Shown here one piece after another: positions 1 to 64,000 of a DNA stretch of 64,000 nt. This DNA comes from Bolinopsis microptera (lineage: Eukaryota > Ctenophora > Tentaculata > Lobata > Bolinopsidae): positions 21,726,270 to 21,790,269 of the forward strand of contig NC_087073.1 of the NCBI RefSeq assembly GCF_026151205.1. Direction: 5' to 3'. The notes beneath the pieces were generated by a model. It worked only from the letters and a program-made list of their open reading frames with translations, was not told the DNA's origin and ran no database searches. A program made the position numbers and the translations under genes. Within the stretch, counting starts at the first letter, position 1, and every line of letters starts with the position of its first letter.

Positions 1-66
1 ACACGTGACACAATCAGACACAGACCTCCTTAATTCCTGATATCATGGAGCGGGTTAAGCGGGGCC

Positions 67-88
67 GGGGGGGGGGGGGGGGGGGGGG
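67..88. repeat. poly-G run, 22 nt
   Basis: Uninterrupted run of G next to the 31-bp array. Similar runs occur at 1704-1719 (C), 8612-8629 (G), 9287-9315 (C), 9410-9428 (G), 44507-44529 (G), 53419-53434 (C) and 58521-58532 (G). Lengths of such runs are uncertain in any assembly. Confidence 0.9.
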
Positions 89-106
89 CTAAACCCGCTG
101 TGGGGG

Positions 107-749
107 CAGGTGCACGTGTAGGAATGTAAATGTAAGACAGGTGCACGTGTAGGAATGTAAATGTAAGACAGGTGCACGTGTAGGAATGTGAATGTAAGAC
201 AGGTGCACGTGTAGGAATGTAAATGTAAGACAGGTGCACGTGTAGGAATGTAAATGTAAGGCAGGTGCACGTGTAAGAATGTAAATTTGTAAATGTAAGA
301 CAGGTGCACGTGTAGAAATGTAAGACAGGTGAACGTGTAGGAATGTAAATGTTAGACAGGTGCACGTGTAGGAATGTAAATGTAAGACAGGTGCACGTGT
401 AGGAATGTAAATGTAAGACAGGTGCACGTGTAGGAATGTAAATGTAAGACAGGTGCACGTGTAGGAATGTGAATGTAAGACAGGTGCACGTGTAGGAATG
501 TAAATGTAAGACAGGTGCACGTGTAGGAATGTAAATGTAAGGCAGGTGCACGTGTAAGAATGTAAATTTGTAAATGTAAGACAGGTGCACGTGTAGAAAT
601 GTAAGACAGGTGAACGTGTAGGAATGTAAATGTTAGACAGGTGCACGTGTAGGAATGTAAATGTAAGGCAGGTGCAGCGCACGTGTAGGAATGTAAATGT
701 AAGACAGGTGCACGTGTAGGAATGTAAATGTAAGACAGGTACACGTGTA
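107..749. repeat. 31-bp minisatellite
   Basis: About 20 copies of a 31-bp unit containing CAGGTGCACGTGTAGGAATG. A block near 257-340 with two shortened units recurs near 538-620, so the array has a higher-order duplication of about 280 bp. Most units carry CACGTG (E-box core). It lies in the last intron of the G alpha gene. Long minus-strand ORFs here are only translations of the repeat. Confidence 0.95.
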
Positions 750-831
750 TAAATGATGCGTTGCAGCAACTCATGACTCTGGAATGTATATAATTCCAAG
801 ATTCCTGGCGGAGCTTTAGTCCCGGTATATA

Positions 832-1598
832 CAGGGTGGGCCAAAAGTCAGTACCCATACGTTGGCCTTTATAGCTCAGTCACTGAGTGCCCAATTTAAA
901 TACTTCCTTCTGATATGACTTAGTACCACCACTGGTTCGAGGAATTTGTCAACTCGAAAAATATTCGCGTTCATTTTTTTCAAATGGAGGTTCATTTTCA
1001 CATTTATTTGATAGTTTGGATAGTTGGATCAAGCTTAATGTTATTAAATTGTGTTTGGCCATTCGAATTACGTTTGTCCTGAAAGAATTAAAACTGTAGC
1101 TTCTCAGATGACCGAGATATGAAGCATAACGAGTTTATTCATTACGTGTGATCAGGTGATTGGATTACCTAATCACGTGATAAGGTGACCCCGTTAACTA
1201 CCCCGTTAAACATTATGGGAATTGTTAAGAGTGCCCAATTAAGGTGTCGTGTCACGGTGTCACATAATCACCCAGTCAATTTTGTTAACGAGATACAGAA
1301 AATGCTTGATAACTTCGTCATTTCTAATCCGTTTTGCCTCATGTTTTTAGATCATATGTAACATTTGATAATCTACCGTCTCTGAAAAAATTAGGCGTTC
1401 AGCATGTTCAGAGAAAACAATATAGGTGTTTTAATATTGAATGGGCGTGGTCTAAAATATTCGAATTTTCAAATTTTGACGACGGAATCCTCGAACCAGT
1501 AAGTACAGTATGCAATCTGCAAAGCAACAGCTCTCAAATATAAAACACGGCGGAGCTATTAAGGCCAACGTATGGGTACTGACTTTTGGCCCACCCTG
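832..1598. mobile_element. Tc1/mariner-like element with terminal inverted repeats
   Basis: The left end begins CAGGGTGGGCCAAAAGTCAG and the right end is its reverse complement. The match continues for about 40 bp, through ACCCATACGTTGGCCTT. Both ends are flanked by TA (830-831 and 1599-1600), the target duplication of the IS630-Tc1-mariner group. No transposase with catalytic residues was recognised in the 770-bp interior, so it is probably a non-autonomous or decayed copy inside the G alpha intron. Confidence 0.75.
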
Positions 1599-1845
1599 TA
1601 TTATAATTACTTAAACAGCAGGTAACACTGCTGTAAACTCTGGAGTTATCAATAACAGGGTTTATGTTTCTCCAAAACATGAAAAAGGGCAATGTTGCCC
1701 CCGCCCCCCCCCCCCCCCCTGTTCCAGAGCACTTACCGTCTTAAACTCAAAACAAAATAACATTTCACATCATGTGTCGTATAACACACAGCTGTATGTG
1801 GTGAAGCTTACATCTTAGGATGTGTAGTGTGTACACATGGGATGT

Positions 1846-1887
1846 ATTCTCGCTATTGATCTAGAACTCTAGATCAATAGCGAGAAT
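1846..1887. other. perfect 20-bp inverted repeat (hairpin)
   Basis: Arms of 20 bp starting ATTCTCGCTATTGATCTAGA are separated by 2 bases. It lies about 80 bases upstream of the G alpha terminal exon acceptor. As RNA it would form a very stable hairpin; as DNA it could be the footprint of a palindromic element. Confidence 0.8.
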
Positions 1888-1965
1888 TGTGGTGTGGTGT
1901 TTCGTGGTGTGGTGTGGCGGGGTTTAGTTTGTGATCTACCAATTCTTACCTCATTACAATTTCAG

Positions 1966-2168
1966 GACCTGCTGGAGACGCGGAAGCAGCTAAAGAATTT
2001 ATTTTGCGGATGTACTTAGCATTGAATCCAGTTCCAGAAACGGGGGACCCTAAAACAATATACTCTCACTACACGCAAGCCACCGATACGGAAAACATTA
2101 GATTCGTCTTCGCGGCCGTAAAAGACACAATTTTACAGTTGAACCTGAAGGAATACAATTTAGTGTGA
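1966..2168 (+). CDS. G protein alpha subunit, Gq class, terminal coding exon
   Basis: After a TTTCAG acceptor the exon reads 66 codons and stops at TGA. It encodes the end of the Ras-like domain: [20 protein letters not shown], then a beta6 region with [20 protein letters not shown] (TCAT-like guanine-binding motif, here TQAT), and the alpha5 helix ending [11 protein letters not shown]. That last 11-residue tail is the signature of Gq/G11 alpha subunits, which activate phospholipase C beta and contact the receptor through this tail. The exon enters in phase 2 (two bases before the first full codon). Earlier exons lie left of the window. Cys of the usual TCAT motif is Gln here. The insertion VPETGDPKT lengthens the alpha4-beta6 loop a little compared with vertebrate Gq. 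Confidence 0.95.
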
Positions 2169-3786
2169 GGGTATGGGTCTGATAGCCTGGACAGTGTGTT
2201 GAGAGGAATAGCCCCGTTTCTCTTGGTGCGCTGCGCTTCAAGTTTCCGGAAGATCTGCCATTTGTCCGACGAGTAGCTCTCCCTCTCTCGACTGTTCGTA
2301 CTGGAAAGCAGGGTCTCGTGTCGTTTGTTGAGCGCTCAAGGAACGGGAACTGACGAATCCTCTTCCTTTTCGCATCACGTTAGATGCGCACGTTGTGCAC
2401 ACCTGCTGGCGTGCGCACTTAGCTGCGCGTGTTGCGCTCAACTCCCCTTCTCCACTCAACCAGGACGGGTTGAGATCAACCGCGCAGCACGTCACACAAG
2501 TACCCCCTCCCCTTGACTCATGATATACTCCAAAAGAAGACTTAGTCAGATGAGTGGCAGCTCAATATAGCCCAGCTATTGTTCAAATTGATAATGTATA
2601 TAAGATTGGTTGTCGTGTGTGTTTCGAGTTTAAAATTTAAATTAATATTTGCTATATTAAAGGTTTCTCCATTTTAGTACTGCAGGTCCGCCCCGCTAAT
2701 TTGTTTAGCTTTTGCTCTTCACGCTAGCAAAGGTATGATATGTGGCAGTCCAACCCATGATTTTGGTAACTTCCATAGATATCTGCAAAGTTATATACGT
2801 TTTGATGATGATCAATTTTTGCGAAATCTATATACAGCTGTCTGTGCCCAAGAAAGGCTCTTTTAGAACACTAACGGTAATAACACTGTGTTAAAGGCTA
2901 TGTGTTAAAAGTTCTCATTTTTTCATGAATTTGTATGATCTTGAATGTGAGCCTATTCTCTGCTTGTCGGACAGCTTTAATACTGGGTTTTACAGAATTT
3001 TAGAATTTATTTTTATTAATAAAGAAATCAAATTGTGATAGGTTTTATTTTTATCATGCATTCGGATCAAGACGAATCCAAATGTTTGACGTTATGTATT
3101 TGATATATGTACCACCCCCAGAAGTGCAGTGTGAACCAGGCGCGGGTCGGCCGGTAGCGCAGCGCTGTAACTGCTCCGCACTGCTCACCTGCCTAACCAG
3201 GTCCATGGTTAGCAGCTGACTTGCCTTGCAGTGCAGTGCCTCCCCACCGCCCGACTCTCGCTTCGTAACGTTTCCTTTGGAACCCAGGCCCTTTGGTTCC
3301 CATGTTAACTTTACCTAACAACCGGTGATTAACAGATGATTTCAGCTCTAACTTTCTCCACACCGATCTTTCGTAGATTTGCATGGGTAGTGTGCCGCGC
3401 GTGAGGCACTGGACGCGAGCTGCCACGTACTTTACAACTCAGAATTAGCGAATTGTTTTACGAGATTTTGGTTTTTAGTGTTTGAGTTATCTGTAGCATT
3501 TCGTACCGGTATGTATATGTGTGTGTGTGTTAAGTGTAACCTTAACAACGTTCCTTGCTTTGGTTACCTTGACTACCACCATCTTAACCGGTATGTAATG
3601 CTCTTAGTGGTGCTAGCAAGGAATCCAGTCTGTAAAGATATGTTTATAATAATAATATAATTGGTAGACAATTTTTATACTTCTCTGAGAAATTCACTGT
3701 TTTCTTTTAGGTTGTTGTCAGAAGTGTTGTGAGACGTTAATGTGTAAATCAAAAGTTAATTAAACGGTTTGTTTTTCATTATTGTT
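2169..3786 (+). other. G alpha q 3'UTR and intergenic sequence
   Basis: No other coding exon is recognised here. AATAAA at 3018-3023 is a reasonable polyadenylation signal about 850 bases after the stop. 3130-3430 is GC-rich and contains TAGCGCAGCG, which resembles a tRNA A box, but no convincing B box follows. Confidence 0.5.
3018..3023 (+). terminator. candidate poly(A) signal AATAAA
   Basis: First canonical AATAAA noticed downstream of the G alpha q stop codon, in AT-rich sequence. Its use is inferred, not shown. Confidence 0.4.
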
Positions 3787-6700
3787 CGGAAGCATTAAAC
3801 TGGGGGAGAGCTGTTGAGAGTAGGAGATGTTAAAAGTCGGAGATTTTGAGAGTTGGAGATTTTGAGATTGGGAGATGTTAAAAATGGGAGATGTTGAGAG
3901 TATGAGATGTTGACAAAGGGAGATGTTGAAAGTGGGAGATGTTAAAAGTGGGAGATGTTAAAAGTGGGAGATGTTAAAAGTGGGAGATGTTGAGAGTGGG
4001 AGATGTTAAAAGTGGGAGATGTTGAGAGTGGGAGATGTTGAGAGTGGGAGATGTTGAGAGTGGGAGATGTTGAGAGTGGGAGATGTTGAGAGTGGGAGAT
4101 GTTGAGATTGTGTGATGTTGAGAGTGGGAGATGTTGAGAGTGGGAGATGTTGAGAGTGGGAGATGTTGAGAGTGGGAGATGTTGAGAGTGGGAGATGTTG
4201 AGAGTGGGAGATGTTGATAGTGGGAGATGTTGAGAGTGGGAGATGTTGAGATTGTGTGATGTTGAGAGTGGGAGATGTTGAGAGTGGGAGATGTTGAGAG
4301 TGGGAGATGTTGAGAGTGGGAGATGTTGAGAGTGGGAGATGTTGAGAGTGGGAGATGTTGAGATTGTGTGATGTTGAGAGTGGGAGATGTTGAGAGTGGG
4401 AGATGTTGAGAGTGGGAGATGTTGAGATTGTGTGATGTTGAGAGTGGGAGATGTTGAGAGTGGGAGATGTTGAGAGTGGGAGATGTTGAGAGTGGGAGAT
4501 GTTGAGAGTGGGAGATGTTGAGAGTGGGAGATGTTGAGAGTGGGAGATGTTGAGAGTGGGAGATGTCGAGAGTGGGAGATGTCGAGAGTGGGAGATGTTG
4601 AGAGTGGGAGATGTTGAGAGTGGGAGATGTTGAGAGTGGGAGATGTTGAGAGTGGGAGATGTTGAGAGTGGGAGATGTTGAGAGTGGGAGATGTTGAGAG
4701 TGGGAGATGTTGAGAGTGGGAGATGTTGAGAGTGGGAGATGTTGAGAGTGGGAGATGTTAAAAGTGGGAGATGTTGAGAGTGGGAGATGTTAAAAGTGGG
4801 AGATGTTGAGAGTGGGAGATGTTAAAAGTGGGAGATGTTAAAAGTGGGAGATGTTAAAAGTGTGAGATGTTGAGAGTGGGAGATTAGATGTTAAAAGTGG
4901 GAGATGTTGAGAGTGGGAGATGTTGAGAGTGGGAGATGTCGAGAGTGGGAGATGTTGAGAGTGGGAGATGTTGAGAGTGGGAGATGTTGAGAGTGGGAGA
5001 TGTTGAGAGTGGGAGATGTTGAGAGTGGGAGATGTTGAGAGTGGGAGATGTTGAGAGTGGGAGATGTCGAGAGTGGGAGATGTTGAGAGTGGGAGATGTT
5101 GAGAGTGGGAGATGTTGAGAGTGGGAGATGTTGAGAGTGGGAGATGTTGAGAGTGGGAGATGTTGAGAGTGGGAGATGTTGAGAGTGGGAGATGTTGAGA
5201 TTGTGTGATGTTGAGAGTGGGAGATGTTAAAAGTGGGAGATGTTAAAAGTGTGAGATGTTGAGAGTGGGAGATTAGATGTTAAAAGTGGGAGATGTTGAG
5301 AGTGGGAGATGTTGAGAGTGGGAGATGTCGAGAGTGGGAGATGTTGAGAGTGGGAGATGTTGAGAGTGGGAGATGTTGAGAGTGGGAGATGTTGAGAGTG
5401 GGAGATGTTGAGAGTGGGAGATGTTGAGAGTGGGAGATGTTGAGAGTGGGAGATGTCGAGAGTGGGAGATGTTGAGAGTGGGAGATGTTGAGAGTGGGAG
5501 ATGTTGAGAGTGGGAGATGTTGAGAGTGGGAGATGTTGAGAGTGGGAGATGTTGAGAGTGGGAGATGTTGAGAGTGGGAGATGTTGAGATTGTGTGATGT
5601 TGAGAGTGGGAGATGTTGAGAGTGGGAGATGTTGAGAGTGGGAGATGTTGAGATTGTGTGATGTTGAGAGTGGGAGATGTTGAGAGTGGGAGATGTTGAG
5701 AGTGGGAGATGTTGAGAGTGGGAGATGTTGAGAGTGGGAGATGTTGAGAGTGGGAGATGTTGAGAGTGGGAGATGTTGAGAGTGGGAGATGTTGAGAGTG
5801 GGAGATGTTGAGAGTGGGAGATGTTGAGAGTGGGAGATGTTGAGAGTGGGAGATGTTGAGAGTGGGAGATGTTGAGAGTGGGAGATGTTGAGAGTGGGAG
5901 ATGTTGAGAGTGGGAGATGTTGAGAGTGGGAGATGTTGAGAGTGGGAGATGTTGAGAGTGGGAGATGTTGAGAGTGGGAGATGTTGAGAGTGGGAGATGT
6001 TGAGAGTGGGAGATGTTGAGAGTGGGAGATGTTGAGAGTGGGAGATGTTGAGAGTGGGAGATGTTAAAGTGGGAGATGTTGAGAGTGGGAGATGTTAAAA
6101 GTGGGAGATGTTGAGAGTGGGAGATGTTAAAAGTGGGAGATGTTGAGAGTGGGAGATGTTAAAAGTGTGAGATGTTGAGAGTGGGAGATTAGATGTTAAA
6201 AGTGGGAGATGTTGAGAGTGGGAGATGTTGAGAGTGGGAGATGTCGAGAGTGGGAGATGTCGAGAGTGGGAGATGTTGAGAGTGGGAGATGTTGAGAGTG
6301 GGAGATGTTGAGAGTGGGAGATGTCGAGAGTGGGAGATGTCGAGAGTGGGAGATGTTGAGAGTGGGAGATGTTGAGAGTGGGAGATGTTGAGAGTGGGAG
6401 ATGTTGAGAGTGGGAGATGTTGAGAGTGGGAGATGTTGAGAGTGGGAGATGTTGAGAGTGGGAGATGTTGAGAGTGGGAGATGTTGAGAGTGGGAGATGT
6501 TGAGAGTGGGAGATGTTGAGAGTGGGAGATGTTGAGAGTGGGAGATGTTGAGAGTGGGAGATGTTGAGAGTGGGAGATGTTGAGAGTGGGAGATGTTGAG
6601 AGTGGGAGATGTTGAGAGTGGGAGATGTTGAGAGTGGGAGATGTTGAGAGTGGGAGATGTTGAGAGTGGGAGATGTTGAGAGTGGGAGATGTTGAGAGTG

Positions 6701-8013
6701 GGAGATGTTGAGAGTGGGAGATGTTGAGATTGTGTGATGTTGAGATTGTGTGATGTTGAGAGTGGGAGATGTTGAGAGTGGGAGATGTTGAGATTGTGAG
6801 ATGTTGAGAGTGGGAGATGTTGAGAGTGGGAGATGTTGAGAGTGGGAGATGTTGAGAGTGGGAGATGTTGAGAGTGGGAGATGTTGAGAGTGGGAGATGT
6901 TGAGATTGTGTGATGTTGAGAGTGGGAGATGTTGAGAGTGGGAGATGTTGAGAGTGGGAGATGTTGAGAGTGGGAGATGTTGAGAGTGGGAGATGTTGAG
7001 AGTGGGAGATGTTGAGAGTGGGAGATGTTGAGAGTGGGAGATGTTGAGAGTGGGAGATGTTGAGAGTGGGAGATGTTGAGAGTGGGAGATGTTGAGAGTG
7101 GGAGATGTTGAGAGTGGGAGATGTTGAGAGTGGGAGATGTTGAGAGTGGGAGATGTTGAGAGTGGGAGATGTTGAGAGTGGGAGATGTTGAGAGTGGGAG
7201 ATGTTGAGAGTGGGAGATGTTGAGAGTGGGAGATGTTGAGAGTGGGAGATGTTGAGAGTGGGAGATGTTGAGAGTGGGAGATGTTGAGAGTGGGAGATGT
7301 TGAGAGTGGGAGATGTTGAGAGTGGGAGATGTTGAGAGTGGGAGATGTTGAGAGTGGGAGATGTCGAGAGTGGGAGATGTTGAGAGTGGGAGATGTTGAG
7401 AGTGGGAGATGTTGAGAGTGGGAGATGTTGAGAGTGGGAGATGTTGAGAGTGGGAGATGTTGAGAGTGGGAGATGTTGAGAGTGGGAGATGTTGAGAGTG
7501 GGAGATGTTGAGAGTGGGAGATGTTGAGAGTGGGAGATGTTGAGAGTGGGAGATGTTGAGAGTGGGAGATGTTGAGAGTGGGAGATGTTGAGAGTGGGAG
7601 ATGTTGAGAGTGGGAGATGTTGAGAGTGGGAGATGTTGAGAGTGGGAGATGTTGAGAGTGGGAGATGTTGAGAGTGGGAGATGTTGAGAGTGGGAGATGT
7701 TGAGAGTGGGAGATGTTGAGAGTGGGAGATGTTGAGAGTGGGAGATGTTGAGAGTGGGAGATGTTGAGAGTGGGAGATGTTGAGAGTGGGAGATATTGAG
7801 AGTGGGAGATGTTGAGAGTGGGAGATGTTGAGAGTGGGAGATGTTGAGAGTGGGAGATGTTGAGAGTGGGAGATGTTGAGAGTGGGAGATGTTGAGAGTG
7901 GGAGATGTTGAGATTGTGTGATGTTGAGAGTGGGAGATGTTGAGAGTGGGAGATGTTGAGAGTGGGAGATGTTGAGATTGTGTGATGTTGAGAGTGGGAG
8001 ATGTTGAGAGTGG
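3787..8013. repeat. 16-bp minisatellite, about 4.2 kb
   Basis: Around 260 copies of TGTTGAGAGTGGGAGA. Variants (TGTTAAAAG, TGTCGAGAG, TGTTGAGATTGTGTGA) recur in fixed orders. A distinctive GAGATTAGATGTTAAAAG junction appears near 4882, 5270 and 6187, which shows block duplication (higher-order repeats). The left end is the most diverged. Minus-strand ORFs of about 645 codons across it are repeat translations in several frames, not genes. Confidence 0.95.
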
Positions 8014-8604
8014 CCTTACTACCGCCCAATTTCCCTGTGGTTTTGGTGTGATTGTATTGACGAACGTTCTACGTTCAGTACAGGCATACAAAATATATAC
8101 ATATAAGTATATACTTAAGTGATCCGATGAATTCAACAAAAACTGATTTCAAATCACTCATGTTTAATACCTTAACAATCATGATAACCTCAAATTATTT
8201 ATTACACAGCACTTTATTACATATATGTATATAGATATATATATATAGTATGTATAATATATGCCTGTCGTGACAAGCAAGCTGCAGAGTAACACGCCAA
8301 CCACCATAAGCCCTGGGACAACTCACAAATAACTCCTGAACTACTAGCACAGAATTTTGTCCAATTTTGTTATACCGCCTGCACTGCACTAAGCATTTAC
8401 TGTGTTGCTTTGCGCGCACTCTGCCTGCGCGTACACCACTTAAACTGTTACATGATGGCCCTTGGATACAACAGTTTGATTAATAGTGCTGCTAAACTTT
8501 ACAGACTTTCAGTCAGCGCTCGATCTTCATAAATACACCTGACTAGTTGTAACTTCAAACTCACTAACATCAAACTCGAAATGTATTCTGATTTATTACA
8601 TAAT
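8014..8604. other. unique noncoding sequence
   Basis: No gene recognised. Contains an AT dinucleotide-rich stretch at about 8218-8262. Confidence 0.5.
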
Positions 8605-9284
8605 GGGGGGAGGGGGGGGGGGGGGGGGGCAACCATATTAAAGTATATCCCCGGATCAAAATCGGAAAAAATCCTACATTTTAATATACTTTAATATACC
8701 TACAATTAGAAGATTTATATTCTTCGTTAAGATTTACATGATGAACTATATTTTTCACTCAGATTCGCAAGATAAGCCTGTTTTAGGACTAGTACATGAA
8801 TTTCCATCCAGATTGGTCAAAAATTGGCTGAGCTATGAGCTTTAAAAAGTATGCCCATATTTGGGCATACGCTTTTGCCCAAATTCGCTTTTGACCAAAT
8901 TCGATAAAATTTCAATATTTTTTAATGAGACTAACTCTATGTGAAAGATATAACTCAGTGTTTGTTGAATATAGTGGATACTAAGTAAAAAGACCTCCAT
9001 GAACAAAATTGGGAAAATTGCACATAATATCTCGGTTCGGAATACTAGCCAAAATGACTTCATTAAAATTGAAATAACTCCATCAGTTTTCAATATTTTT
9101 TCAAGAACTTTTTGGAATAGATTAAGAATTGCATTTCAAGCTTATTTTGGGCAACAATTTTTGAAGTAGGCCTCCAAGGAGATAGGGATATTAAAGTATA
9201 TTGTAGGTATATTAAAGTATATTAAAGTATATCCCCGGGTCAAAATCGGGAAAAATCCTACATTTTAATATACTTTAATATGGT

Positions 9285-9315
<31 letters not shown>
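8605..9315. mobile_element. MITE with poly-G/poly-C ends
   Basis: The left end is a G run followed by GCAACCATATTAAAGTATAT and about 75 bp more. The right end is the inverted copy (ending ATATGGTTGC plus a C run of 29). Both arms also carry the CCGGATCAAAATCGG/CCGGGTCAAAATCGGG sequence. Flanks read ATAAT on both sides (left partly merged with the G run), suggesting a short target duplication. The interior ORF on the minus strand is not like any known transposase. Family not assigned. Confidence 0.65.
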
Positions 9316-9316
<1 letters not shown>

Positions 9317-10395
9317 TAATATCATTAATACTTAGCCATATTCCCTCATTTTTACAATTCCGCTGACATCCTCAGGGGGTTGCTGTTAGGGACATCTGTG
9401 AAGGCCGAAGGGGGGGGGGGGGGGGGGGCATCGGCTACAACATCTAATCTGCTTTACGATGAATCTTGGAGATGATTTGTAATCACGTCCATCGAATTGT
9501 GCTGGCCTGCCAGACTGTTAATACATACAGAGGTCATGTGTCATTGCTACTGAAACATTCTGGTTTTTTTCCAAACATGTAGACACCTGAAACTTAAACA
9601 ATTAAACTGAAGTATAAGTTCCGGGGCTGTGTTAGTTCAATCGAGCGAAGTGTAGAAAATAGCGAGTAAATTACAACCAAAACCCAAAGGCATTTTTCTG
9701 GAATGCTAGGAAGTTAAATTGTCAACGCGCAACCAGATGGTCATTGGTCACACTCCATGCTGATAGTCGGAACTTGTATGAATCATTTATTCTACTCCGT
9801 AATCAAATAATAACGTACTGCTTAAAGGGGACTTTGTGTTTGATACACGTTTCATTTCCCAGATATCTGATCTTATGTCCGGTAATTAAGATCTAAGATA
9901 TATGCCGGGTAACCTGGATGATGATTAATCACTCGACTGTCACGTGACATTTTTATCTTTCTTTGTTTCTTCTTTATCTTAAAAAATATGCAACCTACTA
10001 AAACCAATGGGGTCATTCCTCTCGCATTTGCGAGAGTCGTCCCAAACTCAAAGGTGTAAAAGGAGGTCAGGATTTGTTCCCACCAAGCTCTAACATCGCT
10101 ATTTGTTGACCATCGGCCTCCACTGAAGGTAAGTATTTAGAGAGTGGAGGCCGACCGTCAGCTTGGGATACAGGGCCAAGTGGGACACTACGTCAACAGT
10201 CAAGGCCCGTTTCTACTTGGGCCATGTTGGTTTTGGCAGATACTGTGATAATAAGATATGAAGTGAATGAGTGAAATGAAGTGAGTGAAAAGGGTGTAAG
10301 AGAGGAGGAGCTTGTAAGGTAATTTAGGAAAGGAATGAAGCAGGGCATGTACTACAAATAACAGCTAGTAGTACTGTGTACTGTAGAAAGTAACT
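9316..10395. other. unique noncoding sequence
   Basis: No coding exon recognised. Holds a G run at 9410-9428 and otherwise ordinary AT-rich sequence. Confidence 0.45.
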
Positions 10396-10486
10396 TAACG
10401 GGTGATACTCGTAAAATATCTTTTCCATATATTACTATTAGGACGAGTCCAACTCGGCGCGCGTCCTGGTAGGTTGTAAACCTACA
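10396..10486 (+). repeat. dispersed two-hairpin repeat, copy 1
   Basis: Begins TAACGGGTGATACTC and ends with GACGAGTCCAACTCGG, then CGCGCGTCCTGGTAGG and TTGTAAACCTACA. The 3' part can form CGAGT-CCA-ACTCG and GTAGGTT-GTA-AACCTAC. GGACG (just before the first hairpin) can also pair with CGTCC after it. A 30-base spacer separates the 5' block from the hairpins. Copies 2-4 keep the ends but change the spacer. Confidence 0.7.
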
Positions 10487-10506
10487 AAAAGTAATAATAA
10501 CCATTA

Positions 10507-10696
10507 CTGTCACCAAGATGTAATTAGATCGAACGCAGAAATTAGATCGAACGGGTTCGATCTAGGAATTAGATCGAACGCGGCGCGGCTTTCAATGTAT
10601 TTGTACATGTATCTCGCGCCAGCGTTCGATCTAATTCCTGGGTCGAACCGGTTCGATCTAATTTCTGCGTTCGATCTGATTACATCTTGGTGACAG
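10507..10696. mobile_element. palindromic MITE, 190 bp, TTA target duplication
   Basis: Long inverted arms begin CTGTCACCAAGATGTAATTA and contain repeated ATTAGATCGAAC. TTA flanks both ends (10504-10506 and 10697-10699). A 3-bp TWA duplication is typical of PIF/Harbinger elements. There is no coding capacity. Confidence 0.75.
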
Positions 10697-10699
10697 TTA

Positions 10700-11120
10700 G
10701 GGGTCGTTCACATATTACGTAATCAATATTTTGGCAGATTTTACCCCTCCGTCATCAACCGTAATCAAGACCGACCCCCCCCCCCCTATATTACGTAATC
10801 AAGGTTTGACCCCCCCCCCCTTGTAGCGCGATGCGCTACTGTGCCGCGCCGAGCTGAGATGAATTGACATCGTCAATTAACCCACCTCCCCGTTATGTTA
10901 ATGAACATAATAGCCTGGGGTCCTCAGGTAAGACCGAACCCCCTCCTATATTTGATATTACGTATTACGTGATCAAGATTATTAATTTTATTATTATCTA
11001 TTACATGTTTATGTTGTAACGCGATGCGTTACTGTGCCGCGCCGAGCTGCCATGAATTGACATCGTCAATTAAATGTTCATGTTACGCCATTTATTTATT
11101 AGACATAAGAAGTTATCACA
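10700..11120. other. fragments of the GGGGTCGTTCACATATTACG repeat family
   Basis: 10700-10730 carries one end of the same inverted-repeat family that is complete at 12850-13419, followed by C-rich blocks. Two blocks ending ...ACTGTGCCGCGCCGAGCTG (about 10829-10855 and 11022-11050) are direct repeats, and an inverted relative lies at about 15870-15980. No gene recognised. Confidence 0.5.
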
Positions 11121-11682
11121 GCGGATTAATGAATGAAATAATTGCAAAGCACTTACTTATACTAAACGAAAATTGGTTTAAAAAGGAAAATTTTGATTAT
11201 GGATTACATAATTAACAAAAATTACTGAATGATTTTGAGCCAAATTAAAGATCGCAGCTTTTTAATTTTTAATTTTAAAGCTGCGATCTTCAATTTTGAA
11301 TTTGGCTCAAAATCATACTTTTCAGGATAATATAATTCAAAATCTACGTTGTTCCAAACTGTGCTTCTGGGGAGCTAACTTTAGTTTTACGAGGCGGACA
11401 TTTTTTTGAAAACCAGAACTTTCTATTTCTTTTACTTCCGAAGTTAGGCCCCTACCGGTACGGTTTTCTTTAACGGGTGATACTCATATATTGGACCGTC
11501 GACGAGTCCAACTCGGCGCGCGTCCTGGTAGGTTGTAAACCTACAAGGTTTTCTGGGAATGAAGTCATTTTTGCTAGTATACTGCATGAACCGAGATATG
11601 TGCAATTTTGTTGCACCGCGGAATGCGCATAGGATTGGCGTTTTTGGTAGTATTAAACAGGATTAAACATAAATTCATCAAT
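11121..11682. repeat. tandem duplication, copy A (562 bp)
   Basis: Almost identical to 12157-12730. Contains a long hairpin (TGATTTTGAGCCAAATT to its complement, about 11230-11316), copy 2 of the two-hairpin repeat, and an arm (about 11386-11470) that is inverted at about 12063-12150. Confidence 0.9.
11471..11545 (+). repeat. dispersed two-hairpin repeat, copy 2
   Basis: Same 5' block TAACGGGTGATACTC and same hairpin block as copy 1. The spacer is only ATATATTGGACCGTC. Confidence 0.7.
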
Positions 11683-12156
11683 TTTTAAAAATGAAACCGA
11701 AAGTCTTTAAACTGCTCGTTGTATTGGTTTTATGTATATCGAGTCGCATGACTTGTGACGAAATACCCAATTAGAGTTAGTACAAGCCAAACACAAGGAT
11801 ATCTCGTGTCACAGATCATATGCACCTGTTGCAGACCTTGGTCGCTATAATTGAGCTCTAAGTGACGTTAAGTGACCGGTGAGCCACACTTCTTGACAAA
11901 TTTTTTTAGAATAACGACCCAATCATAAGGTAAAAAGTGTAAGCTGTATTTTAAGGGCTAATCTCAGTCCATCTAAGTCGTAAGTTTGGAGGAATAATAC
12001 GGCTAATTTTGCGATTCTAATTTAAAGTCTTAAACTGCAATACCCTGCTACGCGTCAACTGGGCCCAGGAAACCTTACTGGTAGGGGCCTAACTTTGGAA
12101 GTAAAAGAAATAGAAACGTCTGGTTTTCAACAAAATGTTCGCCTTGTAAAAATAAC

Positions 12157-12730
12157 GCGGATTAATGAATGAAATAATTGCAAAGCACTTACTTATACTA
12201 AACGAAAATTGGTTTAAAAAGGAAAATTTTGATTATGGATTACATAATTAACAAAAATTACTGAATGATTTTGAGCCAAATTAAAGATCGCAGCTTTTTA
12301 ATTTTTAATTTTAAAGCTGCGATCTTCAATTTTGAATTTGGCTCAAAATCATACTTTTCAGGATAATATAATTCAAAATCTACGTTGTTCCAAACTGTGC
12401 TTCTGGGGAGCTAACTTTAGTTTTACGAGGCGGACATTTTTTTGAAAACCAGAACTTTCTATTTCTTTTACTTCCGAAGTTAGGCCCCTACCGGTACGGT
12501 TTTCTTTAACGGGTGATACTCATATATTGGACCGTCGACGAGTCCAACTCGGCGCGCGTCCTGGTAGGTTGTAAACCTACACCTTGTAGTACAAGGTTTT
12601 CTGGGAATGAAGTCATTTTTGCTAGTATACTGCTTGAACCGAGATATGTGCAATTTTGTTGCACCGCGGAATGCGCATAGGATTGGCGTTTTTGGTAGTA
12701 TTAAACAGGATTAAACATAAATTCATCAAT
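12157..12730. repeat. tandem duplication, copy B (574 bp)
   Basis: Second copy of 11121-11682. The main difference is 12 extra bases (CCTTGTAGTACA region) right after the second hairpin of the two-hairpin repeat; the rest is nearly identical, so the duplication is recent. Confidence 0.9.
12507..12581 (+). repeat. dispersed two-hairpin repeat, copy 3
   Basis: Lies in duplication copy B and is therefore not independent of copy 2. Confidence 0.7.
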
Positions 12731-12849
12731 GATAGCCCTCTCACGTCTTGACTATACATTGTCATTATTATAGGAAAATAAATATTATGCAAGAATGTAG
12801 TATAAAGTATCACCAGGCCGTTACACGTTAACAGTAATAGTAACACTTA

Positions 12850-13419
12850 GGGGTCGTTCACATATTACGTAATCAATATTTTAGCAATTTTTACCCCCTC
12901 CCCCCTTCCGTAATCAACCGTAATCAAGACCCAACACCCCCTCCTGACAGCAATATTACGTAATCATGGCCTGACCCCCCCCCCTTGACTTTTTTCCTAG
13001 AAGTAGAAAACACTTTTCTCTACGTTTCATGCTACCCTGATCATGCTATCATGATGAGCCGAAATCGTTGTTATGATATCCGGCCAAGCACCTTCTAAAC
13101 TACTTACTATTATAGCCGGATATTCGATCAATTTCTAAATTTTATCACTATCAGAGTGAAATTGAGTGGAATTTACCTGGGGACCTCAGGCTATTATGTT
13201 CATAATCATAATAGAGATTAGGCGGAATGACAGGCTGAGCGCGGCCCAGTAAAGTGGAATTTGAATTAAAATATTGTCAAATTGTTATTATTCTAGAGGG
13301 TAAAAAAGAAAATGTTGATTACGTAATCAACGACCGAAACCCCCCCCCCCGTAATCAACCGTAAGCATTTGTAAACCCCCCTCCCCCCTCGGCTGATTAC
13401 GTAATATGTGAACGACCCC
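12850..13419. mobile_element. MITE with GGGGTCGTTCACATATTACG ends
   Basis: Inverted ends GGGGTCGTTCACATATTACG...TAATCA are flanked by TTA at 12847-12849 and 13420-13422. C-rich blocks with GTAATCAACCGTAA lie inside both ends. No transposase in 570 bp. A partial relative lies at about 15760-15800. The TTA duplication fits a Harbinger-type mobiliser. Confidence 0.75.
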
Positions 13420-13422
13420 TTA

Positions 13423-16059
13423 AGCCATGGATCGGGAAATGTTTTCTTATTCATCATTGTTAATGAGTTAATGGACTTACCCGGCGCGCGCGCGTTTGTC
13501 TCACGTCGCGATCCTCATTCCTTATGCAATGTCAGGTAAGGGCTTTTGACATGATATGTGTAAGGAACCTCGAAATTCTCTCTAATTCCGATATTCCTTT
13601 TAAAAGATAGTTAAATGATTTAGATTTATAGTTAACACATTTCCATTGAAGATAGTAATGAACAATTCCAGTCATTTTGAGCTTGAATAATTTTATGTTT
13701 AAGATAGGTATCGTTAAGTTTAGAAGATCATTGAAATAAGATGTGTATTTAAATTAGAGAAGAGATTACGTTTGATAAACAAAATGAAGCGTTTTGTGTT
13801 TAACTAATAGACAATTCGACACGGTTGATGACATTCCATGGAGGTGTACAATCAGAACACCACAGAAGATCACCTGATAGCAGACTGGCCTATCGCAGTT
13901 TCAGACGAAGATCTATGAATTGTGAGAATGGATGATTAGCAGAGCATAGCAGAGTTTAAACCGTGATGAGCAATAACGATCTTGATGAACAATTACTGAT
14001 TTTGATGAACCAGACTGATAGACTCTGGGAAAGTCGGAGGGAGTTAAGAGGGAGAGAGATCGGAGATCCGATGTCTTTCTCGGGTCAGTGCAGTCTTATA
14101 AGTTTGTTTCAGAGCAGTGCTTATAACAGAGTCCAGTATGCCGGTTCCATCCGGATACTTTAATCTTTCCAGTCATAAGTATTCCAGTAAGTTCCTTGCC
14201 TTGATTTAATGTGAGCCTTTCATATTAGTATTTTGTTTCGTATAAAATAGTTTGACGTGATTTTTATATCTATATTGTTTATAAACACTATAAATAGTGT
14301 CTATTCCCGTTTCCAATATCCATTTAAATTCTATACGACACACTGAAGGTTAATTCTATTCAGGTTGCTCTGAACCGACACATCGTGTAGTTTACCGGGC
14401 AAGTCTTCCATTCCATAATCTAAAGAACCGTGACTAAGTTTCCGGGTAGAAGTAAGCTAACGACGATAAGATTCCCGATCTCCCTCTCACTTGAAGGACC
14501 ATTATACGGATTGAAGTTGTTCTTGAGGTAAAATCCTTTTCCATTAGTTTTTTTCATATGAAGTAGGTTTAAGAATATAGTTGGTAATTGTAGTTTCGTG
14601 CTCTCAAAATTATATACTTTGTACAAACTTCCGTTTCCGTTCCCAGGTCAATAGACCCGAATCTTCCTACTCAGAACGTGCTGCCTTTGCCGATACCTGC
14701 TAGATTAATTGATTCTCCGTCGTCAACCGAGGTAATTAGTTCAGTTATAACGTCCGCATAAAATAAGTAGTTGTCTTAAATAGTAAATTTATTAAGTATT
14801 ATATTATTGTTTATCGAGTAAGACGTGTGCAGGTTTAAAGTAGATTTCCTGTTGGTTACGTAATAAATTGTTTCTATTGCCATAGTTAAAAGATATTGCT
14901 TTCAGACCATTCGTGACAGTCAAACTATTGACGGTGAGACTCAGTCAAAGACGCGTGATATTCCAGCCCTCCTACACTATTTCTAAGAGAGAGACTTATC
15001 AAAAGGTGATTGCACCAACATAGACTTAGAGTTCCTTTAAATAGGTTATGAGAAGAATTTCTACCGTTTCAATTAATTAGTATAGTATCAAAAGGTTACT
15101 TCCATTGTTATATAACCATTTTTCAATTTAAGAAGGTTTTCTCTCATTAATTATACTACCATTAGTCGTTCTATATTTTGTTCTATATTGTCGTTTCAAT
15201 TTGTGTTAACCCACCAAAATTGAAAGTCTGAATTATAATCACTAACCGCACTAAATTAAATAAGAAGTAACATGAAACTCTGAATTCTAGCAAAATTATA
15301 ATTTCCCTAAAACAAAAGTTTTAAGACGCTCAATCGTGGGTTCAGAACCTTCCGAGACGGACTCTCTTGATAAAACCGGGGCCTCCCATGTATAGTTCTA
15401 GCCAAGTCAAAAGGAGCTCTAAATAAATAATTTCTTGGAGGAAATAAAGTACTACATATCATGGACATGGGAGAGGTGATTATTACCCGGTGCTAGCAAC
15501 TAATACCTGTCTAATTTGGTACCGTGGTTAATAACAATATGGTCGTGGGTTCAAGTAAGTAATTTTCGAAAAGAAAACGACACGTGTGACAAATTTAGAC
15601 GAGTATCATCCATCAAATAAAAATTGTTACGTCTATTTAATTGTTGTCATACGTTGTATTATATGACCCGCCGCGCACGAGTGCGTGGCTCCCCCTGTAT
15701 CGTAGAAACTCTATAGTGAAGCAACAGTGGGAGTCACCACGTGATACAATTTAATTGGGGGTCGTTCACATATCATGTAATCAGCCGAGGTAAGGGGGAG
15801 GGGGGTTTCCAAATGAAATTACGCTAGTGTAATTTTGACACAATAGTTAATTGACGATGTCAATTCACGGCAGCTCGGCGCGGCACAGTAGCGCATCTCG
15901 CCGAGCTAGCCGATCTGTCGCTGTGAGAAGCCTCATTGACAATTGAGTGCGCGGCGCGGCACAGTAACGCATCGCGCTACAAACACAATAGCTATGTGTA
16001 AAACTAATAATTTAGGTACCACATAACACACCAATGTGCAATGGCAATTATATAAGTAT
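13423..16059. other. long noncoding stretch, unassigned
   Basis: AT-rich sequence without a recognised exon. A 66-codon plus ORF at 13963-14163 has no known motif and is left unannotated. 15760-15985 holds a diverged end of the GGGGTCGTTCAC family and inverted copies of the CGGCGCGGCACAGTA block. Confidence 0.4.
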
Positions 16060-16148
16060 TAACGGGTGATACTCTTAAATTTTTTGTTTCGACCGTCGAC
16101 GAGTCCAACTCGGTGCGCGTCCTGGTACTGGTAGGTCATAAACCTACA
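16060..16148 (+). repeat. dispersed two-hairpin repeat, copy 4
   Basis: 5' block AACGGGTGATACTC, a different spacer, then GACCGTCGACGAGTCC and the two hairpins. It has CTGGTACTGGTAGG in place of CTGGTAGG and TCATAAACC in place of TTGTAAACC. The independent location with conserved hairpins suggests a real mobile or structured unit. Confidence 0.65.
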
Positions 16149-16394
16149 ATATAAGTACAAAGTAAAAATCATTTTCTTTGAAAATTAAGAAAATAAAAAG
16201 CGGGGAACATCAAAAATCACAATTATACATAGTAACTGTAAACCTTTAAAAAACATACACGGGGTAAATATCAAATATTCATTATTTTGAATTTTCGCTG
16301 AATAAATTATCAATATTCTCCGGTATAGATTTGTTTTGATATCGGATATAAGACGATCAAACTAACAAGGAGCGAGTAAATATGATCCAGAGCG

Positions 16395-16634
16395 TTATAT
16401 ACTTATACGGGGCTTAGTAAAAAGCGGTGAATACACATTGCCGAGAGCTAGTTGTTTCCTGAAGGCTTTGCTTTGTTCAGGTGCTACTCCAGCAATTCTC
16501 TCCACAAGTTTAGGCTGAAAATTGGCTTCCCTGAGAATGATCCTGTTTCTATATTTCCAAGTGATGAGACACAACAAGGTTGCTCCGATCAAAATGGAGA
16601 GAAGGGCTAGCAGGGTTATTTGGTATCCTAACAT
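16395..16634 (-). CDS. possible small single-pass membrane protein (79 aa)
   Basis: Complete ORF from ATG to TAA. Residues 6-26 form one hydrophobic helix (LLALLSILIGATLLCLIT) followed by WKYRNR, a positive stop-transfer-like segment. A hydrophilic tail of about 50 residues follows (KLVERIAGVAPEQSKAFRKQ, then NVYSPLFTKPRISI). This suggests a type III or signal-anchor protein with the tail in the cytoplasm. Codon use looks like a coding exon rather than array or AT-rich noise, and the upstream context GGGAATATG is acceptable. No family was recognised. It could also be one exon of a larger gene or a chance ORF. Just upstream on the same strand lies the 27-bp array. Confidence 0.4.
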   Translation of the reverse strand: MLGYQITLLALLSILIGATLLCLITWKYRNRIILREANFQPKLVERIAGVAPEQSKAFRKQLALGNVYSPLFTKPRISI

Positions 16635-17046
16635 ATTCCCTCCTACTTAGCATCCTGTTAACACTGGACTTACCAATTTGTAAAGGAGTCTGGACGTTTT
16701 TAGTATCGATCAATCTGTCACTCTTACTTTTAAAATGGGGTGCGATAATTGGAATCGTTGTTGGAGAGAGGATTTCTTAAACCCTTTTGTAGTTCATTAT
16801 TCTGTGGGCATGAAATATAATCAATTTACAATTCACTACTACAAATACATTGATAACGAAGATAACTGGTCTACCGTCTATTACAATCGTCATGATATAG
16901 GTTTAAAACGAAAAACATCAAACTAAGTAGCAGAATTAGTTTCAAAATTTTGACGGGGCCGGGAATTCAAAATGTAATTCCAAACAAACACATTCAGTAA
17001 GGACAGTAATAAAAACAAAAATTGTTGAGCAACATTTAAATTTACA

Positions 17047-20000
17047 ATCTGATTTGGACGTGCACTGTTGACTTTTTGATTTGGACGTGCACTGTTGACT
17101 ATCTGATTTGGACGTGCACTGTTGACCATTTGATTTAGACGTGCACTGTTGACTATTTGATTTGGACGTGCACTGTTGACTATTTGATTTGGACGTGCAC
17201 TGTTGAATATTTGATTTGGACGTGCACTGTTGACTATTTGATTTAGACGTGCACTGTTGACTATTTGATTTAGACGTGCACTACTGTCTATTTGATTTAG
17301 ACGTGCACTATTGACTATTCGATTTAGACGTGCACTGTTGACTATTTGATTTAGACGTGCACTGTTGACTATTTGATTTAGACGTGCACTGTTGATTATC
17401 TGATTTGGACGTGCACTGTTGATTATCTGATTTGGACGTGCACTGTTGACTATTTGATTTAGACGTGCACTGTTGACTATTTGATTTAGACGTGCACTGT
17501 TGATTATCTGATTTGGACGTGCACTGTTGACTATTTGATTTGGACGTGCACTGTTGATTATTTGATTTAGACGTGCACTGTTGACTATTTGATTTAGACG
17601 TGCACTGTTGATTATTTGATTTAGACGTGCACTACTGACTATTTGATTTGAACGTGCACTACTGACTATTTGATTTGGACGTGCACTGTTGACTATTTGA
17701 TTTGGACGTGCACTGTTGACTATTTTATTTGGACGTGCACTGTTGACTATTTGATTTGGACGTGCACTGTTGATTATTTGATTTAGACGTGCACTGTTGA
17801 CTATTTGATTTGGACGTGCACTGTTGACTTTTTGATTTGGACGTGCACTGTTGACTATCTGATTTGGACGTGCACTGTTGACTATTTGATTTAGACGTGC
17901 ACTGTTGATTATTTGATTTAGACGTGCACTGTTGACTATTTGATTTAGACGTGCACTGTTGATTATCTGATTTGGACGTGCACTGTTGACTATTTGATTT
18001 AGACGTGCACTGTTGATTATTTGATTTGGACGTGCACTGTTGACTATCTGATTTGGACGTGCACTGTTGACTATTTGATTTGGACGTGCATTGTTGACTA
18101 TTTGATTTGGACGTGCACTGTTGATTATTTGATTTAGACGTGCACTGTTGACCATTTGATTTAGACGTGCACTGTTGATTATCTGATTTGGACGTGCACT
18201 GTTGACTATCTGATTTGGACGTGCACTGTTGACTATCTGATTTGGACGTGCACTGTTGACTATCTGATTTAGACGTGCACTGTTGACTATTTGATTTGGA
18301 CGTGCACTGTTGACTATTTGAGTTAGACGTGCACTGTTGATTATTTGATTTAGACGTGCACTGTTGACTATCTGATTTGGACGTGCACTGTTGACTATTT
18401 GATTTGGACGTGCATTGTTGACTATTTGATTTGGACGTGCACTGTTGATTATTTGATTTAGACGTGCACTGTTGACCATTTGATTTAGACGTGCACTGTT
18501 GATTATCTGATTTGGACGTGCACTGTTGACTATCTGATTTGGACGTGCACTGTTGACTATCTGATTTGGACGTGCACTGTTGACTATCTGATTTAGACGT
18601 GCACTGTTGACTATTTGATTTGGACGTGCACTGTTGACTATTTGAGTTAGACGTGCACTGTTGATTATTTGATTTAGACCGAGACGTGCACTGTTGACTA
18701 TTTGATTTAGACGTGCACTGTTGACTGTTTGATTTGGACGTGCATTGTTGACTATCTAATTTAGACGTGCACTGTTGACTATTTGATTTGGACGTGCACT
18801 GTTGACTATCTGATTTGGACGTGCACTGTTGACTATTTGATTTGGACGTGCACTGTTGATTATTTGATTTAGACGTGCACTGTTGACTATTTGATTTAGA
18901 CGTGCACTGTTGATTATTTGATTTGGACGTGCACTGTTGACTATCTGATTTGGACGTGCACTGTTGACTATTTGATTTGGACGTGCATTGTTGACTATTT
19001 GATTTGGACGTGCACTGTTGATTATTTGATTTGGACGTGCACTGTTGACTATCTGATTTGGACGTGCACTGTTGACTATCTGATTTGGACGTGCACTGTT
19101 GATTATTTGATTTGGACGTGCACTGTTGACTATCTGATTTGGACGTGCACTGTTGAATATTTGATTTGGACGTGCACTGTTGACTATTTGATTTGGACGT
19201 GCACTGTTGATTATTTGATTTAGACGTGCACTGTTGACTATTTGATTTAGACGTGCACTGTTGATTATTTGATTTGGACGTGCACTGTTGACTATCTGAT
19301 TTGGACGTGCACTGTTGACTATTTGATTTGGACGTGCATTGTTGACTATTTGATTTGGACGTGCACTGTTGATTATTTGATTTGGACGTGCACTGTTGAC
19401 TATCTGATTTGGACGTGCACTGTTGACTATTTGATTTAGACCGAGACGTGCACTGTTGACTATTTGATTTAGATTTGCACTGTTGACTATTTGATTTAGA
19501 CGTGCACTGTTGACTATCTGATTTGGACGTGCACTGTTGACTATCTGATTTGGACGTGCACTGTTGACTATTTGATTTAGATTTGCACTGTTGACTATTT
19601 GATTTAGATTTGCACTGTTGACTATTTGATTTAGACGAGCACTACTGTCTATTTGATTTGGACGTGCACTGTTGACTATCTGATTTGGACGTGCACTGTT
19701 GACTATTTGATTTAGACGTGCACTGTTGACTATTTGATTTAGATTTGCACTGTTGACTATTTGATTTAGACGAGCACTACTGTCTATTTGATTTGGACGT
19801 GCACTGTTGACTATCTGATTTGGACGTGCACTGTTGACTATCTGATTTGAACGTGCACTGTTGACTATCTGATTTGGACGTGCACTGTTGATTATTTGAT
19901 TTAGACGTGCACTACTGACTATTTGATTTGAACGTGCACTACTGACTATTTGATTAAGACGTGCACTGTTGACTATCTGATTTGACTATTTGATTTGGAC

Positions 20001-21527
20001 GTGCACTGTTGATTATTTGATTTAGACGTGCACTGTTGACTATTTGATTTGGACGTGCACTGTTGACTATTTGATTTGGACGTGCACTGTTGATTATTTG
20101 ATTTAGACGTGCACTGTTGACTATTTGATTTGGACGTGCACTGTTGACTATTTGATTTGGACGTGCACTGTTGACTATCTGATTTGGACGTGCACTGTTG
20201 ACTATCTGATTTAGACGTGCACTGTTGACTATTTGATCAGGACGTGCACTGTTGACTATTTGATTTGGACGTGCACTGTTGACTATTTGATTTAGACGTG
20301 CACTGTTGACTATCTGATTTAGACGTGCACTGTTGAATATTTGATTTGGACGTGCACTGTTGACTATTTGATTTAGACGTGCACTGTTGATTATTTGATT
20401 TAGACGTGCACTGTTGACTATTTGATTTAGACGTGCACTGTTGACTATTTGATTTAGACGTGCACTGTTGATTATTTGATTTAGACGTGCACTGTTGACT
20501 ATTTGATTTAGACGTGCACTGTTGACTATTTGATTTAGACGTGCACTGTTGAATATTTGATTTGGACGTGCACTGTTGACTATTTGATTTAGACGTGCAC
20601 TGTTGACTATTTGATTTAGACGTGCACTGTTGATTATTTGATTTAGACGTGCACTGTTGATTATTTGATTTAGACGTGCACTGTTGACTATTTGATTTAG
20701 ACGTGCACTGTTGACTATTTGATTTAGACGTGCACTGTTGACTATTTGATTTAGACGTGCACTGTTGACTATTTGATTTAGACGTGCACTGTTGACTATT
20801 TGATTTAGACGTGCACTGTTGAATATTTGATTTGGACGTGCACTGTTGACTATTTGATTTAGACGTGCACTGTTGATTATTTGATTTAGACGTGCACTGT
20901 TGACTATTTGTTTTGGACGTGCACTGTTGACTATTTGATTTGGACGTGCACTGTTGACTATTTGATTTGGACGTGCACTGTTGACTATTTGATTTGGACG
21001 TGCACTGTTGACTATCTGATTTGGACGTGCACTGTTGACTATTTGATTTGGACGTGCACTGTTGACTATTTGATTTGGACGTGCACTGTTGACTATTTGA
21101 TTAAGACGTGCACTGTTGACTATTTGATTTGGACGTGCACTGTTGACTATTTGATTTGGACGTGCACTGTTGACTATTTGATTTGGACGTGCACTGTTGA
21201 CTATTTGATTTGGACGTGCACTGTTGACTATTTGATTTGGACGTGCACTGTTGACTATTTTATTTGGACGTGCACTGTTGACTATTTTATTTGGACGTGC
21301 ACTGTTGACTATTTGATTTGGACGTGCACTGTTGATTATTTGATTTAGACGTGCACTGTTGATTATCTGATTTGGACGTGCACTGTTGACTATTTGATTT
21401 GGACGTGCACTGTTGAATATTTGATTTGGACGTGCACTGTTGACTATTTGATTTGGACGTGCACTGTTGACTATTTGATTTGGACGTGCACTGTTGACTA
21501 TCTGATTTAGACGTGCACTGTTGACTG
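17047..21527. repeat. 27-bp minisatellite, about 4.5 kb
   Basis: About 165 copies of a 27-bp unit starting GGACGTGCACTGTTGAC and ending TATTTGATTT. Common variants are TTTAGAC for TTTGGAC, GATTATT for GACTATT, and CTACTGAC. A 600-bp block near 18120-18500 is repeated in order right after itself. The period is a multiple of three and neither strand has stops in some frames. The minus strand therefore reads (VNSARPNQI)n for 518 codons and the plus strand reads (IWTCTVDYL)n. Confidence 0.95.
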
Positions 21528-22218
21528 TTTTAATCGACTGAAGATAATTACAAAATATTAAAGGTACATAAAATTGACGAAACTAATTCTAGATTTGGAG
21601 GCGTTTCACAAACACAAAAAAGAAAGAAATTGAAAACCAAAAGGAGGCTTTATAGTACTATACTGTGTGAGTAGTACAACCTCCTAATGCGACAACAAGC
21701 AAGCAGGCACCAGGAAGCGTGCTGTATATAAAATGTAGAGTAATTAGACCACACGGAGGAAGATGTGCCTATTTGGGTATAATCTGGCTCGATATATATA
21801 CATTATACATATATAGAGCATGTATAATGTATATACTGCAGCATGAGCAGGCAGTATATGAAACAGGAGGGACGTCTTCTTAGAACGCGAGGAGAGTTAG
21901 GACTTCTCGAACTACATTAAATCGATTGCTTCTGTAACGTCCTCATTCAATGTAGTAATTAGCTTAAAACTACAGCAGGTCCAAGTTGGTCGATGATTCA
22001 GTATTACTATTGGATGCGCACGCAACGTCCGCTCAAAGTTTGTACGTGCGAAAGGTGAACATTTTATGATTTCGATTAGATTCTGCTTTCCCACAGGCAC
22101 AATTACAGTTAAATGACATGTATAATTAATGTAATACCAACTTGAATGAGTATAAAGTGAAATATTCCTAGTCAGTGATCGAGAAGAGTGCTGACTTTAA
22201 GTCAAACGCAAGTAATTT
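21528..22218. other. unique noncoding sequence with AT hairpin
   Basis: No exon recognised. At about 21797-21836 TATATACATTATACAT is followed by its inverted copy, giving a 16-bp stem with a short loop. Confidence 0.5.
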
Positions 22219-22709
22219 GGTCATACATCAGTATTCCGACGGCAGTACGGCGGTAGTACGGCGGCAGTACGGCGGCAGCACGGCGGCAGTACGGCGGCAG
22301 CACGGCGGCAGTACGGCGGCAGCACGGCGGCAGCACGGCGGCAGTACGGCGGCAGTACGGCGGCAGCACGGCGGCAGCACGGCGGCAGTACGGCGGCAGT
22401 ACGGCGGCAGTCCCGCGGCAGTGCCACGGCAGTATAGTGACAACACTTATATCAGACTTTTGATCCAATTATTTCATGAGTTTGATGATTAGTTCACATT
22501 GATTTGTCAATTAAAAACATATTTCGAGAAATCAATAAGTTGTAAGTAAGTTCATACAATATCATTATAACTTTAAATCAGTAACTGTCACCCTGCAGCA
22601 ATAAAATAATTTACATTTAGAGAATCTTTCCAGCAGCAATTGCGAGTCGTTTCTTCTCCAGAAAGTCACTCTGCTTGAGGATAGCCCCACATCGGTCAGA
22701 GAGAATCTG

Positions 22710-23312
22710 CTAGTTGATCCTGTCAGTCCGCTCCTCCTTGAGAATCTGTTTGATGAGACTGCCGAATCGTGGTCTATCAAGGATAATCAGCTCTGCTATC
22801 TTCTTCTTGCGGTAGAAGGATCTTTCAGGGATTCGTTTCTGTTTCAGGAACTTTGAGAGGCTGATGGAGGTATCAGGACGGTTGGCAAAGTCTCTGTGCA
22901 CTCTGTTGTAGGAGGATAAGGCTTCGCCAGCTACAGAGGAGCGGGAGTAGGTTTCATAAGTGTTCAGATGGCGTCTACTAGGTGGTGGTGAGGAACTGGA
23001 AGAGGGTCGGGTAGGTGTAACCACAGGTCTTACTAGGCGAGCATTATCGGTATCTGGTGGAGTAGCTCCTCCTCGTCTAGAAGGTATAACAGCTTGAGTG
23101 GCACCAGGAAGGATAGTAGGATCGTTGGTAGGACTAGGAGAGAGGGGACGAGATCTCTTTCGTGTTGGGGTAGCCAGTAGTGTCGTTCGATGTAAACTGC
23201 AGAGGGATATGTTCAGCTGTAGTTCTCCAGAAGGTAGTCGAGTGTAGTCCTCTGTCCTGTAATCTTTACAATCTCTGAGTTTGATATCCTGAAACAAGAA
23301 GCAGAAGAACAA
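22710..23312 (-). CDS. transposon ORF, HTH-like C-terminus (200 aa)
   Basis: Reads leftwards inside the inverted-repeat element. The middle is low complexity (Pro/Ser/Thr/Arg-rich, including SSSSSPPPSRR). The C-terminal third, with SLSKFLKQKRIPERSFYRKK and KIAELIILDRPRFGSLIKQI, has the spacing of a helix-turn-helix followed by a basic helix, which would fit DNA binding. The start methionine at 23312 is uncertain, because the 5' end overlaps the divergent ORF and a splice site may be used. Function is inferred from position and composition only. Confidence 0.5.
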   Translation of the reverse strand: MFFCFLFQDIKLRDCKDYRTEDYTRLPSGELQLNISLCSLHRTTLLATPTRKRSRPLSPSPTNDPTILPGATQAVIPSRRGGATPPDTDNARLVRPVVTPTRPSSSSSPPPSRRHLNTYETYSRSSVAGEALSSYNRVHRDFANRPDTSISLSKFLKQKRIPERSFYRKKKIAELIILDRPRFGSLIKQILKEERTDRIN

Positions 23313-23718
23313 ACCCCAAGCTGCAACTACTGATGCTGGAACTAGTGTTAAGCCTGCTAACCGTTCTATTGGACTTCAAGCTATCTCCTGTGACCGCTGC
23401 AAAGGACTTGGACACACCCCCACACTTTGTCCTGACAATTCTGACACCACTTCCTCAACACCTAATGCTGTCTTCTGCTCACACTGTAAGCTGAAATCTC
23501 GCTACGAGGGCGAAACTATGAAGATCGAGGTGCAGTTGTGTCCAGCTCATATACCTGCTGTGGTAGAGTCCTCGTCCTTCAAGAAGAAAGAACGAGTCCG
23601 CGACTTCCTCAAAAAGATCGACAACATGGTTAACGCAGGAGCTTCTCTAGATGACGCTGTGAGTTACATGGGTATCACATCAGAGAAATACAAAAGATAC
23701 CAGAAGTACCTGCAATGA
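23293..23718 (+). CDS. transposon ORF with CCHC zinc knuckle (partial 5' end)
   Basis: Open from 23293 (stop just before) to TGA... at 23716-23718. It contains CDRCKGLGHTPTLC, an exact CX2CX4HX4C zinc knuckle, then a second Cys/His set CSHC...LCPAH. The end, with FLKKIDNMVNAGASLDDAVS and SEKYKRYQKYLQ, looks helical. The first ATG (23518) lies after the zinc knuckle, so the true start is probably on an upstream exon or lost. Zinc knuckles bind single-stranded nucleic acid. It is divergent from the minus-strand ORF in the same element. Confidence 0.55.
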   Translation, partial: NKKQKNKPQAATTDAGTSVKPANRSIGLQAISCDRCKGLGHTPTLCPDNSDTTSSTPNAVFCSHCKLKSRYEGETMKIEVQLCPAHIPAVVESSSFKKKERVRDFLKKIDNMVNAGASLDDAVSYMGITSEKYKRYQKYLQ

Positions 23719-24285
23719 ATCTGAATTATTTTAATATTTTATTGCTCCAGGGTGACAGTTACTGATTTAAAGTTATAATGATATTGAATGAACTTATTTA
23801 CAACTTATTGATTTCTCGAAATATGTTTTTAATTGACAAATCAATGTGAACTAATCATCAAACTCATGAAATAATTGGATCAAAAGTCTGATATAAGTGT
23901 TGTCACTATACTGCCGTGGCACTGCAGTGGCACTGCCGCCGTACTGCCGCCGTGCTGCCGCCGTGCTGCCGCCGTACTGCCGCCGTACTGCCGCCGTACT
24001 GCCGCCGTGCTGCCGCCGTACTGCCGCCGTACTGCCGTCGGAATACTGATGTATGACCTGTAATTTAATAGGTAAAATTTCGAAAATCCCGATTGGGTAG
24101 ATTGGACCGTGTTCACCTTTTCCAAACAAAAAGAAATTATATCAATGTGAATTACCGTTCTCAAATGCAAAATTATACTTAGAATGAAATGGGTGTCTCG
24201 CTTTTCCCATTCATTGAGGAGCATGTTTACCCGTAGTATAGGTATAGTACGGGTAAATAACCACCACGTGTTACATTTCGTCCGC

Positions 24286-24375
24286 GCTGTGATTGGATGA
24301 TATAAGGCGTTGTGATTGGACGATATAACGTGCGCTCATTGGTCAGATATTTAGTTGATGAACCAATGGCAATGG
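24286..24375. promoter_or_regulatory. cluster of CCAAT/ATTGG boxes
   Basis: Three ATTGG motifs (in GTGATTGGATGA, GTGATTGGACGA and CTCATTGGTCAG) are spaced about 25 bases apart, and one CCAAT (AACCAATGGC) follows. Such spacing is typical of NF-Y sites in animal promoters. The local sequence is CpG-richer than its surroundings. No gene start could be tied to it, so promoter activity is a guess. Confidence 0.3.
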
Positions 24376-24500
24376 ACGCGGCGATCTGAACAGCGAGTAT
24401 TTTCCGCATTATTATAGTATTGGGCCCTAACGATGCAATAAACCTCACCTCATTAGACGGACTATTATCTGGGGACCCCCAGTAAGACAGTCGGTAACAT

Positions 24501-24993
24501 GACATCTGTCCGACAGCGACATCTGTCCGACAGCGACATCTGTCCGACAGCGACATCTGTCCGACAGCGACATCTGTCCGACAGCGACATCTGTCCGACA
24601 GCGACATCTGTCCGACAGCGACATCTGTCCGACAGCGACATCTGTCCGACAGCGACATCTGTCCGACAGCGACATCTGTCCGACAGCGACATCTGTCCGA
24701 CAGCGACATCTGTCCGACAGCGACATCTGTCCGACAGCGACATCTGTCCGACAGCGACATCTGTCCGACAGCGACATCTGTCCGACAGCGACATCTGTCC
24801 GACAGCGACATCTGTCCGACAGCGACATCTGTCCGACAGCGACATCTGTCCGACAGCGACATCTGTCCGACAGCGACATCTGTCCGACAGCGACATCTGT
24901 CCGACAGCGACATCTGTCCGACAGCGACATCTGTCCGACAGCGACATCTGTCCGACAGCGACATCTGTCCGACAGCGACATCTGTCCGACAGC
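24501..24993. repeat. 17-bp minisatellite, 29 near-perfect copies
   Basis: Unit CATCTGTCCGACAGCGA with no variant noticed over 493 bp. Each unit contains the palindrome CTGTCCGACAG. All three minus frames are open because 17 is not a multiple of three and the unit lacks stops. Homogeneity implies recent expansion or assembly of a collapsed read. Confidence 0.95.
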
Positions 24994-26635
24994 ACTATTT
25001 TCTTGTGTTTGAAGTGACACTGATATCTAAAATTTGGCACATAGAAATTTACCCAAACTTGCACAAATTAATTGTCTTAAAGCTATTTTACTATCAAGAA
25101 AGTTTCAAGAAAATCGTATTGCTGGATCTCCAGATATATGCCTTGGACACACTGCAAACCACCAAATTGGAGATATATTTTGTGTTTAAGGTGATATCTC
25201 AAATTTGGCACATAGAAACTCGCTCAAACTTACACAGATTATCCGTCCTATAACCACCATACTTTATGGAAAGTTTTAAGAAAATCGTACGGTAGGTTCC
25301 GACATAAACGTTTGTCCGAATAACCTATTTTCTGAGTCGGACAGATGTCGCCCAATCAAGACAGACTACCTATCGCTTTTAATTTTATTTCGAAGTATGT
25401 ATCGGCCCGGAAGTAAGCCAACGAGATTTCTACAAAGTGTGATTGATTTAATAAACCTAAACTAATTACAATTTTCTGTGTGAGTAATAGTTCTACTCAA
25501 ACAGCAAACTGTAACTATAGTTAACTACTAGTTAACAAACTACTCATTACACCACTCCCCTTGTAAAACTTAACTTACTTCCTCAGAGTTTTGTCGGCAA
25601 ATAAACCGAAAAAGCCATTTGTAAATTATTATTATAATTATACATTGTTGGGCACTACGGGCCAAACCACATTATAGTTAGAGTTTCACTCTTTATTTTT
25701 ATGGCATTGAAGGTTTAACAGTAAAACGAACGAAATTATCTACGTAAATAATAACCAATCGATGCACTCAAGAATATCAATAAGATTTACTAGATATTAA
25801 AAAGTAGTAAAACTAATTTTAAAACATATAGAAAGATATAACATTATATATACTATTAATCCCAATATTATACATTATATATGATAATCCTGCGACCTTG
25901 CAGTGCGATCCAGAAACTATTAAAACCGAATGTGATATCAACTCAATAACCAATGAAGCAAGTTTGAATATTGTCCTAATCGCACTACATTATTATATCT
26001 GAAATCTGCACTTTACTTCCTTGTACTTGATCAGCAGCGGACTGTAAGTAAGCTAAAAATATAAACAAAAATAAAATACTTTATTATAATTTCAATTTCA
26101 TGAAAAGTCTTTTATTTGGTTTTACAGTAAATTTACAAAAATTGCCCTCCAAACTGACATTTAACATCGAACTAAGAGTAAAAGAGCACTAACTAAAACC
26201 TGAGTATTGAGTAACCTATAAGTATTACACTACTTCAGCTATCAATAGTTTTAAATATATCGTCTAAAATACTGCAACTTGAAAACATCATTTGACTAAA
26301 TCAACTATTGTCCTAATAGGGACCTTCATCAAATTCTTTAAAGCACCTTCCAGTTATAAACTGAATAATAAAGAATCAACTTGTTACAAAAACAATAACT
26401 GATAATATCTGATTTAACGCGTTTCCTTTCCGTAGTCGACTCAGTGAGAATATTTTGCTTCTCACTGAGTCGACTACAGAAAATAAACTCGTTAAATCAA
26501 ACTATAAAGTTAAACTGTTAAGTTAACACCTGGAAAATGCATATCATTTTCATTAAAAAACTCACTTAAATAACTTAATATCATAACCACGTGAAGAGTT
26601 GGCTTAAAAATGTACAAAAGCTTAGAGGAGGATGA
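24994..26635. other. noncoding sequence with imperfect repeats and one palindrome
   Basis: 25005-25100 and 25185-25300 are imperfect direct repeats (TCTAAAATTTGGCACATAGA type). 26412-26503 is an imperfect palindrome with perfect core arms GTAGTCGACTCAGTGAGAA. No exon recognised. Confidence 0.5.
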
Positions 26636-29600
26636 GTAAGAAGGAGCAGGAGGAGGGGTCAGGAGGAGGAGGAGGGGTAAGGAGGAGGGGTGAGGAGGAG
26701 GAGTGAGAGTTAAGAGGAGGGGTAAGAAGCAGGAGTGAGAGTTAAGAGGAGGGGTAAGAAGGAGGAGTGAGAGTTAAGAGGAGGGGTAAGGAGGAGGAGT
26801 AAGAGTTAAGAGGAGGGGTAAGAAGGAGGAGTGAGAGTTAATAGGAGGGGTAAGAAGCAGGAGTGAGAGTTAAGAGGAGGGGTAAGAAGGAGGAGTGAGA
26901 GTTAAGAGGAGGGGTAAGAAGGAGGCGTGAGAGTTAAGAGGAGGGGTAAGAAGCAGGAGTGAGAGTTAAGAGGAGGGGTAAGAAGGAGGAGTGAGAGTTA
27001 AGAGGAGGGGTAAGGAGGAGGAGTAAGAGTTAAGAGGAGGGGTAAGAAGGAGGAGTGAGAGTTAATAGGAGGGGTAAGAAGCAGGAGTGAGAGTTAAGAG
27101 GAGGGGTAAGAAGGAGGAGTGAGAGTTAAGAGGAGGGGTAAGAAGCAGGAGTGAGAGTTAAGAGGAGGGGTAAGAAGGAGGAGTGAGAGTTAAGAGGAGG
27201 GGTAAGAAGCAGGAGTGAGAGTTAAGAGGAGGGGTAAGAAGGAGGAGTGAGAGTTAAGAGGAGGGGTAAGGAGGAGGAGTGAGAGTTAAGAGGAGGGGTA
27301 AGAAGGAGGAGTGAGAGTTAAGAGGAGGGGTAAGAAGGAGGAGTGAGAGTTAAGAGGAGGGGTAAGAAGGAGGGGTGAGAGTTAAGAGGAGGGGTAAGAA
27401 GGTGGAGTGAGAGTTAAGAGGAGGGGTAAGAAGGAGGAGTGAGAGTTAAGAGGAGGGGTAAGAAGGTGGAGTGAGAGTTAAGAGGAGGGGTAAGAAGGAG
27501 GAGTGAGAGTTAAGAGGAGGGGTAAGGAGGAGGAGTGAGAGTTAAGAGGAGGGGTAAGGAGGAGGAGTGAGAGTTAAGAGGAGGGGTAAGAAGCAGGAGT
27601 GAGAGTTAAGAGGAGGGGTAAGAAGGAGGAGTGAGAGTTAAGAGGAGGGGTAAGAAGCAGGAGTGAGAGTTAAGAGGAGGAGTAAGAAGCAGGAGTGAGA
27701 GTTAAGAGGAGGGGTAAGAAGGAGGAGTGAGAGTTAAGAGGAGGGGTAAGAAGGAGGAGTGAGAGTTAAGAGGAGGGGTAAGAAGCAGGAGTGAGAGTTA
27801 AGAGGAGGGGTAAGAAGGAGGAGTGAGAGTTAAGAGGAGGGGGAAGAAGCAGGAGTGAGAGTTAAGAGGAGGGGTAAGAAGCAGGAGTGAGAGTTAAGAG
27901 GAGGGGTAAGAAGGAGGAGTGAGAGTTAAGAGGAGGGGTAAGAAGGAGGAGTGAGAGTTAAGAGGAGGGGTAAGAAGGAGGAGTGAGAGTTAAGAGGAGG
28001 GGTAAGAAGAAGGAGTGAGAGTTAAGAGGAGGGGTAAGAAGCAGGAGTGAGAGTTAAGAGGAGGGGTAAGAAGGAGGAGTGAGAGTTAAGAGGAGGGGTA
28101 AGAAGGAGGAGTGAGAGTTAAAAGGAGGGGTAAGAAGGAGGAGTGAGAGTTAAGAGGAGGGGTAAGAAGGAGGAGTGAGAGTTAAGAGGAGGGGTAAGAA
28201 GGAGGAGTGAGAGTTAAGAGGAGGGGTAAGGAGGAGGGGTGAGGAGGAGGAGGGGTAAGAAGGAGGAGTGAGAGTTAAGAGGAGGGGTAAGAAGGAGGAG
28301 TGAGAGTTAAGAGGAGGGGTAAGAAGGAGGAGTGAGAGTTAAGAGGAGGGGTAAGAAGGAGGAGTGAGAGTTAAGAGGAGGGGTAAGAAGGAGGAGTGAG
28401 AGTTAAGAGGAGGGGTAAGGAGGAGGGGTGGAGGAGGAGGAGGGGTAAGAAGGAGGAGTGAGAGTTAAGAGGAGGGGTAAGAAGGAGGAGTGAGAGTTAA
28501 GAGGAGGGGTAAGAAGGAGGAGTGAGAGTTAAGAGGAGGGGTAAGAAGGAGGAGTGAGAGTTAAGAGGAGGGGTAAGAAGGAGGAGTGAGAGTTAAGAGG
28601 AGGGGTAAGAAGGAGGAGTGAGAGTTAAGAGGAGGGGTAAGAAGGAGGAGTAAGAGTTAAGAGGAGGGGTAAGAAGGAGGAGTGAGAGTTAAGAGGAGGG
28701 GTAAGAAGGAGGAGTGAGAGTTAAGAGGAGGGGTAAGAAGGAGGAGTGAGAGTTAAGAGGAGGGGTAAGAAGGAGGAGTAAGAGTTAAGAGGAGGGGTAA
28801 GAAGGAGGAGTGAGAGTTAAGAGGAGGGGTAAGAAGGAGGAGTGAGAGTTAAGAGGAGGGGTAAGAAGGAGGAGTGAGAGTTAAGAGGAGGGGTAAGAAG
28901 GAGGAGTGAGAGTTAAGAGGAGGGGTAAGAAGGAGCAGTGAGAGTTAAGAGGAGGGGTAAGAAGGAGGAGTGAGAGTTAAGAGGAGGGGTAAGAAGGAGG
29001 AGTGAGAGTTAAGAGGAGGGGTAAGAAGGAGGAGTGAGAGTTAAGAGGAGGGGTAAGAAGGAGGAGTGAGAGTTAAGAGGAGGGGTAAGAAGGAGGAGTG
29101 AGAGTTAAGAGGAGGGGTAAGAAGGAGGAGTGAGAGTTAAGAGGAGGGGTAAGAAGGAGGAGTGAGAGTTAAGAGGAGGGGTAAGAAGGAGGAGTGAGAG
29201 TTAAGAGGAGGGGTAAGAAGGAGGAGTGAGAGTTAAGAGGAGGGGTAAGAAGGAGGAGTGAGAGTTAAGAGGAGGGGTAAGAAGGAGGAGTGAGAGTTAA
29301 GAGGAGGGGTAAGAAGGAGGAGTGAGAGTTAAGAGGAGGGGTAAGAAGGAGGAGTGAGAGTTAAGAGGAGGGGTAAGAAGGAGGAGTGAGAGTTAAGAGG
29401 AGGGGTAAGGAGGAGGGGTGAGGAGGAGGAGGGGTAAGAAGCAGGAGTGAGAGTTAAGAGGAGGGGTAAGAAGGAGGAGTGAGAGTTAAGAGGAGGGGTA
29501 AGAAGCAGGAGTGAGAGTTAAGAGGAGGGGTAAGAAGCAGGAGTGAGAGTTAAGAGGAGGGGTAAGAAGGAGGAGTGAGAGTTAAGAGGAGGGGTAAGAA

Positions 29601-30640
29601 GGAGGAGTGAGAGTTAAGAGGAGGGGTAAGAAGGAGGAGTGAGAGTTAAGAGGAGGGGTAAGAAGGAGGAGTGAGAGTTAAGAGGAGGGGTAAGAAGGAG
29701 GAGTGAGAGTTAAGAGGAGGGGTAAGAAGGAGGAGTGAGAGTTAAGAGGAGGGGTAAGAAGGAGGAGTGAGAGTTAAGAGGAGGGGTAAGAAGGAGGAGT
29801 GAGAGTTAAGAGGAGGGGTAAGAAGGAGGAGTGAGAGTTAAGAGGAGGGGTAAGAAGGAGGAGTGAGAGTTAAGAGGAGGGGTAAGAAGCAGGAGTGAGA
29901 GTTAAGAGGAGGGGTAAGAAGGAGCAGTGAGAGTTAAGAGGAGGGGTAAGAAGGAGGAGTGAGAGTTAAGAGGAGGGGTAAGAAGCAGGAGTGAGAGTTA
30001 AGAGGAGGGGTAAGAAGCAGGAGTGAGAGTTAAGAGGAGGGGTAAGAAGGAGGAGTGAGAGTTAAGAGGAGGGGTAAGAAGGAGGAGTGAGAGTTAAGAG
30101 GAGGGGTAAGAAGGAGGAGTGAGAGTTAAGAGGAGGGGTAAGGAGGAGGGTGAGGAGGAGGAGGGGTAAGAAGGAGGAGTGAGAGTTAAGAGGAGGGGTA
30201 AGAAGGAGGAGTGAGAGTTAAGAGGAGGGGTAAGAAGGAGGAGTGAGAGTTAAGAGGAGGGGTAAGAAGGAGGAGTGAGAGTTAAGAGGAGGGGTAAGAA
30301 GGAGGAGTGAGAGTTAAGAGGAGGGGTAAGAAGGAGGAGTGAGAGTTAAGAGGAGGGGTAAGGAGGAGGGGTGAGGAGGAGGAGGGGTAAGAAGGAGGAG
30401 TGAGAGTTAAGAGGAGGGGTAAGAAGGAGGAGTGAGAGTTAAGAGGAGGGGTAAGAAGGAGGAGTGAGAGTTAAGAGGAGGGGTAAGAAGGAGGAGTGAG
30501 AGTTAAGAGGAGGGGTAAGAAGGAGGAATGAGAGTTAAGAGGAGGGGTAAGAAGCAGGAGTGAGAGTTAAGAGGAGGGGTAAGAAGGAGGAGTGAGAGTT
30601 AAGAGGAGGGGTAAGAAGGAGGAGTGAGAGTTAAGAGGAG
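26636..30640. repeat. 32-bp purine-rich minisatellite, about 4 kb
   Basis: About 125 copies of a 32-bp unit built from GGAGGAGTGAGAGTTAAGAG and GAGGGGTAAGAA. The plus strand is nearly all purine, so long triplex or H-DNA is possible. Variants (AAGCAGGAGTG, GGAGGAGGGGTGAGG blocks near 28230, 28430, 29410, 30150 and 30360) show block duplications. Its right edge supplies the stop codon of the distal symporter terminal exon. Confidence 0.95.
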
Positions 30641-30706
30641 GGGGAAGGTACAGCAGGTATGTCGTGAACCATATTAGTAATATCAGCGTTTAGGGGCGTC
30701 AACATC
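30631..30706 (-). CDS. symporter exon 15b, distal terminal exon
   Basis: TTTTTTCAG acceptor in the correct phase. Encodes [20 protein letters not shown], then SPSS and TAA. The last residues and the stop are supplied by the edge of the 32-bp array. The first bases resemble exon 15a (GATGTT.AC.CCCTAA), so the two are tandem duplicates. Confidence 0.65.
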
Positions 30707-33700
30707 CTGAAAAAATCTTGTCCATCAATATTACGTACAGTTTCACGTGATCCTACATATTTAAAATAGTTTGTTTTTTTTGAAGAAAAATAGATAAATT
30801 ACAGTTTCAGTGTGCTAGTAGTTGTAGTAGTAGTATCTTTATTTTGGTTCAGCAGATGGACAGGGCTTAGGGGTGAACATCCTGAAAGTGATTAAATCCC
30901 ATTTCAATTATTATAATCCGACTAACGTATCTTCAACAATACAGAAACAAAAGTGATTGATAAAATATTTTGCGATGATTAACAGAATTTAAGAAGGAGT
31001 ACTTACCATGTTAATCTGCCGAGGTGAGAGTTGCTGCCAGAGTGTTTGATGGGATCGTACATGATACGAGGGAATATGGCTACAAGCAACACCAGGAACA
31101 CCATGAAGACGAACACCAGCTGACCGAGAATGAGCATGTCGCTCGGGTAACCACCGTACGACGTCTCTATATCACCCTGAACAGTGTTTGTTAGAGCATG
31201 TCGCTCGGGTAACCACCGTACGAGGTCTCTAAATCACCCTGAACAGTGTTTGTTAGAGCATGTCGCTGGGGTAACCACCGTACGACGTCTCTATATCACC
31301 CTGAACAGTGTTTGTTAGAGCATGTCGCTCGGGTAACCACCGTACGAGGTCTCTAAATCACCCTGAACAGTGTTTGTTAGAGCATGTTGCTCGGGTAACC
31401 ACCGTAAGAGGTCTCTATATCACCCTGTGTTGTTAATAATAGTTCACATCAGGATTGTCACGTGATAAAATGCCTATATCAGTGTATCTTAATTACTTGA
31501 TGTCACGTACCTTGATGTTGATGCAGGTAACGACAAGGAGCAGAGCATATGAGAAGTACTTGATGAGGAACCCAAAAGCGATGCAGAAACAGTCGTGTCT
31601 GTAGAGGGCCTCAATCTCGCCTGGTGATTAGTTGGTTTGTGTCACGTGGTGTGAATACTGTGTTCTGATTGGTTGGTTTGTTGCACGGGGTGTAAATACT
31701 GTGTTCTGATTGGTTGGTTTGTTGCACGTGATAATAAAGAAAAACAAACTGTACGGTTAGTAGAGTATACAACGTTAGGATACTTGGATACATCTATTTT
31801 ATTGGCAAGTTGCCAAGAACTCACTCTTCAACGTGTTTGGTACCCAGACTCCATCTTTTTCCTTGTTTCGGACTACGTTGTTAACTTGTGTTCTGAGACT
31901 GTCTGCTCCGTGCCATCTGGGGAACATTTGCAGGTCAGTATACATTCATACACTAGACTTGTTTTAATAGGTATTGTAGCTGCAGCAAAGTAGCTAGCTG
32001 CAGTAAAGTAGCTGCAGCAAAGTAGCTGCAGTAGAATAGCTGCAGTAAAGTAACTGCAGTAGAGTAGGTAGCTGCAGTAAAGTAGCTGTAGTAGAGAAGC
32101 TGCAGTTAAGTAGCTGCAGTACAGTAGCTGCAGTAAAGTAGCTGCAGCAGAATAGCTGCAGTTATGTAGCCGCTGTAAAGTAACTGCAGTAGAGTAGCTA
32201 CAGTTAACTAGCTGTAGTTAGGTATCTGCAGTTAAGTATCTGCAGTTAAGTAGCTGCAGTTAAGTAGCTGCAGTAAAGTAACTGCAGTAGAGTAGCTACA
32301 GTAAAGAAGCTGCAGTAAAGTAGCTGCAGTTAAGTAGCTGCAGTTAAGTAGCTGCAGTAGAGAAGCTTCAGTAGATAAGCTGCAGTTAAGTATCTGCAGT
32401 AGAGTAGCTACAGTAAAGTAACTGCAGTAGAGAAGCTGCAGTTAAGTAGCTGCAGTAAAGTAACTGCAGTAGAGAAGCTTCAGTTAAGTAGCTGCAGTTA
32501 ACTAGCTGCAGTTAAGTAGCTGCGGTAAAAAACTGCAGTAGAGAAGCTTCAGTTAAGTAGCTGCAGTTAACTAGCTGCAGTTAAGTAAGCTGCAGTAAAG
32601 TAACTGCAGTAGAGAAGCTGCAGTTAAGTAGCTGCAGTTAACTAGCTGCAGTTAAGTAGCTGCAGTAAAGTAACTGCAGTAGAGAAGCTTCAGTTAAGTA
32701 GCTGCAGTTAACTAGCTGCAGTTAAGTAGCTGCAGTAAAGTAACTGCAGTAGAGAAGCTGCAGTTAACTAGCTGCAGTTAACTAGCTGCAGTTAAGTAGC
32801 TGCAGTAAAGTACTGCAGTAGAGAAGCTTCAGTTAAGTAGCTGCAGTTAACTAGCTGCAGTTAAGTAGCTGCAGTAAAGTAACTGCAGTAGAGAAGCTGC
32901 AGTAAAGTAGCTGCAGTTAAGTAGCTACAGTTAACTAGCTGCAGTAAAGTAGCTGTAGTTAAGTAACTGCAGTAAAGTAACTGCAGTATAGAAGCTGTAG
33001 TTAAGTATCAGCAGTACAGTAGCTGCAGTAAAGTAGCTGCAGTTAAGTAGCTGCATTTAACTAGCTGCATTTAACTAACTGCAGTAAAGTAACTGCAGTA
33101 TAGAAGCTGTAGTAGAGAAGCTGCAGTACTAACCCCATGATGGCCCACAGTTTAGATCCGATGCCTGAAGCAGGTCCCTTGCTCAGTACAACAGCTATAC
33201 AGGTGAGCAGGATCCACCCGATGAAGAAAATGGCGAGCCCAACTCCAAGCTGAAAATAAGAAACTCAACCTCACTAAATATTTTGATGGTCCAATTGATT
33301 AATTAATTGAATAATGAATGGCTATAGTGCTAGTAAGAATCAGGAATATTTATATCAAAAAGTTAACAATTGATATTAAGAATTCGTTAACAAGCAAGAT
33401 GGTCTGAATATCTAAATATAAAAGATGATTTATTACTCAAATTGTTCTATAAAATTGACTAAAAATAGACTTACCGCTCCTCCCTGATCTTTTCCGTAAC
33501 TAGCTAGTAGTGCGTCTAGTACCGCTTTTGTTCCTTCTGTTGGCTTTTTACCGGGAATCGCCAAAGCTACAATCGTACCGATAAGGAGGAAGAAAACGAA
33601 GCCTAAGTTGTAGACCATGACTGACAATTTGCCCACCTGTGTAATTAAGCAACTTTTATACATTGTATATTATAATTGAATAATGTATATTATATATCCA

Positions 33701-36700
33701 ATAGTTATTTAGTCTCATCAATATTTAAACTGTAAAGATTACTGATTGGGAATGTCACCTGTTTGTATTGATCTTCAATTTTATAGACCCACCCTACTGC
33801 AAAACACTCCAGGGTCCCTATAAGCACCATCCCCCAGTTGTTCAGGTAGTTGTCAATGATATCTAGATAAACTGTACCACTGAAAGTAATACATCATCAA
33901 CCACGTGATGCCCTAATAAGGTAATGTTGGTAAATAACCACGTGATGCCCTAATAAGGTAATGTTGGTAAATAACCACGTGATTACCTAATGAGGTAATG
34001 TTGGTAAATAACCACGTGATGCCCTAATAAACTGTACCACTGTTAGTAATACATCATCAATTATTATTTAGTTAATCAATCAATATTGATTTTCGTGATT
34101 TTTGGATGTTTATCTAATTTATATTATTACATTAAATAATAATAAATATTTATTGATGTCGTGTGTAGCTGGTGTGTAGCTGTGTGTGTGAGCTGTGTGT
34201 GTAGTGTGTGTGTTAGCTGTGTGTAGCTGTGTGTGTAGCAGTGTGTGTAGCTGTGTGTAGCTGTGTGTGTAGCTGTGTGTGTAGCTGTGTGTGTAGCTGT
34301 GTGTAGCTGTGTGTAGCAGGTGTGTGTAGCTGAGTGTGTAGCTGTGTGTGTAGCTGGTGTGTGTAGCTGTGTGTGTAGCTGTGTGTGAAGCTGTGTGTGT
34401 AGCTGTGTGTGTAGTGTGTGTGTAGCTGTGTGTAGCTGTGTGTGTAGCTGTGTGTGTAGCTGTTGTGTAGCTGTGAGTGTAGCAGTGTGTGTAGCTGTGT
34501 GTGTAGCTGTGTGTGTAGCAGTGTGTATAGCTGTGTGTGTAGCTGTGTGTGTAGCTGTGTGTGTAGCTGTGTGTGTAGCTGTGTGTAGCTGTGGTGTAGC
34601 TGTGTGAGAAGCAGTGTGTGTAGCTGTGTGTAAGCAGTGTGTGTAGCTGTGTGTAGTAGCTGATGTGTAGCTGTGTGTACTGTGTGTAGTGGTGTGTAGT
34701 GTGTGTGTAGCTGTGTGTAGCTGTGTGTAGCTGTTGTGAGTAGCAGTGTGTGTAGAGATGTGTGTGTAGCTGTGTGTGAAGCTGTGTGTGGTAGCTGTGT
34801 GTGTAGCGTGGGTGTAAGCTGTGTGTGTAGCTGTTTGTGTCGCTGAGTTGGTGTAGCTGTGTGTTGTAGTGTAGTAGTGTCGCTGTGTGGTAGCTGTGTG
34901 TGATTGTCGCTGTGTGTAGCTGTGTGTAAGCTGTGAGTGTAGCAGAGTGAGTTGTTAGGCTGTGTGTGTAGCTGGTGTGTAGTGTGTGTAGCTGTGTGAA
35001 GCTGAGTGTGTAGCTCGTGTGTAGCTGTGTGTGTAGTGTTGGTAGCCTGTGTGTAGCTGAGTGTAGCTGTGTGTCGCTGTGTGTAGCAGTGTGTGTGAGA
35101 TGGTGTAGTGTGTGTGAGCTGTGTGTGAGCTGTGTGTTAGCAGTGTGTGTAGCTGTGTGTGTAGCTAGTTGTGTAGTGTGAGTAGCTGTGTGTGTAGCTG
35201 TGTGTAGCTGTGTGTAGCTGTGTGTGTAGCTGTGTGTAGCTGTGTGTAGCTGTGTGTGTAGCTGTGTGTGTAGCTGTGTGTGTAGCTGTGTGTGTAGCTG
35301 TGTGTGTAGCTGTGTGTGTAGCTGTGTGTGTAGCTGTGTGTGTAGCTGTGTGTGTAGCTGTGTGTGTAGCTGTGTGTGTAGCTGTGTGTAGCTGTGTGTG
35401 TAGCTGTGTGTAGCTGTGTGTGTAGCTGTGTGTGTAGCTGTGTGTGTAGCTGTGTGTGTAGCTGTGTGTGTAGCTGTGTGTGTAGCTGTGTGTAGCTGTG
35501 TGTAGCTGTGTGTAGCTGTGTGTAGCTGTGTGTGTAGCTGTGTGTGTAGCTGTGTGTGTAGCTGTGTGTGTAGCTGTGTGTGTAGCTGTGTGTGTAGCTG
35601 TGTGTGTAGCTGTGTGTGTAGCTGTGTGTGTAGCTGTGTGTGTAGCTGTGTGTGTAGCTGTGTGTGTAGCTGTGTGTGTAGCTGTGTGTGTAGCTGTGTG
35701 TGTAGCTGTGTGTAGCTGTGTGTGTAGCTGTGTGTGTAGCTGTGTGTGTAGCTGTGTGTAGCTGTGTGTGTAGCTGTGTGTGTAGCTGTGTGTGTAGCTG
35801 TGTGTAGCTGTGTGTGTAGCTGTGTGTGTAGCTGTGTGTAGCTGTGTGTAGCTGTGTGTGTAGCTGTGTGTGTAGCTGTGTGTGTAGCTGTGTGTGTAGC
35901 TGTGTGTGTAGCTGTGTGTGTAGCTGTGTGTGTAGCTGTGTGTGTAGCTGTGTGTGTAGCTGTGTGTGTAGCTGTGTGTGTAGCTGTGTGTGTAGCTGTG
36001 TGTAGCTGTGTGTGTAGCTGTGTGTAGCTGTGTGTAGCTGTGTGTAGCTGTGTGTGTAGCTGTGTGTGTAGCTGTGTGTGTAGCTGTGTGTAGCTGTGTG
36101 TGTAGCTGTGTGTGTAGCTGTGTGTGTAGCTGTGTGTGTAGCTGTGTGTGTAGCTGTGTGTGTAGCTGTGTGTGTAGCTGTGTGTGTAGCTGTGTGTAGC
36201 TGTGTGTGTAGCTGTGTGTGTAGCTGTGTGTGTAGCTGTGTGTGTAGCTGTGTGTGTAGCTGTGTGTGTAGCTGTGTGTGTAGCTGTGTGTGTAGCTGTG
36301 TGTGTAGCTGTGTGTGTAGCTGTGTGTGTAGCTGTGTGTGTAGCTGTGTGTAGCTGTGTGTGTAGCTGTGTGTGTAGCTGTGTGTGTAGCTGTGTGTGTA
36401 GCTGTGTGTAGCTGTGTGTGTAGCTGTGTGTGTAGCTGTGTGTAGCTGTGTGTGTAGCTGTGTGTGTAGCTGTGTGTGTAGCTGTGTGTGTAGCTGTGTG
36501 TAGCTGTGTGTGTAGCTGTGTGTGTAGCTGTGTGTGTAGCTGTGTGTGTAGCTGTGTGTAGCTGTGTGTGTAGCTGTGTGTGTAGCTGTGTGTAGCTGTG
36601 TGTAGCTGTGTGTGTAGCTGTGTGTGTAGCTGTGTGTGTAGCTGTGTGTGTAGCTGTGTGTGTAGCTGTGTGTGTAGCTGTGTGTGTAGCTGTGTGTGTA

Positions 36701-39700
36701 GCTGTGTGTGTAGCTGTGTGTGTAGCTGTGTGTGTAGCTGTGTGTGTAGCTGTGTGTGTAGCTGTGTGTGTAGCTGTGTGTGTAGCTGTGTGTGTAGCTG
36801 TGTGTGTAGCTGTGTGTGTAGCTGTGTGTGTAGCTGTGTGTGTAGCTGTGTGTGTAGCTGTGTGTGTAGCTGTGTGTGTAGCTGTGTGTAGCTGTGTGTG
36901 TAGCTGTGTGTAGCTGTGTGTGTAGCTGTGTGTGTAGCTGTGTGTAGCTGTGTGTAGCTGTGTGTAGCTGTGTGTTGCTGTGTGTGTAGCTGTGTGTGTA
37001 GCTGTGTGTAGCTGTGTGTGTAGCTGTGTGTGTAGCTGTGTGTAGCTGTGTGTGTAGCTGTGTGTGTAGCTGTGTGTGTAGCTGTGTGTGTAGCTGTGTG
37101 TGTAGCTGTGTGTGTAGCTGTGTGTGTAGCTGTGTGTGTAGCTGTGTGTGTAGCTGGTGTGTGTAGCTGTGTGTGTAGCTGTGTGGTAGCTGTGTGTGTA
37201 GCTGTGTGTGTAGCAGTGTGTGTAGCTGTGTGTGTAGCAGTGTGTGTAGTAGTGTGTGTAGTAGTGTGTGTAGTAGTGTGTGTAGTAGTGTGTGTAGTAG
37301 TGTGTGTAGTAGTGTGTGTAGCAGTGTGTGTAGCAGTGTGTGTAGCTGTGTGTGTAGCTGTGTGTGTAGCTGTGTGTGTAGCTGTGTGTAGCTGTGTGTG
37401 TAGCTGTGTGTATAGCTGTGTGTGTAGCTGTGTGTGTAGCTGTGTGTGTAGCTGTGTGTGTAGCTGTGTGTGTAGCTGTGTGTGTAGCTGTGTGTGTAGC
37501 TGTGTGTGTAGCAGTGTGTGTAGCTGTGTGTGTAGCAGTGTGTGTAGCTGTGTGTGTAGCTGTGTGTGTAGCTGTGTGTGTAGCTGTGTGTGTAGCTGTG
37601 TGTAGCTGTGTGTGTAGCTGTGTGTGTAGCTGTGTGTGTAGCTGTGTGTGTAGCTGTGGTGTAGCTGTGTGTGTAGCAGTGTGTAGCTGTGTGTATAGCT
37701 GTGTGTGTAGCTGTGTGTGTAGCTGTGTGTGTAGCTGTGTGTGTAGCTGTGTGTGTAGCTGTGTGTGTAGCTGTGTGTGTAGCTGTGTGTGTAGCTGTGT
37801 GTGTAGCTGTGTGTGTAGCTGTGTGTAGCTGTGTGTGTAGCTGTGTGTGTAGCAGTGTGTGTAGCTGTGTGTGTAGCTGTGTGTGTAGCTGTGTGTGTAG
37901 CTGTGTGTGTAGCTGTGTGTGTAGCTGTGTGTGTAGCTGTGTGTGTAGCTGTGTGTGTAGCTGTGTGTAGCTGTGTGTGTAGCTGTGTGTAGCTGTGTGT
38001 GTAGCTGTGTGTGTAGCTGTGTGTGTAGCTGTGTGTAGCTGTGTGTGTAGCTGTGTGTGTAGCTGTGTGTAGCTGTGTGTAGCTGTGTGTGTAGCTGTGT
38101 GTGTAGCAGTGTGTGTAGCTGTGTGTAGCTGTGTGTGTAGCTGTGCGTGTAGCTGTGTGTGTAGCTGTGTGTGTAGCTGTGTGTGTAGCTGTGTGTGTAG
38201 CTGTGTGTGTAGCTGTGTGTGTAGCAGTGTGTGTAGCTGTGTGTGTAGCTGTGTGTGTAGCTGTGTGTGTAGCTGTGTGTGTAGCTGTGTGTGTAGCTGT
38301 GTGTGTAGCTGTGTGTGTAGCAGTGTGTGTAGCTGTGTGTGTAGCTGTGTGTAGCTGTGTGTGTAGCTGTGTGTGTAGCTGTGTGTAGCTGTGTGTATAG
38401 CTGTGTGTGTAGCTGTGTGTAGCTGTGTGTGTAGCTGTGTGTGTAGCTGTGTGTAGCTGTGTGTGTAGCTGTGTGTGTAGCTGTGTGTAGCTGTGTGTAG
38501 CAGTGTGTGTAGCAGTGTGTGTAGCTGTGTGTGTAGCTGTGTGTGTAGCTGTGTGTGTAGCTGTGTGTAGCTGTGTGTGTAGCTGTGTGTGTAGCTGTGT
38601 GTGTAGCTGTGTGTGTAGCTGTGTGTAGCTGTGTGTGTAGCTGTGTGTATAGCTGTGTGTGTAGCTGTGTGTAGCTGTGTGTGTAGCTGTGTGTAGCTGT
38701 GTGTAGCAGTGTGTGTAGCTGTGTGTGTAGCTGTGTGTAGCTGTGTGTAGCAGTGTGTGTAGCAGTGTGTGTAGCTGTGTGTGTAGCTGTGTGTGTAGCT
38801 GTGTGTGTAGCTGTGTATGTAGCTGTGTGTGTAGCTGTGTGTAGCTGTGTGTGTAGCTGTGCGTGTAGCTGTGTCTCACCTATCGTAGCAGTAGAGAAGT
38901 CCCGCCAGCCACCCAACAATACAGGTCGGCAACACAACCATCCAGGTCTTGGGTCGCAGCCTCAATCCTATCCAGCAGTCCTGAGTTTAATTAAATATCC
39001 ATTATCAATCTCATCAACTCATTAGGTAATCGATTAATAAATCAACATTTTAGCTGGGAGGAAGATAGGGAGGAACATGTCACATCTCGTTACAATTTAC
39101 ATAAGATTAAATATAATAAATAAAAAATAATTGCCTTGGCGAAAGTGACAAAGCATTCAGCCAGAGAGAAAGCACTATCAATTCCCAACATTATGAGACA
39201 TCCAAAGAAAATGATACCCCAAAACTGAGGAGCTTCAAGAGTTGCCAATCCTAAAAACCGTAAACATCAGTAAAATATACATTATTTATAAGTTGCAGAT
39301 ATTTGGTGAAATAACCATGTTATGCCCTAATAAGGTAATGCTGGTAAATAACCACGTGATGCCTAAATAAGGTAATGCTGGTTAATAACCACTTGATGCC
39401 TAAATAAGGTAATGATGGTTAATAACCACGTGATGCCTAAATAAGGTAATGATGGTTAATAACCACGTGATGCCTAAATAAGGTAATGCTGGTTAATAAC
39501 CACGTGATGCCTAAATAAGGTAATGATGGTTAATAACCACGTGATGCCTAAATAAGGTAATGATGGTTAATAACCACGTGATGCCTAAATAAGGTAATGC
39601 TGGTTAATAACCACGTGATTCCCTAATAAGGTAATGACCACAAGTACTGTTAGATAACCTGAAGGGTAAGCGATGAAAGCTAGTCCCATAGAGGCTTGTT

Positions 39701-42700
39701 TGTAGTAGTTTTCAGCGCATACCCCTGTAGCCGAATCTTTTTCACATTTCTTCTGCATATATCCCAAAACCTCGTAGATGGCGAATCCTCCCAGCAGGGC
39801 AATACCAGTGTCACTGTTGAAGGTGTTACATAGGTGTTACATAGGTGTTACATATGTTAAATAGGTGTTTAAAATGTATTTTTATTTTACTCAATACTCA
39901 TAGTTGTAAGATCATTTTGGGTGTCAACTTGATTGTGAACTAGATTAAGTGAGTAAATATTATATATTACCTGAGAGATATGGCCTTCTCGCTCATTGCA
40001 ACGTTAGTTTTACTTTTGGAGTTGTGAGAACTATAGGCAGTCATCACGCCCATACACACACCCAATGAGAAAAATACCTAAAAAGGGGAACATTAAACAT
40101 TAAAGAGGGAGCCTCAAACAAACAATCAGCAGGGAATAGGACGTTAAACAGTAAAAGAGAAGAAGGGAACGTTAAATAGTAGGAGAGAACGTTCAAATGG
40201 GGAAGGGAACATTTAACAGAAGGAGGGATTGTTTAACAGAAGGAGGGATTGTTTAACAGGAGGAGGGATTGTTTAACAGGAAGAGAGATTGTTTAACAGG
40301 AGGAGGGAACGTTCAAATGGGGAAGGGAACATTTAACAGAAGGAGGGATTGTTTAACAGAAGGAGGGATTGTTTAACAGAAGGAGGGATTGTTTAACAGG
40401 AGGAGGGATTATTTAACAGGAGAAGGGATTGTTTAACAGGAGGAGGGATTGTTTAACAGGAGGAGGGATTGTTTAACAGGAGGAGGGATTGTTTAACAGA
40501 GGAGGGATTGTTTAACAGGAGGAGGGATTGTTTAACAGGAGGAGGGATTGTTTAACAGGAGGAGGGATTATTTAACAGGAGGAGGGATTGTTTAACAGAG
40601 GAGGGATTGTTTAACAGGAGGAGGGATTGTTTAACAGGAGGAGGGATTGTTTAACAGGAGGAGGGATTATTTAACAGGAGGAGGGATTGTTTAACAGGAG
40701 GAGGGATTGTTTAACAGGAGGAGGGATTATTTAACAGGAGGAGGGATTGTTTAACAGGAGGAGGGATTGTTTAACAGGAGGAGGGATTGTTTAACAGAGG
40801 AGGGATTGTTTAACAGGAGGAGGGATTGTTTAACAGGAGGAGGGATTGTTTAACAGGAGGAGGGATTATTTAACAGGAGGAGGGATTGTTTAACAGAGGA
40901 GGGATTGTTTAACAGGAGGAGGGATTGTTTAACAGGAGGAGGGATTGTTTAACAGGAGGAGGGATTATTTAACAGGAGGAGGGATTGTTTAACAGGAGGA
41001 GGGATTGTTTAACAGGAGGAGGGATTATTTAACAGGAGGAGGGATTGTTTAACAGGAGGAGGGATTATTTAACAGGAGGAGGGATTGTTTAACAGAAAGA
41101 GAGATTGTTTAACAGGAGGAGAGATTGTTTAACAGGAGGAGGGATTGTTTAACAGGAGGAGGGATTGTTTAACAGAGGAGGGATTGTTTAACAGGAGGAG
41201 AGATTGTTTAACAGGAGGAGAGATTGTTTAACAGGAGGAGGGATTGTTTAACAGGAGGAGGGATTGTTTAACAGGAGGAGGGATTGTTTAACAGGAGGAG
41301 GGATTGTTTAACAGGAGGAGGGATTGTTTAACAGGAAGAGAGATTGTTTAACAGGAGGAGGGATTATTTAACAGGAGGAGGGAACGTTCAAATGGGGAAG
41401 GGAACGTTTAACAGGAGGAGGGTTGTTTAACAGGTTACAGGAGGAGGGATTGTTTAACAGGAGGAGGGATTGTTTAACAGGAAGAGAGATTGTTTAACAG
41501 GAGGAGGGATTATTTAACAGGAGGAGGGATTGTTTAACAGGAGGAGGGATTGTTTAACAGGAGGAGGGATTATTTAACAGGAGGAGGGATTGTTTAACAG
41601 GAGGAGGAATTGTTTAACAGGAGGAGGGATTGTTTAACAGGAGGAGGGATTATTTAACAGAAAGAGAGATTGTTTAACAGGAGGAGAGATTGTTTAACAG
41701 GAGGAGGAATTGTTTAACAGGAGGAGAGATTGTTTAACAGGAGGAGGGATTGTTTAACAGGAGAAGGGACTGTTAAACAGGAGGAGGGAACGTTTAACAG
41801 GAGAAGGGATTGTTTTACAGGAGGAGGGATTGTTTAACAGGAGGAGGGATTGTTTAACAGGAGGAGGGATTATTTAACAGGAGGAGGGAACGTTCAAATG
41901 GGGAAGGGAACGTTCAACAGGAGGAGGGATTGTTTAACAGGGAGAGATAACAGGGAGAGGCTGCAGAAAAGCTGGAGCGTTACACATTTCCAAGAAACTG
42001 TTAAGAAGGGATGTAAAGTTGTTGAATAATTAGGGAAACATCGGAATAGTAATAAGAGGGCATCATACCTGGCCGATAGCTTTAGTCCATATGACAGGGT
42101 CATTCAAAGTACTGCCGTCCCATTTGATCAGGTAAGCCTTAATACCATCCCCTGCTCCATCTAGGAATGCACCTGAAACAGAGACCTTTACTTCGGAGTG
42201 TAATTCAAGCAGGGAATCATATTTCATATTTTCTTCAAGTTGAAAGAATGCGATAAATTATAACCTTTGATAAAGCTTTCGCTGACGTTAAGGAAAGTAG
42301 AAATTGTCCAGCAAGGGTGTTAATTAGCCGCAATCCTCCCAAGATAAAATACGTTAGGATCTTAAGATTTTTTAGATATCATTGAGCATAAACAGTGATA
42401 CAACGCATCTCGGGATGATCCGCAGAGTCTCGACTAGTTTCGGCTTACCGCCATCAACAGGATCGATGAATCATCTAGCGGGAAATTTGAAATCAATCAT
42501 CAATAAACAACATTCCGAAAGTATAAAAGCAAAATTCAAAGGAAATGTCAGTAGGAAAATGTACGAAGTAGGTAATGTAAATAAGGTAACTACTGTGAAA
42601 GCATAGTTGTGGAACACAACAAGAAAATTGAGAATAATCTTGTGCGAGGGTAGGGACCCAGATGTCGTTTCTAACCCAAATAAACTTTAAGGAGGCTTCT

Positions 42701-45700
42701 CATCAGTAGCCGCACCTCCTTACTCGGTTTCTGAACTGGAATTCTATGGGCTTCCAGACGGCCAGACCGAGTATTACCACCCCATCCTTCTAGAGTTCAT
42801 CACAAGTAGCACCCACCTTGAAGATCTTTGACACCCAGACACACCCCATTGGCGAACAAACTTTGGATATAATCTTACATGCTCCCGAAGGAATCCCTGG
42901 TTTATGGTCTTTCTCATCGTCACCAGCACTTTCACTAGAGTCACCAGCCCTTTCACTGGAGTCATCAGCCCAATCACTGAAGTATACAGAAGTATAGTTG
43001 TGGAACACAACAAGAAAATTGAGAATAATCTTGTGCGAGGGTAGGGACCCAGATGTCGTTTCTAACCCAAATAAACTTTAAGGAGGCTTCTCATCAGTAG
43101 CCGCACCTCCTTACTCGGTTTCTGAACTGGAATTCTATGGGCTTCCAGACGGCCAGACCGAGTATTACCACCCCATCCTTCTAGAGTTCATTACAAGTAG
43201 CACCCACCTTGAAGATCTTTGACACCCAGACACACCCCATTGGCGAACAAACTTTGGATATAATCTTACATGCTCCCGAAGGAATCCCTGGTTTATGGTC
43301 TGGGCCAAAACGACTACAAAACGTACAGAGTAAGGTTTTTTTAAAAATATTTTTTTACATATGTCCCAGACCCATAGCTAGATCTATGAATTGTTTTGGC
43401 CCACTCCATGATTTCACAGTAGTTACCTTATTTACATTACCTACTTCGTACATTTTCCTACTGATATTTCCTTTGAATTTTGCTTTTATACTTTCGGAAT
43501 GTTGTTTATTGATAATTGATTTCAAATTTCCCGCTAGATGATTCATCGATCCTGTTGATGGCGGTAAGCCGAAACTAGTCGAGACTCTGCGGATCATCCC
43601 GAGATACGTTGTATCACTGCTTATGCTCAATGATATCTAAAAAAAAATTAATTATAACCTAATATATATAACAGCATAATAAGAGAGTAACTAATAAAAA
43701 CCTCTGATGATGAGAATGAGCAGTATGAGCAGAGGAAGGGGAACTGTGAACTTTACAACCCAGCTCGTACTCTTAACTCCCTTGAAGATGCTCAGGAAGA
43801 TCAGTATCCACACCACCGTGATGCCAACAAACACTTTCCAGTTGAAAGTACCGAGCCAGTCGAACTCAGTCGATGGGTCTGCTAGCTTTCTAGCTGAGTA
43901 GTTAGTTGTGTTAAATGTGTTAGTTGTGTTAGTTATTTTAGTTGTGTTAGTTATTTTAGTTATTTTAGTTGTGTTAGTTATTTTAGTTGTGTTAGTCGTG
44001 TTAGTTATTTTAGTTGTGTTAGTCGTGTTAGTTATTTTAGTTGTGTTAGTCGTGTTAGTTATTTTAGTTATTTTAGTTGTGTTAGTTGTGTTAAATGTGT
44101 TAGTTATTTAAGTTGTGTTAGTTATTTTAGTTGTGTTAGTTATTTTAGTTGTGTTAGTTGTGTTAGTTATTTTAGTTGTGTTAGTCGTGTTGATTATTTT
44201 AGTTGTGTTAGTCGTGTTAGTTATTTTAGTTGTGTTAGTCGTGTTAGTTATTTTAGTTGTGTTAGTCGTGTTGATTATTTTAGTTGTGTTAGTTGTGTTG
44301 GTTCCATGCTAATTATATCAGTTGTTATAATGAAAGGTAACTGTTACAATTGTATTAGAAATTAGAAAGTATACAGAAAGTCACATGTAAATTCCACCTC
44401 ACGAAATAAGACACCCTACATATTATATATTTATATACATTACTAAGATAAGCACTCATGTACATTTCGCTTTGTCGTCTCGTTTTCATTCTATACTTTA
44501 TGGGGAGGGGGGGGGGGGGGGGGGGGGGGTTCCAACAGGGGGGGTTCCAACATGATTACTTGCTTAGTTAACTTATTAATCAATTTATTTACTCACCTGC
44601 CATACCAGCTGTCATGGAAATATCGTCGAAATGAGCTGCTTGATTGTCGTACCAAGGTATTGCGTCGGTTTTGTGGAAGCACTCCACAAAGTAAATACAA
44701 GCATACCCCAGGATAATACAGTAGTAGAAAGTAATGGTGTAGCCTGCAAACACACTCGCCAGTCCTATACCCCTGAGAGATAGTGAACTTTACTCGCTAA
44801 CAGTTAAACAAACAAACACACTCGCAGTCCTATACCCCTAAGAGACAGTGTTTTGTTTCTTACCTGAGTCTGGGGTTCATGGAACCGAACGCGTCAGCAT
44901 CTCCGGCCTGGTAGAAGGTTCCAATACTCAGCTCCATTCCGAGGATAGGCATTCCCACGAATATCAAGATGAAGAAGTAGGGAATGAGGAATGGAGCGCC
45001 TCCGTACCTGTGTAGCAGTTTAGTTCATGTTTATTTATCACATCATGATGAGAATTTATACATTCTAAAAGATTCTATTCTTACAAACGGATATCCCACA
45101 ACATTTGCCCCTGCCCCTGCCCCTCCTCTTCCCTCCTCTTCCATCCTCCTCTTCCCTGCTCTTCCCTCCTCTTCCCTCCTCTTCCCTCCTCTTCCCTCCT
45201 CTTCCCTCCTCTTCCCTTCTCTTCCCTCCTCTTCCCTCCTCTTCCCTGCTCTTCCCTGCTCTTCCCTGCTCTTCCCTCCTCTTCCCTTCTCTTCCCTTCT
45301 CTTCCCTCCTCTTCCCTCCTCTTCCCTGCTCTTCCCTCCTCTTCCCTCCTCTTCCCTCCTCTTCCCTCCTCTTCCCTGCTCTTCCCTGCTCTTCCCTCCT
45401 CTTCCCTTCTCTTCCCTGCTCTTCCCTCCTCTTCCCTTCTCTTCCCTCCTCTTCCCTCCCTTTCCCTCCTCTTCCCTCCTCTTCCCTCCTCTTCCCTCCT
45501 CTTCCCTCCTCTTCCCTCCTCTTCCCTTCTCTTCCCTCCTCTTCCCTCCTCTTCCCTCCTCTTCCCTTCTCTTCCCTCCTCTTCCCTCCTCTTCCCTGCT
45601 CTTCCCTGCTCTTCCCTGCTCTTCCCTCCTCTTCCCTTCTCTTCCCTCCTCTTCCCTTCTCTTCCCTCCTCTTCCCTCCTCTTCCCTCCTCTTCCCTCCT

Positions 45701-46729
45701 CTTCCCTGCTCTTCCCTGCTCTTCCCTGCTCTTCCCTCCTCTTCCCTTCTCTTCCCTCCTCTTCCCTCCCTTTCCCTCCTCTTCCCTCCTCTTCCCTCCT
45801 CTTCCCTCCTCTTCCCTCCTCTTCCCTCCTCTTCCCTTCTCTTCCCTCCTCTTCCCTCCTCTTCCCTCCTCTTCCCTCCTCTTCCCTCCTCTTCCCTCCT
45901 CTTCCCTCCTCTTCCCTCCTCTTCCCTTCTCTTCCCTCCTCTTCCCTCCTCTTCCCTCCTCTTCCCTCCTCTTCCCTCCTCTTCCCTCCTCTTCCCTCCT
46001 CTTCCCTCCTCTTCCCTCCTCTTCCCTCCTCTTCCCTTCTCTTCCCTCCTCTTCCCTCCTCTTCCCTGCTCTTCCCTGCTCTTCCCTGCTCTTCCCTCCT
46101 CTTCCCTTCTCTTCCCTCCTCTTCCCTCCTCTTCCCTGCTCTTCCCTCCTCTTCCCTCCTCTTCCCTCCTCTTCCCTCCTCTTCCCTGCTCTTCCCTGCT
46201 CTTCCCTGCTCTTCCTCCTCTTCCCTTCTCTTCCCTCCTCTTCCCTCCCTTTCCCTCCTCTTCCCTCCTCTTCCCTCCTCTTCCCTCCTCTTCCCTCCTC
46301 TTCCCTCCTCTTCCCTTCTCTTCCCTCCTCTTCCCTCCTCTTCCCTCCTCTTCCCTCCTCTTCCCTCCTCTTCCCTCCTCTTCCCTCCTCTTCCCTCCTC
46401 TTCCCTCCTCTTCCCTCCTCTTCCCTTCTCTTCCCTCCTCTTCCCTCCTCTTCCCTCCTCTTCCCTCCTCTTCCCTCCTCTTCCCTCCTCTTCCCTCCTC
46501 TTCCCTCCTCTTCCCTCCTCTTCCCTCCTCTTCCCTCCTCTTCCCTCCTCTTCCCTCCTCTTCCCCACACCAATACTCACTGAGACACCAAGTTAGGGAA
46601 CCTCCAGACGTTTCCCAGACCTACAGCAGAACCTACTGCAGCTAGAATGAAGGAGATTGGGTGATCCCATTCCTTCCTCCCTTTCTCACGATCCTGTTGG
46701 ATCTTGGACTCTATGTCAACATCGCCCAT
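30631..46729 (-). CDS. sodium:neurotransmitter symporter (NSS/SLC6-type), 15 coding exons
   Basis: Joined exons (minus order): 46581-46729, 44864-45007, 44597-44772, 43702-43893, 42069-42172, 39971-40077, 39659-39813, 39135-39250, 38880-38980, 33759-33879, 33475-33636, 33134-33249, 31511-31598, 31007-31176, then 30839-30881 or 30631-30706. All phases fit. The product is 647 or 658 residues with about 12 membrane helices. Family marks: TM1 [20 protein letters not shown]2 [13 protein letters not shown]3 with FYY (carboxylate-binding Tyr); TM6 [22 protein letters not shown]8 [10 protein letters not shown] (Na2 site Asp-Ser); TM10-like [22 protein letters not shown]1 has Gly where monoamine transporters have Asp, which fits an amino-acid-like substrate. 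The large EL2 with paired Cys seen in vertebrate SLC6 is missing. TM7 has Asp/Ala at two usual Cl- ligands. Role (family knowledge): Na+-driven solute uptake at the plasma membrane. The substrate is not predictable. Confidence 0.95.
30839..30881 (-). CDS. symporter exon 15a, proximal terminal exon
   Basis: CACTTTCAG acceptor in the correct phase. Encodes [13 protein letters not shown] and TAA. The stop lies inside AATAAA (minus strand of 30838-30843), so coding end and poly(A) signal overlap. An alternative to exon 15b. Confidence 0.7.
31007..31176 (-). CDS. symporter exon 14 (TM12)
   Basis: TGTTCAG acceptor, ACATG/GTAAGT donor. Encodes [40 protein letters not shown] and [12 protein letters not shown]. 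The acceptor and first 44 coding bases are the first unit of a 62-bp array. Confidence 0.92.
31133..31428 (-). repeat. 62-bp array of the exon 14 acceptor
   Basis: About 4.8 copies, with the acceptor CAG at about 31177, 31239, 31301 and 31363 and a degenerate one at 31425. Each has TGTTCAG followed by GGTGAT(A/T)TAGAG and the coding start. After the copied coding part each upstream copy meets TAA, so use of a decoy acceptor would truncate the protein before TM12. Confidence 0.9.
31511..31598 (-). CDS. symporter exon 13
   Basis: CCCTCTACAG acceptor (branch-like CTAAT upstream), AAG/GTACGT donor. Encodes [20 protein letters not shown] and VVTCINIK. A nearer CACCAG acceptor at 31621 would break the frame, so 31598 was chosen. 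Confidence 0.85.
31625..31735. repeat. 41-bp-type repeat with CCAATCAGAACACAG (inverted)
   Basis: Two to three copies of a unit containing CTGTGTTCTGATTGGTTGGT and CACGTG. The same unit, on the other strand, forms the array at 48130-48375 in the beta-galactosidase gene. Confidence 0.85.
31799..31993 (+). pseudogene. possible Cys-loop receptor-like fragment (antisense in intron 12)
   Basis: A plus-strand open stretch encodes [20 protein letters not shown], then [18 protein letters not shown] before GTCAGT. W-x-P-D-x-x-F-F resembles loop A of the extracellular domain of pentameric ligand-gated channels, and SGEHLQ resembles the next strand. An AG acceptor-like site precedes it. No other exons of such a gene were found, so it is either a stray fragment or a chance match. 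Confidence 0.3.
31982..33127. repeat. 14-bp CTGCAG-rich array
   Basis: Irregular units of AGCTGCAGTTAAGT and AGCTGCAGTAAAGT type fill intron 12 up to the exon 12 donor. Higher-order blocks of about 120 bp (TAACTGCAGTAGAGAAGCTT) are repeated near 32460-32880. Confidence 0.9.
33134..33249 (-). CDS. symporter exon 12
   Basis: TTTCAG acceptor, ATGGG/GTTAGT donor. Encodes [20 protein letters not shown] and [16 protein letters not shown]. The CTGCAG-rich array begins directly after the donor. Confidence 0.9.
33475..33636 (-). CDS. symporter exon 11 (TM11 region)
   Basis: CACAG acceptor, GCG/GTAAGT donor. Encodes [20 protein letters not shown], then the loop [20 protein letters not shown]. Confidence 0.9.
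33759..33879 (-). CDS. symporter exon 10 (TM10)
   Basis: TTTCAG acceptor, CAG/GTGACA donor. Encodes [20 protein letters not shown] and [20 protein letters not shown], very typical for the family. Confidence 0.93.
33899..34045. repeat. 37-bp repeat, intron 9
   Basis: Three to four copies of a 37-bp unit containing AATAACCACGTGATGCCCTA and TAAGGTAATG. The same unit forms a longer array in intron 7 (39317-39640). Confidence 0.9.
34160..38877. repeat. GTGTGTAGCT array, 4.7 kb, intron 9
   Basis: Mixture of 12-bp (AGCTGTGTGTGT) and 10-bp (AGCTGTGTGT) units, with rare AGCAGTGTGTGT and AGTAGTGTGTGT clusters (37240-37340). 34160-35140 is much more irregular than the rest, with many small indels, suggesting either decay or poor consensus. 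ORFs of up to 1586 codons on the minus strand are repeat translations. Confidence 0.95.
38880..38980 (-). CDS. symporter exon 9 (TM9)
   Basis: CTCAG acceptor, GATAG/GTGAGA donor. Encodes [20 protein letters not shown] and [13 protein letters not shown]. The 4.7-kb GTGTGTAGCT array starts right after the donor. Confidence 0.93.
39135..39250 (-). CDS. symporter exon 8 (TM8), GC donor
   Basis: TTTTTAG acceptor. Encodes [20 protein letters not shown] and [17 protein letters not shown]. The donor is AAG/GCAATT, a GC rather than GT 5' splice site; no in-phase GT alternative was found nearby. Confidence 0.9.
39317..39640. repeat. 37-bp repeat array, intron 7
   Basis: About nine copies of the intron 9 unit (ACCACGTGATGCCTAAATAA, then GGTAATG). 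It ends just beside the exon 7 donor. Confidence 0.9.
39659..39813 (-). CDS. symporter exon 7 (TM7)
   Basis: TTCAACAG acceptor, TTCAG/GTTATC donor. Encodes [20 protein letters not shown], then an extracellular stretch and [10 protein letters not shown]. Asp and Ala sit at the positions of the SLC6 Asn and Ser that bind chloride. Confidence 0.93.
39814..39860. repeat. 13-bp repeat at exon 7 acceptor
   Basis: Three to four copies of AGGTGTTACATAG directly upstream of the exon 7 acceptor. Confidence 0.8.
39971..40077 (-). CDS. symporter exon 6 (TM6 to TM7 entry)
   Basis: TTTTTAG acceptor, CTCAG/GTAATA donor. Encodes [20 protein letters not shown], then [15 protein letters not shown]. Confidence 0.93.
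40160..41945. repeat. 20-bp minisatellite, intron 5
   Basis: About 88 copies of AACAGGAGGAGGGATTGTTT with GATTATTT, AAGAGAGATT and GAACGTTCAAATGGGGAAGG variants. A block ending in AACAGAGGAGGG recurs every 100 to 340 bp. Confidence 0.95.
42069..42172 (-). CDS. symporter exon 5 (EL3 to start of TM6)
   Basis: TTTCAG acceptor, CAG/GTATGA donor. Encodes [20 protein letters not shown] and IWTKAIGQ; the Gln is a Cl- site ligand in SLC6 relatives. Confidence 0.93.
42376..43641. mobile_element. composite inverted/direct repeat element in intron 4
   Basis: Outer arms 42376-42603 and 43414-43641 are inverted repeats about 97% alike. Inside lie two direct repeats of about 305 bp (42604-42909 and 42995-43300). 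Both outer arms encode the same peptide ([20 protein letters not shown], then [19 protein letters not shown]), on the plus strand at left and the minus strand at right, with mostly silent changes. Origin unknown. It is likely a mobile element or gene fragment duplicated head to head. Confidence 0.6.
43702..43893 (-). CDS. symporter exon 4 (TM4-TM5)
   Basis: ACTCAG acceptor, GAG/GTTTTT donor. Encodes [40 protein letters not shown] and the start of [12 protein letters not shown] 9-bp array (43906-44305) abuts the acceptor. Confidence 0.93.
43906..44305. repeat. 9-bp array, intron 3
   Basis: Units TTAGTTGTG, TTAGTTATT and TTAGTCGTG alternate, starting right at the exon 4 acceptor. Confidence 0.9.
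44597..44772 (-). CDS. symporter exon 3 (TM3, EL2)
   Basis: CTCTCAG acceptor, GCAG/GTGAGT donor. Encodes [20 protein letters not shown] and the short extracellular loop with [19 protein letters not shown]. Its 5' edge is duplicated 65 bp upstream in the intron. Confidence 0.93.
44752..44850 (-). repeat. duplicated exon 3 acceptor region
   Basis: 44752-44783 (true exon 3 edge) is repeated at 44818-44850 with one base deleted. Both have a pyrimidine-rich tract, (C/T)AG, then GGGTATAGGACTG. The upstream copy is a decoy acceptor only about 30 bases from the exon 2 donor. Confidence 0.85.
44864..45007 (-). CDS. symporter exon 2 (TM2)
   Basis: Between ACACAG acceptor and AG/GTAAG donor. Encodes [20 protein letters not shown] and [14 protein letters not shown]; the TM2 Tyr of the Cl- site is kept. 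Confidence 0.93.
45105..46565. repeat. 10-bp CTTCCCTCCT array, intron 1
   Basis: About 146 copies of CTTCCCTCCT with CTTCCCTGCT and CTTCCCTTCT variants. A block of about 430-480 bp, starting with three CTTCCCTGCT, is repeated near 45595, 45710, 46065 and 46190. Strongly polypyrimidine on plus, polypurine on minus. ORFs in all frames are artefacts. Confidence 0.95.
46581..46729 (-). CDS. symporter exon 1 (start codon, TM1)
   Basis: ATG in context AAAGATGGG (A at -3, G at +4). Encodes [20 protein letters not shown], then TM1 with [11 protein letters not shown]. Ends CA before GTGAGT. The first 18 coding bases belong to the first unit of the 66-bp array, so this start codon has about 11 upstream copies. 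Confidence 0.95.
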
Positions 46730-47490
46730 CTTTACGGGCTCGTATCTATTAATGTATCTAGTTTAAGCTTAAGGTTATGTGTCAACATCGCCCATCTTTA
46801 CGGGCTCGTATCTATTAATGTATCTAGTTTAAGCTTAAGGTTATATGTCAACATCGCCCATCTTTACGGGCTCGTATCTATTAATGTATCTAGTTTAAGC
46901 TTAAGGTTATGTGTCAACATCGCCCATCTTTACGGGCTCGTATCTATTAATGTATCTAGTTTAAGCTTAAGGTTATATGTCAACATCGCCCATCTTTACG
47001 GGCTCGTATCTATTAATGTATCTAGTTTAAGCTTAAGGTTATGTGTCAACATCGCCCATCTTTACGGGCTCGTATCTATTAATGTATCTAGTTTAAGCTT
47101 AAGGTTATGTGTCAACATCGCCCATCTTTACGGGCTCGTATCTATTAATGTATCTAGTTTAAGCTTAAGGTTATATGTCAACATCGCCCATCTTTACGGG
47201 CTCGTATCTATTAATGTATCTAGTTTAAGCTTAAGGTTATGTGTCAACATCGCCCATCTTTACGGGCTCGTATCTATTAATGTATCTAGTTTAAGCTTAA
47301 GGTTATGTGTCAACATCGCCCATCTTTACGGGCTCGTATCTATTAATGTATCTAGTTTAAGCTTAAGGTTATGTGTCAACATCGCCCATCTTTACGGGCT
47401 CGTATCTATTAATGTATCTAGTTTAAGCTTAAGGTTATATGTCAACATCGCCCATCTTTACGGGCTCGTATCTATTAATGTATCTAGTTT
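46710..47490 (-). repeat. 66-bp array of the symporter start region
   Basis: About 12 copies of a 66-bp unit. On the minus strand each has GAGCCCGTAAAGATGGGCGA, then TGTTGACA. In upstream copies the ATG is followed by MGDVDI or MGDVDT and then TAA. Only the copy nearest the gene continues into exon 1. The plus-strand 290-codon ORF is the repeat read in a stop-free frame. Confidence 0.95.
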
Positions 47491-47518
47491 AAGTTATTTG
47501 TCGTTAACTGATTGGTTA

Positions 47519-47842
47519 CTTTTGAGTTACTAAAAGGTTACTAAAAGGTTACTAAAAGGTTACTAAAAGGTTACTAAAAGGTTACTAAAAGGTTACTAAA
47601 AGGTTACTAAAAGGTTACTAAAAGGTTACTAAAAGGTTACTAAAAGGTTACTAAAAGGTTACTAAAAGGTTACTAAAAGGTTACTAAAAGGTTACTAAAA
47701 GGTTACTAAAAGGTTACTAAAAGGTTACTAAAAGTTACTAAAAGGTTACTAAAAGGTTACTAAAAGGTTACTAAAAGGTTACTAAAAGGTTACTAAAAGG
47801 TTACTAAAAGGTTACTAAAAGGTTACTAAAAGGTTACTAAAA
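47519..47842. repeat. 11-bp GGTTACTAAAA array
   Basis: About 29 copies of AAAAGGTTACT in the head-to-head intergenic region, ending 70 bases before the beta-galactosidase ATG. Confidence 0.95.
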
Positions 47843-47913
47843 GCTTAGTAATAGACAACTTTTTTGAACTTTGTGTGATTAACAATTATAAAACAGGGAC
47901 TATGTTTTAAAGG
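47843..47913 (+). promoter_or_regulatory. beta-galactosidase 5' leader region
   Basis: Only about 70 bases of unique sequence separate the 11-bp array from the start codon. It holds one ATG (47902) with an immediate TAA after TTT. No clear TATA box; promoter position is unknown. Confidence 0.35.
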
Positions 47914-48021
47914 ATGATAATGACGCTGCAAACCAGGTTTCTAGCCAGGTTGCTAGCACTTGTCATTCTTTCTGTGCTGTATAGCAAGGGAACAACGCAA
48001 ACCTTCACCATTGACTACCAG
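47914..48021 (+). CDS. beta-galactosidase exon 1 (signal peptide)
   Basis: ATGATAATG start; the second ATG at 47920 is also possible. Encodes MIMTLQTRFLARLLALVILS and on to FTIDYQ. Ends CAG/GTAATT in phase 0. Confidence 0.88.
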
Positions 48022-51000
48022 GTAATTCTATTCAAATTATATATCACCTCGGTTTAACGTGTTTTTAATGATGCAAAGATATTAGATTAGTTGGAGATCG
48101 AACTTGAACTTTGTGGAGTAAATCTTGCGATTCACCGGGTGACACAAACTAAACAATCAGAACACAGTATTCACACCACGTGACACAAACTAAACAATAT
48201 CCACACCACGTGACAGAAACCAACCAATCAGAACACAGTATTCACACCACGTGACACAAACCAACCAATCAGAACACAGTATTCACACCACGTGACACAA
48301 ACTAAACAATCAGAACACAGTATTCACACCACGTGACACAAACCAAACAATCAAAACACAGTATTCACACCACTAATACGAGATGCCCCCAGAGAGATTG
48401 CTACGCTAAGGATGGCGAGTGTTACCGTTACATTGCGGGGGAAATGCATTACTTCCGAATCCCAGCCCACTATTGGGAGGACAGGCTCTTGAAACTCCGT
48501 GCTGCTGGATTCACTACTGTTCAAACGTGAGTATCAATTATCAAGTAGTAACACAAACAGGCTACTCACACCAAGTCACACAAACATGCTACTCACACCA
48601 AGTCACACAAACAGGCTACTCACATCAAGTCACACAAACAGGCTACTCACATCAAGTCACACAAACAGGCTACTCACACCAAGTCACACAAACATGCTAC
48701 TCACACCAAGTCACACAAACAGGCTACTCACATCAAGTCACACAAACAGGCTACTCACACCAAGTCACACAAACAGGCTACTCACATCAAGTCACACAAA
48801 CATGCTACTCACATCAAGTCACACAAACAGGCTACTCACATCAAGTCACACAAACAGGCTACTCACACCAAGTCACACAAACAGGCTACTCACATCAAGT
48901 CACACAAACAGGCTACTCACATCAAGTCACACAAACAGGCTACTCACATCAAGTCACACAAACAGGCTACTCACATCAAGTCACACAAACAGGCTACTCA
49001 CATCAAGTCACACAAACAGGCTACTCACACCAAGTCACACAAACATGCTACTCACACCAAGTCACACAAACAGGCTACTCACATCAAGTCACACAAACAG
49101 GCTACTCACACCGAGTCACACAAACAAGCTACTCACATCAAGTCACACAAACAGGCTACTCACACCAAGTCACACAAACAGGCTACTCACACCGAGTCAC
49201 ACAAACAGGCTTCTCACATCAAGTCACACAAACAGGCTACTCAGACACATCAAGTCACACAAACAGGCTTCTCACATCAAGTCACACAAACATGCTACTC
49301 ACACCAAGTCACACAAACAGGCTACTCACACCAAGTCACACAAACAGGCTACTCACACCAAGTCACACAAACAGGCTACTCACACCGAGTCACACAAACA
49401 AGCTACTCACATCAAGTCACACAAACAGGCTACTCACATCAAGTCACACAAACAGGCTACTCACAGCAAGTCACACAAACAGGCTACTCACACCAAGTCA
49501 CACAAACAGGCTACTCACATCAAGTCACACAAACAGGCTACTCACATCAAGTCACACAAACAGGCTACTCACATCAAGTCACACAAACAGGCTACTCACA
49601 CCAAGTCACACAAACAGGCTACTCACATCAAGTCACACAAACAGGCTACTCATACCAAGTCACACAAACAAGCTACTCACATCAAGTCACACAAACAAGC
49701 TACTCACATCAAGTCACACAAACAGGCTACTCACATCAAGTCACACAAACAGGCTACTCACACCAAGTCACACAAACAGGCTACTCACACCAAGTCACAC
49801 AAACAGGCTTCTCACATCAAGTCACACAAACAGGCTACTCACATCAAGTCACACAAACAGGCTACTCACACCGAGTCACACAAACAGGCTACTCACACCA
49901 AGTCACAAAAACAAGCTACTCACATCAAGTCACACAAACAGGCTACTCATACCAAATCACACAAACAAGCTACTCACACCAAGTCACACAAACAGGCTAC
50001 TCACATCAATTCACACAAACAAGCTACTCACATCAAGTCACACAAACAGGCTACTCACACCAAGTCACACAAACATGCTACTCACACCAAGTCACACAAA
50101 CAGGCTTCTCACATCAAGTAACACAAACAGGCTACTTACTCAAGGTTACTAAAATATCAATAGCTACGGCTATTATTAATTATACAGTTTACCTAATCAG
50201 CCACAGCATCTTATCTTATATCAGGTTCAAGATTGTGAGTGTAGAAATTACATCGTGTTGGATGGAATGTTAACAGTGGGAAATGTAACAAGTGTGTGGG
50301 AAATGGAACAAGTATGTGGGAAATGTAATAAGTATTTGGGAAATGTAAAAAGTGTGTGGGAAATGTAAAAAGTGTGTGGGAAATTTAACAAGTATGTGGG
50401 AAATGTAACAAGTGTGTGGGAAATGTAACAAGTATGTGGGAAATGTAAAAAGTGTGTGGGAAATGTAACAAGTGTGTGGGAAATGTAACAAGTGTGTGGG
50501 AAATGTAACAAGTGTGTGGGAAATGTAATAAGTATTTGGGAAATGTAAAAAGTGTGTGGGAAATGTAAAAAGTGTGTGGGAAATTTAACAAGTATGTGGG
50601 AAATTTAACAAGTGTGTGGGAAATGTAACAAGTGTGTGGGAAATGTAACAAGTATGTGGGAAATGGAACAAGTGTGCGGGAAATGTAAAAAGTGTGCGGG
50701 AAATGTAAAAAGTGTGTGGGAAATGTAACAAGTATGTGGGAAATGGAACAAGTGTGCGGGAAATGTAAAAAGTGTGTGGGAAATGTAACAAGTATGTGGG
50801 AAATGTAACAAGTATGTGGGAAATTTAACAAGTGTGTGGGAAATGTAACAAGTGTGTGGGAAATTTAACAAGTGTGTGGGAAATGTAACAAGTGTGTGGG
50901 AAATTTAATAAGTATGTGGGAAATTTAACAAGTGTGTGGGAAATTTAACAAGTGTGTGGGAATTGTAACAAGTGTGTGGGAAATTTAATAAGTATGTGGG

Positions 51001-54000
51001 AAATTTAACAAGTGTGTGGGAAATTTAACAAGTGTGTGGGAAATGTAACAAGTATGTGGGAAATGTAACAAGTGTGTGGGAAATGTAACAAGTATGTGGG
51101 AAATGTAACAAGTGTGTGGGAAATGTAACAAGTGTGTGGGAAATGTAACAAGTGTGCGGGAAATGTAACAAGTGTGTGGGAAATGTAACAAGTATGTGGG
51201 AAATTTAACAAGTGTGTGGGAAATGTAACAAGTGTGTGGGAAATTTAATAAGTATGTGGGAAATTTAACAAGTGTGTGGGAAATTTAACAAGTGTGTGGG
51301 AAATGTAACAAGTATGTGGGAAATGTAACAAGTGTGTGGGAAATGTAACAAGTGTGTGGGAAATGTAACAAGTGTGTGGGAAATGTAACAAGTGTGTGGG
51401 AAATGTAAAAAGTGTGTGGGAAATGTAACAAGTGTGTGGGAAATGTAACAAGTGTATGGGAAATGTACCAAGTATGTGGGAAATTTAACAAGCGTGTGTG
51501 AAATGTAGTGGTGTCATTAAACAGGCAGATGCTTTATAACTCGGCCATTTTTAATTTTAGTGCAATCGACGAAATTTGGTATACGGGAGTTCGGGATGTA
51601 AGTTTACTGTTATGTGTTCCTACTTTGAATTTACTTTTGGTTCTTTACTTTGAGAAGGATCAAACAAAGAGAAACGAGGATAACAACGTTAGAACAAAAG
51701 GGGTATATTAGGGAATAGTAACAACACGTATAAACAAGACCGACTGAAGGGAAATGTGAATGGGATAGGGAATAGGGATAACTTTGTGAAGGGGTAACTT
51801 TACTCCAAAACTCTTACTATCTATATGGGCTGATTGCTTACGGAGCAAGACTATAACGGTGCATCTCAAATATCTATCAGTGCGTGACGTTGCCTAATTA
51901 ATCTTAAAAAAGGTTTAACTAATGAGCCAAATAATTGCTTGAGATTGACATAAAAACGGTTTGACCTTGCATTAGAACAAAACACCATTAACTTTAAACC
52001 AAACAATAACTGGGATCCCTAGGGAGAGTGGAGACCAGGAGACCACTAGCTTATAAGCTCATAGAAGTAGAGCACCCAAAATCTAGGTGTATACGCTACT
52101 TCATAGGTACTTCAGTAATACAGTGCATATAAACCTCACTTTTAACTGGGAGTAATGATCTTCTTCCGGGATAAATAAGTCACTAGGTTCCTTACTGTGT
52201 AGTGTGCACTCACTGTACTGAGAAGGACGTATTCAAAGAAGGAGAATCCTAGCCGAGATCGCTTTTAAGAAGTTTAAAAAGGTGTGGTTGTCCGGTAAGA
52301 AAAGGTTATATGATGAACAAGTTGTATCTGTATTGATTTATAACTCAAACAGTTGGAGTCCTAAGAAAGCAACCATGGAGAATATAGACACACCTCATCG
52401 TAGACACCTGAAGTCCATTTTAAACATCAAATGGCCTAAAGGTATGATAAGCAACAAAGCATTGTATGAAATGTGCAAAGTTGAAAAGTTATCCAAGCGT
52501 ATCGGTTTGGACACATTCTCAGGACTATGGAGAACACCCCAGCCCAAACGGCTCTCTCTTTTGCTATTGAATCAGATAATTTATTAATTGGAAGATTGGG
52601 GAGACCTAGAATGAACTTGTTATCTGCTTTAAGAAATTATTAATGATTTAAGTAGTACAAATTTGCACATAGATAACTTGCATGAATTAAACAAAATCAA
52701 AGATATAGCTGCATGCAACAGATGTTGGGAAAATCTGTTTCAAGGGTACAGTTTACCGCATTAAGGTATTTTTATGAATCATTTTTGTCGGTAAGATCCT
52801 GTTTTATAATAATAATAAGAATATTATTATAATAATAATATTTATCCCGGAAATTATTATAGGAGTCACGTGTATCGGAGAATAGAAAATATAACTAATC
52901 TGCTTATGTTCGCTTAGTAATGGCATTATGCATTATGCAGAGCAAGGATAACTTCATTACCTGCGCGGGTTCTGGAGAATTTTCAATTTAATTTTGTGCA
53001 TATTTTTCCATTTTATTCCCAAGGCCATATTTCAATTTATAATAATATTTACATTCTACGGTAGTTATGTGTGTTATAATATGCATTGTTTCTGAGAAAT
53101 GACATTCAATACAAACAACATCTACGTTTACAATTTGCACGTGCGCCTATTTCAGGTACATACCGTGGAACGTGCACGTGCCTGCGGAAGACACATACAG
53201 TTTTGAGGGAATAGCAAACGTGTACAGTTACCTGGAGACAGCATGGTCACTAGGGCTCACAGTGATAGTGCGACCTGGCCCCTTTCTGGCAACGGAGTGG
53301 GACTACGGGGGCTTCCCTGCTTGGTTACTAAAAGATAGGCCTACTTTAGAGTGAGTCATATTATCTACTAACATAGATATTATGTTTTCTGGAACCAGTG
53401 GCGTAACATTGCCTGGCGCCCCCCCCCCCCCCCCGAAAAAGCGCCCCCCTGTTGGCGTCCCCTCCCCTTTTGGCGCCCCTCCCTAAAATTGAACAAATTA
53501 TGTGATTTTAGAGGATACGCCGGTAAAATCTCTAAAAAAGTGTATTTCTAGAGCAAAACACGCAGTTTTGCTAGTACCTCAGTTAAGTTTTTCAAATTGT
53601 CCCACATTCAAAAGACGATTTGGTGCACCCCTAAAGCCCTAAGATGGCGGCAATCTGCTACATATAATATATATATATTAATAATAATATATATTATATT
53701 AATATATAATGTATGTAGAGATGTATCTTTTTGGAAAGTTGCCAAAAAGTTTTGCATGTTTCTGCAGCTAAATTATTTCAGTGTACGACGGAACGAGACA
53801 ATGTTTATGAAGGAGGTGAAAAAGTGGTATTCCAAACTCCTCCCCACACTGAAACCCTACTTGTACAGTAGCGGGGGTCCTATTATTGCAGTTCAGGTAC
53901 TTTGTTTACTGAAACCCTACTTGTACAGTAGTGGGGGTCCTATTATTGCAGTTCAGGTACTTTGTTTACTGAAACCCTACTTGTACAGTAGCGGGGGTCC

Positions 54001-57000
54001 TATTATTGCAGTTCAGGTACTTTGTTTACTGAAACCCTACTTGTACAGTAGCGGGGGTCCTATTATTGCAGTTCAGGTACTTTGTTTACTGAAACCCTAC
54101 TTGTACAGTAGTGGGGGTCCTATTATTGCAGTTCAGGTACTTTGTTTACTGAAACCCTACTTGTACAGTAGCGGGGGTCCTATTATTGCAGTTCAGGTAC
54201 TTTGTTTACTGAAACCCTACTTGTACAGTAGCGGGGGGTCCTATTATTGCAGTTCAGGTACTTTGTTTACTGAAACCCTACTTGTACAGTAGCGGGGGTC
54301 CTATTATTGCAGTTCAGGTACTTTGTTTACTGAAACCCTACTTGTACAGTAGCGGGGGTCCTATTATTGCAGTTCAGGTACTTTGTTTACTGAAACCCAA
54401 CTTGTACAGTAGCGGGGGTCCTATTATTGCAGTTCAGGTACTTTGTTTACTGAAACCCTACTTGTACAGTAGTGGGGGTCCTATTATTGCAGTTCAGGTA
54501 CTTTGTTTACTGAAACCCAACTTGTACAGTAGCGGGGGTCCTATTATTGCAGTTCAGGTACTTTGTTTACTGAAACCCTACTTGTACAGTAGCGGGGGTC
54601 CTATTATTGCAGTTCAGGTACTTTGTTTACTGAAACCCTACTTGTACAGTAGTGGGGGTCCTATTATTGCAGTTCAGGTACTTTGTTTACTGAAACCCTA
54701 CTTGTACAGTAGTGGGGGTCCTATTATTGCAGTTCAGGTACTTTGTTTATTGAAACCCTACTTGTACAGTAGCAGGGGTCCTATTATTGCAGTTCAGGTA
54801 CTTTGTTTACTGAAACCCAACTTGTACAGTATAGTGGGGGTCCTATTATTGCAGTTCAGGTACTTTGTTTACTGAAACCCAACTTGTACAGTAGCGGGGG
54901 TCCTATTATTGCAGTTCAGGTACTTTGTTTACTGAAACCCTACTTGTACAGTAGCGGGGGGTCCTATTATTGCAGTTCAGGTACTTTGTTTACTGAAACC
55001 CTACTTGTACAGTAGTGGGGGTCCTATTATTGCAGTTCAGGTACTTTGTTTACTGAAACCCTACTTGTACAGTAGCGGGGGTCCTATTATTGCAGTTCAG
55101 GTACTTTGTTTACTGAAACCCAACTTGTACAGTATAGTGGGGGTCCTATTATTGCAGTTCAGGTACTTTGTTTACTGAAACCCAACTTGTACAGTATAGT
55201 GGGGGTCCTATTATTGCAGTTCAGGTACTTTGTTTACTGAAACCCAACTTGTACAGTAGCGGGGGTCCTATTATTGCAGTTCAGGTACTTTGTTTACTGA
55301 AACCCTACTTGTACAGTAGTGGGGGTCCTATTATTGCAGTTCAGGTACTTTGTTTACTGAAACCCTACTTGTACAGTAGTGGGGGTCCTATTATTGCAGT
55401 TCAGGTACTTTGTTTACTGAAACCCAACTTGTACAGTAGCGGGGGTCCTATTATTGCAGTTCAGGTACTTTGTTTACTGAAACCCAACTTGTACAGTAGC
55501 GGGGGTCCTATTATTGCAGTTCAGGTACTTTGTTTACTGAAACCCAACTTGTACAGTATAGTGGGGTCCTATTATTGCAGTTCAGGTACTTTGTTTACTG
55601 AAACCCAACTTGTACAGTAGTGGGGGTCCTATTATTGCAGTTCAGGTACTTTGTTTACTGAAACCCTACTTGTACAGTAGCGGGGGTCCTATTATTGCAG
55701 TTCAGGTACTTTGTTTACTGAAACCCTACTTGTACAGTAGTGGGGGTCCTATTATTGCAGTTCAGGTACTTTGTTTATTGAAACCCTACTTGTACAGTAG
55801 CGGGGGTCCTATTATTGCAGTTCAGGTACTTTGTTTACTGAAACCCTACTTGTACAGTAGTGGGGGTCCTATTATTGCAGTTCAGGTACTTTGTTTACTG
55901 AAACCCTACTTGTACAGTAGCGGGGGTCCTATTATTGCAGTTCAGGTACTTTGTTTACTGAAACCCAACTTGTACAGTAGTGGGGGTCCTATTATTGCAG
56001 TTCAGGTACTTTGTTTACTGAAACCCTACTTGTACAGTAGCGGGGGTCCTATTATTGCAGTTCAGGTACTTTGTTTACTGAAACCCAACTTGTACAGTAG
56101 TGGGGGTCCTATTATTGCAGTTCAGGTACTTTGTTTACTGAAACCCTACTTGTACAGTAGCGGGGGGTCCTATTATTGCAGTTCAGGCACTTTGTTTACT
56201 GAAACCCAACTTGTACAGTAGAAGGGGTCCTATTATTGCAGTTCAGGTACTTTGTTTACTTAACTGAAACCCTACTTGTACAGTATAGTCATATAGTGGG
56301 GGTCCTATTATTGCAGTTCAGGTACTTTGTTTACTGAAACCCAACTTGTACAGTAGCGGGGGTCCTATTATTGCAGTTCAGGTACTTTGTTTACTGAAAC
56401 CCAACTTGTACAGTAGTGGGGGTCCTATTATTGCAGTTCAGGTACTTTGTTTACTGAAACCCTACTTGTACAGTAGCGGGGGTCCTATTATTGCAGTTCA
56501 GGTACTTTGTTTACTGAAACCCAACTTGTACAGTAGTGGGGGTCCTATTATTGCAGTTCAGGTACTTTGTTTACTGAAACCCAACTTGTACAGTAGTGGG
56601 GGTCCTATTATTGCAGTTCAGGCACTTTGTTTACTGAAACCCAACTTGTACAGTAGAAGGGGTCCTATTATTGCAGTTCAGGTACTTTGTTTACTTAACT
56701 GAAACCCTACTTGTACAGTATAGTCATATAGTGGGGGTCCTATTATTGCAGTTCAGGCACACGGGTCACGGGTGCTAAATATCAAATACAGGTGCTAAAT
56801 ATCAAATAAATAATCATATAGTGAAGAAAAATGTGATAAGTGATAATGCAGCGACTTTCAATAGCATCCAGTGGCCACCGATATCATCGATATCAGTGGC
56901 CACTGGACAAAAGAGGGTGAATCTTGGCAAATGAGTAAGTGTAACTCGTCAAGCAGGAACATAATCCCTCAACAGATTGAAATTGAGGCACTTTATTCAC

Positions 57001-60000
57001 GATTAGATATATTTAATTCCAGTTATAGTTAGATGATATTATAGTTTGCAGGAATTTTAGCTTTTACACACATAACAATGTTGGAATGTTGTTTCAATAT
57101 TGGACATTATACTCACGACCATCTCAACTAACCCTAATCTTCCTCCCATTTAATTGCAAACTTTTCTATGAGGATAATTCTATAAGTTTATAACTTGAAT
57201 TGTTAGGAAGCTCAGTGTAAGACATTAATCTTGTAAGTTATTAGTTGTGTTTAACTCAACAATCTCGTAATATTACGCGTAATTTATCCTGAGAGTGCCT
57301 TAAAAGCTACAAATATGATGAATTGTTCAGCCTAATTGCGGTGTTTTTTGTCTCCAAATTTGCCGCACTTTAAAAAAAATAAGGCAAGAGCGAAATCGCA
57401 CTATTTGCAAAATATTACCGCAGTGCAACCATGGTCAGCACATGAATTACAAGTGGCTAAAACGAATAGAAGATAATATGTAATAGGAGGTAAAAAGACA
57501 TAGCTGTAAGTTATTTTGCAATGAAATACTATCAAACTTGAATATTTAGATTTGCAGTGAGACTAATGTAGAAAACCTAATCCCTATTACCTTAGTTAAT
57601 TATGCCCTGTAGTTGTTAACATGGCGTGAATTTCTCTATATATCAGGTGATTTCTCTTTACCAGACCCAAAATGACGTGTCGGGATTATTAATACGGTAA
57701 TACAGGTAATAAAGATAATAAAGATAATATGTTTAGATCCCAAAGTGGTGTAAAAAACGCAAAATAAATTAATGTGATTTTTGATTTAACAAACATTTAA
57801 CGTGCGGCGGATAAATAAACTAGCAGTAGTATACTGTAGTATATACAGTATACACTATACAGTATATGCGCTTAGTCAATAAAGGCACCGTGATTGTTAT
57901 AAAAAGGAGATGATGAAGCAAGTATTCAGGAACATATGCATGACACAAAGAAGAATGGTCGGTGGGCATTGGGACATAAATATTATATGTGTATATATAC
58001 ACTATAAAGTCAGTATTTAAGAATTTGTACAACAACTTTTCATTTATTGACCCAATTGTAGGCGACGAAAATAATTATCGAATTATTTTTCTTATAAGTT
58101 TAACAAATAGCTTTTAGTTATACATGATAAATCTCATGATGCAAATTCAGCAGGAGAAATTATAAAACAAGCTACAAATTTATAGAGTACGGAAGTAGGT
58201 CCACTGCGTAACTCAAAGCAAAACAACAAAGCTTCACCAATAGTAAACTTGTTGCAGTGTAGTGTTCTAAACTTCTAAAGAAGTAGGCACACAGCTCCAC
58301 TGTCTAAACATTGGTGTATTGTTTAGATTATTCGACATATAGAGCCTGTTAGTGTTATATTAGTGATTAGAGTTATTTATTGTTTACATAATCCGTCACA
58401 CCATGTCTAAATAAATAAGCAATCAGGTCTAACTGACGTGATTAGTAACTGAATCAGTACAAACAAGGGTAATCCCAAACTAACCAGTAACTAAACCTCG
58501 TAGTCAGGGGTGTAGGAAGAGGGGGGGGGGGGTGAACAGAGGGGGAGGGCGTAGTCCCTGATAACCATATGATATACCCATCGATAGTCTATAACACAAA
58601 TCACCTATTATAACCACAGTATATACAGAAGTTAGCGCGAAAATCATTCTTGCAGAATGAGTACACCTATTCTCCTCCTCAATCTTATTTTACTACCTAA
58701 CCACACTGATAACAGGAAAATATGGCAGGTTGGGAAGGAGTACCGTTATCCAGATTTTGTGATAATGCGCAGTAAACTGGAATAATGCAGGTTGCAGAAT
58801 GAGTATACGGGAGTAAACCAGGAATATTGCAGCTGAAGAACTGCTACACACGCACGAACTACACGGGCGACTAACAAACAGGAATATTATGCACGCGTAT
58901 GACAGAAAGAGTACGGGAGTAACAGTAATATATTGCAGGTATAGAGAATTGAGTTACTAGGAGTAACCATATAAACTAGAATATTGCAGTTGTTGCAGAT
59001 GAGACATAACGGAGTCAACATAGAATAGTGCAGGTAGTAGAATGAGCTACAGGAGTAACAGGCCGATTTGCAAAGGTTGAGAAATGAGTACGGGAGTAAC
59101 CGGAATAATTTGCAAAATTTGCCAGGATTGGGAATACGTACGGAGCGAGAAATCGGAGGAAAATAGCAGCGCTAGAGAATGACTACAGGAGTAACCAGGC
59201 ATATTGCAGGTTTGAGAATGAGTATCTGGAGTACAGGAAATAATTGTCAGGTTGGAGTGATTATGATACGCGAGTAACAGGAATCATTGCAGTTTGACGA
59301 AGGAGTACTGATCCTTTCGGAAGTAACCACAGGCATATATTGCCAGGCTTTGATGAGAATATTGAGTAAGTACTGTCCGACCTAGTAACAGAATATTGCT
59401 ATGGCTGCAGAATGAGTAGTGGGATTAAAACAGAAATTGCACGGTTGAGAATAGTACAGAGGAGCTAACAGGAAATATTGACAAGGTTTGACGCAATGAG
59501 TCATACGTACGCGCGTACACCCAGAATTTCGCAGGTGAAATAGAGTCGACCAACCGAAGAGTACGTCGAGTAACTCTCAGGAATAATACTTTGCAGGTTG
59601 AGACATGATTACCGTACTAACTGCGAGTTAACTAGGATATATTGCACCGGTGTAAGAAATGAAGTACAGGAGTAACAGGAAAAAAAGATGGTAGTTGAAA
59701 TGAGTACCGGGAGTAACAGGAATATTGCAGTTGAGAATGAGGTTCGGAGTAACAGGAAGATTGCGGTTTGGGAAAGAGTCGGGGGAACAGAATATTGCAG
59801 GGGAGAATGATACGGAGTAACAAAAATTGCAGGTTTAAAGAGTAGGGGGTAAAGAATATTGCAGGTTGAGAATGATAGGGGGTAACAGGAATATTCAGTT
59901 GAGAAGGGTAGGAAAACAGAATATTGCAGGTTGGGAAAGAGTACGGAGTAACAAGAAATGCAGGGAATGAGTAAGTAAACAGGGAAAATTTCAGGGAAAT

Positions 60001-63000
60001 GAGTACGGAGTAACAGAAATTGCAGGTTTTAGAATGAAGGAGTAACAGGGAAAATTGCAGGGTTTAGAATGGTACGGGAACGAATATGCAGGTTAGAAAA
60101 GATACGGGGGGTAACGGGAAATTTTCAGGGAAAAAGAAGGGGGGTAACAGGAATATTGCAGGTTGAGAATGGGTAGGGAACAGAATATGCAAAGGGTTTA
60201 AAGAGTTCGGAGTAACAAAATTGCAGGGGAGAAAAGTAGGGAGTAACAGGAAAATTTCAGGTTGGAAAGGACGGGGGAAAAAAGAATATTTAGTTGAAAT
60301 GAGTAGGGGTAACAGGGAAAATGCAGGAGAAATGGCGGAGTAACAGGAAATGCAGGTTGGAATGATACGGAGTAAAAGAAAATTGCGGTTTAGAATGGAG
60401 GGGGGTAAAAGGAAAATTGCAGGTTAGAATGAGTACGGGGGGGAACAGGGAAAATGCAGGGTTTAGAATGAGGAGGGGAAACAAATATTTCGGTTGGAAA
60501 GGTGGGAGTAACAGAAAATTTCAGGTTTGGGAAGATAAAAGGGGGGGAACGAATATTGCAGGTTAGAATGAGAGGGAAAAAAGGGAAATTGCAAGGGTTT
60601 AAATAAGGGGAGTAAAAAATATTGCAGGGTTTAGAATGAGACGGAGTAACAGGAAAAATTGCAGGGTTTAAAAATGATACGGGGGTAACAGGAAATTGCA
60701 GGTTGAGAATGATAGGGGTAACAGGAAATTGCAGGTTGAAATGAGTAGGGATAACAGGAAAAATTGCAGGTTAGAAGGGTAAGGGGGGTAACAGGGAAAT
60801 TGCAGGTTTTAATGAGTACGGGGGTAACAGGAAAATTGCGGTGAGAAAGAGTAGGGGGGAAAAGGAAAAATTTCAGGTTGAGATGAGAGGGGTAACAGGA
60901 ATATGCAGGTTTAAATGAGTACGGGATAAAAAAGGGAAATTTCAGGGTTTAAATGAGTCGGGATAACAGAATATTGCAGGTTAGAATGATACGATAACAG
61001 GAATATTCAGTTGAAAGAGTAGGGAGAACAGGGAAATTTCAGGTTGGAAGGAAGGGGGGTAACAGGGAAAATTTCAGGGTTAGTAAAGGAAAAAAAAAAA
61101 AGGGTTAGAAGAAGGAGTAACGGGAAAAATTGCAGGTTTGAAAGAGTACGGGGGAACAGGGGAAAATTTCAGGGGATGAGTAAAAAAGAAAATTTCAGGT
61201 TGAGAAAAGATTTTGGGAGAAAGGAAAATTGCAGGTTAAAAGAGTACGGGAGTAACAGGGAATATTGCAGTTGAGAATGATGGGGGGGGAACAGGAAATT
61301 ATTAAAAGGTTGGGGGAACAGGGAAATTGAGGTTGGAAAGAACGGGGAACAGAATATTGCAGGTTGAGAATGATGGGATAACAGGAATATTGCAGGTTGA
61401 AATGAATACGGATAACAGGGGAAAATTGCAGGTTGAGAATGATAGGGATAACGGAAAAATTTCAGGTTTAGAATGAACGGAGAACAGAAAATTTCAGTTG
61501 AAATATAGGGGGTAACCCGGGAAAAAGCCGGTTGAGAAAGGGTGGGAGTAAAAGGAATATTGCAGGTTTGGGAAAGAACGGGGTAACAGAATATTGCAGG
61601 TTTTGGAAAGAGTAAAGGATAAAGAAATATTCAGGTGAGAATGAGTAGGGAGTAACAGAATATGCAGTTGAGAATGAGTACGGAAAACAGGGAAAAAGCA
61701 GGTTAAAGATACGGGAGTAACAGGAATATTGCGGGTTGAGAAGGGTACGGGAGTAACAAGAAATTGCAGGGAGAAAGTTGGGGGAAACCCAAATATTGCA
61801 GGGTTTTTGAAGGGAGGTTTAAAAAATTGCAGGTTTGGGAAAGAGAAAAGGAGTAACAGAAATTCAGGTTGAAATGAGAGGGGGGTAACAGAATATTTCA
61901 GGTTGAGAANNNNNNNNNNNNNNNNNNNNNNNNNNNNNNNNNNNNNNNNNNNNNNNNNNNNNNNNNNNNNNNNNNNNNNNNNNNNNNNNNNNNNNNNNNN
62001 NNNNNNNNNTTACATGCAAAGAGCATACAAGTTCTGTTGCTGAAGAATGCGGGGATAGGTCATGTTGATGATACGTCTTAGATGTTTGCGTTGACACACA
62101 TCAACTATACTTGATAATGTTCTGTGGAGTGCCCAGCTGTTACAGTTGTACAAAAAACAGGGGTAACAAAATGCTTCATACAGCTTGATTTTTACAGGAA
62201 GAGAAATGCGGGATTTCTCTGCCCATACCTTGCTGTATTTCTCAAAGGCAACGTAAGCAAGATGCATCGGCGAGAGATATCAGCCTTACTGCAGAGCTTG
62301 GATCCAAGAGAAATAGTGTTTGCGCCAGGGCTCTCTGTTCTTCACGGGTTCACCCTTGGCGTCTACCCTCGTCCTTATCTGCAATGTAGAGTGGACATGT
62401 TCTGTTTTGTCCTCGTTCACAAACAGGTTCCATTCTTCAAGGATCTCCTTACATATGGCAGCATTTCTTTAAGAGTTTCCTCATCCTCATCTGCAAAATT
62501 GCCATCGTCGGCGTATTCCCATTCAATAGGCATGAGGGTCTCGGGGTTGAACGGTGGGTTAGGCCGAATGGTAATCACTACTGCACGGAAGTGATACAAA
62601 GCTCCAGCAAAGTACAGTGTGAAGAATGCACCAGATGCAGCATCACCTTGAAACGAACCCTCGGATGTTTCAAACTCTAAGGAAATGGTGTTGTTGATTT
62701 TTATTCTCAATTTGGTGTTGGAGAGCAAGTATCTCGCCAAACGAATGTCATCCTCACAACAATCAGCACCAGCCAAAAGTTCCAGGATAAACTGATCTCT
62801 TTATGGTATCGAAGGCCGAGCTCATGTCGATTCCCATCTTGTGGAACTCCCATCTCTTCTCTTTCACAACAGAATTAGGATATAATTAATGCTCATAATT
62901 ACAGGATTAAGATATAATTAATGCTCATATTACAGGATTAGGATATAATTAATGCTCATAATTACAGGATTAGGATATAATTAATGCTCATAATTACAGC

Positions 63001-63753
63001 TACTAACTACTTCTCAGTAACTACAGCAAGACACGCCCGATACCTGACAACACTACTAAACATCACGTTGGACCGGTACAATTGGAGGAGGTTATTAACA
63101 TATTTGACATGGTGAGACTGCTGCAGTACGACCCTAACTGCGTGATTCAAAGCGAGTTACCTCTTCCAATGGAACAGATGGGACAGGTACTGGTTACTTT
63201 TAGTTACTTTTAGTTACTTTTAGTTACTTTTAGTTACTTTTAGTTACTTTTAGTTACTTTTAGTTACTTTTAGTTACTTTTAGTTACTTTTAGTTACTTT
63301 TAGTTACTTTTAGTTACTTTTAGTTACTTTTGGTTACTTTTAGTTACTTTTAGTTACTTTTAGTTACTTTTAAGCTTCAACTCGGAAACATCGGTTCCTA
63401 CCATACCCATATTTGATATTTGTCTCCGATTATTAACTGGCAAAAATCTGTACTATAAATATTATAAATTTTAGCATAAAGTGCTCTAAAAGTGTATTGG
63501 TCAATAATAATAATGAAAAGGTTAATTTTATTCAATTTCAAAGCAGCGAATTTTACGATTTGTCTGTTTGCTGCACTGCAACCTTAAACTGTTGAAAACC
63601 ATGTAATTTTGATTAAGAGTTTTATTAGGGTGTTACCATTATGAAATAATGTAACAACACGTTTCAGAATCACGGAGTTGTTGTCTACCAAACTATGATA
63701 CCGGAGGAAATACCTCTACCAGCAGCTATTGACATAGACCTTTACGGAGACAG
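47914..63753 (+). CDS. beta-galactosidase, GLB1/GH35 (partial, central exons absent)
   Basis: Exons 47914-48021, 48393-48526, 53156-53350 and 53782-53896 join in phase to 184 residues. Exons 63027-63186 and 63668-63753 follow after a gap. Residues 1-29 are a hydrophobic signal peptide, and then FTIDYQ starts the GH35 TIM barrel. Marks: IAGEMHYFRIPAHYWEDRLL, TVQTYIPWNVHVP, VIVRPGPFLATEWDYGGFPA and SSGGPIIAVQ. In human GLB1 the next residues are the ENEYG acid/base motif. That exon and those with the nucleophile Glu (about 200 residues) are not found in 56.8-63.0 kb, which includes a 100-N gap and a corrupted repeat. The later exons match the domain after the barrel (PVQLEEVINIFDMVRLLQYD, then NHGVVVYQTMIPEE). 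The family removes terminal beta-galactose in lysosomes or outside the cell. Transcribed head to head with the symporter. Confidence 0.9.
48130..48375. repeat. 41-bp array, beta-galactosidase intron 1
   Basis: About six copies of a 41-bp unit containing CCAACCAATCAGAACACAGT and ATTCACACCACGTGACA. The unit includes CCAAT and CACGTG motifs. Shared in inverted orientation with 31625-31735. Confidence 0.92.
48393..48526 (+). CDS. beta-galactosidase exon 2
   Basis: CCCCCAG acceptor, CAAAC/GTGAGT donor. Encodes RDCYAKDGECYRYIAGEMHY, FRIPAHYWEDRLLKLRAAGF and TTVQT. The usual GS in SGSIHY is GE here. Confidence 0.93.
48540..50135. repeat. 27-bp array, beta-galactosidase intron 2
   Basis: About 59 copies of a 27-bp unit, AAGTCACACAAACAGGCTAC plus TCACACC or TCACATC, starting about 15 bases after the exon 2 donor. 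Two plus frames are open over more than 500 codons because the period is a multiple of three. Confidence 0.95.
50270..51500. repeat. 20-bp array, beta-galactosidase intron 2
   Basis: About 61 copies of AAGTGTGTGGGAAATGTAAC, with AAGTATGTGG, AAATTTAAC and GTGCGGG variants. Confidence 0.95.
51501..52235. other. intron 2 unique sequence
   Basis: No exon or repeat recognised in this 735-base stretch of the beta-galactosidase intron. Confidence 0.5.
52236..52763 (+). pseudogene. non-LTR retrotransposon RT C-terminal fragment
   Basis: Open stretch encodes RRRILAEIAFKKFKKVWLSG, YNSNSWSPKKATMENIDTPH, RRHLKSILNIKWPKGMISNK and ALYEMCKV. This is the region after the reverse transcriptase thumb in non-LTR elements, homologous to 62010-62267 (VAFEKYSKVW..LYNCNSWAL). 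It then breaks by frameshift and stops. A dead fragment, sense to the host gene. Confidence 0.7.
52764..53155. other. intron 2, 3' part
   Basis: AT-rich; an AT trinucleotide hairpin lies at about 52806-52850. No exon seen before the exon 3 acceptor. Confidence 0.5.
53156..53350 (+). CDS. beta-galactosidase exon 3
   Basis: TTTCAG acceptor, TTAGA/GTGAGT donor. Encodes YIPWNVHVPAEDTYSFEGIA, LGLTVIVRPGPFLATEWDYG and GFPAWLLKDRPTL. This holds the GH35 signature region RPGPxxxxEWxxGGxPxWL. Confidence 0.95.
53395..53490. mobile_element. possible transposon end with GC-rich run
   Basis: CAGTGGCGTAACATTGCCTG followed by a C run and repeated GGCGCCCC resembles the ends of short hAT-type elements. A similar CAGGGGTGTAGGAAGAGGGG lies at 58506. 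Only one end was seen at each place. Confidence 0.3.
53782..53896 (+). CDS. beta-galactosidase exon 4
   Basis: TTATTTCAG acceptor, CAG/GTACTT donor. Encodes VRRNETMFMKEVKKWYSKLL and KPYLYSSGGPIIAVQ. Its last part plus donor is the founder of the 60-bp array. Confidence 0.92.
53848..56757 (+). repeat. 60-bp array of exon 4 end plus 5' splice site
   Basis: About 48 copies of a 60-bp unit: CTGAAACCCTACTTGTACAG, TAGCGGGGGTCCTATTATTG, CAGTTCAG/GTACTTTGTTTA. The first 48 bases are exon 4 coding sequence and the rest is the intron start. Variants: CCCAACTTG for CCCTACTTG, AGTGGGGG or AGTATAGTGGGGG for AGCGGGGG. Most copies keep CAG/GTACTT; at least three have CAG/GCAC. Adjacent units of 60 bp stay in frame (20 residues each) until units with extra bases at about 54230 and later shift it. 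Confidence 0.97.
56758..58660. other. beta-galactosidase intron, unique sequence
   Basis: No exon recognised; in particular nothing encoding the ENEYG catalytic motif. A palindrome at about 56869-56909 has arms TCCAGTGGCCAC and GTGGCCACTGGA around CGATATCATCGATATCA. A G run is at 58521-58532. Confidence 0.5.
58661..61908. repeat. degenerate 36-bp repeat, probably low-quality sequence
   Basis: Loose copies of GGAATATTGCAGGTTGAGAA followed by TGAGTACGGGAGTAACA. Unlike other arrays, units differ mostly by random indels and homopolymer changes, and the quality worsens to the right up to the N gap. This looks like uncorrected long-read sequence over a real array. No exon can be trusted here. Confidence 0.8.
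61910..62009. other. assembly gap (100 N)
   Basis: Run of 100 N, a conventional gap of unknown size. Missing beta-galactosidase exons may lie in it. Confidence 0.95.
62010..62860 (-). pseudogene. non-LTR retrotransposon reverse transcriptase, broken
   Basis: Reading right to left: GIDMSSAFDTIKR (RT motif A with catalytic Asp), EGSFQGDAASGAFFTLYFAG (motif B), EWEYADDGNFADED (motif C, YADD), then in another frame NLFVNEDKTE, and VAFEKYSKVW, LYNCNSWALH, KHLRRIINMTYPR (post-thumb region). At least two frameshifts and a stop break it. It sits antisense in a beta-galactosidase intron. The left end runs into the gap. The endonuclease and 5' part are absent. Confidence 0.85.
62875..62999. repeat. 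31-bp array before downstream exon A
   Basis: About four copies of a unit containing TTAGGATATAATTAATGCTC and ATAATTACAGG, ending just before the TACTAAC branch site. Confidence 0.9.
63027..63186 (+). CDS. beta-galactosidase downstream exon A
   Basis: CTACAG acceptor 20 bases after a perfect TACTAAC branch site (63001-63007); 63018 is a possible other start. Encodes KTRPIPDNTTKHHVGPVQLE, EVINIFDMVRLLQYDPNCVI and ELPLPMEQMGQ. Donor CAG/GTACTG. Confidence 0.8.
63189..63372. repeat. 10-bp TTACTTTTAG array
   Basis: About 18 copies of TTACTTTTAG starting right after the donor of downstream exon A; one unit has TTACTTTTGG. In reverse complement it resembles the 11-bp array at 47519. Confidence 0.95.
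63373..63667. other. beta-galactosidase intron sequence
   Basis: No feature recognised before the acceptor of exon B. Confidence 0.5.
63668..63753 (+). CDS. beta-galactosidase downstream exon B
   Basis: TTTCAG acceptor, ACAG/GTACAT donor. Encodes NHGVVVYQTMIPEEIPLPAA and IDIDLYGDR, matching the GFVLYRTTLP region of GLB1. The next exon lies beyond the window. Confidence 0.85.
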
Positions 63754-64000
63754 GTACATACCAAGAGGCAGGCAATGGGAACTCGCCAGCCCACGGCAAC
63801 ATTTAATATATTGACAAAACCCCGTAACATAACAAGAGATGAGATCTGGCAATATTACACCTCAGATAAATGAAAAGTAATGATAAAGTATTATATTTAG
63901 TTATAACTAAACACTTGCAAATATAAAATATAATATAAAATATAATATAAAATAGAATATAATCTACTATGACCTATAAGAACAGCGGAGAATTAAAACG
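63754..64000. other. beta-galactosidase intron sequence, right edge
   Basis: AT-rich, with a short ATATAAAATATA repeat at about 63918-63960. No exon seen. Confidence 0.5.

Follow-up and report, generated by a model that had tools for sequence, protein, structure and literature searches.

Both ends of a single intron in a GH35 beta-galactosidase gene of the ctenophore Bolinopsis microptera are built of minisatellites whose repeat unit spans the exon–intron boundary, such that tens of copies of the 5′ splice site at one end face an array of 3′ splice sites at the other. These junction minisatellites, or "mirages", are probably tolerated by the gene and spliced at their outermost sites (the first donor and the last acceptor), a choice of sites that we infer from the reading frame. 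The gene lies in a stretch of 64,000 nucleotides, referred to here as the window, and a second, near-identical copy lies downstream; the two are called copy 1 and copy 2.

The identity of the gene rests on the family domain and the catalytic ENEYG motif: exons 2–4, including the exon 4 that carries the donor array, match the profile PF01301 exon by exon, and exons 3 and 4 joined to VENEYGSN match solved beta-galactosidases (7kdv, E 4.7e-32), with PDB alignments that continue through VQVENEYGS, where the ENEYG part of the query is array consensus. On the forward strand of the window, exon 2 occupies 48408–48526 (its start being taken from the family match, with its donor, GTGAGT, at 48527), exon 3 53156–53350 (195 nt, identical in copy 2) and exon 4 53782–53896. 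Later exons include "A" (QYDPNCVIQSELPLPMEQMGQ) at 63027–63186, with splice sites read from the sequence and all 160 nt identical in copy 2, and "B" at 63668–63811, whose end is not fixed and which is duplicated in copy 2. An intronic array of 18 units of 10 bp (63193–63372, +) begins 6 nt past the exon A donor. Open-frame pieces at 52222–52584 and 62118–62800 of the window resemble, by eye, remnants of retroelement reverse transcriptase.

On the donor side, the array at 53849–56765 (+) comprises 48 units, of which 37 are 60 bp long, four 61, three 62, two 65, one 70 and one 67 bp; its TRF score of 5133 excludes chance. Given the position of exon 4, the 60-bp unit divides into 48 exonic nt (LKPYLYSSGGPIIAVQ, the last of that exon) and 12 intronic nt (GTACTTTGTTTA). 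The donor hexamer reads GTACTT in 45 of the 48 units, GCACTT in two and GCACAC in the final, truncated unit. An earlier note on the window had described about 48 tandem copies of an exon end with its 5′ splice site, nearly all with the donor kept, and both statements are borne out, as are the coordinates, the repeat unit and the identity of the exon. The same is true of its claim that extension through early donors stays open and in frame for about six or seven copies: the reading stays in phase and open through donor 6 and is shifted by unit 7, of 61 bp.

The analysis added to this a mirror array on the acceptor side, a second copy of the gene, in which the donor units number 97, and a published name, "mirages", for repeats of this kind. 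In copy 1 the mirror array lies at about 58650–61909 (+) and repeats the acceptor together with ~24 nt from the start of exon 5; in its consensus AGGAATATTGCAG, the 3′ end of the intron, is followed by GTTGAGAATGAGTACGGGAGTAAC, the 24 nt that open exon 5 and encode VENEYGSN. This array is degraded or poorly read: about 15 core copies are recognizable at ≤4 mismatches within error-rich sequence that closes in a gap of 100 N (61910–62009), and the body of exon 5 was not found in copy 1.

Copy 2 lies 65–88 kb downstream, and there both arrays are clean. Its donor array contains 97 units, 96 of which were recovered as donor copies by a core search, with GT in 94 of the 96; the same kind of search found 213 acceptor copies, every one with AG (213/213) and mostly spaced at 37 bp, the unit being made of ~24 exonic and 13 intronic nt. 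Behind the last acceptor, exon 5 is intact (VENEYGSNKPCDAGHFDYMTQLRDIYREHLGEEIVLLTVDGD) and begins at C2:21860618. The exon end before the first donor lies at C2:21845083, so that the intron between these outermost sites measures 15.5 kb, the greater part of which the two arrays take up. The two gene copies differ at 5 of 685 nt in exons 2, 3, 4, A and B (exons 3 and A are identical), yet the number of donor units is 48 in one and 97 in the other and the order of unit types differs nearly throughout, with the same terminal unit in both; the few exon differences, the shuffled order and the common terminal unit together indicate that turnover is fast and that the array is older than the split. 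The copies may be recent duplicates or two haplotypes laid end to end. They belong to a region that repeats as a tandem block, in which segments aligned outside the arrays are ~79–100% identical, mostly at least 96% around the beta-galactosidase gene. The block, with open frames for the beta-galactosidase, a diverged beta-galactosidase and GH20, occurs twice in C2:21706270–21960269, and the same minisatellites differ widely in length between its copies (one 19-bp array, for example, is 46 units long in one and 1231 units long in the other).

The consequences of site choice for the reading frame were worked out in silico by joining all 94 × 213 = 20,022 GT–AG pairs of copy 2. Among these joins 6,642 are in frame and 13 are open, and a single one, that of the first donor with the last acceptor, yields the normal, unextended protein. 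Twelve of the 13 open joins use the last acceptor (donors 1–3 and 5–13; donor 4 reads AT), and the other combines donor 14 with the next-to-last acceptor. Every extension through the last acceptor inserts at least 20 residues between VQ and VENEYG, directly before the catalytic ENEYG, at a point that we take to be in the GH35 barrel strand bearing the acid/base glutamate; since the insertion would split this strand, the extended proteins are unlikely to work.

These observations suggest a simple course of events. Short tandem duplications across the 5′ and 3′ splice junctions of an old intron (VQ|VENEYG) would have been tolerated, because with the outer copy of a junction in use the remainder becomes intron, so that a tandem duplication across the junction would be harmless; if the first donor and the last acceptor are used, every extra junction copy would be removed with the intron. 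As this would apply at both intron ends, each array would be free to grow by ordinary minisatellite turnover, presumably through unequal exchange or slippage, up to the present 48 or 97 units on the donor side and over 200 on the acceptor side. The presence of donor and acceptor arrays in both gene copies is consistent with such a course, as is the position of the intron, which is common to other beta-galactosidase genes where it carries no such arrays. Since the normal protein results from the outermost splice sites alone, the arrays most probably do no harm. In reporter work with duplicated identical splice sites the intron-proximal site is often favoured, which here would be the innermost pair.

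The earlier note had proposed that choice of later donors could give length-variant enzymes or, alternatively, be neutralised by use of the first donor. The second of these is the better reading, with choice of the last acceptor as its other half. Production of a protein family through early inner donors used in some transcripts, each unit adding 20 residues before ENEYG, seems improbable to us. The part of the proposal that stands is that some extensions are readable: donors 2–6 in copy 1 and, with the last acceptor, 11 of the inner donors 2–13 in copy 2 give open, in-frame joins, and some alternative use of these first 5 and 11 extra donors may occur. The frame permits few choices, however, namely five of the 48 donors of copy 1 (donors 2–6) and, in copy 2, 12 extensions that stay open out of 20,022 pairs (12 of the 20,021 non-canonical pairs); in addition the insert would split the barrel strand on which GH35 enzymes carry the acid/base glutamate, and two copies that are almost the same in sequence offer unequal numbers of usable donors.

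That the arrays sit inside a gene no longer in use is similarly doubtful. Copy 1 could be dead, since it is without a readable exon 5, and its acceptor array is degraded or badly sequenced; exons 2–8, A and B of copy 2, however, are open where checked, and identical exons 3 and A with only 5 differences in 685 nt speak against decay. An assembly artefact, whether of the arrays themselves or of their lengths, is most improbable. The error-rich acceptor array of copy 1 ends at a gap, and the exons of the two copies are alike enough to be alleles, so that two haplotypes might have been placed end to end, but haplotypes would each still carry arrays; moreover, both copies hold clean arrays in which several unit variants occur, with a common terminal unit, and separate mirages exist at other loci.

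Further mirages were found at three other beta-galactosidase loci, and one more in copy 2 itself, where exon 8 has an acceptor array of 11 core copies with ~47 exonic nt. In paralog 3 the exon 5 donor is repeated in a short array of 5 copies with ~9 exonic nt; the beta-galactosidase gene on C11 (L028) has arrays at both ends of exon 3, with 16 acceptors and 36 donors; and the exon 5 donor of a fourth gene (L029 and L030) is present in five perfect 73-bp copies, each of 70 exonic nt plus GTA. Matches to GH35 that span the whole profile in one open frame, unlike the many-exon genes, occur at C1:10249040–10250005 and C8:14635941–14636921 and may represent intronless copies or foreign DNA. Within the window, a second array is probably also a mirage: it lies on the acceptor side of an exon of an SLC6-like gene (31132–31427, −) and consists of 4.8 units of 62 bp with ~45 exonic and 17 intronic nt. 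This gene (31007–46762, −) has about 13 exon pieces and long intronic arrays. Of four pieces tested, three match PF00209, in two cases above the curated cut-off; the array-bearing exon (~31007–31176), which has no Pfam match of its own, was attributed to the gene from its position, open frame and splice signals. Where this gene starts, a 66-bp array (46714–47493, −) holds 12 copies of AAAGATGGGCGATGTTGACA, including the authentic start-codon region.

A general preference of arrays for junctions is partly supported. In three beta-galactosidase genes an array straddles or comes within 5 nt of 11 of 40 exon edges, whereas the null means for two placement rules are 3.4 and 2.9, and 2 and 0 of 2000 null placements, respectively, reach 11 edges; this excess over about three expected is notable. 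One L028 donor was placed 3 nt off a GT in the edge list, which is harmless at its array distance of 279 nt. Straddling alone gives a weak signal, with 6 of 40 edges (one of them the exon 7 donor of copy 2, straddled according to TRF, yet with copies that share no exon sequence) against null means of 2.95 and 2.5, and with 151 and 75 of 2000 placements reaching 6. Among 11 edges of the fourth gene, counted without null placements, one is straddled and one has an array at 5 nt. The SLC6-like gene shows no clear array excess over its 23 edges: one is straddled, two have an array within 5 nt and four within 10 nt, counts reached by 1491, 935 and 168 of 2000 null placements, respectively. In four CCT chaperonin genes, no array covers a junction among 23 matched pieces, and one array ends ~3 nt and another ~19 nt before an acceptor. 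Edges that could not be fixed were left out of these counts, such as the exon 2 acceptor and exon B of copy 2, the exon 6 donor of paralog 3, the exon 4 acceptor and exon 7 donor of L028, the h4 acceptor, h6 donor and h7 acceptor of the fourth gene, and the exon 1 and exon 12 acceptors and exon 8 donor of the SLC6-like gene. Given such mixed counts, arrays at junctions may be no more than something that genes rich in arrays can bear.

In the 254-kb region, 51% of the sequence is array, compared with 10% at six other 3-kb loci. At 107–749 of the window lies a 31-bp array, with a unit that starts CAGGTG and a higher-order period of 281 bp at 98% matches. Breakpoint microhomology was sought in 8 arrays; two gave 5 and 3 nt and one gave 1 nt, and five yielded no clean value because their units differ. 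A search for the nuclear-receptor DNA-binding domain, whose lack would be a mark of ctenophores, gave 0 matches, a weak sign given that the control genomes gave none either.

One may tentatively imagine a ctenophore in which the splice junctions of many genes are minisatellites at one or both sides and the spliceosome reliably picks the outermost of up to about 20,000 GT–AG pairs that look the same, although we hold this broader picture to be somewhat less likely than its opposite. If it is correct, the outermost choice runs against the proximity preference of reporter experiments, and the arrays would form a lasting reserve of in-frame exon ends that could give rise to longer exons or to new introns. 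The locus offers a natural test of spliceosome choice between identical sites, for which exon definition predicts the outermost pair and simple proximity the innermost. Errors of assembly and of annotation are likely, too, in genes with such arrays.

The earlier note knew of no named system of this kind, but one has been described in amphioxus. Repeats across exon–intron boundaries, termed "mirages", are present there in Adh3, troponin C, BflGb6, BflGb9 and PGBD5 (PMC3087553, PMC3902484), troponin C and PGBD5 having been added by the latter. Also described are repeats at 3′ and 5′ boundaries of globin genes, BflGb6 haplotypes with 6 and 3 units, somatic instability of the Adh3 mirage, and RT-PCR that suggests regular splicing undisturbed by mirages (PMC3087553). 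A literature search, mainly of titles and the first lines of abstracts of open-access papers, returned no report of mirages in ctenophores; in the ctenophore Hormiphora, TRF repeats account for 13% of the genome (PMC8527503).

The B. microptera arrays share the following features with the amphioxus mirages: the unit crosses the boundary (48 + 12 nt on the donor side, ~24 + 13 nt on the acceptor side), many copies keep their splice dinucleotide (GT in 45/48 in copy 1; GT in 94/96 and AG in 213/213 in copy 2), and copy number varies between haplotypes or gene copies (48 vs. 97 donor units). Like ordinary intronic minisatellites they consist of head-to-tail units with turnover of copy number, but their unit contains a coding exon end and a splice signal. 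With intron gain by tandem genomic duplication they share a tandem duplication that carries splice signals; a new-intron origin was nevertheless rejected, because the intron is not absent from related genes and has the same position in paralog 3, L028 and the fourth gene. The known name thus covers the beta-galactosidase locus, and what is new is the phylum, the two-sidedness and the copy number: an oddity of lancelets is extended to a ctenophore and to both ends of one intron, in tens or hundreds of copies (48 and 97 donor units and 213 acceptor copies, compared with the 6 and 3 units described for BflGb6).
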